DNA from: Panopea generosa
Lineage: Eukaryota > Mollusca > Bivalvia > Adapedonta > Hiatellidae
Assembly (NCBI GenBank): GCA_029582155.1
Contig: CM055905.1
Location: 68,035,618-68,099,617 of the forward strand
Length of the DNA: 64,000 bases
Direction of reading: 5' to 3'
The notes below the pieces were generated by a model. It worked only from the letters and a program-made list of their open reading frames with translations. It made no database searches and was not told the origin of the DNA. How positions within the stretch are numbered: the stretch's first letter is position 1; each line of letters begins with the position of its first letter. Position numbers and translations under genes: made by a program. Below, piece by piece: positions 1 through 64,000 of this stretch.

Positions 1-129
1 GCCATACTTTCGGTATAAAGAAAACTACACTATTTTGGTCACACTGATATGTCACAAGAAAATGGGAAACAGGTTAGTTTCTATATACATTCACAAAAAA
101 CGCATGTCAAAACTAGGATAATACAACTA

Positions 130-520
130 ACACATCTTCCTGCACGCTGCAGGACATGCATCTGTGTACACGTGCATAAACTGAATCACACCTACATGCA
201 CGTTGCAGGACGTGCATCTGTGTACACGTGCATAAACTGAATCACACCTACATGCAAGCTGCAGGACGTGCATATATGCACACACGAATAAAACTGTAAC
301 ACACCTACCTGCACGTTGCAGGACGTGCATCTATGTACACGTGCATAAACTGTATCACACCTACATGCACAGTGCAGGACGTGCATCTATGCACACACGA
401 ATAAAACTGTAACACACCTACCTGCACGTTGCAGGACGTGCATCTATGTACACGTGCATCTATGCACACACGAATAAAACTGTAACACACCTACCTGCAC
501 GTTGCAGGACATGCATCTGT
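130..520. repeat. ~60-bp tandem array of palindromic units
   Basis: Six to seven units of the form CACCTACMTGCACGTTGCAG + GACGTGCATCTRTGTACACG + TGCATAAACTG occur in a row. Units contain internal inverted pairs (TGCACGTTGCA, TGTACACGTGCA) and alternate between two end variants (CATAAACTGWATCA and CACGAATAAAACTGTAA). The short ORFs here are by-products of the repeat. Confidence 0.85.
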
Positions 521-1359
521 GCAAGCGTCTACTTGCTGATGTTCACTACTGTTCCAACCGTTCGAAAAACGTCCTAAACTGTCATGGATTTCCTCCACTA
601 CCCGACGTCACCTTCTTTCAAGTTATTCCCGCAGTTCTCTGTGAAGACTTTAATTTAACTCGCAAGGCCTCGAGCGTGACCGTGTCGGACGATATGTCCT
701 CTAATTATACATATATAATACCCGATTTTAAAGTGAATACTAACAGGTCACTTATGTAAATAGCTCAATCAAATCACGAATTGCACGTGCTGCTGGTGAT
801 ATAGCTCGTGGAGATGATCACGTGATTCGACCGTATGTAAAGTATCTAGCAATGGGCAAAAGGTAAAGAACTCAAAGCGTTCGTTGCAATGTGACACTCC
901 GTATATACCATCATGCGAGTAAAATCCCTCAGATTCAAAACACAGGTGATATAAACAGAATTTCCCGGCACGATATTTATATTTTTTTCTGTAAACTTAT
1001 TGCAGTACTGTTTGTTATGTTTTGTATGGGTCTTGCGCATGCTTTGATTTATACGTCATCATTATTTAAAGTTTCGCCTACCGGAACAATCTGTCTCTAT
1101 TATAGAGTGCCTTGATTGGTTCTCTAAACTGTTCTATGTGCCTTAGCTGACGTTGATTGGCTGAGAATGCAGCACTTATTGAAATATGGTAATCGGCTGA
1201 TATTACTCCATGTTTATTGGAAAATAAAAGCGTAGCACAGGATTAAAATCAGTTAAAGCTAGCAGTGTTTCTATTTCATTATTTTTGTAATGTCTCTATT
1301 GAAATAAGAATTACTTTATAAATAATATGGTCAACTTAGAAAGAGAGATATGCATACTT

Positions 1360-1362
<3 letters not shown>

Positions 1363-1408
<46 letters not shown>

Positions 1409-1437
1409 AGAGAGAGAGAGAAAGAAGAGAGAGACCG
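1363..1437. repeat. (GA)n microsatellite
   Basis: A GA dinucleotide run with occasional AA interruptions (GAAAGAAGAGAG). Confidence 0.95.
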
Positions 1438-2320
1438 AGAGAGATAGGTTATTGTCAAGAATTTAGATATCAGATATCTGTAGATGCGTAAACTGGTTTC
1501 GTAATAATGTACTGAAACAATAAATAAACACAACTACTCTAAATCTTATACAGTGACTATACTATATATAAACTGACCTTTCTCTATACGATATTGACAC
1601 AGACGGGTATATACGACAACGTATAGCAATGAAGATACTTTCAATTGAACACAACATGGTGTTTTGTTTGCAATCTTAATGCAAAATATTTTATTTCAAA
1701 ACCTACACAGGACTACGAAAAAGGAAGAAGGGGTTTTCTTGGTTTGTGGTTTACTCGTGCGCACGTGTGAGCAGGTCAGCCAAAGAAGTAGGGTACGTAC
1801 ACTTGAGTAAACATATCGGCAAACCGCGACCTTTCATATTTTATAGAACAGTATTATTTTATTTTGACGTATTTCGATTTTCATATAGTATGTTAGAAGA
1901 GAAATATAAAAGTTACGCAGTTGATAGAATCCTTTTTACTAAACTGGCATCCATTATCTAATTATATACAAAAAGGGAAAAAGAAGAAATCTGAGTAAGT
2001 CGTTTGATGTTGCCACAATCCAATTATTTCCCGGGTGACGTCACATATTGGTAACAGACTGGTCAAACATAGCTTAAGATAGTAGTGAACAGTTACTTCT
2101 TTTTTTTATGGACAGGTATAAACATTTTTTTGAATGGACGGGTATAAAATATATTTCTTTTACTTTGTTTGACGAATATGAATATAACGGCACAAGGTAA
2201 AATTTACTTGGAAATAAGCGTGCAATTCATCTCCATCGAGATCTCACAATACGTAATGAATATTTGTAAATGCAGTTGTTCTTTTAAAAAATGGAACAAA
2301 GATGAAGTTGTAATTGTAGA

Positions 2321-2592
2321 GTGTTTAGCGTCGCTTTCAACAATTTTTGTATAATATCGCGACGGTGTCTACTCGAGACAGTATTCTGAGCGCTGTCACA
2401 CTGGAGTATCATGCCGCAGACACAATATACTGACACCGGGCCGACCAGAACTAGAACTGTCATCTAAATGCTGAGCGTCAAGCGAGGAAGCTTCTAGTTC
2501 CATTTAAGTCTTTGGTATGACCCGGTCGGGGATCGAACCCACGAACTTCCGCATGCGAGGTGGACGCTCTACCACCTGACCACGCTGCGGTC
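2321..2592 (-). repeat. tRNA-headed SINE, family A, copy 1
   Basis: On the minus strand it starts with a tRNA-like head: A box GTGGTCAGGTGGTAGAGCG and B box GTTCGATCC, followed by CCCGACCGGGTCATACCA. A body with GAAGCTTCCTCGCTTGACGC follows, and it ends GTTGAAAGCGACGCTAAACAC. Compared with other copies it has lost ~25 bases at the internal GGTATCATACC palindrome. Confidence 0.85.
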
Positions 2593-2671
2593 AGAGCAAA
2601 GATGAAAAAGTGAACAAGGATTAAAAAGATAGTTGAATAAATATGAATGAAATGATGTAGCTGTTTCAGAA

Positions 2672-2865
2672 TTAAAGTTGAGCGCTTGGTCCAGTGGCAG
2701 AGGCTCGGATCCGAGACCCTGGGTTCGATCCTTTACCGCGGCTTTGTGATGTGTCCTTGAGCAAGACACTTGATCCGCATAGCTTATTTAATGGTTCTAC
2801 CCAGAAAGACATCAAGCGTGTTATCGTCTAAGTTGTAAGAATTTGTTTATCGTTCAATGTAAAAT
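2672..2865 (+). repeat. tRNA-headed SINE, family C, copy 1
   Basis: Head GAGCGCTTGGTCCAGTGGCA, B box GGTTCGATCC, then TGTGTCCTTGAGCAAGACAC, TTGATCCGCATAGCTTATTT and CTACCCAGAAAGACATCAAG. Confidence 0.75.
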
Positions 2866-3550
2866 TAATATGTGTTATTGTGAACCAATTTAATTCTAAG
2901 CGTTTACCAAAAAGAACAATTTTGTAAACAAGGGGCCAAAGCAATACTATCAGCCGAAATACAAGGTAAAACTACCATGTCGTGCATAAACGGGATCACA
3001 TGTATCAGTGTTTGGAATCGCTTTACCCGACTCAATGACAAAAAAATACTCAAGGATTAAACATAAACAACCCAATGTCTGATCCTTTATCCCTATTTTT
3101 TTCTTTGTTTTAATACGTTTTAAATTTTATATAACAATAATTTGTTTTTATTTTTCCGTAAGTAAGGGCAAAGTTGTTTTGTCTTGTGGGTAGTTGGTAT
3201 AGAAATCAAATGTATTACTTTTACTTCCTACATCCGTTACGCCATGTCTCCAAGAGCTATTGATATTGTTGTCAGGAGGGGATATGGAGCATTTTGATAT
3301 TTGAGGCGCCAATTACTGAATAACAGTTAACATTTAGGATATCATAATAATTTATATTGTAGTTATTTACTGTTTTTTTTGTATATTCTGACTTATAAAT
3401 GTTTGCAGACCCATTTAAGAAAAACTGCACAACAAAAACGATATTGGTAAATCATGTATCACATGGATTCATTTTATAAGGCTGAGTACAAGGCAGGCCT
3501 AAATACATATAGCACAAAATAATAATCACAGTGGCCCCTTAATAACATTA

Positions 3551-4473
3551 ACAAGAGGGCCTGAGGACGCTCTACTGACTCATAGTGGCCATAGCACTTT
3601 TTGAAATTCTCCTATGCAATAGAAATATCGGGGCGGGGTCATTTTTAACCCTAGGGATAAGATTTGAACAAAACTATAGTTGGTAATCATTACTACATAA
3701 ACATTTTGAAAATCTGTTGGGCTGTTCATGAGATGAAGATTTCAGTTCAATTGGCCTAGTGGTTTCAGAACAGATGAAAGAAAAAGAGAATTTTCTGTTT
3801 TCCCATAGTATCCCTATGTAAAATTCTAAGTCCCCTTACAGGGCCCCTATAAATTTTAGCTCCTTAATTCTTATCTGCAATCAAATCCCTACACATAGGG
3901 ATAATTTATGCCAAATATGAACAAATCTGACATACCGGTTCTTAAGAAAACGATTTAAGTAATTCCCAATTTTTACCCTTTTGGGGCCCCTCCTGACCCC
4001 TTAAGACAGTGGAACCCATTCATTTTTACAAATCTGAACTTCCTTCACCAAACAATGCTTCTGTGAAGATATAGACCAAATCATTTCTATTTAAAAAAAT
4101 AAATAAATAAATATTATGACATGTGTCCCCTAATTGAACCCTCGGGGCGGGGTCATATTTAACCCTAGGGAAACCATTTGAACAAATCTAACAAAACTAT
4201 AGTTGGTTATCATTACTACATAAACATTTTGAAAATCTGTTGGGCCGTTCATGAGAAGAAGATTTTTTAAGTTTTGGACTATTTTTAGTAACGGCGGCCA
4301 TCTTGAATTTCAGATAAAAAAAAAACTTCTGTATAGTCTCCTATGCAACACAAAAATGCATGTGAAGTTTCAGTTTAATTGGCCTAGTGGTTTCAGAGAA
4401 AGTGCTGCTAACAGACGACGGACAACGCGCTATCGCATAAGCAATTCTGGCCTTTGGCCAGTAGAGCTAAAAA
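3551..4473 (+). repeat. ~1 kb interspersed repeat, copy 1
   Basis: Opens with AAGAGGGCCTGAGGACGCTC and ends CCAGTAGAGCTAAAA. It contains an internal direct repeat (AACCCTAGGGAHACCATTTG ... TTTTGGACTATTTTTAGTAA). Short ORFs in it are repeat artefacts shared by all copies. Confidence 0.85.
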
Positions 4474-5666
4474 TCACACATGGACATGCTTTTTGTAAAC
4501 TATTAACCTTAAGGTTGTTTTGGTAAAATGAATTGTTATTCTCTTTAGTTAGTAAAAAATTAGACCAGTTCAACACGGTATCTGGGCGGGCGGATTTCGT
4601 TAATTTTCAATTGAATGGGGCCATGTACTAGCGCCGAATTTCAATCAATTTAACTATACTTGCTTTATTTTAGGGGCGTGCCCCGGATGTTCTGTTCTTC
4701 CTGAATCCGCTATTGAGCTGTTTTATATTGTGACCTGTGGTTTTATGGAGAGAACCTATCAGCAACAGTTATTTCCTTATATGCCGAACCCTCAACAACT
4801 GTCTTATCATATCACTGCTATGTGCTGTTGAAATTATCTTAATTATATTTTCTGGTGTCCAATGTAACTTGTAAAGAAATGTAGATGAACATCATACGAC
4901 TCGTATAAGATGGGTTTAAGGTTCAGATAGAAAATTCCGTCCTTTGGAATACTTATTGTAATTAACATTCATACTGTTATTTATATTTTTACCACCAACA
5001 TCAAATATTACGTCATATGCTTTTGATACGTCACAACAGGGTAGGGCGAGCGCATGAAGGCTGAAAAAATCCGTATCCGATAACAGTACGAGGAAATTCT
5101 CGGCCCTGATTTTGTATTCGATGTCATTTGTTACTGGTATAGACAGGACTTTGCTGGAGGAAGGACAAAGAACCATACAACCTTCCGAAAGCTGGTCTGG
5201 TTAAGACAGAGCACAAACACTATCAGAATCGGCAAAATCTCAGTTTTGCTTATCAGCTCAACACCTCGCTGGTGGTGATACTAAAGGTCATCCTCGAAAA
5301 AACACGTGGCCTCTGCTTGAGGACAATGCTCCATCAGTCATATGAATAAAAAAGTCATGCTATAAATGGACGGTCATCTTCGCAATTTTCTCTGCTTCAA
5401 GATTATCTTTTACTTTCAAATAAATTTAATGCACATGTTAAAACAAAATAAGCATAAACCCTCCGTAAAACTATGTAGAATGGAATTTGGCATAGAATCA
5501 AACCTTGGCAAACCGTTAAGAAAAATGCTTCACTTAGGGACTTGAAATGGAAAGAGATCACCAAATGCGTGTTTAAAATTCCAGGTACCATACGCAAGCG
5601 TGGTGATACAGATCTATCATTGATTCTGTCTAAAAGTGCCCCTGAAAATCCATAAGTCAATGAAAT

Positions 5667-6600
5667 ATGGCAACTGAAAAGGATATCGCCAACTGTGCCT
5701 GTAAAGGGAATCAAACTAGTAAAGCACTATCGGATGTGTCTAGCGACATGATTAAATGTGCTCCTGACAACACAAGTTCAATGTGTTACAATATTTTAAT
5801 GAATACAGTTAAGAGAGATATATCTGCTGTTGAGGCTTCATTTGAACTACATAGAATGCCACTGTATGGGCCCGGCTAACTACCTAGAACTGCCACTGCA
5901 TGGGCCTAGCCAACTTCCTAGACTGAATAGGTGCAGTCATACATTTAAATCGGCCAATCTCTCGGGTTTTAGAGTTATTGAAAAAGGTGAGAGCGTCGTC
6001 ACAAAGAGTTCTACTCTTGGCCAGTATTTAACTGGGTCTCCGAAACATATTCACACACTCTGGAGGAAAGACTTTTAAGGAAAATTTAGATATTAATGCA
6101 GACATTAAAGATACAATCGTAATATACCACAAGTGGATTGGTTGAGAATGAATCAATGATAAACTTTTCAATTTCAAAGATGGCAAATTTAACCAATAAC
6201 CTTTACGTCTGGTCGTGTCGGGAACAGCTGGATATGGTCAATCGTATTTGATTAAATGTTTTGTCAAAGCAACTGTACAGCTATTTAATTCTAATAAATC
6301 AGTTGTTCAACTGGAAACATAATTGGAGGTGTATCTTTGTAGTTTTCTTAAAGGCCAACATCACACACTGGGAAAGAAATATCGGCGCCTCAATGTTCAA
6401 CAGGAGATATATTGCAAGAAGATGAACCCACTCTCATTGAGGGTAACAACATTAGGCTGGATGAAGTTTATGTGCAGGCACGGTGAAGGAAAAGGAAAAC
6501 TACGATATATCCTGGTGGTTTACCCGTTTTCTTTGGGGATGACATGCAACTGCATCCCGTCTTGGAACTACTGTTTATAATAATACCAAAAAGATAACGC
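5667..6600 (+). pseudogene. Decayed PIF1-type helicase relic, probably from a Helitron-like element
   Basis: Scattered fragments in shifting frames match the helicase part of Helitron/PIF1-like proteins. RDISAVEASFELHRMPLY (5812-5868) resembles the segment preceding the helicase core in these elements. A degenerate Walker A follows at 6203-6260 (LRLVVSGTAGYGQSYLIKC, where GTAGTGKS is expected; the catalytic Lys is replaced by Gln). After a stop and a frame change there is CSFLKGQ (cf. HSFLKLP), then TTLGWM (cf. RKTLGWVD), and at ~6510-6560 GGLPVFFGDDMQLHPV (cf. GGIPVIFVGDFKQLPPV). Stops and frameshifts separate these motifs, so it is dead. Neither the Rep domain nor the Helitron ends were located. 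Confidence 0.68.
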
Positions 6601-6682
6601 CAACTGCATTGCATGGAAAGAATGTGTAAATATAGCTACACTCAATACTGCTGTTCATTAAATAATAATGAAAACGATTTAA

Positions 6683-7212
6683 AAGAAGTGCACATCGTGC
6701 ACGTAGGACAACTGCTAACCTTTAGACAAATAACGTGCAAGTGATTAGCCCACGTTATCTCCTATTGCGTATGTCTGGGATGATCTCGGATGGCGGGTTC
6801 GGGCATGTGTGGCTCCGCAAAGAAACGCCAGAGAGTTGCGCCAAGCCCGCGTTCAAACATGCACAAGGTCGTATAGCTACCATAGTATCGTCTATGAGGC
6901 GTAGATGTAAAGCCTGTATTGTATTGAGAGCGGTATTAATTTGTTAAATTGACACGAAGCATCGATGGTATTCCGGACGTTATGTGCCCATTTAATCAAA
7001 TATATCAATGAAATGTTCAGGTTAGTCGTTTTATATTGTTGTGTTTAAAAGATGGTCCATTTAAATTTCTAAATGGGTTTAGTGTATCAATACAAAACAT
7101 GTTGACAACATTCTATTTCTTATAAAAAGCACACTAAGAAAACTCGCTAATCACTTGCACGTTATTTGTCTAAAGGTTAGCAGTTGTCCTACGTGCACGA
7201 TGTGCACTTCTT
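6683..7212. mobile_element. MITE with perfect 67-bp terminal inverted repeats and TTAA flanks
   Basis: The left end (6683-6749) and right end (7146-7212) are exact reverse complements over 67 bases, starting AAGAAGTGCACATCGTGCAC. TTAA lies directly outside both ends (6679-6682 and 7213-7216), consistent with a TTAA target-site duplication, although the flanking sequence is itself AT-rich. The 396-base interior has no transposase, so the element is non-autonomous. Perfect end identity suggests recent insertion. It lies just after the helicase relic. Confidence 0.88.
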
Positions 7213-7219
7213 TTAAATA

Positions 7220-9600
7220 TATTTAAATATATATCTTTTATATGTCTTTATTTTCTCTTGAAATATAACGTGATATGAATGACCAACACTGTTTGGCAAT
7301 GTCCGTAGATAGGATTATGCGAGACATTTCGTCATTAATTTGTACCGTTTAGGGGATTTAATTTTTCTTTCAGAGATGCACGATTCTTGCAAAGTTTGAA
7401 AAGCCGGGTTACAAGAGCGTGAAAGAAAATCAATGGTAAAAGCAGACCCTGTAGGAATGTATGTGACGATAGAAAACATCACTGTTCACTAACGCGTTGG
7501 CCGCCAGCAATCGTATAATAAATAATAAACCATGAAAATGAAAAACGCATTGTGGAATAAAAAAACTCCACTTGAAAAGACTGATGACCGGGCGTCAAAT
7601 AATGTTCATACGCCTTCTTTAATCGAGTGTTGTTATTGAATGAATGACTGGTGTTTTACGGCACGTCGACACATGAGTAGGTCATTTTGTGCGCGCAAAG
7701 GTTAATGAACGAGATGATTACAATTACATATAAAATATTGTTAAAACTCTTTACAAATAAAAAAGTGAACTATTAAAACTTTATGTAAAAAATAAAAACA
7801 AATTGACTTCTTCACAAAAAAATCGAAAAAGATGACAGTGTTAATATCAAATTATCATGTAACTTATGTGTACTGTAACTGATCCGCTTCCTAGAAACTA
7901 GCACAGGTCATTTTGTACCATATATATATTGTATCTAAACTATAAACTCGATATGATTGCTGAAAGAACACCTTGATTTATACACTTCGTGTGTACCTTT
8001 TGAAAGCTCAGGAGTTTCGCCCATACAATTAACATGGGAGTTGCCGGTTAGAACCAAGACATACTCAAGGGAGCCAATCGGATGGAACGGGGAACGTGGT
8101 CTTCTTTTCGGGAGATTGAAACCTTGATGGGAACATTTACTGGGGGAAGGGTCCGTTAAAGTTGCAATGAAATATTGTCGTTTTTTTAGTGTGGGGGCCT
8201 TTATAAACTGGACACTTTAGTGAGAGGAGATTCGGACAGAGACTCGGAGAGGCAGTCTCTTACGGAGTGGGAACTCTGATCTGTCGCTTGGCACCTTGCT
8301 ATCTGTTGCTAAGAATTAAAAGTACTATTTGTAAAACCACGTGTTTGTTCTTAGTAGTACAAAGAATTCAAAATAAAGAACGTTCTTTAACCAGAAGCAG
8401 GATATATACATATATCTGTTCGTTATTGTTATTATAAAACAGAGATGTTATTGCATTAAACATTTATTAAATACAGTGCATTACCATTAATGTCTTTACA
8501 TCCGCAAAAACATATTTTCAAGATATATTTAAGATTAACACTATTGTAACCAACACTCAATGAGAAGTCCAACAAAAGTATTGGCTCAGTGATAAATCGA
8601 TGGAAATTTTCGATTCTGAAGCACGATCTAAATATGTTTGAGATTTATTGTTATTATATATGAAGATATCGGTTATTTTAATTTAAAAATATTTAACCTT
8701 ATTATTTATGTCTTTACATTAGTAATTATGGGCACTGAAATCGCCCTAAAGCATAAAAATGTATGGTAATTGTGCAATGAGATCATCAGTTATACTTGAT
8801 GTTTGATTTAAAGAACAAACTGTAATAACTATATGCAGTGTACCACTAGCTGCAACTACTTGACTAGTTCAGTGTGGGACGTTTCTATTAATAAAAATAG
8901 ATACACCGCCAGATGCACTTTAATTTATATCAAAAAAGCATTATGTAAAGAAAACTGTTAAAATTAGTTAAATCAATTGTATGATTTTGTTTGAACTGTT
9001 CATTTATCTGGTGGAAGTACTGGTTCTAATGCCACTTCCGATTTTACAACCTTGACACCGGGCATCTGAAGGATCGCACAGTGGATCCAACCGTATGACG
9101 CCTTTGGTGGCAAGTTCCTGTGAAACACCTTGCAGCATTTTAAGCATTTCCAGAATATGGACAAAACATGTGACCTGGCCAGTCAAAAATTAGGGAAGTG
9201 AATGGTTTCTGAAATTAAATATTGACATTATTACAACACGGTAGAATCTAAATCGTTTGATCAGAAATGCTATAGCTAAAAGTATGTCAATGGTAAAGTT
9301 GACATAAATTTTAAATCATTTCAATTTACTACAATTAGAACAAAGAACATATCTCAAACATATCGGAAGTATTTCAGTAATAAATGGCACTTACATTAAA
9401 ACACATGAATTCAAATTAATTCTGCAGTTAGATGCCATTTCGGAATTATATACTTCGCACAACATAACTGTTATTATGTGCATTTGTTCACAACTAAACT
9501 CAGACTGTAAGATATGGGAAAACTATAAAAATAACTAAACTCCATATTGAATTGATAATGGGCAAATTTTATTTTGCCAAAATACTCAAACAAAAAGTAT
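7220..9600. other. No gene seen
   Basis: AT-rich sequence. A SINE-tail-like fragment (GAATGAATGACTGGTGTTTTACGGC) lies at ~7638 and recurs at ~16725. A 60-codon minus-strand ORF at 9004-9186 has no recognised match. Confidence 0.6.
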
Positions 9601-9606
9601 AATAAA

Positions 9607-10618
9607 CAAGAGGCCCAAGAGGGCCTGAGGATGCTCTACTGACTCATAGTGGCCATAGCACTTTTTGAAAATCTACTATGAAATAGAAACATCGGGGCGG
9701 GGTAATTTTTAACTCTAGGGACACCATTTGAACAAATTTAAAAAATCTATAGTTGGTCATCATTATTACATAAACATTTTGAAAATCTGTTGGACCGTTC
9801 ATGAGAAGAAGATTTTTTAAGTTTTGGACTATTTTTAGTAATGGTGGCCATTTTGAATTTTAGCTAGAAAAAAAAATCTTTTGTATAGTCTCCTATGCAA
9901 TAGAAACATTCGTGTGAAGTTTCAGTTTAATTGGCCTAGTGGTTTCAGAATAAATGAAAAATAAGAGAGAATTTTCTGTTTTCCCACAGTATCCATATGT
10001 AAAATTCGATGTCCCCTTACAGGGCCCGTATATATTTTAGCCCCTAAATTCTTATCTGCAATCAAACCTCAACACTTAGGAAAATTTATACCAAATATGT
10101 ACAAATCTGACATACCGGTTAAGAAATTTTTTTATTAATTCCCAATTTGTACCCTTTTGGGGCCCCTCCTGACCCCTTAAGACAACCCAGTCATTTTTAC
10201 AAATCTTAACATCCTTTACCTAACGATGCTTTAGTGAAGATTATTTCCATTTAAAAAAAAAAAAAAAAAAATTATATTGACATGTGTCCCCTAATTGAAC
10301 TCTCAGGGCAACATCATTTTTAACCCTAGGGACACTATTTGAACAAATCTAACAGAACTAAAGTTGGTCAATATTACTACAAAAACATTTTGAAAATCTG
10401 TTGGGCCAGTCATGAGAAGATTTTTCAAGTTTGGACTATTTTTAGTAACGGCGGCCATCTTGAATTTCACATCGAAAAAGAAAATCTTCTGTATAGTCTC
10501 CTTTGCAATAGAAACACCCATGTGAAGTTTCAGTTTAATTGGCCCAGTGGTTTCAGAACTGACGACAGACAACACGTCATCGCATAAGCACTTCTGGCCT
10601 TTGCCAGTAGAGCTAAAA
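9607..10618 (+). repeat. ~1 kb interspersed repeat, copy 2 (complete)
   Basis: Starts CAAGAGGCCCAAGAGGGCCT and ends GGCCTTTGCCAGTAGAGCTA. The first and second halves repeat the block around AAAATCTGTTGGRCCGTTCA ... GGCGGCCATCTTGAATTTCA. It contains a poly-A run near 10253-10270. Confidence 0.87.
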
Positions 10619-10619
10619 T

Positions 10620-12000
10620 AATATCTGGGCGAACATTTAGTTTCGTTTTACTTCTCCAATGGCAGATATGCAACATAACAAGTTACTATTGTATGTGAAT
10701 TTGTTAACAGAATACACCGATATCCGAATAAGTAGCGGATAGATTCGTTGTATTGTATTTCGCCATTCCTACTTCATTACCGATGTCCGAATAAGTAGTG
10801 GATAGATTCCGTATTGTTTTTCGTCATTCCTACTCCATTACACCGATGTCTGAATAAGTAGCGGATAGATTCTCTGTATTTGTACAGACATATGGTACTC
10901 TAAAACAATGAGTTCAGACACTAAAACACCAACAGTAGCTGGTTAGTATGTTGTGTCACGTGATGCATGTCGCGATACCGTTATAGACAGGCACGATATT
11001 GTAGCCACGCATCACACTGGCAGGACTCTACCAGATAACATGAGAAACAATATTCAAGTACTCGTTTTTCAGTTAAAAAGGCATTTAGAATGATCAATGA
11101 ACAGTTATATATTTTGCTTGAATTATGTGTATAGAAAAGTTATTTATTTTTTAGAATTTACCATTTTGTGTTTAAAAGTTAGCCATATTTGAAGTACATT
11201 TTTTTCATTTCTTATAAAGCAACAAGCTTTAGAAGGGCGTTGATTTTTTTCCATTGCGAATTAGAGCTCTTGTCATTGTAGTTTCTGACAGTCCAGAGCA
11301 AAGACAATGACTTTAATAATAGTTCAACATGTGATAATGGGATAGTTCAGCTGTGATCTCAAATACTTTTTTCGGAACACAGTAATGCTTTATGTTCCAA
11401 TTGTTCATTTAATATAACTTCTTTTACCCTGAATACCATCTGGGTGCATTTTATTTAAGATTCATCATTGTTCCTTGTTGAGGTGTTGTTTTCGTGTATT
11501 GAGATGTTATTCGATTCCAAAAAGAAAAGACGGTCTTTAAAAGATATATCGTTGTACGAGCATTAAATGTATAAAAAAGGTATGCAGGCCGAGTAACTGG
11601 GTTTAATTTGTATAGATTAAATACAAGAGTTTTTCCCCTTAGAAACAAAATATATGGAACAAGTCTATCTTTGTCGTCGAATTTATTCTAGTTGGAGAGT
11701 GCGAAACAACTTTCCACGCTTCCTAACAGCTTAGCATACAACATGGGTCTACAAAATGTCAGTGATGTTTATTTATTTGATGTTTTGTTCACAAGTACAT
11801 CGTGCTTGTATTACTACACATAGACATGTCCTAGTTAAGGAACGGACATCAAACTTTTGAAAAAGAGAGACATTGTAGCCTTCTTCTCAATTCGGTTGTT
11901 ATATATCGCTGCATATTGAATTAAGTGTATGTAATATGACAAATAACAAATAAATATTGTTTAAACCAAACTTTGATGAAACTTCACAAGAGTGCTTACA
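10620..12000. other. No gene seen; short degenerate direct repeats at 10.7 kb
   Basis: CCGATRTCYGAATAAGTAGYGGATAGATTC occurs three times between 10711 and 10875 at ~60-70 base spacing. The rest shows nothing recognisable. Confidence 0.6.
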
Positions 12001-12004
12001 GATG

Positions 12005-12640
12005 TTGTTTTACCAATGGCGGTCTTCCTTGAACAGGTGCTGAATCAATTCAGACGGACTTGACATAAGCTACCAATTTCGATGTCGGTATTGCGATTGT
12101 GATTGGAATTTTAAATAACTTGGCATAAATGTTCACTATGACAAGACGATGTGTCATGGGACTGACTTGGGTCTGTTCGTCAAAGGTAATAAATCAAGGT
12201 CAAGTGTTTGAAAATCCGATGTATACACTGTTTCGTCCTGTCCGGACCGTATCTTCTTTAGTTGTGATTGCATTTTTAAATAACTCAGCACAAACGTTCA
12301 CTAGCACAAGACGATGTGTCATGCGAATGACTCGGGTCTGTTCGTCAAAGGTCAAGGTCATAGCTCAAGTGTTTGAAAATCCAATGCATACACTGTTTCA
12401 TCCTGTCCGAACGTATCTTATTTAGTTGATTGTATTTTAAAATAACTCGGCACAAATGTTACCAGGACAAGATGTGCCATACGAGTGACTTGGGTCTGTT
12501 ATTCAAAGGTCAAGGTCAAATCTACGTCCGTCCACTGCTGTCCGGACGTATCTTTAGTTTGGATTGGGTTTTTAAATAACCCAGCACAAATGTTCACTAG
12601 GACAAGACGATGTCATGCGAATGACTCGGGTCTGTGCGTC
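12005..12640 (+). repeat. ~165-bp tandem array, about 4 units
   Basis: Units contain ACAAGACGATGTGTCATGCG, ACTCGGGTCTGTTCGTCAAA, GGTCAAGGTCA and TAAATAACTCAGCACAAATG. Later units are shortened. The short ORFs here follow from the repeat. Confidence 0.8.
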
Positions 12641-13539
12641 AAATATAGTTTTTCTTTTGTTTTGGAGTTATAACATACATATTTATGGTTCGATTAAGAA
12701 CATCACACCAATGTGTCATATTACAGTCGGCTACGTATTTCAGTTTGCGGCATTTACATGTGATTTCTGAGCTCGGCGACTTACACATTTTGCATTATTA
12801 AATCCACTTCTCTGGAAGTGAAGCAGTTCTAACGCTCATCAGACTCGGAAAGAAAAGGATCAGTACAAAATGTTCGTTCTTTAAGATGCAGGATAAGAAA
12901 GTATTATTTTGTTTGTTATTGTATCATCCTGTATGGTCACAACAGACACTTATTTCATACTGGATTTATCTGGTTTTTTTTTTTAATAATCATTCCGACA
13001 TTTAGAGTAGTGTCAAAAGTATGCTTTGATCTAAGGTGTTAGAAGTGCATGGTCTACCTCCTCGAGCATGCCTTAATTTATATGGTCTTTGTTGATGTTT
13101 AAATTTTAAATCTCCTGATTCAATGCCATTTTAATAAAGTTCTCATGAAGTTCCATTCAAATACCCCAACATTGCCTACTCATGACATTTTGTTAAAAAG
13201 TAATTCACTAATTATGTTGTGAAATTAAGGCATGTGTGGTTGTGCCCGGAAACACTCTGGAATATTCAATACCAATCACAGCAGTTATATTCCAGTATTA
13301 TGCATGTACATCTACTAACTGCTTTTGTAGTGCTTTTTTTTGTAGCAAAACTACCTTAGCCGCGCTTTGCAGATCACTATATAAAGCGGATGTGGAAGTC
13401 CTATTCTTGCCACTCCCTCTCTACAGGTTGCGTTCTCACCAGCAACTGTCGGCTAGAACGCTCCACTATATGAGAATGGTAAGTATATGTTTTAGTACTG
13501 GCTTATCAATACTTGTATTTCTGCTGTAATGTCAGACGA

Positions 13540-14160
13540 CACTAATCACACGGTGGTTCACCAAGCTTTAGAAGCCCGTGTTCGGCGACAGTTCAACTTT
13601 AGTCTCACTGGGCGTTGCCTGTTCCTCCGTGACTGGAGATAAAAAGGCAGCAACGTTCATCACTCTCGCTGTCTGTGAGATAGGTAAGATACAATAAGTC
13701 ATTAAATGTAAACGCGGACGATATTCTCCGGATTTCGGACTCCATCCTTTGCGTCAGGTGGACAGCGAGGACGAGATCTTCACCTCCATCTCTGACGAAA
13801 AACTGCTCAGAAAAACCGGGATTTTATGAATACACATCCCGAGGTCAAGGTGGGGAACGTTGAGCCGATGGAAAGACTGGATGCGGCGGAGTCTCTTGTA
13901 GAGCTGCAGAAGAAGAGGAGGAAGCTGGACGCCAGCCCATCCCTATGACCACTCCCGGCTCTGGCTCCAGCCCCACGACCGCACCCATCACCAGCCCCCG
14001 GACCATCCACAGCATAATGAAAAATTGCGACGTTAACAGCACCTTCGGTACCCGTTGCGTCATGTTCAGCTCCTGCCGGCAGGGCTGCACAGGTTGGTCG
14101 CCAGCGATTCCCTGTATGGGTCGAGTCAATAGTCCATGTAGAGTTTGCCTCTGACATAGA
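13540..14160 (+). pseudogene. GC-richer coding-like relic, broken; family unknown
   Basis: This block is markedly richer in G+C than its surroundings. It reads MSDDTNHTVVHQALEARVRR with FNFSLTGRCLFLRDWR then a stop (13531-13641). Next comes YSPDFGLHPLRQVDSEDEIF with SISDEKLLRKTGIL then a stop (~13721-13829). In another frame it gives VEPMERLDAAESLVELQKKR with RKLDA then a stop (~13860-13948), followed by a Pro/Thr/Ser-rich tail. The basic KKRRK run could be a nuclear signal. A TATATAAAG lies at ~13378 and a GATAAAAAGG at ~13637. Frame changes argue for a decayed gene or retroelement 5' region; nothing is recognised with certainty. Confidence 0.35.
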
Positions 14161-14589
14161 AGAATCACAGTATAGTGTATTAACACTATGAGCCCTTTTT
14201 TTTACAGTGCAGTACGGTTTTCTATTGAGCAATTTTTTGTGTGCGGAGTATTTTTTCGGTAATGAACCCCCCCCCCCCCCCCCCGCCCTTTTTTTCATGT
14301 TCACCTTATTGTTCGAGTGCGCTTTTCTTATGTGCTAGTGTATACAACTATTTAACTGTATAATGTATTAACACTTTACCCATTTTAGTGCCTTTTCTTC
14401 ATCTCTCTCTGCTCAATAGTTCCGTATCGCCTTCTCGCGTGTTAGGTGTTAAGGTTTAACGTTAGGGTGTATTTAGGACTGTTAGGCCATTTTTTGTGTG
14501 CGTTTTTTTTTTCCGTTGCAAGTATATAGCCCTCATCGCACATGTCTTTGTATAGTTAATCTGTGACAAATTAGCATATGTTCGGCTAA

Positions 14590-15480
14590 CTTGTAGACAC
14601 AATGATGTTAAGTTATCATTGTATAAATTATACAACCATCAACATACACACTTTGTTGTGTGACACTCAGTTGAGTAAAATGTACTTATTTTACATCGAT
14701 TGAGATAATATGAACGAGATAAAAGATATGAAATAATAACGCTACGATCATCGACACGTAATTTTAACTCATATTTTGGCTGCACAAGGTAGAGTAAAAT
14801 GCCTGGAGTCTCAATAATTAAACGTTAGTATTTGAATGTTGAAGTAAATCGTATAAAGTCTGCATCAATATAAACAATTAAAAATAACTAATTAAACGAC
14901 TGATTAAGTAAAAATAGGAATGTCCATATTTATAAAACAATAAGTGTTTAAACTCCATAGTGGGTAATCACCGTTTATCGCCGTCATCTTCATCATCATC
15001 ATTAGTTTTAAATGATCATCTTATTTTTTAATATAATCACCTTGTTTTTTAAGCGATCATCTTGTTTTTTAAATAATCATCTTATCCGGCTCGCCAAAAT
15101 GACTTAGTTCAAAGTGCGAGGGTAAAGAAACACTTATACATACATACATCGACACGTAAAGCTGTCTTATAAATGACATTGCACGGTTCTTTCACTTAAT
15201 AATAACAAATCATACTACTAAGCAGCCATAGACATACACACATTGACCTATAAATTGCACTCTGTCGAGTAAAAATTATATATTTTACATAGATCGAGAT
15301 TATGAGTACGCCAAGGGCCTGTCCTGGTCCCTATAACACTAAATCGGTCACCGACTTGCTGACTTATGAATGACATTGCACGGTTCATTCACATTTTACG
15401 CTTAAATATTTTACGTAGATTGTGAAGAAACTGTTATATTCATTAAATACAAGTACCGAGCCATTAGCCAACACACAGAA
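14590..15480 (+). repeat. Diverged direct repeats
   Basis: GTTGAGTAAAA...TATTTTACATCGATTGAGAT (14670) recurs as GTCGAGTAAAA...TATTTTACATAGATCGAGAT (15260). AATGACATTGCACGGTTC occurs at 15173 and 15372. No coding signal. Confidence 0.5.
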
Positions 15481-16992
15481 GCTGTCTTATAAGTGATGTT
15501 GTTTAGGGCCATGTTAACCACAGTAGGCATGCACTGAATCTGAATCCTGGTTTTCCGGCCAGTTCATGGTCAGATAAAGACATTGGTGTAAAAAATCAAC
15601 TCAAAATTATAGATTTACATTTTCTGATTTAGGATAAATTGAAATTGTTTAAAACAGCTATTTTCACTATTCTTGGTCACCAAAACACTGTTTTTTACAT
15701 GAATTTCAAATAACTCAGCAGAACCCATGAACCCAGCGTGTACCTTTAATTACACACCAGAGGGCTGCAGACAAAAGATAGTACTATCATGTCCGTATAT
15801 CGTTGTAAGAAGGCAAGGCGGGAGCAGATGAGCGGAATCAGTGCTGACGCGTCAAATTGAAGTCTTCAAAAGTGACGTCAGACTCCAAATTCCACGGACT
15901 GGTTCACTCTACTACCGGTTCGAAGAAAGTGAGTACTCCTGCATTTGACAACCATTTTGTTTATTTTGTTACGGAGTAAATGTGTCAATCTTACATTGAT
16001 TGCCTGGAATAATACGCATCCCTTAATGCAGTTCAAATCTGCGAATATTATAAAGGAATTCCGATTGCTTATCAACAAGAAGCGAAGACATTCACGCTCA
16101 ATCCCATTCTGGCAGGTATTTCCTGCATCAGAATTTAACAATGGTATTCATATGTGTATGGTTTATGTTTGTTCAGGCTTCAATGTTATTTATGCATGGA
16201 AAGTGTTTACGCACGGCTGCACCTCTATTTTGAACTCGCAGTTGTAACCAATGGAAATCATACAGGCTGAAATTCCGACCCAAATATTGACATTCTTTAA
16301 GTATTTTTTAAAAATAAATCAAACATAAAACTTTTTAAAAACGTGCTAAATACGTGCATCAAATAGTATGTGCCCCAACGGAAATGGACGCCGATTGCAG
16401 AAGGACAGATCTCCGTGACAAGATTGAGATAGCAGTGGACAGTTGTTTTAATTTTTCTCGACTTGTTCATCGCCTAAATAACTTCAGTTTTCAGCCCAGA
16501 ATACAAGGCATTTTGTGTTTGGAAAATATATTATTACTTTTTTTTAGTCGCTTTAAGCCTCGCTGCATACCGCATTTAATTTCCACAAAGTGAAATTCAC
16601 TGACAAAACTATACCTTGCTTACTAAATTTCATTATGTAAAAATAGGTTTAGAATTAAATGACGTCATAACGACTCGAACTATCTGCTATTGCAATCGTG
16701 TCTTGATTTAATTGGACCAGAATGAATGAATAGTGTTTTAAGGCACGTCATTTTATGCGCGCAATTCTCTGGTCAAATATTGGCAATGTTTATTCTTATT
16801 AGATTGGGTTTGTTATACAAGTCCTCAACCGGAATCGATTCACCGACGTCCTTTGCTATGTGGCAAGCCCGTATTGTGAATGTCAGGTAGGCAAACCGTC
16901 TGATTATAATCCCAAATGCTGTTTGGTAACAACCCTGAGTCTGCATTAGGCTCTGTTGAACATGAATATGTATCTAGCGTATAGCAATATGA

Positions 16993-17040
16993 TTTGGCAG
17001 CCAAACATTTTATACCAGTATAAAATGTTCGGCTGCCAAA
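16993..17040. repeat. Near-perfect 48-bp palindrome
   Basis: Arms TTTGGCAGCCAAACATTTTA + TAC and their complement (one mismatch) are separated by only two bases. The loop is too short for a microRNA precursor; it can form a cruciform. Confidence 0.85.
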
Positions 17041-17865
17041 ATATTCACTAAAAATAACTCAGTCCAACCCTAACCTTAGCCCTAACACTAATTTGACACA
17101 AAAATGGTGAAGAAAAAAGTATGTTAAACATTTTCAGAGCACAGAAAAACACGTCTATCCTACATGAAAATTGAGAAGAGAGAGATCGACTTGAAGACCT
17201 CGTGGTCACATATAGAGGATTTGACGTCATAAAGACTATATCCACTTGGACTGTGCCTCTAAATTTTAATAATAAAAAAAGTGGATTTATGATAAATATT
17301 TATCGTGCTGAAACCTCTGCTAAGAGCTGATTCCTTGACCGAATTTAATTATTTAAATACCATTCGGCAGGTATTGATAAGCTGGTGCTGAAGCGATATT
17401 TTTTTTATTCCCGATATCTGGTAGCCAGCGGGCCTCGAGCCTGGATCAAGTTATGGCATGTGAGGCACGTGCATCAGATTCATGTTATATATGTTAGAAG
17501 TAGGAGTGTACTTCATCTGATGCGTGCAGTAGTTCCTTGGCAGTTAGTACACGGCGTTCGATCTGACCTTTACAGCATCGCCAACCTCTGGGCTCCTCCA
17601 CTTTATTCTTGTGGACCTGCCGCAAGAGTTGAGACAACTTTTTAAAGTTGCCTCCACTCTTGACGCACGTCCTTGAATTTCTCTGAAATATAAATATATT
17701 ATATGAAAAAAATGGGATAGCCCGACCCCCCACCCAAGATCCGACATTGGAAACACACTGTGTAATGTTAAAAATAAATTTGGGTAGCCCTGACCCCTAC
17801 CTAAGATCCGACTTTCGAAACCCATTAAAATATGGGTATCCCCGACCATGCATCCTCTATCTGCA

Positions 17866-18318
17866 CCTGTAAAGCCATTGTTTGGGGTGGGGGTAGATTC
17901 AATGCCAGGCCAGGCCATATTTTCTCAGTCGTTAGCATGCCCGGCTATCAATACAGTGTTGATAAGTTCGAATTGTATAAAACTGATGATAAATATTCAA
18001 TCAATCAAATCCTGTAGGTTCGAATCCCCAAAGTTCCTCGACGCCTGTGGGTCTGAATATAATTCAACTCAAGGTCATTATCCGAAGGTGGGGTACAATC
18101 CCCAATAGGGACACTGCACCTGTAAAGCCATTGTTTCGGTTTGGTGTGGGGGTTCAAAGGCAGACTCGCCCAGATTAGCTCAGTCATCAGCATGTTTTAC
18201 TATCAATGCAGGGTTGATAAGTTCGAGTGGCATTAAAATGAAATATTCAATTAATCAAATCCTGGTAGTTTGAATCCCCAATGTTCCTCCGTGCCTGTGG
18301 CTCTGAAAATAATTTAAG
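17866..18318 (+). repeat. Two diverged ~250-bp direct repeats
   Basis: CACCTGTAAAGCCATTGTTT begins each unit (17862 and 18117). Both carry GTTGATAAGTTCGA, AAATATTCAATYAATCAAATC and a GAATCCCCAAWGTTCCTC block ending GCCTGTGGSTCTGAA. Confidence 0.8.
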
Positions 18319-19819
18319 TCAAATAAGTAAAGTGTACTCACGAAAACAATTCGGTATGCCGGCTTCACAGTTTCTTCTTTTGGGCTGGCAGGTCTGGGTG
18401 GCTGGTCTGGCTATGTGAGGTCGTGCAGCTTGTCACTCATCGTCGTCCGCCGTCTCAATTCGGTTTACCTGCTCCGCTGGGTTCTGTAATTCTGTATATG
18501 AATAGTCCAAACCTACCCGCCAGGACTCGTCTTCCGAGTTGGAAATGGTAGGAAATTACTCGTTGAAGAATATCAGCAGTTTAAATTTGACCTTTATTTT
18601 TCAAAGGAATTGAAATAATACACATTTCCCATTATATGTAAAGTTGGTCACATGATAAGAGACATGTTCAAGGCTGTTCATTCAATTAACAAAAATATAA
18701 ATTGATAATAGTTAAACGAACAATTTTTTTCTGGTGAAGATATATTTAAAATATATTTCAAAACAGCTACTTTGACTAAGTTCATTATTTATTACAGAAT
18801 ATATCGCCAAACTATTACCTGAAAAAAAAAATACAGCTCTTATATTTAAGGAATGAAGGAAAGCGAAAGCAATATATGTGCATTGCTTATAGTGTACTTT
18901 ATATAATTTAGAGAAATCCTTTGATATGGATTCAATCAGAAGCTTATACATGTACCAACGGATCCTCAATTTCTCACCTGACTGTACACCATCATACAAA
19001 TTCTGATAAACAAATATTGTATAGTATTTTGTATTGTGCATTGTTGTTGCACTGCGTCTTTTGATTGAGGTTTTCATCAAATCCCTATCCCAATGCACAG
19101 CCCTTAAGTTTGAATGTTTTTTGTTAAACACATTGATATGCGTATTGATCTCCTGAATGTCGTTTTCTAAAGTCATTTGCTGAAAATTTCAACACCAAGC
19201 CACTGGTGGTTGGCACCGTCAACAAATTTCTAGATTGCTTAGATATATTGTACAAAGACACAGAAGGTATGGTCACACACCTGCATGTCCAGCTACTGGC
19301 ACCCTGCTGAGCTTTCATAATTCACCAACACCACATTCACACCATGTGGTAATAAGAAATACCCTGTCACGGTGTACATATTGTACCATAATTAGCATAA
19401 ATCACCTAAGGGTTTATGACAGGATCTAATATCGCATAGTATTATGGCTTATTACTAATTTAAACATTTTCAGTTAATTAGGGGTTGAATATCAATGCAA
19501 ACTTACAAGTAAAAGTTATGTAATATGATTTTATGTATAGTTTTCACAAATTGTATACAATTACACTATTTAAACATTAAAATCAAAACTCTGCTGTTGA
19601 ATAACATACAATAGCAAGCATAAGAACGTACATTTTCATATATTAATGAATAGATAAAGGAACAAAGGTTTTAATTCATCTTTTTTCATTACGAAGTAAA
19701 GGTAGTCTAAATGTCTATTCAAGAATAATGATCTAGCTGACTGTGAAAAGACATATATCAATAAACTAAAAATTGCTTATTGATTATAGAAATAATAAAA
19801 TGAGTTTTTGAACAATTAA

Positions 19820-20279
19820 TGGTTGACTGAATATTTAGCGTCATTTTTTTTTGCCATCGAGGGCATACGCAGGTTTTAAAATTTCTTATAAAAGTTACTC
19901 GTCCTCCCTTTACGTAATTTTTAATTGAATGCTCAAAATCAAATAATTATTGAGGTCAGTTTCTTAATCAGACTTGTCCCAACCAAATGTTCACTCGCCA
20001 TGGCGAGCGGACGAGTTGAATTTTCAAGCCGTTACATATGTTCAGTTAACCTAACCACTGTTTCCTGGTACCCTGAAAAGTAAACCAGTACTCGAGCACA
20101 CCCCATATCCGCAAGTAACTGATAACTTTCCCACTTGAATCAGCGGCAAGAGACATGATAATGAGACACAATGTTGTATATTGATCATCACAGAGACTGT
20201 TGCCGGGTTGGGATTTGAACTTGCGACACCTGAGTTGATAGTCGGACACGTAACTTACAGAGCTTATCGGACCTGTCAC
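19820..20279 (-). repeat. tRNA-headed SINE, family B, copy 1 (with extra ~170 bp)
   Basis: On the minus strand, a tRNA-like head (B box AGTTCAAATCC) is followed by CTTGCCGCTGATTCAAGTGG, GTTATCAGTTACTTGCGGAT and GGTTAGGTTAACTGA. It then carries ~170 bases absent from the copy at 39.8 kb before a tail like CCTCGATGGC...GACGCTAAATATTCAG. Confidence 0.75.
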
Positions 20280-20825
20280 AATTAAATGGCTTTTATTTGT
20301 CTTTTAATAATAAAGTTTAGATACCATGTCGTTTTCACACCTTATGTTTTGGCATTAACCTCTTCTTTTTATTGTTTATTGGATTATCGCACCTGTTTAA
20401 TCAGCATGCCATTATAACATTGTGAAAGTTTGCTATATTAATTTCGCAATAGTTTGGAAGAGTATATAAAATAACAAATAAAATTTCAGAAATCAGTTGA
20501 GCTATTGTGTTATTGACACATTTTTAAGAGCACCCACTGGATAATATACACTAAGTCTATATAAATGTCATATATGACAATCTTCGTCCTGAAATCATCA
20601 GGAATTGTATGCTCGAGGTAGCGTTACGCAAAGGCATTGGTACGCTTCATTCTGCAATCTTGGGTCCTACCCCAAAGTATATAGGCGTTTCGCACGTGAC
20701 GTCACCAGTTCGAGTGGCCGCCATCATGGAGGTATCACTCATGCGCGAGTAAGCAAATACAAAGGTTCAAGTATTATTAAGATTAAATGTCAACATGGTC
20801 AATTATTGTTTTGGTCGTTTTGACT

Positions 20826-21042
20826 AAATCGAGGATAAACACCACTTATTCCGCTGAAGAAAACAATGTTTATTGGTAAAGTCCTTCAATTCAGAACCGT
20901 TTTCGCGTTTAATTGTCTTCCTTCGATGTTCGATGTTAAATCGAGGATAAACACCACTTATTCCGCTGAAGAAAACAATGTTTATTGGTAAAGTCCTTCA
21001 ATTCAGAACCGTTTTCGCGTTTAATTGTCTTCCTTCGATGTT
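20826..21042 (+). repeat. Perfect 112-bp-period tandem duplication
   Basis: The block starting AAATCGAGGATAAACACCAC at 20826 is repeated without visible change from 20938 to ~21042, through TGTCTTCCTTCGATGTTC. No divergence means recent duplication or an assembly artefact. Confidence 0.92.
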
Positions 21043-21049
21043 CACTAAT

Positions 21050-24000
21050 CCACTGTATACTTATCTATTAACTGTTAACGTAAATTAGTGTATATACATA
21101 AGAGTTTCAATAGAGAGCAGTCACTAACGACATACTAAATTTTGCGCGAGAACTAGAACGGAAGTGTTGCTATGACGTCACCGAATACCTCCAACATAAA
21201 AGAGATATAAAGTGGCGGCGCCCATAATATTTAGGAAACGCTTGAAATCATGATATTTAATATAATTTTTCTCATTTGATAAATTTCGTTCAATTAAAAT
21301 TTGTTGAGTTTTGTGTTATTTACATGTCTGTTTAACAATAAATAGCCATTTATATTCTGACATGCTGTGCCCTTTAATGGAAAACTTTAAACCTTTGTGT
21401 ATAGAAAGAGCTCAGAAACAAACTGTTAGCATCATTATTGACGGTTTGGCACTGGGAATGGGTCTATTTTACTTAATCTATTTAAGAGAAAATGGCAAAA
21501 AACGTTATTTCTTATGACTTGTGTGAATGTTTTTGGTGCGATTTGTTGTTGCTGACATGACGGTTAATACATATATGTGAATTACATTGCCCTCACTCCC
21601 ATGAGGTCTAAGGATGGGTACGTATAGCTTTATTTCATCAAGGACCGTTACGGCTCATGAGCCTCTTGTTTTGTTGTGTAAGTGCCCAACTATCTCAGCC
21701 GGTAGAGCAACAAAATTTTACGGCTCATTCATTGCTTCCAAAGATTATTTTCTGAGGTGTATTTTGCTTATAAACATGCTTGAATTGGCCATGTGAACTA
21801 CATGTAGAAATCACGCAGAAATAGTCCAATACACAATCTTACACGTGGGATTGAAATTAAAACGACTCTCGCGAGTCCATTAACTGTAATGGAAATCACT
21901 TTCCGTAGTTTCTGATCTCTGGTCTAATTGTTGCATGAAACAAATGTAATTGCTACATTTAATGGACTGTTTTTTTCTTCTTCACTTATCATAAAAAAAA
22001 ACGATGTATAAATATTAGCTTTGAACAATACCATTCAATTTTGACAAGGTTAACAAACTTCGCCATACAGACATGAAATAATCAGATGTATACTAGTATT
22101 CCAAACAATAGCATGTATTGTTTAGCCATAACAAAATCAAAATAGTCGTATACCAGTACTTTTTTCTCTTTTAACTATTCAGGGGATATTTCAATAGTAC
22201 GATAACGTTAATGCACTATAAAACACAGATGTCGATATTTACTGAACCCCTTTTACTAATTAAACTACAGATGACATAATTCAACTTATTTAATTTGCAA
22301 AGTACGTTGCCAGGGTCGCCAAACATATAATAAAATAAGGCGTACATACGATGCAAGTTTAGTTTTTTCAAGAGCAGCTTAAACGGCACTTATTTCGGAT
22401 TTGGCTAGTTTAATAACTTGATAGATGCATGTGCATTAACTGTTGACGCCGTCATTTAATAACATAATTCTTCGTAATGGAACTTTTGCAATTTAAGGAG
22501 ATGTCTACTATTTTGAAGGTTGAAAAAGGTCTCGCACCCGTGTTGTTAAAAATTGATTTCTATCATTATCAGTTATTTTGAAATCAATTCCAGATAAACC
22601 AAGAAGTTGGAAAAATTACTAAGCTTATAGTTACGATATCTAATTGTCACAATGTTACTCCCAGTATCAAGTTTAATGAGAACATAACTAATTATTTCCA
22701 TTTCGAATGATTGGTATTCCTATATTATAAAATTTCCCTGAGGATCAATAATTCACGCCACAAGTAACAAAAAACATATAGGAGACCATAGGGTGTTGTC
22801 TTTGCATACGTCTTCAAATAATCAATTAAGATTCAAACATATTACACAAATGAGTATTTATTCAACCAAGACAAAATTATAGTTAGTTCATAGATACAAC
22901 AGTATCAATTGGTACAATCAAGAAAACCGTTATGCTCATTTACCGCAATAAAATTATTGAATATACTGTTGCATTGTTAGTCAAGTGTTGTCATATACGC
23001 AATGACAGCAGACAAACGAAATAAACAGGTCCTGTACAATGCAAACAAATTTCATTAAAAATAGTTTAAATTATTATCGTTTAAGAAAAACGCATCAGTA
23101 TCATTATCCTTTCAAAAATAATCTGTAAAAGACTACAATTCGGTCGAAAGTCGTATGAATAGAATCTGAGTAACGCCTCGCGGGTTGAACGCGAAAAAGT
23201 GCATAACAGTTATTTTCAGAAAAGGAAAACAAACATGTGGGGGGGGGGGGGGGGGGGGATTTTTTGTTCAGATAAAAATATATAACTATATTAATTGTTG
23301 AATAAAATTTACGATCAGTGTTTTGCTAATATTGGCACAAAACTGTATTTTCGATCATTGTTTCACCTTTTCCTCAGACGGAAGTTTTGCTTATTAACGA
23401 GTTTGCCTTTCTTATGTAAGTTTGTTTAAACTCCTAACACTTGCGAGCCATTCTGTTACTGGAATGACCAATGTATACATTGATGACGTACCATCAATAA
23501 TTATGACTTGCCGCGCGTCTTACAGGGACAGCATTGCTTTGTTTCAAATATTCATCTGTAAAATTGTTTAACACACTGACCTGCGGCACTGAACATGTAT
23601 GCATGTTGCTTTGGAGACCAAAACATTATAAACATAAGAAATGCACTAAAATGCTGTACATCAATCACAAATACATCTATATTTAAGATGTCTTACTTCT
23701 AATTGGTATCGTATGCAGCAACTAAGTGCTGTTGTTTTTTTTAAATACAAGTCTCCCTAATGAACGATTCAAATCTTATTCAGTTGTCGGTTGTTCCTTT
23801 TAGGCGTCAGCTATTATACTCCTGATAACGCCTGACCAAACAATCATTTAGCGAAGTACAAAAATACATGTGAATGCAATTTTATTCAACTTTTTTATCA
23901 GGGACGTCTATGAGCATGTAAGATAGTATTGTATTACAGCTACATTTGAGTTTATATTTGGTTAATCAGTCCAGACTACCTTTATTAGCGTCCATTTGAT

Positions 24001-24887
24001 GTATTATCATTTTTAAAGCTTATATAATGTCTGTATGCCTCAACATTTGACATGGTCAAAAACGGACTTTTAAGAATACAACATCTAATTGTTACCGTAC
24101 GGCTTCACCATCTTAAAATTGAACCGTTTGAGTAATCATACACTCTTAACATACTTCGATTTCATATCAATTAAGAGTGGTGTAAGCGACCACAAGCGTG
24201 TTAATTCACTAAGATAACTGTCAATTTGATTTCAATATGTGTTATTTGTTAATGATACAATGTTATTCCACATGGAACAGATTCAAAGGCAGTGTATAAA
24301 ATAGTGTTATTTTAATATATAATACGTGTTGTTGTTTTCAAGAGAGAAAAAAAAAGTTCATTCCCTTTAGGATTAAACCCTCGTCTGTTTGAAATATCAA
24401 TGGAGAACATTTTATCTGTTATTTTTGTCCTGCGCATCAAACTATATAAAATACTTAACGGTTATTCATGATCATTTGTCCATAACTTTTTCGCCGGAGA
24501 AAACCTTTAACTTTAATGCACGCAATTTGATTCCCATATCCAGTTCAATGTGAGCATAACTTAAAACTTCTTTGCCAACCCATTGGTTTAGAAATATGAT
24601 AAATGTCAAACGAATGGTTTACATTAATAATATTAATCAAATCCCCAATGGCCAACAACTGATTTTTGCCAATTATTTGATTAAACCGATAGTGCTGAAT
24701 AAGCCATGATGAATACAATTTAGATAAAACTCACAACACGAAAAATGAGTATGGAGATATGTTCGCAGTTTAATAGTTTAGATATTTTGCAAAAATAAAT
24801 TTTACGTCTTGAGAATATTTAAGCTAGTAAATTTAATAAATAAATTTATTTTTTTCATTGATAAACACTTTCGATATTTAATTTATC
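21050..24887. other. No gene seen; upstream flank of the receptor gene
   Basis: AT-rich DNA without coding signal. A TATATAAAG-like site and CRE-like TGACGTCA occur near 21174-21210. The last ~100 bases before the receptor ATG are very AT-rich; no clear TATA box position could be fixed. Confidence 0.55.
23239..23259. repeat. Poly-G tract
   Basis: Run of about 20 G. Similar homopolymers: poly-C at 14268-14284 and poly-G at 37841-37861. Lengths of such runs are unreliable in assemblies. Confidence 0.85.
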
Positions 24888-26202
24888 ATGTTTCCAAAAA
24901 TAAGGCTACTTTTGGCGTGTTTTGTGTTAAGTTGCAGTGTTTACATAGAAAATACGAATGTTTATTGCAAAACCAGTACAACTGGAACGACAGACATTGC
25001 AACAACGACTGTTATTACATCTCTAGACGACTCAATCATTGGAAGTACCACAGCGAGCCTCAATGAAGACCATAGTGGTATTACTACTGCACATCAAACT
25101 AATGTGGAGGACAGTCGACCTGAAGAAACAACTTTTAAAAAGTCGACACAGCACTTCAGTGAATCAGAGAGTTTTACAACTATTACTGAACAAATAAAAG
25201 CTGAAGAAACAACAACCGAGCTACAAGGATCACATGACGCTTTTCTTGATGAGATTCTGGGTGTATTCCAGTGGTGGTGTTTTAACTACACATTTGTGCA
25301 AAAATGAGCCAGGATATGTAAGATACTCTCACATATTTCCCTCTGTTCCAGGTGAATCGTGTTGTACAGCATGTTCTTGTGATGATAATTGCGGTAGGGA
25401 ATGCTGTCCTGACAAAACCGATAGGTATCTGACAGAAGAAGAAATACGAACCATTGATAAACATAAACCGGTAGATGTTGCCAAATGTTTCCGGCCGCAG
25501 TACTTACAGTATGGCAGATATAGGGCAGGTGGGTCCTCCTATGAAATGTTTACAAACTGTCCACAATCGTACCCCGAGCTTTATACAAAACATAACTGTG
25601 AAAAACATATGTTAGATCTTAACTTTGAAACAGGTAGTGTTGACGAGATTTTACCGGTTACTTCAGCACCTACTCATAAATCCTATAAAAATAGATACTG
25701 TGCCCGTTGCCATGGTGAAGTAGAATCGGACTTAGTTAACTGGAGCTCAAACATCGCCTGTTTGTTGAATAAACCTTTCAATTTTACAGGGATTGGTGAT
25801 CTTAAAAACGCAATTGTAGCACGCTATGATTGTAATATTATTTTCAGCCCACCAAGAGCTTATGGATCATTTAAAACATGCCTGCTGTATATAACAACAT
25901 GTAATGTCACAGGTATGTGGAACACATATGACTCTACAACTGAAACAGCATGCATGTCGTACACATCGAACTATAGTCGCATGCACGATAATACCACATA
26001 CAAAAATGTACATTGTTATTTGTGTAATGCAAACGGTGAATCAGATATGAGTTTAACATGTAACAAAGAAGGCTCGCCTAATGGTATCGAAGAAAATATT
26101 TTTCTTTATGTATTAGATTTTTATAAGATTGTCAAGCAGAAAGAAAGCGATAACATACGTGAAAAGAAATGCGCTGAGGGGCAAATGTACGATGCTGTTT
26201 TG
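24888..26202 (+). CDS. Exon 1 of a secretin-superfamily (Methuselah/adhesion-like) 7TM receptor; contains a +1 frameshift
   Basis: This exon encodes the extracellular part of a cell-surface G-protein-coupled receptor. The ATG at 24888 opens a clear signal peptide (MFPKIRLLLACFVLSCSV). A Thr/Ser-rich stalk with repeated TTT/ETT runs follows, up to about 25230. That frame then ends in TGA at 25305. A second frame, +1 relative to the first and open from 25198, carries on with a compact cysteine cluster (CCTACSCDDNCGRECCPD, ~25354-25407) that resembles a somatomedin-B domain. A long Cys-rich ectodomain with CARCHGE and CYLCNANGE motifs and several N-X-S/T sites follows. The exon ends at TTG|GTAAGT after residues YDAVL (phase 0). 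The join to exon 2 keeps the frame and restores a continuous Cys-rich segment. The shift must lie between 25198 and 25304 and no convincing intron explains it, so it is an assembly indel, a polymorphism or a real disabling mutation. The family call rests on exon 2. The ligand is unknown. Confidence 0.8.
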
Positions 26203-26549
26203 GTAAGTCTTTTTTAAAATCTTGTTTGATGACGTTTCTAACACATATGCGAGTTAATTAACCGTAGACAATGTGGATAAGTCAATAAATCGGGACAGGT
26301 TTAATTTGGTGTTTTCAGAAAGAGTAGCTGGCGGTGTATACTAATTTCATTATTTATCAACCGATTTTATACCTATAGAAAGCTTAGAATATCTCGTTTC
26401 TTAAACTGAAAATAATTAAAATCCGTTAAAATGAATGAGATACCGACAGTTGAATAAGGCAGGTCATTGCTATTAAATTTACACAATATTTTTTCGCTCA
26501 AAAACCTTGCGGTACCCTTTTTCATTTATAATTGGAATTTATATTTTTA

Positions 26550-27540
26550 TACCCCCGACAAACGAAGTTTGAAGGGGTATATTGGAGTCACGCTGTGGTC
26601 GGTCTGTCGGTCGGTCTGTCCGTTGCAATTTTCCTTGTCCGGAGCATCACTTGAAAAGTACTGGATGGAATTTTATCAAACGTCATACAATGGTAGAATA
26701 TAATGAGAGGAAGTGCAGTGAACAAGAAACATAACTCTATTCTTGCTAATTACAGAGTTATTGCCCTTTGATATTTTTTCTTGTCCGGAGCATAACTTGA
26801 AAAGTACTGGATGGAATTTCATCAAGCTTCATACAATGGTAGAATATAATGAGAGGAAGTGCAGTGTACAAGAAACATAACTCTATTCTTGCTAATTACA
26901 GAGTTATTGCCCTTTGATATATTTCCCTTGTCCGGAGCAATACTTTTAAAGTACTGGATGGAATTTCATCAAACTTCATTCAATGGTAGAATATAATGAG
27001 AGGAAGTGCAGTGTACAAGAAACATAACTGTATTCTTGCTAATTACAGAGTTATTGCCCTTTGATATATTTTCCTTGTCTGGAGCATTACTTTTAAAGGA
27101 CTGGATGGAATTTCATCAAACTTCATACAATGGTAGAATATAATGAGAGAAATAGCAGTGTACAAGAAACATAACTCTTTTCTTGCTTATTACAGAGTTA
27201 TTGCCCTTTGATAAAAAATTTGTTTCGTGTTAAACTGTTTCTTGTCAAACTTTTGTCCATAAAATTGTTGTCCCTCAACATAACTCGAAAAAGTATAACA
27301 TTTATTGATTGCCATGAAAGCTTGTACACTGCACAATAATTAAAAAGACCGTTTTTAATTTTAACAAAACCATAAAAAAATTAACAATACTAAAAACTCA
27401 ATCCATAACATTCTATTTTATTAAGTATTATTTTTGTCTGGAGCATAACTTTAAAACTATTGGATATAATTTAATAAAACTTCATACAATGGTAAACCAT
27501 TTTCTGTCGTGGCGGCGTTCGGGGGTATTCATCACATTCA
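26550..27540 (+). repeat. Element with four ~155-bp tandem units, inside the receptor intron
   Basis: Starts TACCCCCGACAAACGAAGTT and ends TTCGGGGGTATTC, giving inverted CCCCCGA/TCGGGGG ends. Units contain TTGTCCGGAGCATMACTT, AAGTACTGGATGGAATTT and AGAGGAAGTGCAGTGTACAA. The last unit is degenerate. Confidence 0.82.
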
Positions 27541-27586
27541 GTGATAGCTCTAGTTTATATTTAAATGTAGTAAGCATAACGTAGTT

Positions 27587-28626
27587 AGCTCTACTGGCCA
27601 AAGGCCAGAAGCGTTATGCGATGACGCGTTGTCTGTCCGTCGTCTGACGTCTGTCGTCTGTTAGCAGCACTTTCTCTGAAACCACTAGGCCAATTAAACT
27701 GAAACTTCACATGGGTGTTTCTATTGCATAGGAGACTAAACAGAAGATTTTCTTTTTTCGATCTGAAATTCAAGATGGCCGTCATTACTAAAAATAGTCC
27801 AAAACTTAAAAAATCTTCTTCTCATGAACGGCCCGACAGATTTTCAAAATGTTTATGTAGTTATGATGACCAACTATAGTTTTGTTAGATTTGTTCAAAT
27901 GGTGTCCCTGGGGTTAAATATGACCTCGCCCCGAGGGTTCAAGTAGGGGACACATGTCATTATAATATTTTTTTTTAAAATGGAAATGATTTTGCCTATA
28001 TCTTCACAGAAGCATTGTTTGGTGAATGAGGTTCAGATTTGTAAAAATGACTGGGTTCCACTCTCTTAAGGGGTCAGGAGGGGCTCCAAAAGGGTAAAAA
28101 TCATTTTCTTATAAACCGGTATGTCAGATTTGTTCATATTTTGCATAGATTATCCCTATGTGTAGGGGTTTGATTGCAGATAAGAATTTAGGGGCTAAAA
28201 TTTATAGGGGCCCTGTAAGGGGACTTAGAATATTACATAGGGATACTATGGGACAAAAGAAAAATTCTCTTTTTTTTCATTTATTCTGAAACCACTAGGC
28301 CAATTAAACTGAAACGTCACAGGGATGTGTCTATTGCCTTGGAGACTAAACTAAAGATTTATTTTTTCTATCTAAAATTCAAGATGGCCACCGTTACTAA
28401 AAATAGTCCAAAACTTAAAAAATCTTCTCATGAACGGTCCAACAGATTTTCAAAATGTTTATATAGTAATGATGACCAACTATAGTTTTGTAAGATTTGT
28501 TTAAATGGTGTCCCTTGAGTTAAAAATGACCCCGCCCCGATGTTTCTATTGCATAGTAGAATTTCAAAAAGTGCTATGGCCACTATGAGTCAGTAGAGCG
28601 TCCTCAGGCCCTCTTGGGCCTCTTGT
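27587..28626 (-). repeat. ~1 kb interspersed repeat, copy 3, inside the receptor intron
   Basis: Reverse-complement copy with both ends present (TAGCTCTACTGGCCAAAGGC at the left, GGGCCTCTTG at the right), antisense to the receptor gene. Its internal duplication is retained. Confidence 0.87.
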
Positions 28627-29593
28627 TTTATAAAAGCTAAAGTTTTTAAAATCAATCATGAATTATGAAAGAAACAGTCTTTCAAAATAGAAAAGAAATC
28701 AAGATGTTTTGTACAAATTGAACATGTATTTAATACCCCATTCTTGGATACAAACCGTAAAATTTCATTAACATATCCTGAAAAAAAATATGACAATTTA
28801 AAACACATCATAAACTGGTGATTGAAAGCATCAATGAAGACATTATAGAAGTTCCAAACCATTTAGTTTAGCATTTATTTTATCGATGAAGACCAGAAAT
28901 ACACGATTTTTTATACTTACCAGAGATCTTAAACACGGCTAAATATTCGGCCGAGGACGACGAATTTTTAGTAAACATTAAATCTGGAAATTGAACATTG
29001 GCAAATTATAAAGAAATGATTATAGATAAAAAGAATAATAATAATATACTGAATTCATACAGAAAATCTCTTACTATTATGATAATCATTATGTTTTAAT
29101 TATTATTATAATGTAAAATAAATTTCTGTCGGTGAATGAATGAACGAACGAACTTATAAATAAGTGTAATTAAACAATCAAATGAATGAATGGTTATAAA
29201 ACTTGCTAAATTAATGGATGATGAATATGATGATAATTAAATGATGTTGGGATATACATGTTAATTCATTATATTGTCATGTTATGTTTGGGTTATGTAT
29301 GTGTATGTATAAACAATAAACGTGTCAATAATGTTGGCTCAAAAAAAATCTGGAAAAAACAGGGCCATTAGACGTTTGAATTAAGAAATATTTATTATCA
29401 ACAATTGCTAACTAATGTCGTCTGCATTGACCTAATGCGGAGTCTTTCTAAACGTAACACAAATTGGAAAATAAATACAACGTCTCGTGTTAGGCATAAT
29501 TGTTATAAAATGAAGAAAAGTTTGTTCATAATTATAAAAATGTGTAATATGTAAAAAAAAAATATTACCAATACAATGTGCTTTTTTTTTCAG

Positions 29594-31294
29594 AATATAT
29601 GCCGACCACTTCTGTGTTCAAAAGGGATGACATTTTCAGGAGACAGATGTATTGTGAAAGATTATGAAAATGTGGATTTTGATGTAGTCATTGCTCTAGA
29701 ACCGTATGCAACTCACGACAATGAAACTGTAAATCAAGTGGAGCTTTTGAATATGCACCAAGACGTATTCTTTGATTTGGAAATGTATATGGAAACACAT
29801 TTCAGTGCTTCATTGTTTGTATGTAGCTTTAAATCATTTCTAAAGTTAGATAACACCGTAGTATTTGATAACATAACAACGCCACTGTATAAAACAAATA
29901 TCGCCTATGTGATATTTAAAATACAACTTGGTATGCAACCTCGCCTTGAAAACGTATCAACAGTTATTCAACAGCTTTCAGAATTCATGCATTTAGATGA
30001 ATTAAGCTTAACTAAGTATCGACTGAGAAAAAAACTGTGGCAAATGAATACGTCTTTGGCAGCTGCTATTGCAACACAACAAGGAACATATCTGTCGCAG
30101 AAAATGGATTTAAAATGGTGGTTTCAATCTAACACTTTTCTACAACTTGGCTTTGCTGGACTAAACCCTATACGAAAGTTTAGTATGTTTGAATGCGCAG
30201 GTCTCATACTTGTTGAATACAGACCATTCTGTCCAAAAATTAAACTTTTGGCTGACGAATACACTTTCATGCCAAACAGATCTAACATATATTTGTCTCG
30301 TATACACAGTTACATAAATGATAGCGAGTTTCTTATTGACTCGAGCGAGGCAAGTATTTCTATATGCCAGGACACATATACAAAGCTATTAATCGCCTTT
30401 ACAGACATCGCAAAAAAGAATGCAGAAACGTTTGGTTTTTCTACTTTAACACTTTTGACAATTGTATGTTTAACGTTATCTTTAATATCATTAGTAGTAA
30501 CAATCATAGTTTACAGCTTACTTCCCCAGTTAAGGACTGTTCCTGGTAAAAATGTCATGGCTCTGGCGCTCAGCCTGTTTTGCTTTCACTTAGTGTCTCT
30601 TGTAAACACGATTATCAATATAAGAACTGGGTTGATTTGCAAGGCAGTAGGAATTCTACTTCACCTGTCACTAATATCGTCATTTTTATGGATGCTCGTT
30701 TCAACTTTCCACATGACGAAAGTCTTTGCCAAACTCGATAGACCACCTGCTGCTGGTACAAAGACCGGGAAAACGTTCATTTTTTACGTTTTGTTTACTG
30801 GGTCTATGTCGATTGCGATAGTGTGTGCAACTATTGTCCTATCTTACGTAACATCAGGCTATACAAGAATTGGTTACGGGGGCGAATTATGTTACATCAC
30901 AGAGACAATCGCTGTCTTATGTATGGTGGCTGTCCCAATCGCTATTGTCGTTATTTCTGACATTTGTATGTTTCTTTACGTCATTCTGAAAGTAAGCTTT
31001 CTTCCGACTTTAGGCGAATCTAAGACAATAGAGAGAAATAATATAATTATATTTACGAAGTTGTCAACCATAACTGGACTGACATGGGTGTTCATATTTG
31101 TCTATACGTTCACCCAAATTCGTGCTTTTGCGTTCATTTTTGTAATCCTTAATGCAAGTCAGGGAGTGTTCATTATGTTTTCCTTCGTTCTAAACAAACG
31201 CGTTGTAGGCATGTTCCGTCAGATGATAAGCGATAAAACATCACAAGCAAGCTTGAGTTCAACGAATGATATAAAGATGTCCTCACGGTCCTAA
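29594..31294 (+). CDS. Exon 2 of the secretin-superfamily 7TM receptor (membrane core)
   Basis: This exon encodes the juxtamembrane ectodomain and the seven-helix core. It starts after a strong acceptor (a run of T then CAG, ending 29593) and reads NICRPLLCSKG, continuing exon 1 in phase 0. TM1 starts near 30440 (TLLTIVCLTLSLISLVVTII) and the others follow at family spacing. TM3 holds SSFLWMLVSTFHM, matching the FLW-L signature of secretin-like receptors. TM6 has KLSTITGLTWVFIFVYTF and TM7 has LNASQGVFIMFSFVLNKRV. The Cys before TM3 (ICKAVG) and the Cys in extracellular loop 2 (GGELCYI) form the conserved disulfide pair. I see no GPS autoproteolysis motif (no HLT/S cut site flanked by paired Cys and Trp before TM1), which favours a Methuselah-like receptor over a classical adhesion GPCR. 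A short cytoplasmic tail ends in a stop at 31292-31294. An AATAAA about 100 bases later fits the 3' end. Receptor class is confident; the subfamily is inference. Confidence 0.9.
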   Translation, partial: NICRPLLCSKGMTFSGDRCIVKDYENVDFDVVIALEPYATHDNETVNQVELLNMHQDVFFDLEMYMETHFSASLFVCSFKSFLKLDNTVVFDNITTPLYKTNIAYVIFKIQLGMQPRLENVSTVIQQLSEFMHLDELSLTKYRLRKKLWQMNTSLAAAIATQQGTYLSQKMDLKWWFQSNTFLQLGFAGLNPIRKFSMFECAGLILVEYRPFCPKIKLLADEYTFMPNRSNIYLSRIHSYINDSEFLIDSSEASISICQDTYTKLLIAFTDIAKKNAETFGFSTLTLLTIVCLTLSLISLVVTIIVYSLLPQLRTVPGKNVMALALSLFCFHLVSLVNTIINIRTGLICKAVGILLHLSLISSFLWMLVSTFHMTKVFAKLDRPPAAGTKTGKTFIFYVLFTGSMSIAIVCATIVLSYVTSGYTRIGYGGELCYITETIAVLCMVAVPIAIVVISDICMFLYVILKVSFLPTLGESKTIERNNIIIFTKLSTITGLTWVFIFVYTFTQIRAFAFIFVILNASQGVFIMFSFVLNKRVVGMFRQMISDKTSQASLSSTNDIKMSSRS

Positions 31295-31392
31295 AGTGAT
31301 TGACTGATTTTTATTGAGCATTGGCTTGTTTATCCCGTCAGCATAGAAGTAATATCACATAAATTCAAACAAAAATATTTTCCAACAATTTT

Positions 31393-31398
31393 AATAAA
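31393..31398 (+). terminator. Polyadenylation signal AATAAA of the receptor gene
   Basis: A canonical AATAAA lies ~100 bases after the receptor stop codon, a usual distance for a short 3' UTR. No transcript evidence is available. Confidence 0.5.
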
Positions 31399-32389
31399 GT
31401 CTCAAAAGATTTTAGCGGTATCGGAGATTTCGTATAAGTTTTTCAAATCTGAAATTTGGCACTGTCCTGGCAGCCATCTTGGATGACCGATGTCTCAGAT
31501 AATCTCATTTCGTATCTAAAATAAAAATTAAATGTGGTGATTAATGCAAAATGATGCGTTTTTAAAGGACAACAAATGGTTTGAAATAATACGAGCTTGA
31601 ACTTTACCGAATACACAATAACACCAAAATGTAATAAAAAATTGAATTTAATAAATTTTGAAAATGGATTTGATTCACGAATCTTTTAACATACTTACTA
31701 TATTATACATTTACAAATGTAATGGATAAAAGTCGAACATGAATTATATATAAGCTATGAATTGTTTTGATTTTTACATGTAAACGACCATTGTTTTATT
31801 AACCATAATCGATTTGCATATAATTTAATACTTCTAAATTTAAGGCATTCAAAACGGACAAGAAACATCTTATATTTGAGATTATTTGATTTTTATACCT
31901 GAGCACATTAACGATCGCGCCAACGTCTTAAAGGTTAACCTTTGTTTAACTATAATGACCCGTTGTTCAAATAAGTGTTGAAATTAACCAGATTTTGAGT
32001 TAACAATTTGTTAAATTCTTAATCAAACTTTAACTAACATTTTTGTTAAATCTGCTGTTGTAAGGTAACATTTTGTTTAACTTTAACAGAGTATTTTAAC
32101 AAAGATGTTAACATTTAATAAGAATTAAATAGGTTCACAACTTCCACCAATACAATTTACCCGATACTTACTTTTCTTGCAAAACTCAAAACTACAGTCC
32201 CAGTAAATACTTCACCTAACAGCTTAGTGCATAGTTGAAGTTGAATTAGAAGAAGAGACTGTCACGACCAGCAAAGCACTACTCAATCATTGAAACCAAA
32301 AAATTAGAAAAAAAAAATACCTACCTACAAAATTCAAACCTGTTTCATTGCGGTTTAAGATTAGGGTGTCAATTTGTAACCCGGGTTGA

Positions 32390-33310
32390 ACAGTTTCATC
32401 ACCAACTGAAAACAATTCTTTTACAGCAAAAAAAAAAGACCCAAAATACAGCTTTCCGTCCGTCACGGAGAGTTTGAGATCAATATTATTCCAGAAATCT
32501 CTAACATCTGCAATTCCGGTGCCTACTATGACAATCTTAAAGTTTTCGATCCACGGGCGTGCTTAGTATTACATATTGATTTACGCGATTCTAATTTTGA
32601 TGAATTGTGTTTTATTTATGAAAACAGTTCATTGTTGTATTGTGTTTACAATTTTCTTGAAACACCTTTATGTTGTCTTCGATTGATTTTAATCGCCTGT
32701 GGAGGATTTTGAATGTTTTGTTTATTTGTTGATTCATTTTAAGTTCGTTTCGTCTTGTAACCTGTCAATTTCAACCTTTGCTGCATTTACATTGCAGTTT
32801 TTTGTGATTATCATAATATAGATACTTTTGTCAGCAACAACATTTGATGATGATGCTTTATTAATGTTATCCTTGGCGTATTGGCATTATTGGATAATAT
32901 TTTTAATAATCTCGTATATATCTCCGATTTTAGGTTGTTAATATTATTGGTATATCGGTTTTTACAAACTGTTGTTGATCTTTTCAGTTTACTAGGAAGC
33001 AACCTTTGGTATCGTAGCTATTCAGAGTGTTCAAACTACATTTTCTACGGCCTGCTTTATATTTTGTTTCTACAAGATTTCCGCGGCTCTCCAAACCGGT
33101 GCGAACGGCTGTCCAAACCGATGCGTACGTGTAACTACACTGGGGATTTTTCTACGAGGTAGCATTTGTTAATCTCCGATTTGAGCTGTATGTTAAGGCC
33201 TTCGTCGGTTTTCTCTATCTGAATATTACATGATCCTTGACAAAGGCCTTGATTCCTAGTCTCTTCGGCTGTCTGGCAAATTCCGTTTAGGTCCTCAACC
33301 TCCGATTTTA
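32390..33310 (-). pseudogene. Broken coiled-coil protein relic, unrecognised
   Basis: The minus strand reads protein-like text interrupted by stops and shifts. 33320-33150 gives VEDLNGICQTAEETRNQG, then IQIEKTDEGLNIQLKSEINK. 32880-32720 gives KDNINKASSSNVVADKSIY, then AAKVEIDRLQDETNLK. 32560-32430 gives IENFKIVIVGTGIADVRDFW, then LKLSVTDGKLYFGSFF. The first two parts are charged heptad-like coiled coil. I do not recognise the family. It may be an old retrocopy or transposon ORF; confidence is low because no intact ORF exceeds 65 residues. Confidence 0.35.
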
Positions 33311-33879
33311 TTAATTTCTATTTGTCCCTTATATAAACAACTGACATGGAAATGTCACGGATAAAGTTTTCTTTAATCGTTGTATTTCACTTCGTGTATA
33401 GTAATTAAATATTAACGTTACAATTTAAATGTTGTTTACTGGAACCGGATGCGAGGTCATAATGTGGCTGTTATATGAAAAAAAAACACAACAACTTTGT
33501 TTCCCATATGTAACTGTTGGCTAGTATAGGTTTAGTGTCCCCCCCTTGTTGACAATTAATGTTTTACTTGTTATATTTTTTTTTCTTATCTCAATGTTTT
33601 ACTATAATTAGAATTCACCAGTTCAATTTTATCAGATGTTTACTATTTAATACTTAAATTCTGTATACAATATGAAATCTAGTTTTGTGACTTCCATGTA
33701 CCACGTCCTCTTTAGGCGTGTTTATATTATAATAATAAATTACGTATTGCTTGTGCTGTTGTGAATTTTAAATATTACTATTGTTGAATATTCATTTTCT
33801 TATTGTTGGTTAAAATTACTTAGTTATCTAGTTAAGAAGTAGAATAAAGTGGGTGGGAGAATATCTATCGCCAGGAGTC

Positions 33880-34113
33880 GTATTCACCAACCGTACTTGG
33901 GAATATTCTTAGACTTGAGCTTGAACATCTAAATTTCAACCTTTGATATCTAGTTTCCCATGACAGACAGAATAATTATGAGAGTTTGTATGACTATATA
34001 TAAGATGTCTCGCTTGCAAATTTTGACCTCAAACAATGGTCTCTAAGTGTGTTTTTCAAAATTCATTCTTGAGTTCAAGTCTAAGAATATTCTTAAGAAT
34101 GGCTGGTGAATAC
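33880..34113. mobile_element. MITE with ~45-bp imperfect terminal inverted repeats
   Basis: The left end, GTATTCACCAACCGTACTTG, continues GGAATATTCTTAGACTTGAG. The right end reads TCTAAGAATATTCTTAAGAA then TGGCTGGTGAATAC, its inverted complement with a few mismatches. The interior has no ORF. Superfamily is not assigned. Confidence 0.65.
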
Positions 34114-34274
34114 CATCCCGAATCAAACTTAATTACCTAAAAATGTCTACACAAGAACTTAAGTTACACCATTACGTTATTTGATATGGGTTTTTGTATG
34201 GATTCTCCCAAGAAATTAAGGTTTAGATAAACACTTCCTTTCTAAGATATTCCTATCTACATAAGCTTAATAAG

Positions 34275-34515
34275 ATACTGGTCCAAATTTCACTTAACAT
34301 ATCGAGATTTTCCTCAACTCTAAGCTTTGAAACACTTTATATACATTGATCATTTTGCCCGTTATCCTATACCAATAGATAAAAACGCTTTATGGCTTCA
34401 ATTCTGTGCACTCGGGTCATGAATGTGCAATGAGTTCGAGTAATTATTTGGAGAAATTGAGCTTTTTTAGTTGAGGAAAATCTCAGCTTGGATAATTTAG
34501 TGAAACCGGGCCTAG
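34275..34515. mobile_element. Second inverted-repeat element; half-copies at 44.5 and 59.4 kb
   Basis: Left TTTCACTTAA...GAGATTTTCCTCAAC pairs with right GTTGAGGAAAATCTCAGC...TTTAGTGAAA. Half-copies containing TTGAGGAAAATCTCAA or TTGAGAAAAATCTCAA occur at ~44527-44575 and ~59425-59465, so this is an interspersed family. Confidence 0.5.
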
Positions 34516-34804
34516 GTTATATTTTTTGAATTATGAAAATGATGATGGATGGGTAGAATGTCTGATTATCAGAATGTTTCAGTTGAATGTTCCAACACAT
34601 ACTTCAAATGCATTTTCTGTTACAATCAGTACGAATCAGTATATCCAATGCGATGTTTTAATTGGTCAGAAGTGTCCTGTGCAAGTAATGGCCGCAGTTA
34701 GGTCGAACATTAAATAAATTATATTAACCACGTTTAAAGAAAATCAATTGGTTAACGTCGTAATTGTTATTAAGTAATATTTAGTTTATACCGATTGATT
34801 GAGT

Positions 34805-34932
34805 CCGTTTACTGAGTAGAACCAGTACTATGTGCTTTTTACTTTTAAGATGCATCTGGTCAAGCTGGCAATTGAACCCGTCACTTCTGGCGTAAGTGGC
34901 CAACACTTTAACCTTTACACTACCGCTTCGCT
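34805..34932 (-). repeat. SINE family C, diverged copy 4
   Basis: The minus strand has GCGAAGCGGTAGTGTAAAGG, a GGGTTCAATTGCC B-box-like segment and ACTGGTTCTACTCAGTAAAC. Confidence 0.5.
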
Positions 34933-34934
34933 TT

Positions 34935-36435
34935 TTTTGTTTTTATGTGTATTTATTTTATTCGCTTATCGTATTTTACCGCTAATATTTTTTAAAAAAT
35001 AGATTAGATGATTTTAACAGTATTTTGTTTTTATTTTACAACACTGAATCCAAGGTTTCAAACTAATGTTTAACATCTATCAATAACAGTATTCGCAGGC
35101 GCTAGTTGCCACTACATTAGACCAATGATTGTATACCCTGGCTAAAAAGTTGGATATTACATTTTAGATGATTTCGAAGATTAAGCTTTCGGCGGATGAG
35201 ACAAAGGGGTGGAAACTGTTTATTCTAGAACTTGACAATAGAAATGTAAAACGCCATCAATCCGACATGTGCAGGGAAAAACGGCATTCGCTGTGATGTG
35301 ATGCTAGGGAATTATTTTTTTTTCAAAAAAACATACCCTATTTAGTAGTCAGAAAAGCTTAACGATACCTCCAAGATAGTTCTATTGCTTTAAATAGTTT
35401 TGACGCTTTTTTGGAGGCGAGCTACTAGCAGACGACGCCATGATGTTTGCATTGACACCGGATAACAATTACTATGTGTTAGTATAGTATTTCCTAACAT
35501 CAGTTCCGGTGGCTGACATTAGGTCAGACACAACTAATACACGAACCAATGTTTTAACCGATTTATTCATAAAACCATAGTATATTTTTTCGTGTATTTT
35601 GTTCTAATTGAAATGCGTGAGAAATTACATATGCATCGTGAGACCGTGATTTTATTGCCAGATCGTGAAACTCACGGCAAAACCGTTAGACTTGACAGGT
35701 ATGACACGATGTAAACGTGGATGATTTTATATCAGACCAGGTCTTCAAACTTATCTTTTTTGACAATTTATCGCCGTTTCTGACAGATTCCTACCGAGTT
35801 AATGTAAATAATTTTCAAATAACGATGTATTTACTAAATAATTATAATATGCTGAACTCATTACAATGGCAATAGTAACAAAATTAAACAGCTTCAGTTG
35901 TTTATTTCACTCAATAAAACAGAAATATAAAAATAGTTTACCGGTACGGCATATTTTCAGCACGTCATCAGAATCAGATATATCGCCGAACATGCACATG
36001 TTTTGGAAAAACAGTAATTGTTAACTGTTGTTTTTAAAAATAATATATCCTCAAATTAATTTAAAATATGGATACTAATTATTTCAAAATATGTTAATAT
36101 ATAGTAATTTGTATAGAACATAGCAGTAAGTACGTTAGGCAATGTGTTAGGTAAGTTTCTTTTTAATATGCAAATGGCAATACATATTGATTGAGATCAG
36201 TACATTCAAACATCAAAGTTACTATCAGGCACACCTGCAGCCGGGAATTCGCTGTGTCAACTGGAACCTTGTCGGGATTTTGTATCACCCGTGTATTTCG
36301 TACCCTGTACAAGTAACCAAACTTACACATTCATTCACTTTTATTGCCAGATCGTTTATAAGACCTAACCATTGGATGCTTTTTAAAAGCAGCCAACTTG
36401 TTCATTCTAGTTGAAATTAAACCAGTTGAATATGT
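34935..36435. other. No gene seen
   Basis: AT-rich sequence without coding signal or repeat I can name. A 75-codon ORF at 36187-36414 has no recognised family. Confidence 0.5.
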
Positions 36436-36436
36436 T

Positions 36437-36975
36437 TTTAGCTCACCTGAGCCGAAGGCTCATGGGTGAGCTTTTGTGATCGCCTGGTGTCCGTCGTCCG
36501 TCGTTTACTTTTAGCTTTTAACAACTTCTCTGGAATCACTGGGCCAGTTTTGATATAACTTAACAGTAATGTTCCTTGGGTGACCCTCTACCAAGTTTGT
36601 TCAAGCCATCTCGATTCTTCAAAAAACATGGCCCCCAGGGGGCGGAGCAAGTTTAATTAGTAAAAACTTAAAAAAAAATTCTTGTCAGAAACCACTTGCT
36701 CGATTTAAAATAATTTCACAGAAATGTTCCTTGGGTGACCCTCTCTCTACCAAGTTTGTTGAAGCCATCTTGATTCGTCAAAAAACATGGCGGCCAGGGG
36801 GTGGGGTTAGTTTACAATATAAGCTATAGTAAAAACTTAAAAATCTTGTCAGAAAATACCGGCTCGATTTTAAAATAATTTCCCAGAATTGTTCATTTTG
36901 TGACTCTACCAATTTTGTTCAAGCCATCTTGATTCGTCAAAAAACATGGCAGCCAGTGGGTGGGGTTAGTTTTAT
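36437..36975 (+). repeat. 'GCTCACCTGAGC' bivalve-type repeat with three ~130-bp units
   Basis: Starts TTTAGCTCACCTGAGCCGAA with a palindromic GCTCACC...GGTGAGC head, then GTCCGTCGTCCGTCG. Three units of GTTCCTTGGGTGACCCTCT / CAAGCCATCTTGATTCGTCA / AAAAACATGGCGGCCAGGGG follow, the last diverged. Confidence 0.8.
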
Positions 36976-37189
36976 GTCAAATTAATGCCCTTGTTTTATA
37001 GCATAAATGTCTGTATATAGCAATTATTATAAGAAAAGGTAATAGACTCTTTTTTTAACTATTATTATACCAGATATAAGTTTTAAAAGATAATTCGTCA
37101 TAAAAAGATGAACTTTGTCATGCATAGATGGATTTTTATAAATAATTGTTATAAATGATCAACATTACATAACGACGTGTTGCACTTAA

Positions 37190-37720
37190 TACCCAAACTC
37201 CCACTTCAAATGTCAAGGTCACAATTTAACTTTGTTTTACACTTTCAGTCATTTTGACATTTCTTGTCTGGTCTGTCATCTATGGATATATTTTAAAAAT
37301 ACTTGGCTCAGTTGATCAACATGACAATCCTCAAAGATCAAGCTGACACTTTCAATTTGTTTGATATTGAGTGTCTGGTCTGTGACTTTGCCTTTAACTT
37401 GGCTCAATTTATCAAGATGACATGACGTATCATAAGTAAGACCTAGACCCATACCTCAAAGGTCAAGGTCACACTTTTAGTATGTATGACAACACTTTGA
37501 ATCTGTTTGAGATTTCAAGTCCGTCCTTTAATTTTATCATACATAGATGGATTTCAAAAACACTTGCCCCAATTTATCAACAATTGATCTGTAACTTTGT
37601 CTTACATTTAGGGATTTTAAAATTGCTTGACACAAGTGATCAGCATGTCATGATGATGTTTCTGCAGCATTTAAATACCCAAACCATTACATCAGATGTC
37701 AAGGTCACGCTTTAATGTAA
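37190..37720 (+). repeat. Diverged tandem units with 'GTCAAGGTCAC'
   Basis: Four-fold recurrence of AATACCCAAAC...TCAAATGTCAAGGTCAC and CATAGATGGAT...ACTTGGCTCAATTTATCAA at ~115-125 base spacing. Probably a continuation of the composite element at 36.4 kb. Confidence 0.6.
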
Positions 37721-38109
37721 AAAATATGAAATTGCATGTTTAGTCTGAAACACCAGTCTATTACTCTTTATTTTATATTCATAGACACATCGCTACCTAT
37801 TATAACAAAATTATAGTGTTATTTTTCAACGACCATTTGGGGGGGGGGGGGGGGGGGGGGGGCATGCGACACTTACCAGTGACATTTCTTGTTTCTTTTA
37901 CTTTTAAACGTGTTTAGCTATCGCGCGTGCCACATTTAATCTCCATGTTATAGTAATGGAACTTGTTTGCAAGTGAAATTATGATATATTCTATTACACT
38001 TTATTCAAACAGGTTGTCTGTCGAAAGAAACCAATAATGCCCATTGGAAGTAGTCAATGACGGGTTTAACCCTGAAAAGGGAAAGTTTTTTTTTATGTTT
38101 TAAAAATGG

Positions 38110-38345
38110 TTATACATACAATTTCGCCAAACCGCTGTTTCATATCGATGGCCTCTTGGTGTTTGGGGAAAGCAATGAATTCCATTGCTAGCGCAGGTGA
38201 TGAAAGAATGTCAGTTATTCATCGGCAACATATGTTGACAGTTGCCTGCGACACGTCCATTGTATCTGCAACTTTCATTACTAGTGGGAGGGGTAAAGAT
38301 CGTGCAGTTGGTTTTCTCAATCTCCCTCACAAGCTCTACAATAAA
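38110..38345 (-). pseudogene. PIF/Harbinger (HARBI1-like) transposase relic
   Basis: Read on the minus strand, this stretch gives MKVADTMDVSQATVNICCR, a stop, then ITDILSSPALAMEFIAFPKH and QEAIDMKQRFG. The VSQ-TVN...RR segment followed by FI-FP...E...K-F is the conserved N-terminal half of HARBI1-type transposases (helix-turn-helix followed by the FIRFP block). The in-frame stop and the loss of the downstream DDE region show it is a fragment. No terminal repeats were found. Confidence 0.6.
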
Positions 38346-38702
38346 TGTTATTGATGTCCATCGAATAACTCGCCATCGTTATAAATCTTTTACGGATTTT
38401 AACAGCCTAGACCGAGGCACAGATGTGTTTATGACCTCGTTGATAATTAACCTATAAACAAAAGTAATTTTGTTTTCCACAGACTCGTATCTTAAGACTG
38501 CCATCTAGTATCACACGAATTTAATCTCAACTAAAGCTTCGAATCTTCGAAATAAACTTTAGTTATTGCTGAATTAAGAGCAGACCATTTTTAAAATCTG
38601 AATCTAAAATTGATATACGTCCAGCTCAATGTGTTAAAGTCAGTCAGTACATCTCTTTTAAAATATAACTTTCCCTTTACCTGAACAAACAATACAGCTA
38701 TC

Positions 38703-38704
<2 letters not shown>

Positions 38705-38728
<24 letters not shown>
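38705..38728. repeat. (AT)n microsatellite
   Basis: Pure AT dinucleotide run. Confidence 0.9.
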
Positions 38729-38733
<5 letters not shown>

Positions 38734-39769
38734 ATCAAGTACTTGTTCGCAAAGCAGCCGTCGGCTCCACTGAATGTTGTTCAGGTGGCCGAAAATGTAA
38801 TAAAGAGAAGATATAGTTTTCAAGAGATTTGTTTTGTTTTAATTTCATCAACCAAATGTTGAACTATTTACAGCAGATGTTCACGCATTTGTTTGCTTGC
38901 TATGGTGGATAGAATACCATGTTAGTGCCTGATAGTTAAACATTCATCAGATGAGGTAGAGATCATTTTTATATCACCTGATCAATGTTAGACTATCATG
39001 CACTTAAACGTTAGATGCATATTCAAGCGCAGTCTAGGGGAGGAGTAGCGCACCCTCTAAAAATCGAAAATATGGTGTTGTTTTTTCACGTATTTTTACT
39101 AAGGATTACTGTGGCCTCTTGTGCATCCCCTCTTACGAAAATCACTGGATCCGCTCATGATATAAATATTCAGTAGAATCAGTCCTTCCGTTAATAACTA
39201 GTGGTTGCATTAAAAGTAGGAAAGATATACCCAAAATTTTGTCTAGAATCCACAGGTCACTCAGTCCCATAAGCAACATGAGCAGGCTTAATACTAGACC
39301 ACTAGCTGATTGAAGTAAGTGCAACTTGTACAAGGGGTCAGTAGCCGCCCCACCGTTCACATCATAAAAACAGACGATGTTAAACATCAACGATTTTTTC
39401 AATAATTTTAATAATGTACATTACATTCAAACAAGGTAAGCATTAATATACACATATGAAATATTTTGTAATATAAAAATGGTTTACATATAGTTTTATA
39501 TTGTAGAGCGTAGAATTAATACGCTGTCGTTTTAATATATATATATTGTTTTGTTTTCCTTTTAATGGACATGAATCGATTTTAACTCAACATCATGCAT
39601 GAAATATTTACACAAATAAACGTACATGTATAACCATGTGTACAAATCAAAATAATGCTATTTACAACTTCATATGTATACATGTGTTATTATTATTTTA
39701 TAAAACGAGAGGGGTTATACCAGGTTAGAGAACATAAGTAACAATACAAAATGATATTTCATTGGGACC

Positions 39770-40048
39770 AATTAGCGCAGTCGGTAGCGCGTCTGACTCA
39801 ATCCAGGGGCCGTGAGTTCGAATCCCCGTCCGGCAACAGTTTTCGTGAGGATTGATTTACGACATTGTGTATCATTATCATTTGTCTCTTACCGCTGATT
39901 CAAGTGGGAACGTTATCAGTTACTTGCGGATATGGGGTATGCTTGAGTACTGGTTAACCATTCAGAATCCCAGGAAACAGTGGTTAGGTTAACTGATCGT
40001 CTGTTAGCCCTCGATAGCATCAAACGGACGCTAAATATTCAATCAATC
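39770..40048 (+). repeat. tRNA-headed SINE, family B, copy 2
   Basis: Head GACCAATTAGCGCAGTCGGT, GAGTTCGAATCC B box, body with CCGCTGATTCAAGTGGGAAC and GGAAACAGTGGTTAGGTTAA, tail GGACGCTAAATATTCAATCA. The head looks like a tRNA but is continuous with the repeat body, so it is not called as a tRNA gene. Confidence 0.85.
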
Positions 40049-40335
40049 TTACTTTACCAATAAAAACAGAATAACTGAAAAATACATTCCACAACTGTGT
40101 CGGAGATGATCACTTATGTCCGAAATAAGTTTTCTGTAAGAGTCCACAAACACATTTGGATACTTTAATATCGTAATGTTAATGTAACTTGTAAGTAACA
40201 GCGTTTGGAGAACATATAAAACGGCGTGAATTCCTTTCATTAAAACAGAAGATCAGTTTCCTTTCTATTCAACATACAGACAAGCAGAATTGAGCAACTG
40301 GTTTTATCGTGGTGTTCACATTCTTTTCATTTATG

Positions 40336-40367
40336 TCATGGTCTTCTTCTGTTCTCTGAACATTGAC
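40336..40367 (-). CDS. EGFL7/8-like terminal exon (Cys-X-Cys tail)
   Basis: This short last exon follows a strong acceptor (a pyrimidine-rich tract ending TATCTTTTAG). The split codon T|GT gives Cys, and the exon reads [10 protein letters not shown] then TGA (40336-40338). EGFL7 proteins end in a Cys-X-Cys plus basic residues right after the last helix, so phase and sequence both support the choice. Other acceptors nearer exon h (for example at 41577 and ~41590) give no such tail. The real exon could still differ; a cDNA would settle it. Confidence 0.72.
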
Positions 40368-43300
40368 CTAAAAGATACGAAAAAGACGGTGAATGATATA
40401 TATATCGACAACAGAAATAGATGTGTTCAGTTTAACCCTTTACTTCATATAGACATCTTTGGACACCTCTAATATAGAAAGCTTTTGAATTATGTTTATA
40501 TTAACTGACAGAGTGGAAAACAGTGCAGGAAGTGTTGAGATTGCTCGTTATGAGCAATCTGAACTCTTCTTGCACAGTTTTCAAAGGCCTTCTGTGATTG
40601 GTGCTGGGAAACGCGTATCTATGGAGTAAAGGGTTAAGTACATTTTTAGATTTGTTTATTTTGTAACGTTCTTATATTGGGATTACCTGTGTGTTCAAAA
40701 ATACGTAAACATGTCATGTGGTTGAGAGCAGTTCGATGACGTCAACGGCGTTTATCTCAAATTTGAATGCACTTCTTATGTTTTATTAACCAATTCATCA
40801 TACACGTCACTATACCACTCCCCCTTGAACTGGGCAATGATGTGACGCGTGTTTCCTTCATGTCGCATAAAGCTATGTTTACGTATTTTTTCTTGACAAC
40901 GCTTGTTATGAAAACATTTGTTTCAAACTTTAATTAAGGGCCATAATGGCACGCTACCAGCAGGTGAAATCTGGCGAAATTTTATCGTCGCGATCGTGTA
41001 AAACAACTTTTATTCAGCATAAAGCGAAATTACAATGATTCTAGCCTACATATGATCTTTTTCAAATATAAAAAAAATGAACTACGGGTGAATGTTACCT
41101 GACTAGTGCGTTCACAGTTGTCATAATTGATAAAAAATATATAATATAACTATCTACACATATAAATGCGCCACTTGTACCAATACATGTATATAAAATT
41201 TTATCAAAATCTATACCAAGTTTGGAAATTATTTCAAAAGTCCACGTATATTGAAACATCTCGTATGTCTTCTTAATATTGAAATTATCTAATATCTAAA
41301 TCAAATTGTTTTATTTATAATATGTTGTTTATCTGCAATTGTCATTTTAAGTACATGTATTTGTAATTCATTTTTGTGTATGGAAGGGCCGTAACTAATG
41401 TTGGTAGAACTTGTGGCCCAACCCTTTTGCTTAAATATATATATATATGTTAAAATGCAATAAGATATGTTAAAACTAATATTAAAATGTATATTTAAAC
41501 GGATAAAAAACTAACCATGATTGACAACTTATAACATTCTGGATTTAGACAACAATGTCGTGTTTCTTTGACGACATCTAAATATAAAACCTTCAAACCA
41601 CTGTGCGAAAGTGGTAATATTATTGCAAGTGCTTCGTTATACATGTACATAAAGATGTGATGGCAAGAAAGGCATAATATGTATTAAACTGGGGAAAAAC
41701 TTACAATAGTCCAGCTTCTCTTCCATGAGCCCTATCTGATTACTGAGTGAAATTATCAAATCGTATGGATCGTAGTTTATTTGAAATGATCCTTCTGTAG
41801 TGGATGTCGTAGGTATGGGTGTTGTTGTTTTTCGTGCTGTTGTGGTAGTGGGCGGCGGTTTTGTTTGTGAAACTTCACTTATCCAAGTGAGGTTTTGAAG
41901 AGCTTCTATTTCCTGCATGGCTGATTCATGATTCAACTCAAGAGCTCCGATGGCGTCTTTCAAATGGGCCTGAAAATGTTTACGAATTTAAATGCATTGT
42001 AGGGGGCGTTGCACTCAAAAACGGTACAACAGAAACGGAAAATATCCTTAATGTGAACTTTTTTTTAAAACTTCAAACGTAGAAGCATGACATCATAGGT
42101 TAGCATAATTAAATTATTATCACACATTGTGACATAGACTCGATAAAACCTAGTGTGCTATTGTCTAGGTTTTGTTGCGAGAGACCATATCATAAGTTAT
42201 CTGGGCAACGAGTACCTCCATCGCAACGTCTTAAAACTATAAATATGTCTGTCGATAATGTCTCCGCTGAGCATATAGCCATATTGTAACGAAACCATTC
42301 GAATAATATGTATTTGGTTACTAACAATAGAACAACAGTGAGGATAATTTAAACAATTAAAACATACTGTTGCTTGCTAACAATTTTTACCTTAATAATT
42401 ATTTGAGAAGTGGAAGGGGTTGGGGCTGTAATGCTGACAAGAAAGATTGCAATTAAAGATTACTATAGGGCCGTAAGTGATGGAGTAAGACGTGATGACG
42501 TTAAGAGATACTCAACTTCATACTTTATTTGGCAATAACATAGCCCTTGAGAAATATTGAATATCACCTGTATTTTATAATTATTCGTTAACAATGGAAA
42601 TATCTTAGCAGATCGAAGTGTATTACATAGTAAAGATAATCACCTGCAATGCGTGACCGAACAATGAAAGATGAAGATGCGTTAATAAAACAACTTACAT
42701 TCTCGTTTGTCAAGTTAGAAACATCGTCCTTAAGCTTTGTAATCATTGAATGAAGTTCCTGTACGTCTTTCTGAAATTAAAGCTGTAAGCATGAATGAAA
42801 GTAACGGAAAATGCCCGGTCATCAGTTTCTAAAAATATCTGTCCATGAGAAACGCATCAAGCAAGGCACTTTTCAAGACCCCCAATAAATGCCTTCCATA
42901 AATTTGATGCGTACTGGCCAGTGAGTACGAGAATCCAAATGCGAAGAATAAGTAGGGCGTCAAGATAAAGAAACTTCCAATACTCTTTAATTCATTCAAA
43001 TCACCTGTCACATGTGACTTTAAAACGACGATACCTTAATAAAAATAACAGTTACTCACATTGTCAGATGTCATGTTAGAAACGTCCTCTTTAAGGTCTT
43101 TAACCTTTGCATGAAGTTGTTGTATTTCTGTCTGAAAATAGATAAATCCGGTATTTGAATTTGACATTTCTTTTACAGCATGTAACAGGTTACGACAGAC
43201 TGGATTGTTAAGAAAAACTTTATTTACACACGTGTAAACACATATAAATTGATGTTAACATAGATATCCGATGTTCATGTTGGTAACTATCAAGGTGTAA

Positions 43301-46300
43301 ATGATGAGATACCTGTCAATATAGTATATGATGACGTACCTGTACGTTGTTTTCATTCGTCACTTGGTTCTCAAAACCTGCCAAAACTGCCACCAGGTCT
43401 CGATATTCCTTTTGGCACGTGAAACAAACTGTGAACAAAGGGGAAAGATACTTTATAAAGTAAAATACTTCGCTGTTCTGGCTGAAGTGTAGTCAAAGTA
43501 ATTTTTATATCATATATTGTAAAATGTCCGGTTGTCAATGTCGATGAACAAGGAAGAAAGAAATAATGGTGGATTACAATGAAAAAGTTTCTCATATGAC
43601 TACACGAGGTTATAACCACTCTTATATAGTTATCTATTTTCCAAGGAATCGTGTCATTTTATATGTCAACTTTATTGCAAAATCTTTGCACATACTATGT
43701 CATATAAAATACAAACAAATTACGGTATCCTCAATAAAGGATCAACATTAAATCCGAAACTTCATAGAACAGTTGAATATACATGCATTTCCAACGCAGT
43801 GCTATCGACACCGAAACAGGTTTAAAGATATTCGAAAAAGTTATATTAAAATATAAAATATATTCAATTAAAATCTGAAAGAAAATGGCAAAGAGTATTG
43901 AAATACCGCCTATATCAGTTGTTTATGTATATATCTTAATACTGAACATTCGAACCAAATAAGCATTAATTTACAAATATAAAATAGTATTTTATGATAA
44001 AAAAATGGTGTACACATATCTAATCGGTATCGTATACTTAAGACAGTAATATAAACAAAAACGTGTACGTAAAAAAAACACAAAAAAACACGAATGTTTT
44101 GCTTAGGTCTTCAAACGGTATATTCATAGAGAGGTATGTTCCGTAGATAAGATATACATGCTACACCGAACGGTTGCATGATGCTACACCGAATGGTTGC
44201 ATGATACAGCTTCTGTTACTTGATGCATCCAAGCTCCAAGCGCTTAACTATGCGAGGAGTATGATAACAAAGGGCACTGGAAAGACAGATAAGACGAGCA
44301 TCGCAGATGTAGAAAGATAAGTTGATAAATAAACATTAAACATTAAAAGTACAAAAATGAGGAAGTTCCGCGGCGGGTTTCAATAAACACCTTATTTTCC
44401 TGAACGAAAAAAAGCTCAGTTTGAACGCATTACGTGTAAAATGACCACACAGAAGTGGGGACGATTGTTTACTCATTGCTAAAAGATAACATTTGATCAA
44501 TGTCTTTGAAGCTTTAGCATTTCAAAAATTTGAGTTGAGGAAAATCTCAAGTTCAGATATTAAGTGAATCATTGGTCAGGTGAATATGGTTTAATGCCAT
44601 TTTCAATGGGTTTCTTGTTCTATATGGCACATCTAATTGTGCTAGTTGATTAAGATCCCGATAGTAAAACCACAGTCTTTTCGCAATTTACTGCTCTACT
44701 TTCTCACAAAATGTTTTTGGGACGACTGGAACAAAATGATCTCCTTCATCAGATTGGATGGTATTTCGAATATCATCAACTAGCAGAGGTTATCAAATTG
44801 CAAACTGTTCCATTTTCGCTATTGAAATCATATATCGAAACTACTGCATGCAGGTCTAAATGTCGTTCTATTTTTTTTATAAGATCACGGTTTGACCCTG
44901 GAGGTGGGGCCTACTTAACTTAATCTTTACAAGAGAAATAGACAAAAAAACGTTATTTCCTATGACTGAATATGCTGACGTGACTGTTTTTTTTTTAATC
45001 AGGCAACCTTTAAGACCATGGGCCTCCTGTTATTTTTTGCAATTGTTTCCTATTTCTTGTTCGCATTTTCATGAAACAATGATCTAAGCAAATATTTAAA
45101 TAAAAGTAGCAGCAGCACTCCTGTCCACAACCTATGATTCATTTACAGTGAGTAACAGTATACTTTCCTTATATTATGCAGTTCGGTGCATAATGTACTT
45201 TTAGTAACGGAATTTTATACGTAAACCGACATTTATCAAAACGTCTTCATCTGATTTAACTTGTAACTTCTATGATAACTCTATATGCTTGAAGAGGTGT
45301 GCCATATTTTACGATAACCGCATAATTATACCATGATAGACCATGACGCATATTTCATGTTGCACTTTTCGCAAATCAAAATGAGCGCCCTTTTTAAAAC
45401 GCTGGGAAAGGATGTTACGTGCCCTGTGGATTTGGAGAATATGGATTCAAGAAAAACGTAAAAAACACATTACAATCGAGGAATTGCAATAGTCGTAACA
45501 AAAACGTGTATTTTTTTAACACAGATACTAGTATACGATTGACATTCTCGATTTTTAAGTGTAGAGTAAATTATACAATTGTTTGTGATCTTTCTCTCTG
45601 GTAGCCCCGCTCAAGTGTGTCTCGTGCATTGAAAGAGGAATGTCACCCACCATGGTCTAATTTACGCTACATATAAAAATCATTGTATATCTATGACATA
45701 GATGCTTAAAAACATATGTTTTTTTTTTGTAAAATGAGTCAATGATAGCATTTGAACAAACGTTTGAAAGACAATTAAAATGCCTCATTTTAAATATAAC
45801 TACTTGAAGAAATAAAAAAAAATAGTTGCCTTGGTGAAGTAAAGTCTAAGAAATCCGAATTGCAAGTTTGTTTTAAAAATATCAATCTAACAATTGTATA
45901 CGTGTGACAAGCATTTAAAAAAATGTTAGAAATGTAAACGCCGCCACGTACGTTGACTCAAGTGTTGTAATTTTAGATTTTTGGATTCTGAGGGCCGAGC
46001 CAGTACTGAAGGTTGTTGTTGTTGTCTGGTGTTTAGCGTCGCTTTCAACATTTTCAGTCATTTCGCGACGGTGTCTACTTGAGACAGTATTCTAAGCGCT
46101 GACACACTGGAGTATCATGCCGCAGAGACATGGTATGATACCCCACCCAGTCTCATTATACTGACACCGGGCCGACCAGACCTAGAACTCTCCTCTAAAT
46201 GCTGAGCGTCAAGCGAGGAAGCTTCTAGTACCATTTTTAAAGTCTTTGATATGACCCGGCCGGGGATTGAACCCACGACCTTTCGCATGCGAGGCGGAAG

Positions 46301-49300
46301 CTCTACCATTAGACCACGCCGCGGTCTCTAGTACTGAAGGAAAAATTGAACACCGCTTTACCTTGCTAGTGGACGTGAAAAGTGTTTCATATAACAGTAT
46401 CTACTTACACAAGTACAGGGAGACCGAGTGTAGTATTGTTTCTTTACACGCATTCTGTACTTCCATGGAATCCTTTTATATCAAATATTATTACTAGGGG
46501 AAATGTTAGTTATTTTGGTGAAAAATTTAATTAGATCACGGGTTATGCTTGTATATGTATAATTGATGTGTAAGTTAAAGAGTACGGGTCCTCTGTGGAC
46601 AAGTGGTCGAAGACGCCGGCTCACTTGCATCTCACCGCTGAGGTCGTAGGTTCGAGTCCCACTCGGTCCAAAAACTTTGTAAGAAAGTTTGCCGGTTACT
46701 AGCAGATTGACGATGGTTATTCTCAAATTCATGCTGTGATCTTCCTCCATCAATGGATATGACATATATAACCTGAAATGTGTTGAAATTGACGCTTAAC
46801 CATGTAATAAGAATACACAAATATTCAAACCAAATCTTAAAATGATCACGCATCAAAGTACACATTTTTTCAAAATTAGCAGCCATCACATGAAAGACGG
46901 CTTAAGTGAAAAATCAATAGCTGATAGAAGTATCCGATAGAAGCCCATACTTCATCAAAGAAAAAAAATAACAGACCCGAACTTGCCCAGTATGTCTATA
47001 AGGAAATATGCAACGCTCTAACGCCCTCCCCTGCCGACCACCAACTGAAGCGGTATTTTATTTTTCTAGCAGCATGAATGATCTCTACGGTTACATATAT
47101 TGTCTTAATGTTAGAAGAAAGGAAATTCAAAGGGTTTTCGCAAAACCGAAACGTTCTGCAACTCTACAGATTTATAATGTTGAACGTTTTGAGCTTACAT
47201 ATGTTATTACTTTAGTTTACAGTTTTTCAGTTGAAATAAATAAATGCATGCTTGTTCGTTATCTTTGATATCATTTATGCATTAAACTGTCGATTCCTAA
47301 ATATCTTATTTACTAATCAGTGCATACCAAAGATTTTTTGATTTTTTTAAAAAAATAACCTGTCATAATTTTAGCATTTTTTTACAACATTATTGCAAGA
47401 TAATGTAAATGCGTACACATAACTGTATTGCTCTCTTCAAACTCGTTAACGAAATTAACCCGCGCTTTAGTTTCAATTAAAAAGATAGTTCTTAATTTGC
47501 GATTAATACTTTTCAAGTTGACGTGATTTAGCCTCAATGTAAATTAATTCTGGTATTTAACCTCAAGATTGCATCCAACCATAATTAAATAGAAGAGTTT
47601 TACGTGCTCAATTAAATACCGAACAGATATGATATTTATTTTCAACATTTTTTTATGTCTATTACGAATATGTTGTATGAGTCACGCTAATTATTTAACA
47701 CTAATTCTAGATTAAGTTGAACCTTATCTGTTTTAAATGTTATTTTTATAATTGTTTTTTTTTTAAAATTACTAGTCATTTGCATCTTTAGTTGGGGGCA
47801 ATATTTGTTTAAAAACGTGCTTCGAAAATTATTAAATTGTCTTCTCTAGTTAATATATATTTGCATGACTTCAGGCGAATATATTTCAATATATATTTTT
47901 AATATACTATTTTGATGCTTAATCAAATAGCTTTATCTTTCAAAAAAAATGAGTATTTAAATGTTTTGTTCATTACATTTCTCTGGATTTTTTTTTTATT
48001 TTCAGCAAGGGTTTATCAATGACAATAATCATAGTTATCGTAAAAGCCGAGGATGTGTTCTATTTTAAAACCTGTCTGACTATTACTCAGATGTTATTAC
48101 GCACATGTACACGTTTTCCCGTCTGGAGCCAATATGAAACCTTCTTGACATGCGCACATAAAACCTCCAGCTGTATTTTTGCACACATGGTGACATCCGT
48201 GTTTGTCCGTCTTGCACTCATCAATATCTAAAATAATAAATATATAATTAAAGGATTATATTAAGTAAAGACTGATTGATTAATTGAATATTCAATTTTA
48301 GCGTCATTCTTATGTCATCTAGAGCTAACAGACAATTATTCAACCTAACCACTCTTTCGTGAGACATTACAAGTACTCAAGCACACTCAATCTCCGCAAG
48401 TAACTGATAACTTTTCCCACTTGAATCAGTGGTGCAAGACTAATGATTATGAGACGACGTCTGATATTAATCATATCTGACGGGCAGGGATTCGTACCCG
48501 CGATACCTGGATTGATAAATAGATGCGCTACCGATGAAGCTAATCCGACCCAGCCTTTTTAAGACGAGAAGATGGCAGATTCGGGTTTATTCAGTTTGTT
48601 TAAAATGGATGAGGGAATGACATTGGTGGAAACCCCTCACGCTCCCTAGCACTAGTTTGAGCAGTTGCTAAATAATATCCTGTATACGCTGCTTTGGCTA
48701 TGCCCTACCAATGTTATGAGTAGTCTAGAACTAATCCGGCTCCGTTAACCGGACCCAGGAGACACCAGTTCTATACATATGTTCTATATTTGTCATATGT
48801 TCGAAGAATACAGAATAAGCGGGGCGGTAGTGTAATGGATGGAGTATTGGCCGTTCACGCCAGAGGTTGCGGGTTCGATTCCCCGGTCGACCCGATGCCT
48901 CTCATAAAACAATACTCAGTACTGGTTCTTCCCAGGAAACGGACTCGAGAGCGGTGCATATAACTTCTGAGCTTTCATCGCAATCAAACTAAAATAAATA
49001 AGTATAAACTAAACTAATACAGAACTTGCTCCACGATGCCAAGGAATCAGAAATACTAACCACCAGCGGGAGGGGTACGGGGGATTTTACGATCAACACA
49101 ACAGCTTTAAGACTGGTGCAACAGAATAAACGATACGTAACTTTGAAATCGTTAACAGACTCGAAAGTTCAAAGTATCTTGTTCAAGGCTAGATACGAAA
49201 GTTCGGCTCAATTTCTGTTTACTAATATTTATATGTAAATATATAAAAAGAACATGTCAATATATTAATGGCAAATAAAAACAGCGGAAATATGTACAAA

Positions 49301-52300
49301 ATAACCAACAATGATCTGAAGTGTATTGCCGATACGTTTCCACTTCAAACTAGTGTATGATCTTGTTAATAGCATCATTAGCACGACCTCTGGCGGTATA
49401 CTAACGGCTTCGAATTCGATTACAACAAACAGTTATGAACTCAGTTTGAGTAATGATATTCTGTATATTATTGAACCATGAATATAGAAATTGAAAATTG
49501 TGTAGTTTAAGGTTTTTATTTTGTGACGCAAATCGTGGCTTACAGTATGTGTTTTATCATTAATTAAGCAACCAACACTTTGTAGTGATGATTATTTTTA
49601 AAATCCCGTACTGATGACTCGTGGTATTTGCTTATAAGATCTTTCATGGGTATGGCGTGAGTATGGAAAATTCCGTCCCGCGGAATAAATTATCTTTCAT
49701 GGGCTTGACGCGCGGATGGAAAAGTCAATTCCTCGAATAAAGTATCTTTCATGTGCGGATGGAATATTCCGTCCCTCGAATAAAGTATTTTTCGTGAGCT
49801 TGACCCTAATTGCAGGATTTTTAAAGATTTTTAATCCGGTCTATTTTTTTTATTGTAGTATTGGCGAATGGAATGGCGCATTAGAATGGCGTTACGTCAC
49901 AGCGCGGTTAGGATAAGGGCGTGGAAGGAAATCCTTGTCCGGTATGCAAAAAATATAGTTGCCGACCTCGAACATCGCCATTATTGACAATCTATGTGAG
50001 TTACTATAGGCTAAATAGACGTGTATTACCGGTGTCACACATTGGTCCGCTGAAGCCCGATTTACATTTACAAGTGTTTGGCTGCTCACAGACGCCAAAT
50101 TCTCCACATTCATTGTTACAGATAGCTGGAAAAAGAAAACAAGAACAAATCATTCATCTCCCCGTTTCCATATGTATTATGTTCTACATCTAGAAATGGT
50201 ATTGTTTTTTATGAGAATTTCATTCTGCAGTGTAAGAATTTTGATTTGTGTTCCATAGATGAATAGAAGTGAAAATAGTTAAAAACAAGATACTGCAAGA
50301 TTTTGCGTATATACGCGAGCGTTCACAAAATCTTAATCAGTTGCCTTTCCTTCTCTATATAATTCTTTGATTTAACTGTAAATCTGATCACCTTACAAAC
50401 ATGTTTATATACCTTGGATTTGGACTAACATTTCCAAAAAACGTGTTCAATAACTGGATAGATCTATTAGGCATTGTAATGAAATAGATTGGAATAATGA
50501 CCATTAAGCAACACAAAATACAAATGGACAATTAATACCATATTCACTGAAAAGCTATGGAAGCATATTAAAAAATCGGAATTTCTGGAAAAAAGGTATT
50601 TATTTTTTTATATACAACGACGTTAGAATTTAAAGAATCGAAACAAATAATCACTTAACAATGTTGTAAAAAAGTAGTTTAGAGATATCAATTTCTGCAC
50701 AATCTATGTAAAATCTGGCTAACTGCGATTAATAGTACAGGTCATCGTATGCAATATATTGTTATTCCCAGTTAATTTTCTACAACTGCAGCATTTGGAA
50801 AATTGTATCTACGAACATGTGTACCGTACAATTTAATTTTAAAAATTCATTTATTAATATCAACATCGGATTCTGGTTCTTACACCCTACCCACTGTATT
50901 GAAAACCCAGATTTGCATTCAGCAACATTGATTGAATCGTTGAAGTCGGACGGAGCTGTCGAAACTAGTCGAGTATGGAGTTGTGGTACTCACGTTTCAT
51001 ACATCCTTTCTCCCTTAGTTGACGTTTGGTCCACCCTGGACAACAACTATGCTGGAATGTAGAGGACTTCTGTAACTGATACACGGTCCTGTTTGCTTCG
51101 ATATAGGTCACACTGACAATAGAAAATTAGATAGTGACCTTTCGGCAATAGTATTTAAAGACCTGATTAGACATCTCGCCAATTTGAATGAATGATATCG
51201 AGAGACTATACCTGATTTATGTCTACGACGCTTGCATAAACGTTGTCATAACCTAAACATCTAAAATGACTAGGTTTTACTATGCAGAAAGCTTTATTTC
51301 TTCTATTAATTTTGTTGACCAAATACTAAATCACGATTTGCGATTTTATCACTTATTGACCAATATTAGGTTATACTAAAGCACTGACGAATAAAACGCA
51401 AAATGCCGACCTGTGTATTAACGAAACTTCATAATAAAATAGACTAAAGGATGGAGTCAACCATTATCTTCGAATGGGACCTTCCTCTTTGTGATTCCAT
51501 AAACTTTCCACCATTTACTGAATAGATGATGCATCTCTAACTTGCAGTACTATTATATTTTACCTTACTTTTCTAATGATACTATTTTGTCGTTGTAAGT
51601 TACTATTGCAATAGTATCCCCACTAGACTTGTAACATGAAATATCAATATTACATTAAGCAATATCAATTATATTGTAATAGTCAAAATTAGCAGCATGA
51701 GTCAGTTATTCAAAATTAGTAGCAATAGTCACCGCTAATTGTGACTGATGTGGGCAGATATGTAAATCGAGATACTTTGATTCCTCTTAAAGCCATCTGT
51801 TTTACTTTACCAAATATACTTTTAAAGGAAGTGGTCAAATGTTTTTGCCAAAAACCACACGGAAAGATCGTGTCGGGATAGAATTTATGTGACACACACA
51901 CGTCTGAGTCACCACGACTGTTTTCATAAGAAAAAGAGGCGATTTTAACAAGCATAAACGAAATGTGACTAAGTCGTTCAGAGCAGTCAGCTGTTTACGT
52001 CCGAACCATGCAGAAAAATTAAAAATTTAGAACATTTAGTGTATTTTTCAGCACTTCTTGATGTTTATACACTAGCGATAAAGAAATTAAGCCAGATTGA
52101 TCTTAAAAAGGATTGCTACTCGGGAAGTGATTCAACAACGCGAGTGTATGGTTACATATAATAAGTCGATGCTGTTAACCCGTTACGCAGTGCCGGATTA
52201 ATGAGCTATAAGGTGACGACTTTTACACCACAACTTCCGCACTGAATGTCAACGTGAAACACCTCGCGTGCCGGCTTGAATGTAAATGATACACTTGCAT

Positions 52301-54775
52301 GAACGTTTGATCAAAAGCTTGAACTCTGGTTAGCGTATCAAGCTGCACACACTTGCAGTCGAGTAAATAATATCACGTATATTAAAACACACTCCTGGTC
52401 CAGATGTGCGCCTTCACAGACGTCTCAAGTTATTCTATATAACTGCTGGTAACATTAACAGGCGCGTTGTTTGTGATGATTAAATATCTACATTCCTACC
52501 ATAGCTGCATAAAGGACACAGAACGTCGAAATATGCAGAACAATTTTTTTTATAAAAAAAGCTAAGATATAACAAATGAAACGTTTTCAGTCTCATCATC
52601 TTTTTTATTTTCGTTGCTTAAACAAAGTTTCAGTTAACCATTTACTTGATATAGACGCCTTTGGACACCTAATATAGAAGGCTTTTGAATTATTTAGTGA
52701 ATTATGTTTATATTAACTGATAGAGTGTAAACAGTGCAGGAAGTGTTTAGATTGCTCGTTACGAGCAATCTGAACTCTTCCTGCACTGTTTTCAAAGGCC
52801 TTCTGTGATTGGTGCGGGAAAACGCGTATCTATGGAGTAAAGGGTTAATCTGTATTAAAGATATAGTTCGTGATTTCAACATATACAGTTATGAAAGTTT
52901 GTTTGAAATAGAAAAAAAATCATTGATATTGTACATGTATGTGTGTTTGTCGTCTGTCTGTATGTTTATGCTTGTGATGTATGTTTGTGAATATGTGTGC
53001 AAACGTGCGCATGTATTACAACATGTTTGCCATACAAACGCTATAAACTATGTAGTAACAATATATGTTTGTATTGTATATGTTGCTTGCAGAGGAAGGA
53101 TCTCGAGTAATCTTCAGGATCCCTGGATGTTTGGCTAACTGGTCATCTGTAAGTCAGCGCTCGGTTGCATAAAACGACGCTAAATATATAATGTGGGTTT
53201 CTAACGCTCTAAGGTGTAGTCGTTTAACATCTCTCACCACTATTACATTTCCCATAGGGCTCCATTGTAACATTTATGTCCAAAACAGAGTGAAAAATCA
53301 AATTTTGCAGCAATAAACATGAATATACCATATCTAACCTGCCATGTGTTGAAAATGGCTTTAAACCCAAATAAAGAAGTAATGTGGTGGTGGCATTGCC
53401 TTTAAACGCTTTATCTTCAGTTTGACGTATATCTCTGTATATTAGCGTTGTGTTGTGAAACTCGGTAGTTTCATAACGACGTGCACCACAGAATTATGAT
53501 AATAATATGATTTTTTTTATTCATGTTTGTATTACACATATGGGATCAGAACCAAGTGCGATACTAAAACCTGGCTAGACTTCCGGCTAACAAGGTCATA
53601 TTCCGGCTATTGGAACAGCGGTTAATAAGTTTTATAGAATATTTTGTACTTCAGTACATTTATCTCAAATGGTATGTATATTGAGTGAAAACAGAACATA
53701 ATTTATGTCTCGTAATGTTTTTAATAATTCTTTTAACGTGCCAAAAATGTGAACAAAAGCATAAATTAAAAATGTTTTTCCCCCATTTTCAGCTGTATAT
53801 CAGATATTATTGTATTGCATTTCTGCAACACCATACGGAGTTTGATAAAAACCGAACTTTCGAATCAAAAACGTAATACAGTTTATATTGAGTTTATCTT
53901 GCTAACATTGTTGGTAGACATCTAAGCTCTCGGTCATGTTGGTTTTTAACATTATATCTGCTGATATAAACTTATAATCACAACTGAAATTTAATAATCA
54001 AATGATTCACGCAATGGACATGCAGCAATTTTGATAAAATATCACTTAACACTACATGACTTTTTAATCATATTAAACTGAGACCGAAATTCGGTTGTTA
54101 AACAGATTGTTCAGCTCAACGATTTTTTTGTACGTTACCAGGTGCGGAAGGAAAATTCTGTCCCGAGGGATAACTGAGTTTGGCGCTAACGATGCTCTGT
54201 TGAGTTACCGCCAAAACATTATCCAGAGAGGCGGAACTATACTGAGAACAGCCAATGAAAGATATTTTACTTGTATGCTGTGCAATTCTTTTTTAAAAAA
54301 TAATGTTGCGGTTTATTTATTATAGTAGCATAAGAGTAGCATACTATTCATGAATAAGTACGTCACAGCGCGAGGGTTTTATCAATAGCGTAAGCGCAAG
54401 GAAAGCATATTATGTATAAATGAATACGTCATTATAAATGGCGTAAGAGTTTTATCATATGACGAAGATTTTATGAATGGCGTTACGTCAAAGCGCGAAG
54501 AGGGCAGGATGTATGATTGAAAATCCGTTTCTGGTAAAAATAAGCGGATTTTTTGTCCGGCATGCACAAGAAACAAAAATCCGCCCTGGTTTCCCTTTAA
54601 TGTAAAATGAGTATATCATAAGTGCATCATAATCGGAAATACTTACTCAAATTGGGGGCAGTTTTTTGTAATATTCGGACACTCTCGGACTTTAGGTGTG
54701 TATACAGGCTTTCGGTATGTCTGAATTACAGCTACTGGCGTCGATACTGTCTTCTGGGCCGTGCACACGTGCCTC
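40336..54775 (-). CDS. EGFL7/8-like secreted protein (EMI, EGF, Ca-binding EGF, coiled coil); 5' exon missing
   Basis: Nine minus-strand exons with good splice sites join in consistent phase: 54775-54647, 51112-50994, 50125-50030, 48227-48105, 43428-43340, 43131-43060, 42770-42699, 41969-41705, 40367-40336. The product (~330 residues seen) runs EMI domain (ending CCPGW), EGF-like domain, calcium-binding EGF (starts DIDEC), coiled-coil segments, a Thr/Pro-rich stretch, then a final helix ([17 protein letters not shown]) and a Cys-X-Cys end. This order and the C-terminal Cys-X-Cys after a leucine-rich helix are the hallmarks of vertebrate EGFL7/EGFL8. Known relatives are secreted matrix-associated factors: vertebrate EGFL7 acts in vessel formation, and Drosophila Slowdown modulates integrin at muscle-tendon junctions. 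The first visible exon begins mid-codon, so a signal-peptide exon must lie upstream; I could not identify it. The family call is confident, strict orthology less so. The gene converges on the receptor gene at 31.3 kb. Confidence 0.85.
40432..40637. mobile_element. TTAA-flanked palindromic MITE (piggyBac-like), copy 1
   Basis: The element starts TTAACCCTTTACTTCATA and ends TATGGAGTAAAGGGTTAA, giving short inverted ends CCCTTTACT...AGTAAAGGG with TTAA outside. TTAA targets and CCC-starting ends fit the piggyBac superfamily. The interior holds a perfect hairpin around AGATTGCTCGTTATGAGCAATCT and flanking complementary arms. It sits ~65 bases upstream (in gene direction) of the EGFL7-like terminal exon, inside the last intron. 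Confidence 0.75.
41705..41969 (-). CDS. EGFL7/8-like exon h: coiled coil, Thr/Pro-rich insert, C-terminal helix
   Basis: This 265-base exon has acceptor CATTTTCAG and donor TATT|GTAAGT. It begins [20 protein letters not shown], a clear amphipathic helix. A mucin-like stretch follows ([20 protein letters not shown]), then [20 protein letters not shown], which resembles the last helix of EGFL7. It ends in phase 1. If the donor is not used, translation reads through 22 codons to a TAA at 41637-41639, giving an alternative tail. The Thr/Pro insert is not a usual EGFL7 feature and may be O-glycosylated. Confidence 0.85.
42699..42770 (-). CDS. EGFL7/8-like exon g: 24-residue coiled-coil repeat, copy 2
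   Basis: This 72-base, phase 0-0 exon has acceptor TTAATTTCAG and donor AAT|GTAAGT. It reads [16 protein letters not shown] then VSNLTNEN. It has the same length and phase as the preceding exon, with matching Q-x-LH, LK, DVSN-T and a terminal N, so the two arose by exon duplication. Confidence 0.82.
43060..43131 (-). CDS. EGFL7/8-like exon f: 24-residue coiled-coil repeat, copy 1
   Basis: This 72-base, phase 0-0 exon has acceptor TTTTCAG and donor AAT|GTGAGT. It reads [16 protein letters not shown] then VSNMTSDN. It can be skipped or multiplied without breaking the frame. It is homologous to the next exon (11 of 24 residues identical, most others conservative), including an N-glycosylation site at the same position. 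It probably extends the coiled coil used for oligomer formation. Confidence 0.82.
43340..43428 (-). CDS. EGFL7/8-like exon e: post-EGF linker and first coiled-coil segment
   Basis: This 89-base exon has acceptor TGTTCACAG and donor CAG|GTACGT. It begins in phase 1 and ends in phase 0. It reads [20 protein letters not shown], then QVTNENNVQ. The CxxC pair is followed by a helix with hydrophobic residues at heptad-like spacing. The intron before it is ~4.7 kb and may hide a small exon, although the phases already match. Confidence 0.78.
43430..46025. other. Long EGFL7-like intron, left part
   Basis: No additional exon recognised. It holds a half-copy of the 34.3-kb inverted-repeat element near 44.55 kb and otherwise AT-rich sequence. 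Confidence 0.5.
46028..46325 (-). repeat. tRNA-headed SINE, family A, copy 2
   Basis: Full-length copy with tRNA-like head (GACCGCGGCGTGGTCTAATG), body containing GGGGTATCATACCATGTCTC, and tail GTTGAAAGCGACGCTAAACA. It lies in the 43-48 kb intron of the EGFL7-like gene. Confidence 0.85.
46590..46790 (+). repeat. tRNA-headed SINE, family E, copy 1
   Basis: Ser-tRNA-like head with a long variable arm (GGACAAGTGGTCGAAGACGC, B box AGGTTCGAGTCC) followed by AAACTTTGTAAGAAAGTTTG and TGGTTATTCTCAAATTCATG. Confidence 0.65.
48105..48227 (-). CDS. EGFL7/8-like exon d: calcium-binding EGF domain
   Basis: This 123-base exon has acceptor TTATTTTAG and donor ACAT|GTGCGT. It reads [16 protein letters not shown], then [20 protein letters not shown]. 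The D-I-D-E-C start and the later N/aromatic positions match the calcium-binding EGF consensus. Six cysteines are present. It is symmetric phase 1-1 and sits second after EMI, as in EGFL7. Confidence 0.92.
48273..48552 (-). repeat. tRNA-headed SINE, family B, copy 3
   Basis: Minus-strand copy sharing the CACTGATTCAAGTGGGAAAA and GTTATCAGTTACTTGCGGAG blocks and the GACGCTAAAATTGAATATTC tail. It begins 46 bases upstream (in gene orientation) of the calcium-binding EGF exon of the EGFL7-like gene. Confidence 0.82.
48818..49016 (+). repeat. tRNA-headed SINE, family D, copy 1
   Basis: Head GCGGGGCGGTAGTGTAATGG, B box GGGTTCGATTCC, body CCAGGAAACGGACTCGAGAG and TAACTTCTGAGCTTTC, AT-rich end with AGTATAAACTAAACT. 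Confidence 0.78.
49630..49960 (-). repeat. Tandem 'ATGGAAAATTCCGTCCCKCG' units plus a shared 3' block
   Basis: Three ~55-base units (ATCTTTCATGGGCTTGACGC ... AATTCCGTCCCKCGAATAAA) are followed by GAATGGCGTTACGTCACAGC and TTGTCCGGTATGCA. The last block recurs at 54120-54600. Confidence 0.6.
50030..50125 (-). CDS. EGFL7/8-like exon c: EGF-like domain
   Basis: This 96-base exon has acceptor CTTTTTCCAG and a weaker donor, ACCG|GTAATA. It reads [13 protein letters not shown], then [15 protein letters not shown]. Six cysteines in EGF spacing with the GF-G-C end mark an EGF-like module. Phases 1 on both sides are the usual arrangement for shuffled EGF exons. Confidence 0.9.
50994..51112 (-). CDS. 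EGFL7/8-like exon b: C-terminal half of the EMI domain
   Basis: This 119-base exon has acceptor TTGTCAG and donor AAAC|GTGAGT. Its first base completes the split codon of the previous exon. It reads [12 protein letters not shown]..., then [12 protein letters not shown] and GCMK. CCPGW is the diagnostic end of EMI domains. The exon ends in phase 1 and the split codon gives Pro, producing the usual 'C-x-P-I-C' link into the first EGF repeat. Confidence 0.9.
52634..52848. mobile_element. TTAA-flanked palindromic MITE (piggyBac-like), copy 2
   Basis: Second copy of the element at 40432, in the same orientation and with the same hairpin (GCTCGTTACGAGC). It ends in GGAGTAAAGGGTTAA and lies in the intron between the two EMI exons of the EGFL7-like gene. 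The left end has one change (ACCATTTACTTGATA). Confidence 0.75.
54120..54600. repeat. Repeat related to 49.6-49.96 kb, next to the first EMI exon
   Basis: Contains GAAGGAAAATTCTGTCCCGA, three spaced copies of an ACGTCANAGCGCGA/GCGTAAG block, and GGATTTTTTGTCCGGCATGC, shared with 49.6 kb. It ends just downstream of the EMI exon's donor. Confidence 0.5.
54647..54775 (-). CDS. EGFL7/8-like exon a: N-terminal half of the EMI domain
   Basis: This 129-base exon has acceptor TTATTTACTTAG and donor GA|GTAAGT. It begins with one base completing a codon and ends in phase 2. It reads [17 protein letters not shown]..., then [13 protein letters not shown]. The VC opening and the spaced cysteines match the first part of an EMI domain, which folds as a small disulfide-bonded module in matrix proteins. 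There is one N-glycosylation site (NIT). Confidence 0.85.
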
Positions 54776-55367
54776 CTAAGTAAATAAAAGATTTAACATT
54801 GAATCGCGATAATACAAACTTGACAGATTATTTTTACATTGACTTTGAGACAAACAAATACAGATGACGTTCGATATCTTCCTGTGCTTAACCAGACATA
54901 CTAGCATGTGAATAAAGTGCCTAGCTCAATTTACAACTAAGTAGGAGATCAAACCAATGACCTACTGATCTTCGCTTCGATGCTTTTATACCTTACCAGA
55001 CCAGTTTTATTCAGTCTCTATTCTTAACGAGGAATACAAAAATCAAACAATTGGCAAATTGTGTTGTAAACACCATACAGATTTTTTTTTGTAAAACAAA
55101 AATACACCTGTTAGCAGCCAACTAACGTTAATCATCAATTATGAACAACAGAAGCAGGCTTTCAAAGCAACATTTCAATAAATGAATAATCAGAGATTTA
55201 CGTGTGGTACCATAAAACAGCACATTGTGCGGAACCACACAATCGAGATAATTGGAATAAAAACCACAATCCATGTAAACAGTTCATACATTGTTATTTT
55301 CAATTAGATACAATGATTAAGCATTGCAGCCAAACACATTAAAAAAGTATGAAATACATTATAGCGA

Positions 55368-55560
55368 ATGATTCAGTGGTAGAGCATTGGGTCTATAATC
55401 GTGGGGTCGTTTGTCCGATTCTCCATCAAGGCTATATATAGTGTCCTTGATCAAAACACTTGATCAGCAGATGTTTAGCACTACTTCTCCCAGAAAGACG
55501 TTGAGCGTCATATGTCCAAGTTGTAATAACTTGTTTCACAATCGATGTAAAACAGATGAA
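55368..55560 (+). repeat. tRNA-headed SINE, family C, copy 2
   Basis: Shares TAGTGTCCTTGATCAAAACA, CTTGATCAGCAGATG and TCCCAGAAAGACGTTGAGCG with copy 1 and has a tRNA-like head with GATTCAGTGGTAGAGCA. Confidence 0.75.
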
Positions 55561-55721
55561 TTTAAAACAGACTAGGACAGTCACCACAATATCATAGCAC
55601 AGACGGACTAGTAGTAGTGTTCTCTGCTCGAATACAGAAAGTTGTTGGTGTCTGCCCTACATGGGTCATACCGAACACTTTAAAATAAAGTCAAACCTGT
55701 CTTAAACAGCCAGTCATGGGA

Positions 55722-56035
55722 AGACCCCTGCGTGGTCTTGTGGTAGAGCGTCCGCCTCGCATGCCGAAGGTCGTTTGGTTCAATCCCCGGCCGGGTCATA
55801 CCAAAGACTTTTAAAATGGTACTAGAAGCTTCCTCGCTTGCCGCTCAGCATTTAGAGGTGAGTTCAAGGTCTGGTCGGCCCGGTGTCAGTATAATGTGAC
55901 TGGATGGGGTATCATACCATGTGTCTGCGGCATGATACTCCAGTGTGACAGCGCTTAGAATACTGTCTCAAGTAGACACCGTCGCGATATGACTGAAAAA
56001 TTGTTGAAAGCGACGCTAAACACCATACAACAACA
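55722..56035 (+). repeat. tRNA-headed SINE, family A, copy 3
   Basis: Plus-strand full-length copy: head GCGTGGTCTTGTGGTAGAGC with B box GGTTCAATCC, then the shared body and the tail GTTGAAAGCGACGCTAAACA followed by a (CAA)-like end. Confidence 0.87.
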
Positions 56036-56394
56036 GTCATGGGAAGGAGCAAAACTGGCTCTATATGCTCGAATACGGGAAGTTGTTGGGTTTTACAGCT
56101 CAGAAACAAAGACGATTGCTATAGCTTTTTTGTTTTATATTATACACAGTAAAAGTGTCGGTCGGGCCACAAGTTATAACAAAGTTAGGTAATACGTTTC
56201 CCCCTAAAACATATCTGTTCAAATATTGATCAAGAAGAAAAACAACATATTTTTATTATAAGTATTCATTTATATGTAAGAAATATTTCATGATAATGGG
56301 GGAAATAATGACATCAGAACAACAACAGTAACAGCTTGGATGGCAGTCATCAATTGTAGTTAAGTTTGTTTTTTATTGGATCGGATGTCCAATT

Positions 56395-56550
56395 CACACT
56401 CGAAGTCTTCCTGGGTAGAACCAGTACGAAGTATAGGCGGGAACTATTTATATTTCGCTCTAAAGACACAACACATAGCAATGTCGGAGTATCGAACCCA
56501 TGACCCTCCAGTTGTTTTTGTACGATGCTCTACCATCACCACAAACAGGT
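56395..56550 (-). repeat. SINE family C, diverged copy 3
   Basis: The minus strand contains TRGTAGAGCATCG head remnants, GGGTTCGATACTCC, and CTGGTTCTACCCAGGAAGAC, the family C body end. Confidence 0.55.
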
Positions 56551-57449
56551 GCAGAACCGATTATAGCAGCAGTAACAGCAGCTACATTCAAACATAATCA
56601 TTCTTGCAAACTAAATACATATCCCTGGTAACTTAAAACTCATTATTCAAACAAATGCTATCAAGATGACAGACTAAATTTGTTTCTAATTACATTTTTT
56701 CACGGCAGATTTGAAAACGCACAATATGTGCCATAGTTTATCACATCTTATCCGATGTTGTTAAGATAAGACTTATCGCGATATTAAACAATTTAAAAAG
56801 AAAGCATAAAAAACATTTCCAGATTGTTAAAAGGTGTAAAATGTGCTTTGTTAGTGCTCGTTCCAAACTAAAAAAAAATATCTGAAGAAACATTTTTACG
56901 CAAATCTGCATGAATCGATCAAAATTCATTGCATACCATGCCGGTTTTAATTTCTTGTCAAATGTCGATTCCATCGTGTGTTATTAATAGCACAGCGGTG
57001 TTAAAGCTGTTGCTACTGTTTAATGTTTGATCGGCATCAAGATTTGACAACGCCTCGCTGATAACCGCGTAATAACTGTAACATTAAAGGTTTCTTTATG
57101 ATTGTTATTGTCGACTTCATTAAATGCCAAAGATCATTCCTCTGTGTGGACTTGTTCTTTGGGATGAGACTCGTGGGTAGAAGAGACAATTATGTAACTC
57201 TGGAACTGTTTTATTGGGCAAAACATGAAGGCAACTTCGAATTTATTGCAAATTAGATTTTCGGCAGAAATTATTTACTCGATTTATCGCTCGATAACAT
57301 AATTGGATGAATGTTATATGTAGGTTTGAAGTAAAAGAATGTGCATTATGTCCTCATGTTTTAATAACGTTTGAAAAAAACCCAAAGATATCCTCAGCAA
57401 GAATGATCAAGTATTCTAATAAAACAACACCGTGATATCATGATATATA

Positions 57450-57525
57450 CCATTAGCGCAGTCGGGAGTGCATTCACTTTTTATCAATAAATCCCGTGTT
57501 CGAATGCACGTCTAACGTTAAGTTT
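57450..57525 (+). repeat. Degenerate tRNA-like SINE head (family B type)
   Basis: CATTAGCGCAGTCGGGAGTG resembles an A box region and GTGTTCGAATGC a B box. No body follows. Confidence 0.5.
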
Positions 57526-57894
57526 CATGCAAATGACAGTATTCACGTATATATGAAACCTTAAATTTCTGTCTACATTTTTACCACTTTATTAAATATC
57601 ACTTGTGTCGTCTTTTTGCGTTTGAACGCCATATTGGCCAATTACACATCCGGGTGATTGATCATTTTAGTAAGCGTTTAAACAATCTTTAATGAATAAG
57701 CGCTTAATAACTCTGATCGGATGGTGTCTATTAACCGAAATGGAAGTAAATAACGAAAATCGTACTTTTTTGGACTTGATCCATAGTGCGTAAATTTGTT
57801 AGTTAATCCGTAGAAAAAAACGGCGAATCTGTAAACATGTCTGGTTAATAACGTCAAAAATGTTTCCTTGAAGCTGGCAATTTAAATCGAGCTG

Positions 57895-58030
57895 AAAATC
57901 TCCCTGGGTAGATCAAAAACTAAATATATGCAGATAAAGTGTCTTCCTCAAAGACACCACACAGACGTGACTGAGGATCGACTACACAATACCGCATTGT
58001 TGGATCCGATCCTCTACCAATTTATGAAAT
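57895..58030 (-). repeat. SINE family C, diverged copy 5
   Basis: The minus strand shows TTGGTAGAGGATCGGATCC, GTGGTGTCTTTGAGGAAGAC and ACTTTATCTGC...CTACCCAGGGAGATT, matching the family C layout. Confidence 0.5.
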
Positions 58031-58139
58031 TGCCAAACAGTATTTTGTCACGGTGCCTGGATAATAGTACAACTCAATATTGTGCGTGCTCTCTTCGATT
58101 TTCATCCACACCCGCCCCCTTGTTTTCATACCGCCCCGA

Positions 58140-58215
58140 CCCTTTTTTTTTCATAAAAAAAAAAAATAATAAAAAATAAAAAAAAATAAAAATTAAAAGA
58201 AAAAAAGAAAATCAT
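58140..58215. repeat. Low-complexity T/A tract
   Basis: A T run followed by ~60 bases of A with scattered T and G; it resembles an old poly-A tail or simple-repeat decay. Confidence 0.7.
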
Positions 58216-59020
58216 CCCGCCCTCCCCGTTTTTTTAGAAAACGTTGGATGACAATCTAGCAATTAATTTATAGTGGGCTTATGTCCTCTACACCCAAACA
58301 CATTTCGGCTTTCTCGAAGAGTTCATTTTTATAACTAGTACAAATGTATGCTACTATAATCGTTACACAAATATATACACAGATAAAACGAAATATTTAT
58401 ATCCGGTGTTCGTTCGTCTGTGTTCGCGCTACAAACATTTATCTGCACGGCAATGTTCTCGTCGCTCATCGTTGCTGTTTACGTTTTGTTTGATGAAAAT
58501 TAAAATACGCTTTGACAGTCTAATTATTGTTCAGTTTATGTTGTGAAACTATCCGACAGGTGCCGACTTTTCACAACACCGGTATCGCATTTCTTCAATT
58601 TTATCACTCACATATGCTTGCAATAAATTAAGTTTACTACCCAATTTATTTTATATTAAGACAGGGTGCGATTTTAACTTCGTTTTTATTAAGTAGTCCC
58701 GCACTTTTTTCAGATACAAGAGTTACCCGATATTCAAATTTTGTCAGAAGGTCGAACACTTCAAGTTACAGAATGTCAAGTACAAAATATTTAAATTTAG
58801 AAGCATTTTTTTTTTAAATTTGTATCCATTTGTAAATTTATAACCCTGGTTTTATATAATTGGTATTACTAAACACACATACATACAAAAAAAAAACACT
58901 CGAGACTATAAAATGGTATAAAACTAGCTACCCACACCGTAATCTTTATACACTTTCACTTAATTCTAAATGACATATGTATGGTTTTTAGTTTTCATCA
59001 ATTGTTCATTTATATATTGA

Positions 59021-59225
59021 CGGTGTCCACTTGAAACGCTGCCACACTGGAGTTTCATGCCGTAGACACATGGTTTGATACCCCATTCAGTCACGTTATA
59101 CTGACACCAGGCCGTTCAGACCTAGCAAGCACCAAGCGAGGAAGCTTCTAGTACCATTTTTTAAATATTTGGTATGACCACAACGGGAATCGAACCCACG
59201 ACCTTCCGCATGAGAGGCGGACTTC
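59021..59225 (-). repeat. SINE family A, copy 4, truncated at both ends
   Basis: Contains the body and part of the tRNA-like head (GGTCGTGGGTTCGATTCCCG on the minus strand). It lacks the A box and the terminal GACGCTAAAC. Confidence 0.75.
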
Positions 59226-60342
59226 TTCAGTACATGTGCATGATCCATAACTCCTTTCTATTAGGAGAGGGAATAAAATCTGCAAATGTATAAAGAGCAA
59301 TACATGTTGTATAGTGTGGTAACTACGACGAAAAAAGGTATACCCTGCATTCATCTGTTTTTTATCGATACAACAAAACAAAAGAAACAGCGTGCAAAAC
59401 GATAAATGTAAATGTTACAGCATTTCAAAATTTTGCATTGAGAAAAATCTCAACTTGAAATGTTTCCCTATAAACTTAACGTCTTCTGTTCTAACTACTT
59501 AATGCAATCATTCGTATTGTTCTCTGGTACTCAACATTATAATATAATTCGGTTTATCAGCAGGACGCGGAATTCCATCTCCTGCTGAGGTGGTTTTCAG
59601 TATATGAAATTATGCAGTTATGGTTCTTTGGACTGACGCTTAAGAGAAATTAATACATTATAAAATAGAGTTCATAAATCAAACTTAAATTTCACATGCT
59701 TCTGCGGTTTTATAATTTTATTTATGCATTCTCGCTTTCACTCCAAAACCCACATCATGTAAGTAAACTTCAGACGGAGAGACTCGGGCACGTGTGTTTA
59801 TCTAGATGTCTTGTAAAATTTACCGTATCAGACAGAAACGATGTGATGTGGCAGATAAGATGTACGTGATACTTCATTCCAAGGTTCTATAATTCAAAAC
59901 AGTTCAACAAAAAATAAAAGAAAATGTCCTCTTGAAGATTTCCACGGATATTTTGCTACAACCGTTCTTGAATGTTTTGTTATGTAACATTTGTGTACTT
60001 GGAAGCTAAATGCCCATGGTTCATGTCATTAACCATGCGTACTTAATAAACTATTTCAACTGTTTTGTTTTTAGTTAAAAAAGTATTGACGTCATATATA
60101 AGTTGAGAGATGATATCTGCTTGGATAACAACTAGATTCTTAGGGGAAATGTAGACATGTCAATTTCATAATTATAAAGATAATATCAGTTTAGAAAGAA
60201 ACTTTATTTACTTAAAATTATAAAAAAGGAGTTTTGGGAATATGTTGTAATAATGAGTCATACTGCAAAGCGGAACTATAAAAGGAATTTTGTTTTACTT
60301 ATTATATTTAAGACATGATGAATCTATAATATTTTAATAACA

Positions 60343-60893
60343 AGAATGACATTCTAATACACCAAATGGAATTTTAGTACACCAAATGGAATTTTAGTAC
60401 ACCTAATGGAATTATAATACACAAAATGTAATTTTAATACACAAAATGCAATTTTAATACACAATATACAAAATGCAATTTTAATACACAAAATGCAATT
60501 TTAATACGCAAAATGTAATTATAATTCACAAAATGTAAATACGCAAAATGTAATTATAATACACAAAATGTTATTATAATATGTAATTATAATACACAAA
60601 ATGCAATTTTAATACACTTTTAATACACAAAATGTAATTTTAATACATGTAATTATAATACACTTTTAATACACAAAATGCAATTATAATACACAAAATG
60701 TAATTATAATATACAAAATGTAATTATAATACACAAAATGCAATTTAATACACTTTTAATACACAAAATGTAATTTTAATATATGTTATTATAATACACT
60801 TTTAATACACAAAATGCAATTATAATACACAAAATGTAATTTTAATACACAAAATGCAATTTTAATACACAAAATGTAATTATAATACATGTA
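60343..60893. repeat. ~20-bp AT-rich minisatellite
   Basis: About 25-30 units of AATACACAAAATGYAATTWT with a second shorter unit (AATACACTTTT) interspersed in a higher-order pattern. Confidence 0.92.
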
Positions 60894-61124
60894 TATGTAG
60901 ACAATCAATATCGTTTATATTTTTGTAAATCGTCGACATTACTCCGGTAATAAAAAAAAACTGAAATGTGTAATTAATTTGTATCAGCATGATGGATAAA
61001 AAAACAATGATCAATGTTTTACTTTACAGTTCTTTTACGGATATTTTCAAAGCAAGCATGCCGCCACTAGTTCTATAAAACTATTGATTAATTATTAGAT
61101 ATGAAGGGTAATTTTTGCAGGGTA

Positions 61125-61318
61125 TTGCGTGATCGAGTGGTCTAGACGTTGTTTTCTAATGACATCTTACCTCTCGCCGCTAGGTCATGGGTTCGAATCT
61201 AGCTTCGGCCGAAAACTTTATGTGAGAAAGCTTGCGGCGTTGGTTATACTGGGATTCATTGTGAGGTTGATAAATAGGAGCATATAATATGTGCACACGA
61301 ATAAAACCGATTTAAAGA
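61125..61318 (+). repeat. tRNA-headed SINE, family E, copy 2
   Basis: Head GCGTGATCGAGTGGTCTAGA, B box GGGTTCGAATC, then AAACTTTATGTGAGAAAGCT and GGTTATACTGGGATTCATTG, matching copy 1 in layout. Confidence 0.65.
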
Positions 61319-61319
61319 T

Positions 61320-63060
61320 TGCTGTGAGGCCCTTCAAAATTGGGAACGGGTCTAGTTGTGAAGAAAATAAATTATCATAGTTAATATTTAGTTAACTAAA
61401 GTCACGGGATAAACCATTTAACGATATTTTATGTACAAATTGGTTTGACTTCAACAATAGTTTGGATCAGTGCGTTAGTTATTTGTCGACATTTATGAAA
61501 CAGCACAAATGTACCTTACTAGTGGTGTCTGGCCTATTGAGTTTTTCCTATGAAACCTTCTCGGTTAAGTTTTCCAACAAAGGTCTACTTAAAAGTTTTG
61601 TCTTTTTGTACCGATAATTATTATTAATTGACTCTACGAATTGCTATATATACGCTACTGTCACGTGTACATATCACGTGTCTTATCGAAAAATACTCCA
61701 TTTAAATTTAACGCGATTCTTGTCATCAGATCTAACCAACATTTAAAAGTGTTTTGGTTACTCTTAAATAAAAGGGTGTCTGTTTCTGAAACCAAGAAAC
61801 TTTAGTCTTTTTTTTTAATTATACTTCTGCAGTAATTACGCTGGTGTATGGCGTTTAGCGTTGGCTTCAACATTTTTTCAGTCCGTAAGTTTCTTTTTTT
61901 TTTCATATTCAAAGTTGAATGCGTTCGTTGCATAGCGTTTATATGATAATGTTAACATAATTACATTTCAAAAACCATTTTTCGGTGAAAAGTCGCATAT
62001 GTTTCTCGTATTAAATGTGCACGTGTACGATATGTTCGACTTTCATGTTTTACGTTAAATTTGACATTTGTATGCTAGTTTCTGTATGACTCCCATACAC
62101 GTGTGTATATTTATTTAAGATAGCATTTGTCATGTTTCATATGAAATACTTCTTCTCTTGCGTCGAGTCATCTAGGATCAGTTGCGTGAAGACTAATACA
62201 GTTGTAATATGTTGACTATATCCATCCCAGAACTTGATATCTCCCGAATCAGGTATGTTAACAACTAATCAAAAAGCAGGGAATTCTACGCATGTCCCAC
62301 AATTCATAGCAACTGGACGCTTACTAAATTGTGGCGTCATTCAAACTTCCTGTTAAAGGTGTAACCCCACCATTGATTTTTGTTCTTTATTCTATACTAA
62401 ATAATAAAAGTTTGAAGGCTTGTCATTCATAGAGGGTCCCAAATGAAAGAAGTGAAGCCTACATTTTACTGTTTGTCAACCTCTGCACTATCAAAATATG
62501 ATGAGAAAAGTAGGGGTCATGTGTCATATAAGAGATTTTTTTTCTGCTCAGTGTGTACACTGGTGACAAAGTGAAAGTAGACTTCCGAAATCATGAATTC
62601 ATACCCCAATTTCCAAGCATCTTTTTTTTTTTCGAAATTCACAAATCAAACATGAAAATGCTATCAAAATGTTCAAAATACATCAATAATGCCATTCAAA
62701 TAAAAAATGAGCATTAAAATAAGGAAAATGCATTTTTAAAGAAGAAGAATTGAGGATTATTTATAACCGCCATTATGCGACTACCCCACGGAAGCACTTC
62801 CTTTTTGCAATGGTGGCACTATGCCTAAAGCAAATGACCAATCAACGTGCTCAAATACGGCTTTCCCAACATTGCTATTTAAAGGAGCCAATCAGGAGAG
62901 CGGGATTCGTACTACAGAATAATGCTGGTTGGAAGCAAAGAGCGTGTGCTTTAAAAAAAATGCAAACTCGGTTTTACCGAGTCAAAATGAGTCTGTTCAT
63001 ACAGTAATCACATATAGAACAACACCCGTTAACACCTTCCCAATCAAACAATTGTTATTG
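61320..63060. other. No gene seen
   Basis: Only a SINE A tail remnant (~61848-61890) is recognisable. An 85-codon ORF at 62750-63007 lacks family features. Confidence 0.5.
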
Positions 63061-63062
63061 TA

Positions 63063-63363
63063 TGGTGTTTAGCCTCGCTTTCAACAATTTTTCAGTCATA
63101 TCGCGACGGTGTCTACTTAAGACAGTATTCTCAGCACTGTCACATTGAAGTATCATGCCGCAGACACATGGTATGATACCCCACCCAGTCACATTATACA
63201 GACACTGAGCCGACCGGACCTAGAACTGTCCTCTAAATACTGAGCGTCAAGCGAGGAAGCTTCTAGTACCATTTTAGTTTCTTTGGTATGACCCGGTCGG
63301 GGATCAACCCATGACCTTTCACATGCGAGGATGACTCTCTACCACTAGACCACGCTGCGGTCT
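63063..63363 (-). repeat. tRNA-headed SINE, family A, copy 5
   Basis: Full-length minus copy with head GACCGCAGCGTGGTCTAGTG, the palindromic GGGGTATCATACCATGTGTC and the GTTGAAAGCGAGGCTAAACA tail. A separate tail-only remnant lies at ~61848-61890. Confidence 0.85.
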
Positions 63364-63387
63364 TACTATCAAACAAAACCAAAATAA

Positions 63388-63570
63388 GCGTGGCGGTAGT
63401 GTAGTGGACAAAGCGTTGGCCGCTCACGCCAGAGGTTGCGGGTTTGATCCCCAATTCCCCAAAACAACCCTGAGTACCAAGGTAACGGATTCGAAAGAGC
63501 TGTCCCTAAATAACTTTGAGCTTTCTTAACAATTGAGCTAAAATTAATTTAGTATAAACTAACAATACGA
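63388..63570 (+). repeat. tRNA-headed SINE, family D, copy 2
   Basis: Head GCGTGGCGGTAGTGTAGTGG, shared CGCCAGAGGTTGCGGGTTTG, body CCAAGGTAACGGATTCGAAA and TTTAGTATAAACTAAC end. Confidence 0.78.
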
Positions 63571-64000
63571 AATGAACTCCCGAGTTTTTACAAGCATATA
63601 ATACAAAGTTACGCTTATATCAGTACGTGAAGGACCATTTGTTTATCTTAATAGATTTTTTTGTACTTAAACCTCACTACGGAATTACAAACATTCGTAT
63701 GTAGAGTATGTGAGGGATCGGATATACGTGCTCTAGTTTCACGCGGGTGAAATGAGTCGATTACGTGTATCAATTTCCTGCATAGCTTGATAATTTATAC
63801 GCAAGACCTACATTAGACAGAATATAAAAAATCATTTGAAACAAAAAAACACGCAACAACGTAGAATCTGTTCTGTCTCAAATGTATGCGGTTGAATTAA
63901 AGTTTAGAAAACAAACTCAGTGCTTTTTCAATTTAATGAACATAATCACGTTTTTGCATCATAGATAACGTTGTAAAGAAGCAATTGTTGAAGCAGACTG

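Follow-up and report, generated by a model that had tools for sequence, protein, structure and literature searches.

The closest described relatives of the gene reported here are EGFL7 and EGFL8 of vertebrates and Slowdown of Drosophila, which I take to be CG7447. In vertebrates, EGFL7 and EGFL8 are linked with NOTCH, PBX, BRD, RXR, AGPAT and CAMSAP genes, a trait that supports family membership without defining it, and an intronic miR-126 is known only from vertebrate EGFL7. MEGF10/PEAR1 proteins also carry an EMI domain; behind it come numerous EGF repeats and a transmembrane segment, and they are not known to have the layout of a single EGF and calcium-binding EGF (cbEGF) followed by a coil and a Cys-X-Cys tail. 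Multimerin and EMILIN proteins have an EMI domain, a long coil and a C1q end, with no known cbEGF beside the EMI.

EGFL7 is described as a protein of the matrix that affects both Notch and integrins (PMC2901201, PMC7957479), and the RGD/QGD motif as a feature of vertebrate EGFL7 (PMC7957479). Slow is presented in PMC5362613 as a regulator of thrombospondin at muscle attachments. According to a figure legend, the invertebrate EGFL7 orthologue CG7447 of Drosophila has the same overall layout and differs in total length (PMC2901201), so that an invertebrate member of the family was expected and is not surprising; the likeness to Slowdown drawn here is by that description. No treatment of a mollusc EGFL7/8 gene was found in open papers, as judged by their titles and abstract openings.

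The window is the whole stretch of DNA that was analysed, 64,000 nucleotides of contig CM055905.1 (C12 hereafter) of Panopea generosa. Its minus strand carries, from 54775 to 40336, a gene that I assign, at a probability of roughly 0.93, to the EGFL7/EGFL8/Slowdown family, with a probable secreted matrix adhesion modulator as its product. It adds one more member to an already known family and is otherwise expected. All nine exons (9/9) were recovered at the outer borders given in a preliminary description of this DNA; they are listed below in order of transcription, with a candidate exon from beyond the window.

68702-68584 (window-equivalent; C12:68104201-68104319), minus strand: candidate signal-peptide exon; in-phase join and hydrophobic start, 4.6 kb past the window
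54647..54775, minus strand: first half of EMI (RHVC...NCPQF); entered in phase 2 from an exon further upstream, beyond the window; Pfam and exon joining
50994..51112, minus strand: second half of EMI, with CCPGW; Pfam and exon joining
50030..50125, minus strand: EGF-like module 1, without RGD; Pfam, exon joining and motif scan
48105..48227, minus strand: calcium-binding EGF (DIDEC); Pfam, exon joining and donor scoring
43340..43428, minus strand: start of the coil region, CFTC then coil; exon joining, with the cbEGF junction among the least certain
43060..43131, minus strand: coil unit of 72 bases, phase 0-0, SNMTSDN end; exon joining
42699..42770, minus strand: coil unit of 72 bases, phase 0-0, SNLTNEN end; exon joining
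41705..41969, minus strand: coil, Thr/Pro-rich insert and EGFL7/8-type tail; exon joining and alignment
40336..40367, minus strand: last exon, with tail end and stop, the intron falling within the codon of the first Cys; exon joining

All eight introns had GT/AG ends and phases agreed at every junction (start/end phases, first to last exon: 2/2, 2/1, 1/1, 1/1, 1/0, 0/0, 0/0, 0/1, 1/stop), which bears out the earlier reading of nine in-phase exons. Once joined, these exons encode 331 residues in a frame with a single, terminal stop, the alternative frames holding 24 and 17 stops, and G+C was 0.428 in exons versus 0.344 in introns. Two split codons restore family residues: one, at the junction of EGF and cbEGF, gives the D of DxDEC, and the other, where the fourth coil exon meets the end exon, gives the first Cys of Cys-X-Cys. 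The introns are long and repeat-bearing. Donor scores were modest (1.0 to 6.5), and the cbEGF-to-coil donor (CAT/GTGCGT, score 2.5) was the top of five listed there; this junction and the short last exon (10 codons and the stop) are the weakest points of the exon model. The coil units at 43060..43131 and 42699..42770 are identical at 11 of 24 residues, a similarity that makes an exon duplication likely, and no convincing further copy of the 24-residue exon was seen in the window and a 40 kb flank.

The first of the nine exons opens mid-codon. The candidate signal exon, the one chosen on its score where 49 kb offered two, joins it in phase to read ...KSRPG/RHVC (human counterpart RPGRRVC); its score was matched by one nested candidate pair in 368 kb of control sequence. 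The coding start likely lies at window-equivalent 68702-68584, outside the window, and the model including this exon comprises about ten exons and 371 aa. With the start placed there, the gene would span ~28.4 kb, not the 14.4 kb over which the exon list had earlier been taken for the complete gene.

Pfam searches of the joined protein returned EMI (PF07546; 36.5 bits, cut-off 25, E 8.5e-09), EGF_2 just at its cut-off (22.2 bits versus 22.1), EGF_CA (37.7 bits, cut-off 27, E 2.4e-09) and FXa_inhibition (above cut-off, E 2.3e-10). The EMI domains of the human EGFL7 and EGFL8 comparators scored 65.6 and 67.0 bits, well above the value found here. The two EGF modules are followed by a coil-like stretch, a Thr-rich insert, a CQC end and the stop, and several coiled-coil models matched residues ~156-257, all below cut-off. 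The EMI, EGF, cbEGF and Cys-X-Cys end proposed at the outset were thus found, the EGF only barely. The tail fits the motif SLSxQxxxLEExLxxCxC, which was derived from the EGFL7 and EGFL8 comparators, except that the first Leu of LEE is Met. Scanning the 371-aa model for RGD, QGD and KGD gave no occurrence.

Five sequences, written out rather than fetched from a database, served as comparators, EGFL7 and EGFL8 at full length and MEGF10, MMRN1 and EMILIN1 as N-terminal parts only. The best matches were EGFL8 and EGFL7 (whole-alignment z 40.6 and 38.7), with the MEGF10, MMRN1 and EMILIN1 parts lower (9.2, 3.1 and 1.6), and the C-part z values ran likewise (EGFL7 7.8 and EGFL8 9.7; the three parts -1.2, 1.8 and 2.9), although neither set of scores is on equal terms, because the three rival families were represented by N-terminal parts. 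Across EMI and the first EGF, the scores were 133 for EGFL7 (z 19.2), 135 for EGFL8 (z 20.7) and 107 for MEGF10 (z 10.5), while the EMI domain alone gave only modest separation of the families. Membership of the MEGF10/PEAR1 group is argued against by two EGF modules followed by a coil-like region and a stop, and membership of the multimerin/EMILIN group by the cbEGF and by the absence of C1q among the best 25 of 46 Pfam families. The identity suggested in the preliminary description is supported by the domain order, which is that of human EGFL7 and EGFL8, by the ranking among the five comparators, and by the common tail.

The genome (1.47 Gb, 39 contigs) was searched for further copies. Strong matches were confined to this locus for both an EMI+EGF query (3 of 9 matches, the rest weak and EGF-only) and a coil query (4 of 6, the rest weak and coil-only), and the gene thus appears to be single-copy. 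When the whole genome was searched for EMI in six frames without splicing, nothing exceeded the 25-bit cut-off, and the best match (21.6 bits) lay at this gene. This lends some weight to the suspicion that automated annotation may miss the gene, as far as unspliced searching versus the joined protein (36.5 bits) is concerned. Around a second, weak EMI match on C8 (20.6 bits, under cut-off), placed only approximately, no Cys-rich EMI-like frame was seen. Since intron-split EMI domains escape a six-frame search, the genome may hold further EMI genes.

An N-terminal part from a MEGF10/PEAR1- or multimerin/EMILIN-type protein, with the coil exons forming a separate gene, could account for the EMI-then-EGF order and the MEGF10 score over that region. 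I consider this highly improbable, given the higher EMI+EGF1 scores of EGFL7 and EGFL8, a layout not known from MEGF10-type proteins, nine exons in phase on a single strand, and a C part that matches EGFL7 and EGFL8 alone of the five, the other three being N-terminal parts. That the gene is a decayed or unexpressed EGFL pseudogene copy, as its stretching across long, repeat-bearing introns might suggest, is scarcely credible against 331 codons free of internal stops or frame breaks, intact GT/AG borders and a genome search that found no second strong copy.

An error within the correct gene, be it a wrong border or a missing exon at the cbEGF-to-coil junction, the signal exon or the last exon, is more probable than either. 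Donor scores were modest, the 4.7-kb intron that precedes the coil exons may hold more exons, and the signal exon was a score-based pick from two. Such an error is nevertheless unlikely, as the cbEGF donor used was the best of those listed and the joins RPG/RHVC and CQC restore family residues.

Within the family, the gene resembles human EGFL7 in its candidate signal peptide, EMI, EGF, calcium-binding EGF, coil-like region and tail (IDSLSEQISFLEEQLGSCSC), and with the candidate exon joined, the start of the EMI reads RPGR(R/H)VC in both. In contrast, the first EGF of EGFL7 contains an RGD that the Panopea model lacks, the Panopea coil region is longer, with a Thr-rich insert and with 24-residue exons that are likely duplicates, and the miR-126 of vertebrate EGFL7 had no match here. 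Human EGFL8, the top-scoring comparator, has an identical domain order and the conserved tail, but an RGD just before this tail that is absent from the model, whereas Panopea has a longer coil region, with CFTC at its start, and a Thr-rich insert. MEGF10, multimerin and EMILIN (N-terminal parts) have the EMI in common, with lower EMI+EGF1 scores and another order after the EMI.

Matches to Notch, PBX and BET and the most RXR-like match all lay on C12, the contig of the gene itself, and CAMSAP matched on C11. None of eight acyltransferase (AGPAT) matches in the genome was on C12; an AGPAT2 query, likewise written out, had no match in the genome and was uninformative. The window had no miR-126 match at the gathering score, and neither the 14 loose matches over 40300-64000 nor the 7 in the adjoining 10 kb included it. 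Across the genome, where only 65 of 94099 candidates were scored, no match appeared at E up to 10. The gene probably descends directly from the one duplicated in vertebrates into EGFL7 and EGFL8, and I lean towards the view that it is a single-copy descendant of this pre-duplication ancestor and has kept its place on what corresponds, in invertebrates, to the Notch-PBX-BRD-RXR (MHC) paralogon of vertebrates. If so, the linkage of EGFL and Notch would be older than the protostome-deuterostome split, and an adhesion modulator that at first lacked RGD would have gained miR-126 and its RGD motifs later, in vertebrates.

The predicted product is a secreted glycoprotein of 371 aa with a signal peptide, EMI, EGF, calcium-binding EGF, coil, Thr-rich spacer and Cys-X-Cys tail. 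Its coil, with two 24-residue units that are likely duplicates, may mediate self-association, and the secreted protein would be placed in the matrix between cells. There it may tune cell-matrix adhesion, by analogy with fly Slow acting with thrombospondin and integrin, and possibly Notch signalling as well. As the model contains no RGD, any effect on integrins would be indirect or via another site, and thus more like that of Slow than of human EGFL7.

Taken for the family, this is a near-full invertebrate EGFL7/8 gene model without RGD or detectable miR-126. The locus suggests that outside vertebrates, too, EGFL shares a chromosome with Notch, PBX, BRD and probably RXR, and a gene of this kind would help to separate the ancestral function of the protein from the vascular and microRNA functions of vertebrates.

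The preliminary description had proposed a nine-exon, phase-matched gene, and the splice borders bear this out: nine exons run from 54775 down to 40336 on the minus strand, each of the eight introns has AG and GT borders, and no junction shows a phase mismatch. The joined 331-codon frame contains one stop, the terminal one, against 24 and 17 in the alternative frames, and G+C is 0.344 in introns versus 0.428 in exons. Two 72-base coil exons, identical at 11 of 24 residues, look duplicated, and the encoded protein carries a Thr-rich insert.

The first listed exon starts in phase 2. A scan of this strand over the 49 kb upstream (9.2 kb inside the window, the remainder beyond) required a phase-2 donor together with an ATG and a hydrophobic start. 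It yielded two candidates, the better of which (window-equivalent 68702-68584) encodes MIIAILVTCMLCFDAVISNGTPEGTFLHSVEETRIKSRP. Its score taken alone is moderate evidence, because two of 25 candidates in a 368-kb control sequence (nested, in one frame) reached or exceeded it. The junction with the first EMI exon reads RPG|RHVC where human EGFL7 has RPGRRVC, and this RPG-motif join adds further support. With this likely signal-peptide exon the gene spans 28,367 bases rather than the ~14.4 kb first proposed, and the product has 371 aa, 24 cysteines and six N-x-S/T matches.

Repeats and neighbouring reading frames in the window were as follows.
40426-40637 and 52629-52848: ~220-base palindromic element in introns of the gene, 87% identical, probably non-autonomous and MITE-like; the single strand of 52630-52850 has a DNA folding energy of -51.7 kcal/mol (z -10.7)
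2308-2592, 46017-46327, 55721-56035 and 63052-63364: ~280-310-base repeat, 81-93% identical, likely a tRNA-derived SINE because ARAGORN calls a tRNA-Ala inside one copy (46253-46324, minus)
60331-60896: tandem-like array of local direct repeats that overlap (76-89% identical), within the intron separating the first EMI exon from the likely signal-peptide exon
25198-31291: reading frame of a secretin-type 7TM receptor, with PF00002 scoring 37.7 bits over 29555-31291
25198-26214: Cys-rich frame upstream of the receptor frame, no Pfam family matched at E 0.01

In the joined protein, Pfam matched EMI (36.5 bits), EGF_CA (37.7), FXa_inhibition (40.9), cEGF (28.0) and EGF_2 (22.2, cut-off 22.1), all at or above curated cut-offs. 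The claimed order stood for EMI, EGF and calcium-binding EGF (cbEGF); the stretch after them, said to be a coiled coil, matched several coiled-coil models, all below cut-off. In human EGFL7 and EGFL8 the Pfam domains come in this order too, and EMI scores higher there (65.6 and 67.0). The best solved-structure matches of the N-part were EGF modules of NELL2, the LDL receptor, Notch and fibrillin, and no EGFL entry was among the best 60 of 95 matched sequences.

Local alignment z-scores against EGFL7, EGFL8, MEGF10, MMRN1 and EMILIN1, in that order (the latter three N-terminal parts only)
371-aa protein: 38.7, 40.6, 9.2, 3.1, 1.6
EMI and first EGF: 19.2, 20.7, 10.5, 4.8, 1.4
EMI alone: 7.4, 9.8, 4.8, 4.8, 1.9
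C-part: 7.8, 9.7, -1.2, 1.8, 2.9

Stretch-wise comparisons are fairer than whole-protein scores, because three comparators are N-terminal parts, and the EMI domain alone, with its close scores, separates families only modestly. EGFL7 and EGFL8 lead throughout, in agreement with the proposed affiliation. The tail aligns with family tails, among them IDSLSEQISFLEEQLGSCSC, and is regarded as an EGFL7/EGFL8 signature. The gene joins this family as a further member, one to be expected given the already published fly orthologue.

In the 1.47-Gb genome (39 contigs; window at C12:68035618-68099617), strong matches to EMI+EGF (three of nine) and coil (four of six) queries lay at this locus only; the others were weak and EGF-only or coil-only. 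An unspliced EMI search gave two matches, neither over cut-off, the top one (21.6 bits) at this gene. To look at linkage, I chose six markers whose vertebrate counterparts lie close to EGFL7 or EGFL8.
C12:56.3 Mb: Notch, same contig as the gene
C12:19.0 Mb: PBX, same contig
C12:16.6 Mb: BET proteins, same contig
C12:60.7 Mb: most RXR-like match, 84% over 56 residues
C11: CAMSAP, other contig

Naming the C12 match RXR rests on identity, because by E-value it ranks third of 42, after 68% (C1) and 62% (C13) matches. None of eight acyltransferase matches was on C12, and an AGPAT2 query found no match. Under random placement, with C12 at 4.7% of the genome, the probability of at least four of six markers on C12 is 6.8e-5, only a rough figure, given that I picked the markers and that some doubt attaches to the RXR assignment. 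Distances of megabases indicate a shared chromosome, not adjacency. Separately, a nuclear-receptor DNA-binding domain match (C12:68029809-68030015, 54% to the RXR domain) lies 5.6 kb before the window.

The 371-aa model contains no RGD; EGFL8 has one, before its tail. Searches for miR-126 found no match in the window at gathering score and none genome-wide, where only 65 of 94099 candidates were scored. The duplicated-looking coil exons, Thr-rich insert, lack of RGD and lack of a miR-126 match stand out as differences.

From its anatomy, the product would be a secreted multidomain glycoprotein that self-associates via its coil and acts in the matrix. Its EMI domain may be fucosylated, since EGFL7 and EGFL8 are listed as putative targets of POFUT3 and POFUT4, two fucosyltransferases acting on EMI domains (PMC11990869). 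EGFL7 is reported to be a matrix protein that influences Notch and, by way of RGD, integrins (PMC2901201 and PMC7957479). Notch modulation would be a less likely alternative role here. At the muscle-tendon junction of the fly, the binding partners of the muscle integrin are said to be thrombospondin and Slow (Slowdown), which regulates thrombospondin (PMC5362613). Since RGD is absent from the 371-aa model, the favoured role for the clam protein would be Slow-like tuning of adhesion (probability about 0.5).
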